Origin: Streptomyces sp. NRRL F-5126
Lineage (GTDB): Bacteria > Actinomycetota > Actinomycetes > Streptomycetales > Streptomycetaceae
Assembly: GCF_000721265.1 (NCBI RefSeq)
Contig: NZ_JOFZ01000019.1
Coordinates: forward strand, 1-16,836
DNA length: 16,836 bases
Direction of reading: 5' to 3'
This document shows positions 1 to 16,836 of the stretch, piece by piece; the stretch's first letter is position 1, and each line of letters begins with the position of its first letter. The notes under the pieces were generated by a model that was not told the DNA's origin, did no database searches, and saw only the letters and a list, made by a program, of their open reading frames with translations. Both the position numbers and the translations under genes were made by a program.

Positions 1-270
1 TCGCTGCGCGATGTGCAAGCGAAAACCCGCGCTCCGCGCGGGTGTTGCGCTCCCGCTCCGCGGGAGCGCTGGCGGGACGCTGTGCGTCCCGCTCATCAAG
101 CCCGCTGTGCGGGCTTGATGACGCTCCGTCCGCTGCGCTTCCGGAGCTGCGTGGCTTTCGCCACGTTGGCCCTGGGCTCCGCTTCGCTCCGCCCTGGGTC
201 GGCGGGTCCGCTGCGCTCCCCCGTCTCAAGGGCCCTTCCGGCTGCGCCTCCAGGACCCAGGGCCCGCTGA
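1..270. other. Streptomyces-type telomere of a linear replicon (outermost ~20 bases missing)
   Basis: A row of short GC-rich palindromes with 3-4 base loops, the hallmark of Streptomyces telomeres, whose 3' overhang folds into hairpins and is end-patched by the Tap/Tpg terminal-protein system. Seen directly: a truncated palindrome at 1-11 whose outer arm continues to 15 and lacks its partner; 22-46 (one mismatch); 47-69 (10-bp stem); 72-92 (9 bp); 93-121 (13 bp); 123-147 (6-bp outer stem, small inner hairpin); 150-165 (6 bp); 174-194 (imperfect). Order and spacing match the archetypal telomere as I remember it, in which the first palindrome and a few bases (about 20 nt) would precede base 1. 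Palindromic character fades beyond ~200, so the inner limit is approximate. Two loops (81-83, 106-108) are TGT. No tap or tpg gene lies in the window, so those functions must come from elsewhere in the genome. Confidence 0.9.
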
Positions 271-319
271 CGCGAGCCTGGCTGGCTACGAGGAGCGGGG
301 GGTGCTCGTTCGTGGCGGG

Positions 320-416
320 TTCTAGTGTGTTGCTGCCTCAGAGAGACGCAGCATGTATCATTGGCAGAAATATGGGACACCCCGCCAGTCGCTCGGGAAT
401 ATCCTAAGTTTCCGAG
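320..416 (+). promoter_or_regulatory. AT-richer leader between telomere and first genes; possible promoter region
   Basis: After the telomeric palindromes the base composition drops to a locally AT-richer stretch, notably around 353-375 and 398-415, unlike the surroundings. A small inverted repeat (GCTGC at 332-336, GCAGC at 348-352) lies at its start. It is the only plausible place upstream of the helicase operon for a promoter, but I see no convincing -35/-10 pair, so this is a positional suggestion only. Confidence 0.2.
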
Positions 417-791
417 TTGAGGCTGTTCGCGCTCCTGGAGGCGCAGGGCGTACCCGCGAGCGAGCGGACGACCTGGAGGCCGGGGCGGTCGCCGGGGCGC
501 AGTGCGAGGTGGTGGAGCTGGACGGCATGGTGCCGGCTTCTTGGGGTGCGCTGTGTTCGCGGACGGCTGGGACGAAGGCGTGATGGCGGTGAGCGAGGCG
601 CGGGGGCATCGCGGGCCGGGGATGGCCCCGGCTCGGCGGCTGAGCTGGCCGTACATTTCGCGGACGTGAGGCAGCGTGAACGGGCGTGCCTGGTGCGGCT
701 GGAGGGGTTCGTCCGGGAGTCCGTGCTGCTGCGTGCCCATTCGCACACCATGGCGCGGCGCCGGGTGCTGGGCGAGGCTGGCGGTCTGTGA
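417..791 (+). pseudogene. Small ORF or decayed gene upstream of the terminal helicase
   Basis: An open frame of 124 codons starts at a TTG without a clear ribosome-binding site and ends in a TGA that overlaps the GTG of the next ORF (GTGA at 788-791), an arrangement typical of translational coupling. Its last ~50 residues (an alpha-helical looking stretch with AELAVHFADVRQRERACL and a basic end) look like real protein. The middle does not: it is rich in Arg, Trp and Gly, while frame +2 around 455-560 and frame +1 around 535-625 read as more natural protein there. The simplest explanation is an old gene broken by one or two frameshifts. I do not recognise the family. It could also be a true short gene starting further downstream. 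Confidence 0.28.
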
Positions 792-1012
792 GCGGCGCGC
801 GGAGGGTGAACAGCGACGAGGACTGCATCCTCTGCGCGCTCGGTGTCGGGCACTACGACCTGGACGACCAGGCGCCCTTCAAGGACGGAAAGCCCGGCTG
901 GCACAGGGCGGGGGCGTCGATCTGGAACTGCTCGGGTGCGGTCTGCATTCCGCACGCGGCCATCGAAGGATCACAGAAATGGGAATCAGGGAGGGCTTGG
1001 AAATGCTTTTGA
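788..1012 (+). CDS. Small Cys-rich hypothetical protein, possible zinc-binding
   Basis: A 74-residue ORF starting at GTG 788, overlapping the preceding stop by GTGA and overlapping the helicase start (ATG 1003) by 10 bases, so it sits inside a tightly packed transcription unit. It contains C13-x2-C16 and then C48-x4-C53-x2-H56, a spacing compatible with one bound zinc ion; the stretch between is acidic and aromatic (HYDLDDQAPF). The residue mix is protein-like and clearly better than the other frames over 800-960. I do not recognise a family. It may be a small partner of the terminal helicase or a leftover coding segment. The GTG start is chosen for the coupling overlap; a GAGG at about 774-777 could serve as a weak ribosome-binding site. 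Confidence 0.42.
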   Translation: MSGARRVNSDEDCILCALGVGHYDLDDQAPFKDGKPGWHRAGASIWNCSGAVCIPHAAIEGSQKWESGRAWKCF

Positions 1013-3675
1013 TTCCGCTCAAGGAACACCAGGTCGACCAGAAATTGCGCTTTCGTAACTGGGTCGGATTTCCTGCAAGATCCTTTGTGTCTCCGGAGGG
1101 GGCCCGTGCCATGGGGGTGTCCGCGACCGGGTCCGGTAAGACGATCACCACCGCTGCGTGCGCTCTGGAGTACTTCCCGGAGGGGCGGATCCTCGTCATG
1201 GTGCCCACGCTGGACCTGGTCGTGCAGAGTGCCCAGTCCTGGCGGCGGGTCGGGCACCGGGCGCCGATGGTCGCGGTCTGCTCGGTGGACAGGGACGAGG
1301 TCCTGGAGCAGCTCGGAGTACGCACCACCACCAACCCCATCCAGCTCGCCCTGTGGGCGGGGTCCGGGCTGGTGGTCGTGTTCGCTACGTACGCCTCTCT
1401 CGTGGACCGTGAGGACCCCGCCGATGTCTCTGGGCGTGGGACTGTCCCGGGGCCGTTGGAATCGGCTCTGGCGGGCGGGGAGCGGCTGTACGGGCAGCGG
1501 ATGGCTCCGTTTGACCTGGCCATTCTGGACGAGGGGCACATGACCGCCGGGGACATGGGGCGGCCGTGGGCGGCGATCCATGACAACAGCCGGATCCCTG
1601 TCGACTTCCGGCTCTACCTGACCGCGACCCCGCGGATCCTCGCCGCGCCCCGGCCGCAACGGGGCCGGGACGGCCGGGAGCTGGTGATCGCGTCGATGGA
1701 GGGCGACTCCAGCACCTACGGCACCCGGATTTTTGATCTCGGTCTGGCAGAGGCGGTGGAACGCTCGATCCTTGCGGGGTTCGAGATCGACGTGCTCGAG
1801 ATCCGCGACCCGGACCCGGTCCTGGGCCTGTCCGAGGACGCCCTGCGTGGCCGGCGCATGGCCCTGCTCCAGGCGGCGCTGCTGGAGCACGCGGCGCAGC
1901 AGAATCTGCACACCACCATGGTGTTCCACCAGCGGGTCGAGGAAGCCGCAGCGTTCGCCGGGCAGATGCCGTCGACGGCCGCCGAGTTGTATGCCGCTGA
2001 GGCCTCCGCGGCGGCGCTGGCCGGTGCGGAGGCGCTGCCCGCATCGTCGATCGACGCTGAGCTGTACGAGCTGGAGGAGGGCCGTCACGTGCCCCCGGGC
2101 CGGGTGTGGGCGGACTGGCTGTGCGGGGACCATCCCATCGCGCACCGGCGTGCGGTGATCCATCGGTTCGCCAACGGCATCGACGCCCAGAATCGGCGGG
2201 TGCACCGGGCGTTCCTCTCCTCAGTACGCGCTCTCGGGGTCGGGGTCGACATCACCGGACTGCGCGGAGTCGAGGCCGTGTGCATCGTCGGCTCGCGCAG
2301 CTCCCAGGTCGACGTCGTCCAGAACATCGGCCGCGCCCTGCGCCCCAACCCCGACGGCCGGGCCAAGACCGCGCGGATCATCATCCCCGTCTTCCTCCAG
2401 CCCGGGGAGGACCCGAAAGACATGATCGCCTCGGCCAGCTACCAGCCCCTGGTCGACATCCTCCAAGCCCTGCGCTCACACTCGGAACACATGGTCGACC
2501 AGCTCGCCTCCCGCGCCCTGACCCGCGGCACCGAACGACGGCGTATCCACGTCCGCCCCTCCCCCGCCACCGCGGCCAGCCCGGAGAACAAGAACATGCC
2601 CGCGGAGGCTGGCGAGGCGCAGCAGGAGGTCGACCGGGTCACCTCCATCGTGGTCAACTTCGCCTCCCCCCGCGACGCCGCCGACATCGCCGCCCTAACC
2701 CGCTGCCGCGTCATCCGCCCTCAGTCCCTCGTCTGGCTCGAGGGCTACCAAGCCCTCGTCCGGTGGCGCACCGAGAACAAGGTCACCGGCCTTCACGCCG
2801 TCCCCTATGACGTCGAGACCGAAGTCGGGACGACGAAGGCGTTTCCGCTGGGGCGATGGGTGCATCAACAGCGCAAGGCGCTGCGCGCAGGCGAACTCGA
2901 CCCCCACCGCAAGACGCTGCTCGACGAGGCCGGGATGGTGTGGGAGCCGGGCGACGAAGCATGGGAGAAGAAGCTCGCCGCGCTGCGGTCCTACCGGCGG
3001 GCCACCGGGCACCTGGCACCCCGGCAGGACGCTGTCTGGGGCGAAGGCGAGGGGGACGGCGAGCAGCTGGCCATCGGACAGCTCCTCGCCAACCTCCGCC
3101 GCAGGGGCGGTCTCGGCAAGGACCCCGGGCGAGCGGCGCAACGCGCACAGCAGCTGGCGGCGATCGACCTGGACTGGAACTGCCCCTGGCCACTGGACTG
3201 GCAACGCCACTACAAGGTGCTCGCCGACCTCGTCGACGCCGACGGACACCTGCCCCACATCGATCCCGGCGTCACCTTCGACGGCGACGACATCGGACGA
3301 TGGCTCCAGCGACAAACCCAGCCGGGCACCTGGAAGCAGCTCACCGAGGAGCAGCAGCAGCGGCTGACCGCGCTGGGCGTACAACCTACTGAAGGCCGCT
3401 CCCACGCCCCGGTGGCTACGCGGTCGAGGAAGGGATCGGGCAAGGCTCAGCAGGCGTTCCAGCGGGGCCTGGCAGCTCTCGCACAGTGGGTGGACCAGGA
3501 AGGCGCAGGCCGGCCCGTACCCCGCGGCGCGGTCGTCGAGATCGAGGTCGACGGCCAGGAGGAGCCGGTGCCGGTGAAGCTCGGCGTATGGGTCTCCAAC
3601 ACCCGCGCGAGGCGAGACAAACTCACGGCAGAGCAACTGGGCGCGCTGCGGAAGGTGGGCATGGAATGGGCCTGA
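1003..3675 (+). CDS. Terminal DEAD/DEAH-box helicase with helicase-associated (HA) domains, TtrA-like
   Basis: Superfamily 2 helicase of 890 residues, the first long gene next to the telomere. Motif I is ATGSGKT (residues 41-47), motif II DEGH (176-179), motif III TAT (207-209), motif VI QNIGRALR (440-447). From about residue 600 to the end come repeated helicase-associated units, with FPLGRWVHQQRKAL near 613 and an AAIDLDWNCPWPLDWQRHY block further on. I chose ATG 1003 because GGGAGG lies 8 bases upstream; ATG 979 is a weaker alternative. Helicase-like ttrA genes close to Streptomyces telomeres are known and have been linked to conjugal transfer and telomere regions; the match to TtrA here is by position and architecture only. 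Enzymatically it should be an ATP-dependent nucleic-acid translocase; the substrate is unknown. A second, truncated copy starts at 14594, and its HA units resemble those in TniQ (11009-14542). Confidence 0.88.
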   Translation: MLLIPLKEHQVDQKLRFRNWVGFPARSFVSPEGARAMGVSATGSGKTITTAACALEYFPEGRILVMVPTLDLVVQSAQSWRRVGHRAPMVAVCSVDRDEVLEQLGVRTTTNPIQLALWAGSGLVVVFATYASLVDREDPADVSGRGTVPGPLESALAGGERLYGQRMAPFDLAILDEGHMTAGDMGRPWAAIHDNSRIPVDFRLYLTATPRILAAPRPQRGRDGRELVIASMEGDSSTYGTRIFDLGLAEAVERSILAGFEIDVLEIRDPDPVLGLSEDALRGRRMALLQAALLEHAAQQNLHTTMVFHQRVEEAAAFAGQMPSTAAELYAAEASAAALAGAEALPASSIDAELYELEEGRHVPPGRVWADWLCGDHPIAHRRAVIHRFANGIDAQNRRVHRAFLSSVRALGVGVDITGLRGVEAVCIVGSRSSQVDVVQNIGRALRPNPDGRAKTARIIIPVFLQPGEDPKDMIASASYQPLVDILQALRSHSEHMVDQLASRALTRGTERRRIHVRPSPATAASPENKNMPAEAGEAQQEVDRVTSIVVNFASPRDAADIAALTRCRVIRPQSLVWLEGYQALVRWRTENKVTGLHAVPYDVETEVGTTKAFPLGRWVHQQRKALRAGELDPHRKTLLDEAGMVWEPGDEAWEKKLAALRSYRRATGHLAPRQDAVWGEGEGDGEQLAIGQLLANLRRRGGLGKDPGRAAQRAQQLAAIDLDWNCPWPLDWQRHYKVLADLVDADGHLPHIDPGVTFDGDDIGRWLQRQTQPGTWKQLTEEQQQRLTALGVQPTEGRSHAPVATRSRKGSGKAQQAFQRGLAALAQWVDQEGAGRPVPRGAVVEIEVDGQEEPVPVKLGVWVSNTRARRDKLTAEQLGALRKVGMEWA

Positions 3676-3991
3676 CGGAGGTAGCCGCTGGGCCCTCATG
3701 CCCGTCGTAGCGCTGCCGCTCTTCCCTCAGCGCTGGGGCGGGCCTGCAGACGGGCCCTGCAGGGCCCGTCTGCCAGGGCAGCGTGGCCGGCCTCGATGGC
3801 CTCCGTCAGGTCTGGCCGCTCTCCGTTCGCCGGGTGGGCCATCCGGATGAGACCGCCGTCGTGCAGGTCAATCATCGCCTTATGGAGCCCGAACTGCTGG
3901 ACCGGTTGTCTCCTTCCACAGGGGCACCGCCGCCACACGCTGGCCAAGTGCCGTCGTCGGGCCATGGCGAGAGAGCACGCCGAATAGCGTG
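3676..3991. other. Poorly coding stretch between helicase and cargo genes
   Basis: 316 bases without a convincing gene. It holds the perfect palindrome at 3746-3773 and, on the minus strand, the reading frame listed separately (3696-4022). I found no transposon-like terminal sequence, tRNA-like structure or repeat linking it to the right end at 14593, although this is where a conventional left end next to the helicase might have been expected. Confidence 0.4.
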
Positions 3992-4022
3992 TCAGCCGGT
4001 CGGCTGTGCAGTCTCCTCCCAC
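3696..4022 (-). pseudogene. Possible small ORF or gene remnant downstream of the cargo gene
   Basis: A 108-codon minus-strand frame whose start lies inside the 3' end of the preceding minus-strand gene (31-base overlap). The central part, QQFGLHKAMIDLHDGGLIRM followed by an acidic stretch up to about residue 88, reads like genuine protein, but the first 35 residues are Arg/Cys-rich and the end runs through the perfect palindrome at 3746-3773, which looks like a transcription stop and not coding sequence. No ribosome-binding site is evident. A fragment of a former gene is the likeliest explanation; family unknown. Confidence 0.22.
3746..3773. terminator. Perfect 28-bp palindrome, probable intrinsic terminator after the helicase
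   Basis: Two 14-base arms (GCAGACGGGCCCTG at 3746-3759 and its exact reverse complement at 3760-3773) with no spacer, starting 70 bases after the helicase stop. In RNA it would fold into a long GC-rich hairpin with a short CUGCAG-derived loop. There is no T-run, as is common for actinobacterial terminators. Because it is symmetric it could also stop minus-strand transcription from the cargo gene at 3992-5236. A protein-binding site is possible. Confidence 0.55.
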
Positions 4023-5236
4023 ATTCTCAGAACGGGGGCGAGGGTGTGCTCAACCGCGTACTCGGCGTCTTGTGGATCAGAACAGGTCGTCTGCCGGGCA
4101 GGGCCGCGAGTAACCAGGGACATCTGTCCTGCCCGGCGGCCGTCACGCGTCGCGGCGTAAACGGTGAGCGCTTCCAGCCGGTCCAAGCGGTCACGCGGCG
4201 GGATGAGTACGGTGCCGAGTTCCTGCTCCGTGCGCGTGGGTTTGGCGAACCATGATTCCGAGGTCACGACGACGCCGTCAGCCTTCAGCGCGTTCACCTG
4301 GTTCGCGAGCTTCTCGAAGGAGAGAATCTTCGTGCCCTGGCTGTCGAAGTCGAGATGGCCGAATTGCACCATCGTTTCTCCCCTGTAGAGGAAGACGAAC
4401 ATCGTGTGGAAACCGTCCTTCTCCATCAGCCGTCGGGCGTTGGCCATGTGCCAGGGCACCGAAGCGATCGGATCCCCGGGATGCGGCTCGGGTTGCTGGC
4501 CGTAGCGTTCGATCGCCAGCCTGGTGCCGTCCTCGTCGCGCTCGATGGTCAGGTTGTATGACTCGATCTGGACGCCCCTGAGTACGTCGAAGTGGGCTTC
4601 CAGGTCATCCTTGGCAACCAGCATGCAGTGCGGCCTGGTTCCCGACGAACTGAGGTATGCCGTCACGCATTCCTCCTCACGTGCCGAAAGGTCGCACACC
4701 TGTACACCGGCTGCACGGTGTCCCTCGGCGAGCAGCGCGGCAAGCTGTGCGTACGCCTCCCCCGTCGCGTCCAGCAGCTCCCACTCAGGCAGCGCCGCGT
4801 CCACCCAGCGTCGTCGCACGGTCACAGTGCCGCCCGGCGGCCGGTACCGGCGGACGACATCGTCGAGGATTTCCTGGACTGACATCCGGGGCGGGAACTT
4901 CGCCGAGGCGCCCAGAACGCGCTGCAGCCAGTTCTGCTGCCAGACGATCTGCAGCTCGCTGTGCAGCTCCAGATCGGCTTCCTTGGTGATGCGGTTCCGG
5001 GACTTGACGACCCACCGCATGATCTCGCTGTTGCCGGACTGCTGTTGGAACCGGGGATACCACTGGTCGAAGCCCGCGAGCTCCTTCTTCTGCTTCTGCA
5101 GCAGCCATGTGACGTTCCGCAGGTTCGGGACCAGCGCGTTCAGCATGATCCTGAACCCGTGCGGATCAAAGTAGTCCTCGTGCAACCTGTGCCACTGCGC
5201 ATGGCCGTCCATCAGCCGCCGATGAGCACCTGGCAT
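3992..5236 (-). CDS. Conserved-looking hypothetical protein (cargo gene)
   Basis: A 414-residue protein read towards the telomere. I prefer the ATG at 5236 because AGGAG (5243-5247) lies 6 bases before it; the longer frame from ATG 5269 has no comparable site. The N-terminal half is helical and charged, with an RN-containing stretch (VVKSRNRITKEADLELHSE, about residues 76-94 from this start). That is faintly reminiscent of HEPN-type RNx4-6H signatures, but the expected histidine is absent at the usual place, so I do not assign that fold. The C-terminal half is mixed alpha/beta with no motif I recognise; there is no signal peptide or membrane segment. It diverges from the gene at 5447 across a shared ~210-base region, and both sit between the telomeric helicase and the transposition operon. 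That is the position of cargo in Tn7-like elements, which is often defensive, but function here is unknown. Confidence 0.72.
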   Translation of the reverse strand: MPGAHRRLMDGHAQWHRLHEDYFDPHGFRIMLNALVPNLRNVTWLLQKQKKELAGFDQWYPRFQQQSGNSEIMRWVVKSRNRITKEADLELHSELQIVWQQNWLQRVLGASAKFPPRMSVQEILDDVVRRYRPPGGTVTVRRRWVDAALPEWELLDATGEAYAQLAALLAEGHRAAGVQVCDLSAREEECVTAYLSSSGTRPHCMLVAKDDLEAHFDVLRGVQIESYNLTIERDEDGTRLAIERYGQQPEPHPGDPIASVPWHMANARRLMEKDGFHTMFVFLYRGETMVQFGHLDFDSQGTKILSFEKLANQVNALKADGVVVTSESWFAKPTRTEQELGTVLIPPRDRLDRLEALTVYAATRDGRRAGQMSLVTRGPARQTTCSDPQDAEYAVEHTLAPVLRMWEETAQPTG

Positions 5237-5446
5237 CGGGCACTCCTGCGCGATCTCTTCCCCGGTCATGCACCGATGTTAGGCGGAACACTTTCCTGAT
5301 ATGACTGCTTTTTTGCTACCCCTCAGGCAGGTGCACATCGGAGGCCCGGCCGTGCTGTGCGGTGGGGCAGCCAACCCTTGCCCCAGACCCACCCGGGCAC
5401 GACCGTTCTGAACATCGACTTCGACCCCCTGCGGAGAGCCACCCGG
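5237..5446. promoter_or_regulatory. Divergent intergenic region of the two cargo genes
   Basis: The gap between the divergently read genes must hold promoters for both. Its most AT-rich part is about 5276-5320, including GATATGACT (5298-5306) and a run of six T (5309-5314), unusual for this sequence. No clean -35/-10 pair could be placed. GGAGAG at 5433-5438 is the ribosome-binding site of the plus-strand gene; AGGAG at 5243-5247 (reading minus) is that of the minus-strand gene. Confidence 0.4.
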
Positions 5447-6571
5447 ATGACGAACGACCAGCAGCCCGCGGAGTCAAGCGATCTGCAGGAGCGCGAGGCC
5501 CGGTTCGACTACGGGTTCCGGATGAAATGCGATTGCGGTGAACTGTCCGATCTCTCCGCCGCCGGTTACATCGAGCGCGAGTCACTCGACGCCCGGATTG
5601 CGTGCAGCCACTGCGGTACCTCGATCCATTACGGGCGCGCCGTTGCCGGGATCCGTGACCGACATGATCCCGCCCTCGACAACTCTGCGGTCGCCCGGTT
5701 CGCCTGGTATCACTCCAGTACATCGCCCGACTGGCCGTCGCCCGACTACACCAGCAGGTTCGCTGCACGGGTCCGGGAAGCTGAGCTGCGCCTCGGACAC
5801 CGTTACGGAACCCACATCGAGCGCGCCAAGGCTCTCCACGTCGGCACATACGAGGCCGCCGTAGAGAACATGCTGCGCCGGATGCGCGATCAGGACGATG
5901 CCACGTCCTCGTTCTACCTGTACCGAGTCTCCCTCGGTATCAGCGCCGGGCGCATCAACGACGGCTACCGGGAGGCGAACAACGAGCCGGCTTCGCAGAT
6001 CAGTCTGGACGAACTACAGGCTCTTGGGCTCGATGCCCTCCGCTACCTCAACACCCACGAAGCCATCGGCTCGCTGTCGCTCGCCATCCACCCGCGAGTA
6101 ATCCGTTCGCTCCAGGTGGTTCCGCTTCCGGTCACCGACCTGGCAGCACCGCAACCACCGGCGCTGTCCCAGCGGCTCCGCGAACTGGAGGCTGAGCTCG
6201 ACAGTCTGCAAGCGGCAGCACGCGAGCAGCTACAGGTCAGGGACAGCCCCCTGCAAGCTCTACGACGCAGGATGTCTGAACGTACCGGTGTCACACCGTC
6301 GACGACGGCCGTCGAGGGGGAATGGGCCCTGTGGGAGCAGGTCGTCGCCGAGCTCTCCGCGCACCACTTGCACGGCATCTCACCGCTCGTTCAGCGGGAC
6401 TTCTGCCACGCCCTTGAAGACTGGCGGCGCAGTAGGGAAGCCGCCATGGACGAGTTCGCAAGCTTCTTCGCTGCACTCGCTGCGACCTTGACCCGGCCCT
6501 CTGACGTGATGCAGCGCCTGGCCCAGGGGACGGGACCGGCTAACGGAAGCAGGGGCTCGACGAAGCTGTAA
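5447..6571 (+). CDS. Hypothetical protein with N-terminal zinc ribbon (cargo gene); possible ADP-ribosyltransferase-like core
   Basis: A 374-residue protein. Start ATG 5447 is set by GGAGAG 8 bases upstream; the frame is open further 5' but without a ribosome-binding site. Near the N-terminus, MKCDCGEL and, about 25 residues later, IACSHCGTSIHYG form a CxC...CxxC zinc-ribbon pattern. A conserved-looking core follows: ARFAWYHSSTSPDW, ALHVGTYEAAVENMLRRM, FYLYRVSL and YLNTHEAIGSLSLAI. The order His (WYH), Tyr (YLYRV) and a late Glu (THE) resembles the H-Y-E layout of some ADP-ribosyltransferases. This is suggestive only, and I cannot exclude chance. A coiled-coil stretch follows (LSQRLRELEAELDSLQAA, about residues 215-235). 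No signal peptide or membrane segment. It is divergent from the 3992-5236 gene, which may be a functional partner, and is followed by 230 bases before the transposition operon. Confidence 0.7.
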   Translation: MTNDQQPAESSDLQEREARFDYGFRMKCDCGELSDLSAAGYIERESLDARIACSHCGTSIHYGRAVAGIRDRHDPALDNSAVARFAWYHSSTSPDWPSPDYTSRFAARVREAELRLGHRYGTHIERAKALHVGTYEAAVENMLRRMRDQDDATSSFYLYRVSLGISAGRINDGYREANNEPASQISLDELQALGLDALRYLNTHEAIGSLSLAIHPRVIRSLQVVPLPVTDLAAPQPPALSQRLRELEAELDSLQAAAREQLQVRDSPLQALRRRMSERTGVTPSTTAVEGEWALWEQVVAELSAHHLHGISPLVQRDFCHALEDWRRSREAAMDEFASFFAALAATLTRPSDVMQRLAQGTGPANGSRGSTKL

Positions 6572-6801
6572 CGCGGGACGTGAGGTCACAGTCGACGAGC
6601 CACCGCACGCACCACCCGGGTGGCCACCGCCCGCACCCGGCCGCCAGCGGCGAACGGCGTGCGTGGGGCAAGGGTCTGCACTGACACCGCCGTAGGATGC
6701 GGGCCGTCATCAACAACACTGGGCGAACCAGGACCGCCCGGGTGGCGGAAATTGGCCCACTCAGGTCGTACGCGCGAGCCGGGCACGCTTGACTGGAGCG
6801 C
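6572..6801 (+). promoter_or_regulatory. Intergenic region before the transposition operon
   Basis: 230 bases without a gene, the only space for a promoter of the tns operon. It contains a 12-bp perfect palindrome (CCACCCGGGTGG, 6613-6624) and an inverted repeat with arms CCGCC/GGCGG around 6734-6748. These share CCCGGGTGGC as a direct repeat (6616-6625 and 6737-6746, 121 bases apart), which could be an operator pair. GCGAACGGCG at 6651-6660 equals 14581-14590 near the right end, in the same orientation. No clear -35/-10 boxes were found. Confidence 0.35.
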
Positions 6802-7776
6802 ATGATCGACAGGCACCACCTGCCGGCATCCGGCGGCCCCGGTTTACCCCCGCCACCACGGCAGATCGCGGGAGCGCACAGCGCTGCGGAGGCCGGTCCT
6901 CGGGCATCTGGTCCGGCGGGCGGAGGATGCGACCCGCTGCCGCTCGCGGCGGTCCGTGAGCCGGTTCGCGCGCCCGGTCGCTCTGCCGGGACGTCGGACG
7001 GGATGCCGGACGATGCTGAGGAGGCCGTGGAGTTACCGGTCGGGATCGGCGACGGGCTGATAGCTCGGTTCATCGACCAGGCGGGGACCGAGCGGCGGAT
7101 GCCGTGGGCGGAGGCCGCACGTGGTGTCTGCTGGGAGGAGTGCGGCCCGGTGCGCCGTTTCCCGGTGCGGCATGGCAAGCGGATGGCGCCGGGATGGTGG
7201 TGGTCGGCGACCGACGGGCGGCTGGTGCACTATGCGTCCGGGGTGATGCGGACCCAGGTGATGCTGCTGGACCATGACCCTCGCGTGGTGGCCATTGTGT
7301 GCCGCCCGGTGGAACTCACCTGGCGTGGGCGAGACGGAGGCTGGGTGCGGCACGCACCGCATCTGATGGCCCGGCTCGCGGACGGCAGGGATCTGCTGGC
7401 GGACTGCGCCGGGCGAGGGGACATCTCGCCGCGCCTGGCCCGTCGGGCGACGGTGATGGAGGCCGCAGCCGCAGCGGTGGGCTGGCGGTATCGGGTCCTG
7501 CGGCCTCCGGATCCGGTTCTGGCGGCCAATCTGCGCTGGCTGGCCGGGTACCGGCACCCCCACTACAAGGGCGGAAAACTGGCCAGGCGCGCGGCCGAGG
7601 CATTCCGGCTGCCGCGGCCCCTGATCGAGGGGGTGTATGAACTTGGCGACCCGATCCAGTTCTTCCCGGTGGTCTTCCACGCACTGTGGCACGGCAACTT
7701 GTCGGCTCCGCTCGGCGTGCCCCTGCACGAGCGGGTGACCGTGACGGCGGTTGCCCGAGGGCGGGGGCAGGGATGA
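6802..7776 (+). CDS. tnsA: TnsA-like heteromeric transposase endonuclease subunit, active site not recognisable
   Basis: First gene of the transposition operon, 324 residues from ATG 6802; ATG 7003 (residue 68) is a possible start because the first ~67 residues are Pro/Gly/Ala-rich and unlike the rest. The GGAG before 6802 is only 3 bases away, which is close. The block GKRMAPGWWWSATDGRLVHY (about 125-144), MLLDHDPRVVAIVCRPVELTW, HAPHLMARLADG (184-195) and LRWLAGYRHPHY follow the layout of actinobacterial TnsA-like proteins encoded beside DDE transposases. TnsA cuts the 5' strands at Tn7 ends with a Glu/Asp/Lys active site. Where I expect YES..LER there is YASGVMRT (144-151), where HAPD is expected there is HAPH (184-187), and LLADCAG (198-204) follows. 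It may therefore be non-catalytic or use other residues. Its stop overlaps the tnsB start (ATGA). Family assignment is by motif and position. Confidence 0.72.
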   Translation: MIDRHHLPASGGPGLPPPPRQIAGAHSAAEAGPRASGPAGGGCDPLPLAAVREPVRAPGRSAGTSDGMPDDAEEAVELPVGIGDGLIARFIDQAGTERRMPWAEAARGVCWEECGPVRRFPVRHGKRMAPGWWWSATDGRLVHYASGVMRTQVMLLDHDPRVVAIVCRPVELTWRGRDGGWVRHAPHLMARLADGRDLLADCAGRGDISPRLARRATVMEAAAAAVGWRYRVLRPPDPVLAANLRWLAGYRHPHYKGGKLARRAAEAFRLPRPLIEGVYELGDPIQFFPVVFHALWHGNLSAPLGVPLHERVTVTAVARGRGQG

Positions 7777-9392
7777 GCGGCACGGTACTGGAGCCCGGAG
7801 CTCAGGTGCGCTTCGCGAAGCGGACCTGGACGGTCGTCATGCTGGAAGGCCTGTCCGTAAAGCTGATCGACGCGGACAACTCCGTCGCCACGGTCCTGGT
7901 GAACTACCTCTTCGCCGACCCCGACTTCGAAGTGGTGGGCGCCCCGCGGCGCAGCGTGCCGCCGTTCGGGCTCCTGGAGGAACTGCCGGAGCACGTGCGC
8001 GAGCAGGCGTACGCCTGGGAGCGGCATGTGCGTGAGGTGGAGACCGGGTGCCCCGTTCCGGGTCAGGACCAGGTGCCGCGGGCCGAGTTCGATCCGGCCA
8101 TGCGCACCATGGCGGAGCGGGAGGAGGCCAAGGCCGCCGAGCTGACGGCGGCCGGGCAGACGGCCAGTGCGGTGACGGTGCGGCGGATGCGGGCTCGCTA
8201 CCGGGAGTACGGCCTGTGGGGGCTGGTGGACGGCCGGGCCGCCCGCCGCCGCTCACCTGTGGGACGCGCCGACGAGCGGGTGATCGCCGCGATCGAGCAA
8301 GCACTACAGGCGCAGCGGGAGCGGTCGACCGGGACGCTGAGCCGGCTGCGGCGCACCGTCGGCTGGATCCTGGAGGACACCCACGGCGTGGGGGTGGTGA
8401 AGGTACCGCCTGCCTCGACGTTCAACCGGCTGGTGCACGCCCTCGCCGACCGCCAGGGACTGCTGGGGACGGCGGCGCAGCGGCGCCGTCATTCCTCACG
8501 GCCGGCTCCGCCGTTCACCCCGACGGTGGCGTTGCGGCCCGGTGGGCTGGTGATGCTGGACAGCACGCCTTTGGACGTGATGGTGGTTCTGGCCGACGGG
8601 GTGGTGGGTAAGGCCGAGTTGACGATCGCGCTGGACGTGGCGACGCGCAGTATCTGTGCGACCGTGCTGCGGCCGATGGGCACAGGGTCGGTGGACGCGG
8701 CGGTTCTGCTGGCGCAGATGGTGACGCCCATGCGGATGCGCCCTGGGTGGGAAGAGGCGCTGGCGATGTCGCGGTCGGTCATCCCCTACGAGCGGCTGGT
8801 GTCTCTGGACGCGCGGCTGGAGGGTGCGGCGGCTCGTCCGGTGATCATGCCGGAGACGGTGGTCGTCGACCAGGGCCGGGTGTTCGTCTCCGCCTCGTTC
8901 ACCGCGGCGTGCGACAGTCTGGGGGTGTCGGTGCAGCCGGCGCCTCCGGCCAACGGTCCGGCCAAGGGAAATGTCGAGCGGATGTTCCGCACCATCGGCG
9001 ACCGGTTCTCCCAGTACGTGGCCGGTTACACCGGCTCCGACGTCACTCAGCGCGGCTCTCACGTCGAGGACGAGGCGTGCTGGACGCTGCCGCAGGTGCA
9101 GGATCTGCTGGACGAGTGGCTGGTCGCGGACTGGCAGCACCGTCGGCACGCGTCCCTGCGTCATCCTCTGGCCCCGAAGCTCGCGGTGTCGCCGAACGAG
9201 ATGTGGGCCGCGCTGGTCGGCGTGACCGGCTATGTGCCGGTGCTGCTCAGCGAAGACGACTATGTCGAGCTCATGCCGGTCAAGCGGGTGGGCATCAACG
9301 ATTACGGCATCCGCTTCGACTACCGCACCTACGACCACGAGGTCCTCAACCCGCACCGCGGGTTCCAGTCGACGGCCCCGGACGGGATGTGA
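7773..9392 (+). CDS. tnsB: TnsB/TniA-type DDE transposase, main part (ends at an in-frame TGA)
   Basis: 539 residues from ATG 7773, which overlaps the tnsA stop. Catalytic triad visible: D263 in VMLDST, D366 in VVVDQGR, and E402 in KGNVERM, with exactly 35 residues between the second Asp and the Glu. An N-terminal helix-turn-helix region (AVTVRRMRARYREYGLWGL and the following Arg-rich stretch) should bind repeats in the transposon end. The Mu-type C-terminal barrel begins around YVELMPVKRVGINDYGIRFD. The enzyme cleaves 3' ends and joins them to the target. The frame stops at TGA 9390-9392, in the middle of what is normally a continuous C-terminal region: the same frame goes on with EVHHNPYDPQQIWVRLPGGW, typical of this family just after the barrel. 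A Trp codon (TGG) changed to TGA would explain it. See the next entry. Confidence 0.9.
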   Translation: MSGTVLEPGAQVRFAKRTWTVVMLEGLSVKLIDADNSVATVLVNYLFADPDFEVVGAPRRSVPPFGLLEELPEHVREQAYAWERHVREVETGCPVPGQDQVPRAEFDPAMRTMAEREEAKAAELTAAGQTASAVTVRRMRARYREYGLWGLVDGRAARRRSPVGRADERVIAAIEQALQAQRERSTGTLSRLRRTVGWILEDTHGVGVVKVPPASTFNRLVHALADRQGLLGTAAQRRRHSSRPAPPFTPTVALRPGGLVMLDSTPLDVMVVLADGVVGKAELTIALDVATRSICATVLRPMGTGSVDAAVLLAQMVTPMRMRPGWEEALAMSRSVIPYERLVSLDARLEGAAARPVIMPETVVVDQGRVFVSASFTAACDSLGVSVQPAPPANGPAKGNVERMFRTIGDRFSQYVAGYTGSDVTQRGSHVEDEACWTLPQVQDLLDEWLVADWQHRRHASLRHPLAPKLAVSPNEMWAALVGVTGYVPVLLSEDDYVELMPVKRVGINDYGIRFDYRTYDHEVLNPHRGFQSTAPDGM

Positions 9393-9395
9393 GAG

Positions 9396-9941
9396 GTGCA
9401 CCACAACCCTTATGACCCCCAGCAGATCTGGGTGCGGCTGCCTGGCGGCTGGGAGGAGGTGCCCTGGATCCACAAGGAGCGGGTAAGCCTGCCCTTCACC
9501 GACTTCACCTGGCGGCACATCCGCGCGACCGTCGAGCGCCACGGCGACCGCGACGAGCACGAGCAACAGCTCGCCCAGGCCCTGGACCGCCTCCTGCGGC
9601 GGGCCGGTAACGGGGAAGGCACCCGCCGCGAGCGGACCGTCGCGACACGTGCCAGCGCCGCAGCCTCCCTCGCCGGGCCCGCCCCAAACCAGCAGGAGCC
9701 GCCCGACCCCCTCACCGCCCCGACCCTCTCCTACGGCCTGGTCGGCGCCTTCACCCCAGTAAGCCTGGATGAGCCCGACGACGAAGAGTTCGAGGACGGC
9801 TGGGACGAGGACGAAGACCCGCTCGGCACATCAGACGATGCCAGCGGCGCCCCCGCCGGAGACGAACAGCCATCCGGGCGGGCCGCAGTCCCCCGCCCGT
9901 CGCGGATCTACGACGCCCGCCAGGAGGCAACCCAGTGGTAG
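9396..9941 (+). CDS. C-terminal part of TnsB/TniA, separated by an in-frame stop
   Basis: 181 codons in exactly the same frame as the preceding transposase, beginning at a GTG only 3 bases after its TGA. The start HHNPYDPQQIWVRLPGGWEE continues the C-terminal barrel of the transposase. It is followed by a charged helical stretch (about 60 residues) and a very acidic tail (EPDDEEFEDGWDEDED). In Tn7 and Mu the C-terminal tail of the transposase contacts the ATPase partner (TnsC/MuB), so this piece probably carries that contact. Three explanations remain: a recent nonsense mutation (nonfunctional element), a sequence error, or translation by readthrough or reinitiation at the nearby GTG to make a two-part protein. 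There is no good ribosome-binding site of its own. Its stop overlaps the tnsC start by three bases (GTGGTAG at 9935-9941). Confidence 0.75.
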   Translation: MHHNPYDPQQIWVRLPGGWEEVPWIHKERVSLPFTDFTWRHIRATVERHGDRDEHEQQLAQALDRLLRRAGNGEGTRRERTVATRASAAASLAGPAPNQQEPPDPLTAPTLSYGLVGAFTPVSLDEPDDEEFEDGWDEDEDPLGTSDDASGAPAGDEQPSGRAAVPRPSRIYDARQEATQW

Positions 9942-10993
9942 CAGTCCCCGAGGCCGGTCCCGTCCCGGACGAGGAGCAGCAGATCGCGGCGTATGCGCCG
10001 CCGACCACACGGGAGGGCTGGCAGCAGTTCGTCGGCACTCCCCCACTGCAGCCCCCGCCCACCGGGGACGAGGACTGGTCGCTGGAGGAACGCCTGGACT
10101 ACCACTCACGGTTCGTCGTCCTGACCACCCCGGCGATGCAGCGCATCTCGCTGTCGGTACGGCGGCTGATGCTCCTCAACCGCCGCCAGCAGGGCACCGC
10201 GCGCCGCGGGCTGATCGTGTCCGGGCCGCCCACCACCGGCAAGACCACCACCCTGCTGGAGATGGGCCGCACCTTCGAGCTCGCCGAGCAGCGCCGCCAC
10301 CCCGGCCGCACCGACCGGCTGCCCGTGGTGTTCCTGGCGGTGCCGCCCGCCTCCACTCCCAAGATGCTGGTATCGGAGTTCGCCCGGTTCCTCGGCATCC
10401 CCATCGCGGTCCGGATGAACCAGGCGCAGATCACCGACGCCGTCTGCCACCTGCTGTGCCAGCTGGGCACCGCACTGGTCCTCGTCGACGACGTCCACCT
10501 GCTCGACACCCGCACCCGCGCCGGCGCGGAGACCTCCGACCAAATGAAGCACCTCGGCGAGAGGATCCCGGCGACGTTCGTCTACGCAGGCGTCGACGTC
10601 GAGGCCTCCCCCCTCCTCAACGGGCCCCGCGGCGCACAGTTGGCAGGCCGCTTCACCCTGGTCCGCAACACCGCCCTGTCCCGCGGCACCGCCGAACAGC
10701 GCGCGACCTGGCTGGACCTGGTCACCGCCATGGAAAACGCCCTGCACCTGCGCCACCACACTGGGGGCACTCTGGCCCGGCACGCCGACTACCTCCACCA
10801 GCGCACCGGCGGAGTCATGGGAAGCCTCTCCCACCTCATCCGTGAAGCCGCTCTCACCGCCCTCCTCGACGGCAGCGAAAAGATCACCAAACGGCTCCTG
10901 GCCGGCATCCAGCTCGACATCCGCGCGGAGCAGCAAGCCCGCCCGTCCCGAAAACGCCTCCCGCGCCCCCGCAACAACGGCACTGAATCCTGA
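9935..10993 (+). CDS. tnsC: TnsC/TniB-type AAA+ ATPase, transposition regulator
   Basis: 352 residues from GTG 9935, preceded by an excellent ribosome-binding site (AGGAGG at 9922-9927, spacer 7) and overlapping the end of the upstream frame. Walker A is GPPTTGKTT (residues 97-105); Walker B is LVLVDDVHLLD with D185-D186. The C-terminal region has the HHTGG...RTGGVMGSLSHLIREAA block seen in TniB proteins, followed by a basic tail. In Tn7-like systems this ATPase bridges the target selector (TniQ/TnsD) and the transposase and provides target immunity. It is followed after 15 bases by tniQ, so it belongs to one operon with its neighbours. No defects are visible. Confidence 0.92.
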   Translation: MVAVPEAGPVPDEEQQIAAYAPPTTREGWQQFVGTPPLQPPPTGDEDWSLEERLDYHSRFVVLTTPAMQRISLSVRRLMLLNRRQQGTARRGLIVSGPPTTGKTTTLLEMGRTFELAEQRRHPGRTDRLPVVFLAVPPASTPKMLVSEFARFLGIPIAVRMNQAQITDAVCHLLCQLGTALVLVDDVHLLDTRTRAGAETSDQMKHLGERIPATFVYAGVDVEASPLLNGPRGAQLAGRFTLVRNTALSRGTAEQRATWLDLVTAMENALHLRHHTGGTLARHADYLHQRTGGVMGSLSHLIREAALTALLDGSEKITKRLLAGIQLDIRAEQQARPSRKRLPRPRNNGTES

Positions 10994-11008
10994 CGAGGCG
11001 GACCAGCG

Positions 11009-14000
11009 GTGAAGACCACCAGCCCTTTGATGGAACCTGCCGTCAGGGATCATTCGCAGCCACCACAGCGCGAGCAGAACGAACTACCCCTGCACAGACC
11101 GCCTTCGGGCGCGGTGCGTGTCGCTCCGCTGAACGGCGAGACGACGCTGTCGTTCATGAGCAGAGTCGCCTCCCGGTACAAACTCACGGCCAAAGAACTC
11201 ATTGGCGCGCTCGTGGACGTGGGACGGCGGCCCAATCTGTTCACGGTGCGGCCCGACGGAGAAGTGGTCTTCAACGCCGAGGCCCGGGCGGTGGTCGCCG
11301 CTTTCTGCCGCATGCCCGAAGAACACCTGCACCGTGCCCTGCCGGCCTGGGGCAGGGACGTCCCTTCGAGCAGGCTCGGCAGCGGGCCGGCCGCCTGGGT
11401 CCGCACCGCAGCCACGATCCCGCCGACCGGCCCCGGATGCCGGGCCTGCACCGCGACCGCCACACGAGGCCAGGAAGAAGCACGCCGCTACCTGCTGCCG
11501 CACGGCCGGGTATGCGTCAAGCACCAGTGCTGGATGCTGGAAGCACCCGTCGTCGACGGGGCAGCGGCCGTCCCCGGGCAGCTGGACCTGCGGTATGTGC
11601 CGCAGATCGGGGCGGCCCAGCGCCGTCACGTACGGCTGCTGCGGCGCTCTACGCACGCCGGCGAAGCGTTCACCGTGGCGCAGGCAATCATGGCTTCGTG
11701 GTGGGACGAGCCCTGGCCGGAAGAGATCCTCTGGCCCGATCGGCTGCGGCTGATGGCCCCCGGCAACGACCTCGTTTGGCGTGCCGCGGCGCGGGATGCG
11801 GTGACCTATCCCGAAGCCGTCACGCTGTCCGCGGCCCTCGCCGACCCGAGCCTGCAGCAGCGGCTACTCGATGACGCGGGACGGCATCAGCCGCACGCGC
11901 TCGCCGATGTCCCCGGCCTCGTGGACGAACTGGCTCGGCATCTTGAGCGGCCATGGGTCGCCGGTCGCCTCAGCGCCCTGACGACAGGCCCGCTGAACGC
12001 CTGGGTACGCGCCTGCGTACGCACCAGAGCCGGGCACAAGCCGAAGACACGCAGCATGTGGCACGTCTCCCCACCCCACCGGCCCGCACCGATCACCCGG
12101 CTCCTGGCCGAAACCCGGCCCATCGACGAAGCGCCCGGAAAAACGGAGTCGGCGGGGGCGCCGGCCCCAGACGTGGCCGAGACCGCCAAGGGGTTCGCGC
12201 GCGGCCTGCGCCACGCCCGCACCTACGCCACCGAACACGGCCACCTCTGCATTCCTTACCGGTACGAAGAGGACGGGTTCCAACTCGGCCTGTGGCTGTC
12301 CAACCAGCGCGCAGCAGGCCCTCAGCTCTCCCCCGGGCGCAGCCAGGCCCTGGCCGCTCTTGACCCGTGGTGGAATCCTGCGTGGAGCACGCTGTGGCAG
12401 CGCATCTACCTGCGCGCACGACGGCTGCTGGACTCAGGCACCGACATCAGACCCGAGCAGGGCTTCCCGGGCACCAGCGAGAATCTCGGCACCTGGCTGT
12501 ACCGGCAGTGCCAGGTCTACAGCAGCCTCCACCCCCAGCAACAGAAGTTGCTGACTCAGATCGGCATCACGCCTGAGCGGGCATGTGAGGCCAAGCCCCG
12601 GCGTAAGAACATCAAAGCGGTCCAGCACACCGCGCTGGACCACGCCCGCGCCTACGTCGCCCGGCACGGCCACCTGTGCGCCCCCACCTCTGCCTGCCAG
12701 GACAGCTTCCCGGTCGGCAAGTGGCTGCACAGTCAGCGGGTACGCGCCCGGCGCGGCCGGCTCGACCCAGCACTGAAGCAGACGCTGAGCGACATCGACC
12801 CCTGGTGGAACCCGCCATGGCCCACCGACTGGCAGCGTGAACACCACATCGCCCACGCCGCTGTCACTGCCGGCGCATTCCTTGATCCCGGAACCGGATT
12901 CCGTAACGTCGACGACCGCACCGGGCAGTGGCTGTACGCCCAGTGCATCGGCTACGACGCGCTCCAGCCTGGCCAGCAAGAACTCCTGGCCCTGATCGGC
13001 ATCACCGAACCTGTGGCGGGCAGCGCCGTGCCCGACCCGGCCACCCGGCATCCCTCTATGGAGACTGGGCTGCACTATGCCCGGGCCTGGGCAGCCGAAC
13101 ACGGAACCCTCGACCTCCCCCGCACCTGCCGCCACGATGGCTTCCCCCTCGGCCGCTGGCTCGCCAGGCAACGCCGCCAGGCCAACCTCCACCGCGACCT
13201 CTTCGACACCCCCTGGCCACACGAGGAACACCTCGCCCGCATCGACCCGTACTGGAACCCGCCCTGGGGCATGAAGTGGCAACGCCGCTACCAGGCCGCC
13301 CGCGCACAACTCACTCCCGGACAAGACCTCGCTCCGCCCAAAGGCTTCCCCGGGACACCAGACTGGACCGGGCAGTGGCTGTACGACCAGTGCACCCACT
13401 ATCCCGAACTCCACCCACACCAGCAGGAGCTCCTCGCCGCCCTCGGCCTCACCTCCGAAGGCGCCCGAACCGCTCGGCCCCGCCGTATCGCCCAGGCCGC
13501 GACCTTCGCCGCCGGCCTCGTCCACGCAACGGCATGGGCTGACCAGCACGGCCACCTCACAGTCGCTGGAGACACCTGCCACGACGGCTACCCGCTGGGC
13601 AAATGGCTCGCCCACCAGCGCAAACGCGCCGCCCGCGGACGGCTCCCGGAAGACCGCGCACACGCCCTCGCCGCTCTCGACCCGTGGTGGAACCCGTCCT
13701 GGAACACACGCTGGCAACAGTCCCTGTGCACCGCGCGCGACCACACCACCGGCAAGGCCCTGGGCACCACGGCCGACCTCGACGCCCTACCCACAGTCAC
13801 CTCGAAATGGCTGTTCACCCAATGCGCCAGCTACGACAGCCTCCAACCCGGGCAACGCCAACTGCTGGCCGGCATCGGCCTCCCCGCCGAACGCGCCCAC
13901 GCCCTGGCCCCACCCCCGAAACCTGCCCAACCGTCCCACCCGGCGCGCCCCCGTCTGAAGAACCCACCCTCGTCCCTCGCGGCCGGCCTCCCCTACGCAC

Positions 14001-14542
14001 AGGCCTGGGCCGACCTTCACGGCAACCTCACCTCGGCCAGCTATCGCACCGAACACGAAGGCTTCCCCCTCGGATGGTGGCTGTACAAACAACGCCGAGC
14101 CGCCCACGACCACCTGAAACGAACCGGGAACCCGTGGCTCCATGATGAGCAACTCGCCGCCCTCGACCCGTGGTGGAACCCACCCTGGCGAGCCACCTGG
14201 AACCACAGCTGGCACCGAGCCCACGCCCACCACAACACCGGACAGCCCTTCCCCGGCCAGACCACCAAATGGATCCGCACCCAGCAACGCACCTGGGACC
14301 AGCTCCACCCCCACCAACAACACCTGATGACCACCCTCGGCATCCACGGCCCCACACCCCTGCACCGCTACAACAGCCACCCAGTGAAACCGACCAGCCA
14401 ACCACCCGAACTGATCAACACAAACGAGACCACCCCAGACCTCGAAACCCGCAGCTCAAAGCCCCACTCAGCCCAGACCTGCAAGCAACACCAGCCACCA
14501 CGCCAGCACACAACACACCGTCAGCCCCAACCAGCCAACTGA
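11009..14542 (+). CDS. tniQ: TniQ-family target selector fused to five helicase-associated (HA) modules
   Basis: 1177 residues from GTG 11009 (GAGGCGG about 10 bases upstream). Residues ~38-340 are a TniQ domain: VAPLNGETTLSFMSRVASRY near the start and a zinc-ribbon signature with C144-x2-C147 and C169-x2-H172. Residues ~394-1115 are five tandem modules of ~125-140 residues. Each has a GLxHAxxWAxxHGHL-type start, a FPLGxWLxxQR block, LDPWWNPPWxxxWQ, a GxWLYxQC block and LHPxQQxLLxxIGI. These match HA units of the terminal helicases in this window, for example IDLDWNCPWPLDWQRHY. The last ~60 residues are low-complexity Thr/Pro/Gln/His, and their codons overlap the transposon right end. TniQ/TnsD proteins choose the target and recruit TnsC. 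The HA array is probably the DNA- or partner-recognition part, which fits insertion into an HA-helicase gene, but that is inference. Ordinary TniQ proteins are mostly 300-700 residues. Confidence 0.9.
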   Translation: MKTTSPLMEPAVRDHSQPPQREQNELPLHRPPSGAVRVAPLNGETTLSFMSRVASRYKLTAKELIGALVDVGRRPNLFTVRPDGEVVFNAEARAVVAAFCRMPEEHLHRALPAWGRDVPSSRLGSGPAAWVRTAATIPPTGPGCRACTATATRGQEEARRYLLPHGRVCVKHQCWMLEAPVVDGAAAVPGQLDLRYVPQIGAAQRRHVRLLRRSTHAGEAFTVAQAIMASWWDEPWPEEILWPDRLRLMAPGNDLVWRAAARDAVTYPEAVTLSAALADPSLQQRLLDDAGRHQPHALADVPGLVDELARHLERPWVAGRLSALTTGPLNAWVRACVRTRAGHKPKTRSMWHVSPPHRPAPITRLLAETRPIDEAPGKTESAGAPAPDVAETAKGFARGLRHARTYATEHGHLCIPYRYEEDGFQLGLWLSNQRAAGPQLSPGRSQALAALDPWWNPAWSTLWQRIYLRARRLLDSGTDIRPEQGFPGTSENLGTWLYRQCQVYSSLHPQQQKLLTQIGITPERACEAKPRRKNIKAVQHTALDHARAYVARHGHLCAPTSACQDSFPVGKWLHSQRVRARRGRLDPALKQTLSDIDPWWNPPWPTDWQREHHIAHAAVTAGAFLDPGTGFRNVDDRTGQWLYAQCIGYDALQPGQQELLALIGITEPVAGSAVPDPATRHPSMETGLHYARAWAAEHGTLDLPRTCRHDGFPLGRWLARQRRQANLHRDLFDTPWPHEEHLARIDPYWNPPWGMKWQRRYQAARAQLTPGQDLAPPKGFPGTPDWTGQWLYDQCTHYPELHPHQQELLAALGLTSEGARTARPRRIAQAATFAAGLVHATAWADQHGHLTVAGDTCHDGYPLGKWLAHQRKRAARGRLPEDRAHALAALDPWWNPSWNTRWQQSLCTARDHTTGKALGTTADLDALPTVTSKWLFTQCASYDSLQPGQRQLLAGIGLPAERAHALAPPPKPAQPSHPARPRLKNPPSSLAAGLPYAQAWADLHGNLTSASYRTEHEGFPLGWWLYKQRRAAHDHLKRTGNPWLHDEQLAALDPWWNPPWRATWNHSWHRAHAHHNTGQPFPGQTTKWIRTQQRTWDQLHPHQQHLMTTLGIHGPTPLHRYNSHPVKPTSQPPELINTNETTPDLETRSSKPHSAQTCKQHQPPRQHTTHRQPQPAN
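12187..14355 (+). repeat. Five tandem HA-module repeats inside tniQ
   Basis: Five protein-level repeats starting near 12187, 12619, 13058, 13499 and 13978 (about 375-440 bases each), every one carrying the WWNP (once YWNP) core: about 12364, 12800, 13246, 13680 and 14168. DNA identity among copies is only partial, so they are old duplications kept by selection and not a recent slippage array. Each module seems to contain two HA units. Confidence 0.85.
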
Positions 14543-14593
14543 TCCCCCCAGCTCAACACACCAGACACCGATCAGAACAAGCGAACGGCGACA
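14405..14593 (+). other. Transposon right end with candidate TnsB-binding repeats
   Basis: The end reads ...GCGAACGGCGACA (to 14593), i.e. TGTCGCCGTTCGC when read inward from the terminus, the TGT/ACA form of Tn7-like ends. Related 15-mers occur at 14413-14427 (GATCAACACAAACGA), 14551-14565 (GCTCAACACACCAGA) and 14570-14584 (GATCAGAACAAGCGA). The first and third agree at 12 of 15 positions and the first two at 11 of 15, as expected for transposase-binding sites. The composition turns A/C-rich here, unlike the flanks. Immediately outside, CGCGACCC (14594-14601) matches the helicase coding sequence at 1804-1811. The exact last base is inferred from that junction. Confidence 0.65.
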
Positions 14594-16594
14594 CGCGACC
14601 CCTCCCCCGTTGTGGGGGAGTCGGAGGAGGCGCGGCGTGGCCGGCGCCTGGCGCTGTTGCAGACCGCGATCCTGGAGCACGCCGCCGCGCACAACCTGCG
14701 TTCGGTCATGACGTTCCACCAGAAGGTGGAGGAGGCTGCGGCGTTCGCGGAGAAGCTGCCGGAGACGGCAGCCGAGCTGTACGTCAACGACGCCACCGAC
14801 GACGACCTGGCTGCCGCCGACAAGCTGGCGAAGTCGTCCATCGACGCGGAGTTCTACGAACTCGAGGCAGGCCGCCACGTACCGCCGGAGCGGGTGTGGT
14901 CGGCGTGGCTGTGCGGCGACCACACCGTCGCCGAACGGCGCGAGAAGATCCGCCAGTTCGCAGGCGGCATCGATGCGGCCGGACGCCGGGTGCACCGCGC
15001 CTTCCTCGCCAGCGTTCGCGTGCTCGGGGAGGGCGTGGACATCACCGGCGAGCGGGGAGTCGACTCGATCTGCTTCGCGGACACCCGCGGCTCGCAAGTG
15101 GAGATCGTGCAGAACATCGGCCGGGCGCTCCGGCTCAACAAGGACGGCTCCACGAAGGTGGCCAGGATCATCGTGCCGGTGTTCCTGGAGCCGAACGAGG
15201 ATCCGACCGACATGGTCGCCAGCGCCTCGTTCCGCCCCCTTGTAGCGGTCCTCCAGGGCCTGCGCTCGCATGATGAACGACTCGTCGAGGAGCTCGCCTC
15301 CCGCGCGCTCACGAGCGGAAAGCGCAAGGTCCACGTCCGGCGTGACGAGGACGGGCAGATCGTCGGGGCCGGCGGCGAGGGCGACGGCGAGGACCAGGAG
15401 GGCGACGACACGCAGGCCGCCGCTGAGGCCGCCCTGCTGCACTTCTCCAGCCCGCGCGACGCCGCCACGATCGCCGCTTTCCTGCGCACCCGGGTCTACC
15501 GGCCGGAGTCCCTGGTGTGGCTGGAGGGCTACCAGGCCCTGCTGCGGTGGCGGAAGGAGAACGAGATCACCGGCCTCTATCCCGTTTCGTATGACGTCGA
15601 GGTCGAGGTCGGCGTCACCAAGGACTTTCCGCTCGGCCGATGGGTGCACCAGCAGCGCAAGGCGCTGCGGGCCGGGGAGCTGGAGGAACGGCGCAGGACG
15701 CTGCTGGACGCGCCGGAGGCCGGGATGGTCTGGGAGCCGGGCGAGGAGGCGTGGGAGAACAAGCTCGCCGCGCTGCGGTCCTACCACCGGGTCACCGGGC
15801 ACCTCGCTCCGCGCCAGGACGCCGTGTGGGGCGAGGGCGAGGCGATGGTGCCCATCGGGCAGTACATGGCCAACCTGCGCCGGAAGGGCGGTCTGGGTAA
15901 GGACCCGAAGCGCGCGAAGGAGCGCGCGAAGCAGCTGGCCGCGATCGACCCGGACTGGAACTGCCCCTGGCCGCTCAACTGGCAGCGGCACTACCGCGTC
16001 CTCGCCGACCTGGTCGACGCCGACGGCGGCCTGCCCCACATCGCACCCGGCGTCACCTTCGACGGCGATGACATCGGCACGTGGCGGTGGCGGCAGCAGG
16101 AGCCGGGCACCTGGGCGCAGCTCCTACCCGAGCAGCGGGAGCGGCTGACCGCGTTGGGCGTGCAGGGCGCCGCCTTCCCCGTGCCGGCCGCCGCCCCGGC
16201 GGGGCTCCGTCCGGCTCTGCCCGCCGCCCTCAAGGGGCCGAAGAAGGCAGGGAGCAAGGCCGAGGCGGCGTTCCAGCGGGGCCTGGCAGCCCTGGCGCAG
16301 TGGGCGGAGAAGGAGGGACAGCGGCCGGTCCCGCGCGGCGCGGTCGTGGAGGTCGCGGTCGACGGCGAGCCGGAGCCGGTACCGGTGAAGCTGGGGGTAT
16401 GGCTCTCGAACACCAAATCGAGGCGGGACAAGCTCACCGCCCAGCAGCGCGCCGCCCTCGCCGCACTGGGGATGCAGTGGGCGGGCGTGGTGCCGGCCGT
16501 CGAGGCCGCCCCCGGAGCCGCCCGCCCCGCAACCCGCACAGACGCCAGCAGCACCGGCGAAGCGGCGGGTGCGGGAGCACCACGAGGAGTGTGA
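14594..16594 (+). pseudogene. Resident terminal helicase cut by the transposon: C-terminal two thirds only
   Basis: From CGC 14594 the frame reads RDPSPVVGESEEARRGRRLALLQ, aligning without gaps to RDPDPVLGLSEDALRGRRMALLQ of the intact helicase (residue 268 on), and remains collinear to the shared ...LGxWxMN-type end. It keeps motif VI (QNIGRALRLN) and all HA units, but lacks motifs I-III (ATP binding and hydrolysis), so it cannot be an active helicase. The break falls between the two RecA-like domains. The end differs from the intact copy: after GMQWA the frame runs on ~35 residues in an Ala/Pro-rich tail to 16594. A GTG at 14612 could act as a start but has no ribosome-binding site. The 5' part is absent from the window. 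Interpretation: native gene of the replicon before the telomere was replaced. Confidence 0.85.
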
Positions 16595-16688
16595 CAACGA
16601 ACTGTACGAGGGCGGGAACTGCACCTGCTGGTCCATCGAGCGGTACGGACCGAACTCCGAGCGGGAGAGCTACTGGGACAACCTCTGA
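16569..16688 (+). CDS. Short hypothetical protein, Cys/Trp-containing
   Basis: A 39-codon ORF from GTG 16569 overlapping the end of the helicase remnant by 26 bases. The peptide (with HEECDNELYEGGNCTCW, IERYGPNSE and SYWDNL) has a composition typical of real protein, with three cysteines (one at residue 8, then a CxC pair), and codon third positions that are nearly all G or C. That makes it more convincing than the other frames over 16580-16688. Family unknown; the start could be elsewhere because the ribosome-binding site is weak. It would be coupled to the resident helicase gene. Confidence 0.42.
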   Translation: MREHHEECDNELYEGGNCTCWSIERYGPNSERESYWDNL

Positions 16689-16706
16689 CCACTCCCCCAC
16701 CGCCGT

Positions 16707-16741
16707 GAGACCCCGGCCCCACCGACAGGGCCCGCAGTCTC
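16707..16741. terminator. Possible hairpin between convergent genes
   Basis: GAGAC (16707-16711) pairs with GTCTC (16737-16741), and GGCCC (16715-16719) with GGGCC (16728-16732), giving an interrupted 10-bp stem with an 8-base loop. It lies between the stop of the short plus-strand ORF and the stop of the minus-strand frame at the right edge, where a shared terminator is expected. There is no T-run, and the internal mismatches make it weak. Confidence 0.28.
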
Positions 16742-16749
16742 GTACCGAC

Positions 16750-16836
16750 TCAGGGAGCAGTGAGGGTCACCCCTCGGCGGGCCAGGACGCTTTCGAACGC
16801 TTCTTCAAAGTCCAGTGAGCGGAGCAGGGGGCCCAG
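16750..16836 (-). CDS. 3' end of a minus-strand gene entering from the right edge (partial)
   Basis: Reading the minus strand from the window edge, 28 codons (with LLRSLDFEEAFESVLARRG and a LTAP end) precede a TGA at 16752-16750. The residue mix is protein-like and clearly better than the other frames of this stretch. Only the C-terminus is present, so the product cannot be named. It converges on the plus-strand genes. Confidence 0.4.
   Translation of the reverse strand: MGPLLRSLDFEEAFESVLARRGVTLTAP

Follow-up and report, generated by a model that had tools for sequence, protein, structure and literature searches.

The Tn7 transposon combines tnsABC with tnsD and has its attachment site, attTn7, at glmS; the DNA bound by TnsD adjoins the right end of the element. 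In 2025, telomeric transposons were reported from Streptomyces and cyanobacteria (Hsieh et al., Science 2025, eadp1973). Those of linear Streptomyces replicons are said to carry Tn7-like genes and one transposon end, with the telomere as the second boundary, and the two ends used in transposition are said to be made by bridged telomeres. Two papers explain telomere exchange in Streptomyces by recombination: in the accessible part of PMC7205883, telomere replacement is ascribed to recombination and break-induced replication, and the string 'transpos' is absent from the main text as available there, and PMC8743542, in its accessible part, explains telomere exchange by recombination. The same part of PMC8743542 describes TtrA terminal helicases, which are read inward beside archetypal telomeres.

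Here we analyse a stretch of 16,836 bp (the window), which is the entire contig 19 of the draft genome of Streptomyces sp. NRRL F-5126 (7.18 Mb, 167 contigs). The window is very probably occupied by a Tn7-like telomeric transposon, delimited by a transposon end at position 14593 and by the telomere at base 1, which is likely to have replaced a former replicon end through insertion into a helicase gene. The first-pass annotation had read the DNA from the telomere to the single end as a mobile unit, and our analysis supports this reading, with qualifications.

The locus resembles Tn7 in its tnsA-tnsB-tnsC-tniQ operon, its TGT...ACA end and its fixed site in a conserved gene. It differs in having one end, and in that the target gene is destroyed and replaced, whereas in Tn7 it is left intact. 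In addition, the conserved site DNA lies outboard of the insertion in the family of the window but beside the right end in Tn7. The single end, the telomere boundary, the Tn7-like genes and the location on a linear Streptomyces replicon are shared with the reported telomeric transposons, and the element belongs to this already reported kind. A TniQ with five HA units, repeated homing to one helicase codon and a replacement helicase are seen in the window family and may set it apart from the elements reported in 2025. This homing of TniQ-HA to a terminal helicase may be a variant of telomeric transposons. The arrangement was not described in the literature searched, where coverage of subscription papers was poor, and neither TniQ with 'helicase associated' nor Tn7-like elements on linear chromosomes were found in that literature, which included few subscription papers.

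Organization of the locus

The features of the window are collected in Table 1. Since the contig stops at 16836, DNA inboard of the helicase remnant is out of view.

Table 1. Coordinates of the features in the window and of the short TniQ genes in related stretches
Feature	Coordinates	Strand	Remarks
Archetypal Streptomyces telomere, outer element boundary	1..400	n/a	Palindromes 25-165; ~7-20 terminal bases missing
Terminal (TtrA-like) helicase, 898 aa, 4 HA domains	979..3675	+	Open; sole complete one found in the assembly
Uninterrupted landing-site copy within the carried helicase	1780..1815	+	Codons FEIDVLEI/RDP; insertion point 1803/1804
Cargo, 425 aa, function not assigned	3992..5269	-	Relatives carry PF26900 (precomputed)
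Cargo, 404 aa, no family	5357..6571	+	Function not assigned
tnsA, TnsA-like endonuclease	6802..7776	+	NF033179
tnsB first part, DDE transposase	7773..9392	+	Ended by in-frame stop 9390-9392
tnsB C-terminal part, same frame	9393..9941	+	ORF of 181 aa from GTG 9396
tnsC, TniB-type AAA ATPase	9935..10993	+	TniB match
tniQ extended by a fused array of five HA repeats, each ~145 aa	11009..14542	+	1177 aa
Single transposon end, inner boundary	14434..14593	+	Conserved 160-bp end region closing with GCGACA
Target: 3' part of second terminal helicase, from codon RDP	14594..16594	+	Lacks its 5' part and the former telomere
Second short TniQ without HA	G151L 45755-46681; G172L 25835-26794; G326L 4596-5555; L005 1-312; G096R 7302-8258		

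The outer boundary of the element is a telomere. Five hairpins lie within bases 25-165, the summed stem length reaches 46 in the first 250 bases against 19 at most in 124 other stretches of the window, and the telomere folds as single-stranded DNA far more stably than shuffled sequences (z = -9.7). Bases 1-400 match 164 plasmid records; among the 40 matches listed, 37 come to within 25 bp of the end of a record, another stops at 127 bp and two are internal. Hairpins, fold and record-end matches together confirm the telomere palindromes noted at first pass. The plasmid alignments place the true end roughly 7-20 bp outside base 1, which falls within the archetypal telomere; one related contig (L008) ends 12 bp past the base matching base 1.

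The terminal helicase beside the telomere is intact, as had been proposed, with an open reading frame and four HA domains; its homologues in L006, L008 and L011 are 89-92% identical. The 13 HA domains found in the assembly are all on the window contig. Both helicases of the window fit the description of TtrA in the accessible part of PMC8743542, where, unlike here, TtrA is not linked to a transposon. Neither cargo protein belongs to a defence family in PADLOC. No cas family, and hence none of the cas genes of a CAST, was detected among the nine main proteins with Pfam and NCBIfam, and the weak Cas-type PADLOC matches of the helicase correspond to its helicase domains.

All genes of the proposed tnsABC-tniQ operon were recovered: the TnsA endonuclease (NF033179), the DDE transposase TnsB (rve/IS481-type) and the AAA+ protein TnsC (TniB) are present together with TniQ. 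The tnsB gene, however, is interrupted by an in-frame stop. At this position a sense codon is present in nine of nine relatives compared, one of which (L006) has a one-base deletion of its own just upstream. The window's copy of tnsB is not intact and, because of this stop, may be defective; re-initiation of the C-terminal part at the GTG that soon follows is conceivable.

The TniQ protein of the window matches PF06527 with an E-value of 1.5e-4, under the curated cut-off, which its whole-length relatives exceed, and we assign it to the TniQ/TnsD target selectors. With the TniQ half as query, an HA domain (precomputed annotation) was present in 59 of the 59 proteins found, scoring having been limited to candidates with the most shared words. 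Judging by these matches, the TniQ-HA fusion is not confined to the strain of the window. None of the solved structures resembles it by sequence. Databases label such proteins 'helicase associated domain-containing protein', a name that hides them. HA units 2-5 fall into two types, in a comparison for which the broken TniQ rows of L008 and L012 were not fully usable. The TniQ of the window looks chimaeric: its N-terminal part and first HA unit resemble those of L005, L007 and G151, and its units 2-5 those of L009, L011, G165 and G058. Five of the stretches searched also carry a short second TniQ without HA outboard of tnsA (Table 1), possibly serving a second target pathway.

A single transposon end

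The last bases of the element are ...GCGAACGGCGACA, at 14593. On the minus strand, TGTCGCCGTTCGC (14581-14593) has one exact occurrence, and its 14 matches with three mismatches or fewer are at chance level; an end model is therefore a stronger test than the short sequence. Two such models, of 160 bp and 62 bp, were built from the aligned ends of 13 elements and used to scan both strands of 27 stretches, including the window, of up to 66 kb with filters off. Matches were obtained in 21 of the 27, all oriented inward and all at the inner boundary except in G169, where tns genes are not nearby. No inverted partner end was detected at E<=1 with either model in any of the 27 stretches, window included. 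This agrees with the initial claim of one ACA-type end and no left end, also for the interval 3676-6801, where a matching left end would have contradicted it. Instead of the two inverted ends of Tn7-like elements the window has one end only, and it offers no second flank on which their 5-bp target duplication could show.

A search of 392 genomes with a short end pattern gave matches in 31, and for many of these a tnsB search of the same set revealed no tns genes nearby. By itself the short pattern is therefore unspecific, and G169 was left out of the junction count given below. A lone copy of the transposon end (82%) was also seen at 20001-20150 of L050, midway along a linear plasmid from strain WZ-12, with many IS around it and no tns genes in the annotation.

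Two-ended cousins exist in G025 and G311, with a tnsB ~52% identical to that of the window and ends that, like that of the window, start with TGTC. Unlike the window, these elements have two inverted ends TGTCCTGTCGCA (in full TGTCCTGTCGCA...TGCGACAGGACA); they are found as identical copies of 5-6 kb at differing places, internal in chromosomes, and each copy is flanked by its own 5-bp target duplication. Some members of the wider TnsB family have therefore not lost the second end. The existence of such relatives in Streptomyces lends some substance to a history in which a two-ended Tn7-like element hit the helicase gene and subsequently lost its outer part, left end included, through terminal deletion followed by re-acquisition of a telomere. 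We consider this history very unlikely, since a left end is found in none of the 27 stretches, the telomere at base 1 lies on the outer side of the element in G117, G165, G094, L010 and the window alike, and the G117 block described below, found on three ends, moved recently as it is now built.

The insertion site in the terminal helicase gene

Three helicase alleles that are uninterrupted across the site, all on linear plasmids, align with the window from exactly base 14594 and are 87% identical to it; L101 and L103 are complete genes, and L102 is damaged further upstream. The second helicase does begin exactly where the element stops, as had been claimed, and these alleles, located near linear-plasmid ends, are relatives with a helicase intact at the same codon, as sought in the proposed check. 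The N-terminal part of L101 was used to search the 7.18 Mb assembly for the missing 5' part; the sole match was the helicase carried by the element, in agreement with the absence of the 5' part of the disrupted gene inferred at first pass.

A junction between two terminal helicases invites the suspicion that two telomeric repeats were misassembled, the more so in a draft of 167 contigs and on a contig that ends in a repeat-rich helicase. Such an artefact is extremely improbable: the junction codon recurs in independently sequenced strains, the end sequence is conserved, and complete genomes and plasmids have the same architecture.

We compared 15 junctions, those of the 13 elements used for the end models plus L010 and L012, leaving out G169, G151R and G197R (duplicates at the other chromosome end), and the distant L047-L049. 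Terminal helicase genes contain 11 of the 15. Seven of the 15 (window, L008, L009, L007, L051, G192 and L012) lie within 2 bp of one helicase codon, which we call site A; they share this codon though their helicases are of two kinds, dissimilar in DNA. The other helicase junctions lie further downstream (L010), in the last codons (G165) or in inverted helicases (L011, G151), and four junctions (G197, G058, G096 and L005) are outside helicase genes by the queries used. Two further candidates for site-A cuts, the remnants beside the left ends of L007 and L047, were rejected, since the first is truncated by an insertion sequence and the second by the record end.

The site-A remnants do not form one group. 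A tree of six of them with six uninterrupted alleles requires at least five label changes, three of which are forced by well-supported branches; such a change could be either a gain or a loss, and a loss would require a cut gene to have been restored. A tree with a single change was found in none of 200 bootstrap trees. Uninterrupted alleles near linear-plasmid ends are available for four target lineages, and the best plasmid matches start at the first base of the remnant in S. avermitilis SAP1 (for L008), pSMg1-3 (for L009) and an NBC_00637 plasmid (for L007).

In fixed register, DNA agreement between the two helicase kinds is 55% from -60 to -30, 60% from -30 to 0 and 70% from 0 to +9. Inboard it drops to 33% (+30 to +60) and then to 31%, random codon-registered pairs giving 32% (21 pairs), and the two kinds place their next conserved downstream motif about seven codons apart in spacing. 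This outboard conservation, combined with the variable downstream spacing, points to DNA at the cut or outboard of it, where sequence is lost on insertion, as the likely determinant of the site; conservation at the protein level could also produce this pattern. The idea that the HA array decides the insertion site was discarded as a simple rule: both HA types occur at site A, and one type occurs at several sites.

Remnants of helicases are also seen elsewhere in the collection. In L009, another helicase fragment (7466-9141) adjoins tnsA on its outboard side; GCGACA stands some tens of bases ahead of the fragment, which is possibly the product of a further telomere replacement. The plasmid end of L013 holds one whole and two partial terminal helicases (1102-3777, 4614-5645 and 24030-24860); the same 40 kb is identical on the chromosome of that strain.

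Terminal location and movement of related blocks

Relatives of the element are concentrated at replicon ends. Among the best 40 of 387 plasmid records with tnsB, 35 have a length of 100 kb or more; in 34 of these 35 the distance from tnsB to the record end is no more than 30 kb (5.6 expected), and in 33 of the 34 tnsB reads inward. In genomes, the 16 matches of at least 60% identity on 12 looked-up contigs of more than 100 kb all lie no further than 50 kb from an end of the contig, whereas four looked-up matches below 50% (G158, G080, G007, G049) are hundreds of kb or more from the ends. In L012, tnsB is 94% identical and lies ~42 kb from the start of a record annotated as a circular plasmid, with no telomere recognised in the first 32 kb; in L009 the left contig end is 33 kb further out. 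The expectation that the other boundary would always be a telomere holds in part: terminal position is near-general among the records and contigs compared, but an archetypal telomere was seen at the outer end of just six of the 27 stretches (window, G165R, both G094 ends, L010 and L046). Eight other stretches that start at a contig or record end gave no archetypal telomere with the same query, so that either their ends are incomplete or they belong to another class. In G165, G172 and G326, comparison of the first 40-60 kb of both chromosome ends showed no inverted repeat, and in G117 the right chromosome end shares 150 bp (87%) with the left and no more.

Block movement is seen in G117, where a block of 6,599 bp at the left end of the chromosome recurs at both ends of the plasmid (99.97% and 99.96%). 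It runs from base 1 of the telomere to the transposon end, after which the sequences diverge into two inner flanks; besides the telomere it carries tnsA, tnsB, tnsC, a tniQ without HA and one more gene, and no helicase. On all three ends it extends to ...GATCAGCGACA. The three copies close with ...TTAACTGATCAGCGACA, which is followed by CCGCGAAG on the chromosome and by GGCGTCAC on the plasmid. Such identity on three ends indicates a recent move of the block in its present form. An uninterrupted relative of the chromosomal flank was not found in 100 genomes. In G096, two contigs end in copies of a 17.9-kb block (99.84%) that belongs to a cousin family, and the contigs diverge after ...CGCCACA. 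One copy interrupts a window-family tniQ in the half that encodes HA, and the transposon end of this earlier element survives further inward; this arrangement is the record of two successive replacements.

For the siblings G117 and G096, the claim that the block moves as a unit is borne out, although no intermediate was seen. The subfamily to which the window belongs yielded no comparable pair, and the window's copy is known from one replicon end. The helicase, which had been counted as part of the unit, is present in the window but is not obligatory, being absent from the G117 block. The question of whether the operon moves without telomere and helicase has a divided answer: L006 lacks the telomere of the window and G117 the helicase, but all three G117 copies keep their telomere. 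L006 corresponds to 641-11064 of the window at 95%, but 2.9 kb of other DNA takes the place of the window's telomere. Telomere and transposase are therefore not locked together, and the telomere-side sequence is exchangeable.

This difference in outer sequence is also what one would expect if homologous or break-induced recombination between linear replicons had brought in a foreign end with a transposon relic, the transposase not having moved the telomere. Recombination has been proposed for telomere turnover in Streptomyces in the accessible parts of PMC7205883 and PMC8743542, and in G094 the left ends of chromosome and plasmid do not differ anywhere in the 40 kb compared; this identity reaches well past any transposon end and is the result of recombination or copying. 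As an explanation of the window we regard recombination as improbable, because divergence in G117 and G096 falls exactly at the transposon end, target homology in the window resumes exactly at 14594, and the seven site-A junctions hit one codon in helicases that are unlike in DNA.

A model for telomere replacement

Sequence comparison establishes the single end, the telomere boundary, the interruption of the helicase gene at one fixed codon and the presence of sibling blocks on several replicon ends. We propose that the telomeric transposon of the window would operate as follows. TnsA and TnsB would cut and join the inner end, by analogy with Tn7, and the second end for strand transfer might be supplied by a second copy through bridged telomeres, as was reportedly suggested in 2025. 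The resident telomere and the 5' part of the helicase gene would be discarded together on an acentric fragment. The HA-bearing TniQ would likely read the helicase-gene DNA outboard of the insertion point. The carried helicase would stand in for the broken one and would at the same time give the next element an uninterrupted copy of the same site (Table 1).

A wider and more tentative proposal, which we find possible without favouring it, is that each telomere carries the landing site of the next, that TniQ-HA reads the side that is discarded, and that replicon ends are repeatedly overwritten, leaving stacked remnants, so that much of telomere turnover would be transposition.

The TniQ-HA fusion ties the targeting of the transposon to the terminal helicase itself. 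Blocks whose boundaries lie exactly at transposon ends represent a sequence-precise route by which a chromosome can gain the end of a plasmid, and transposition is a potential way for bacteria to swap chromosome ends. Transposition of telomeres would account for chromosome ends without terminal inverted repeats, and it would provide testable rules for where the next telomere would land and which side would be read.
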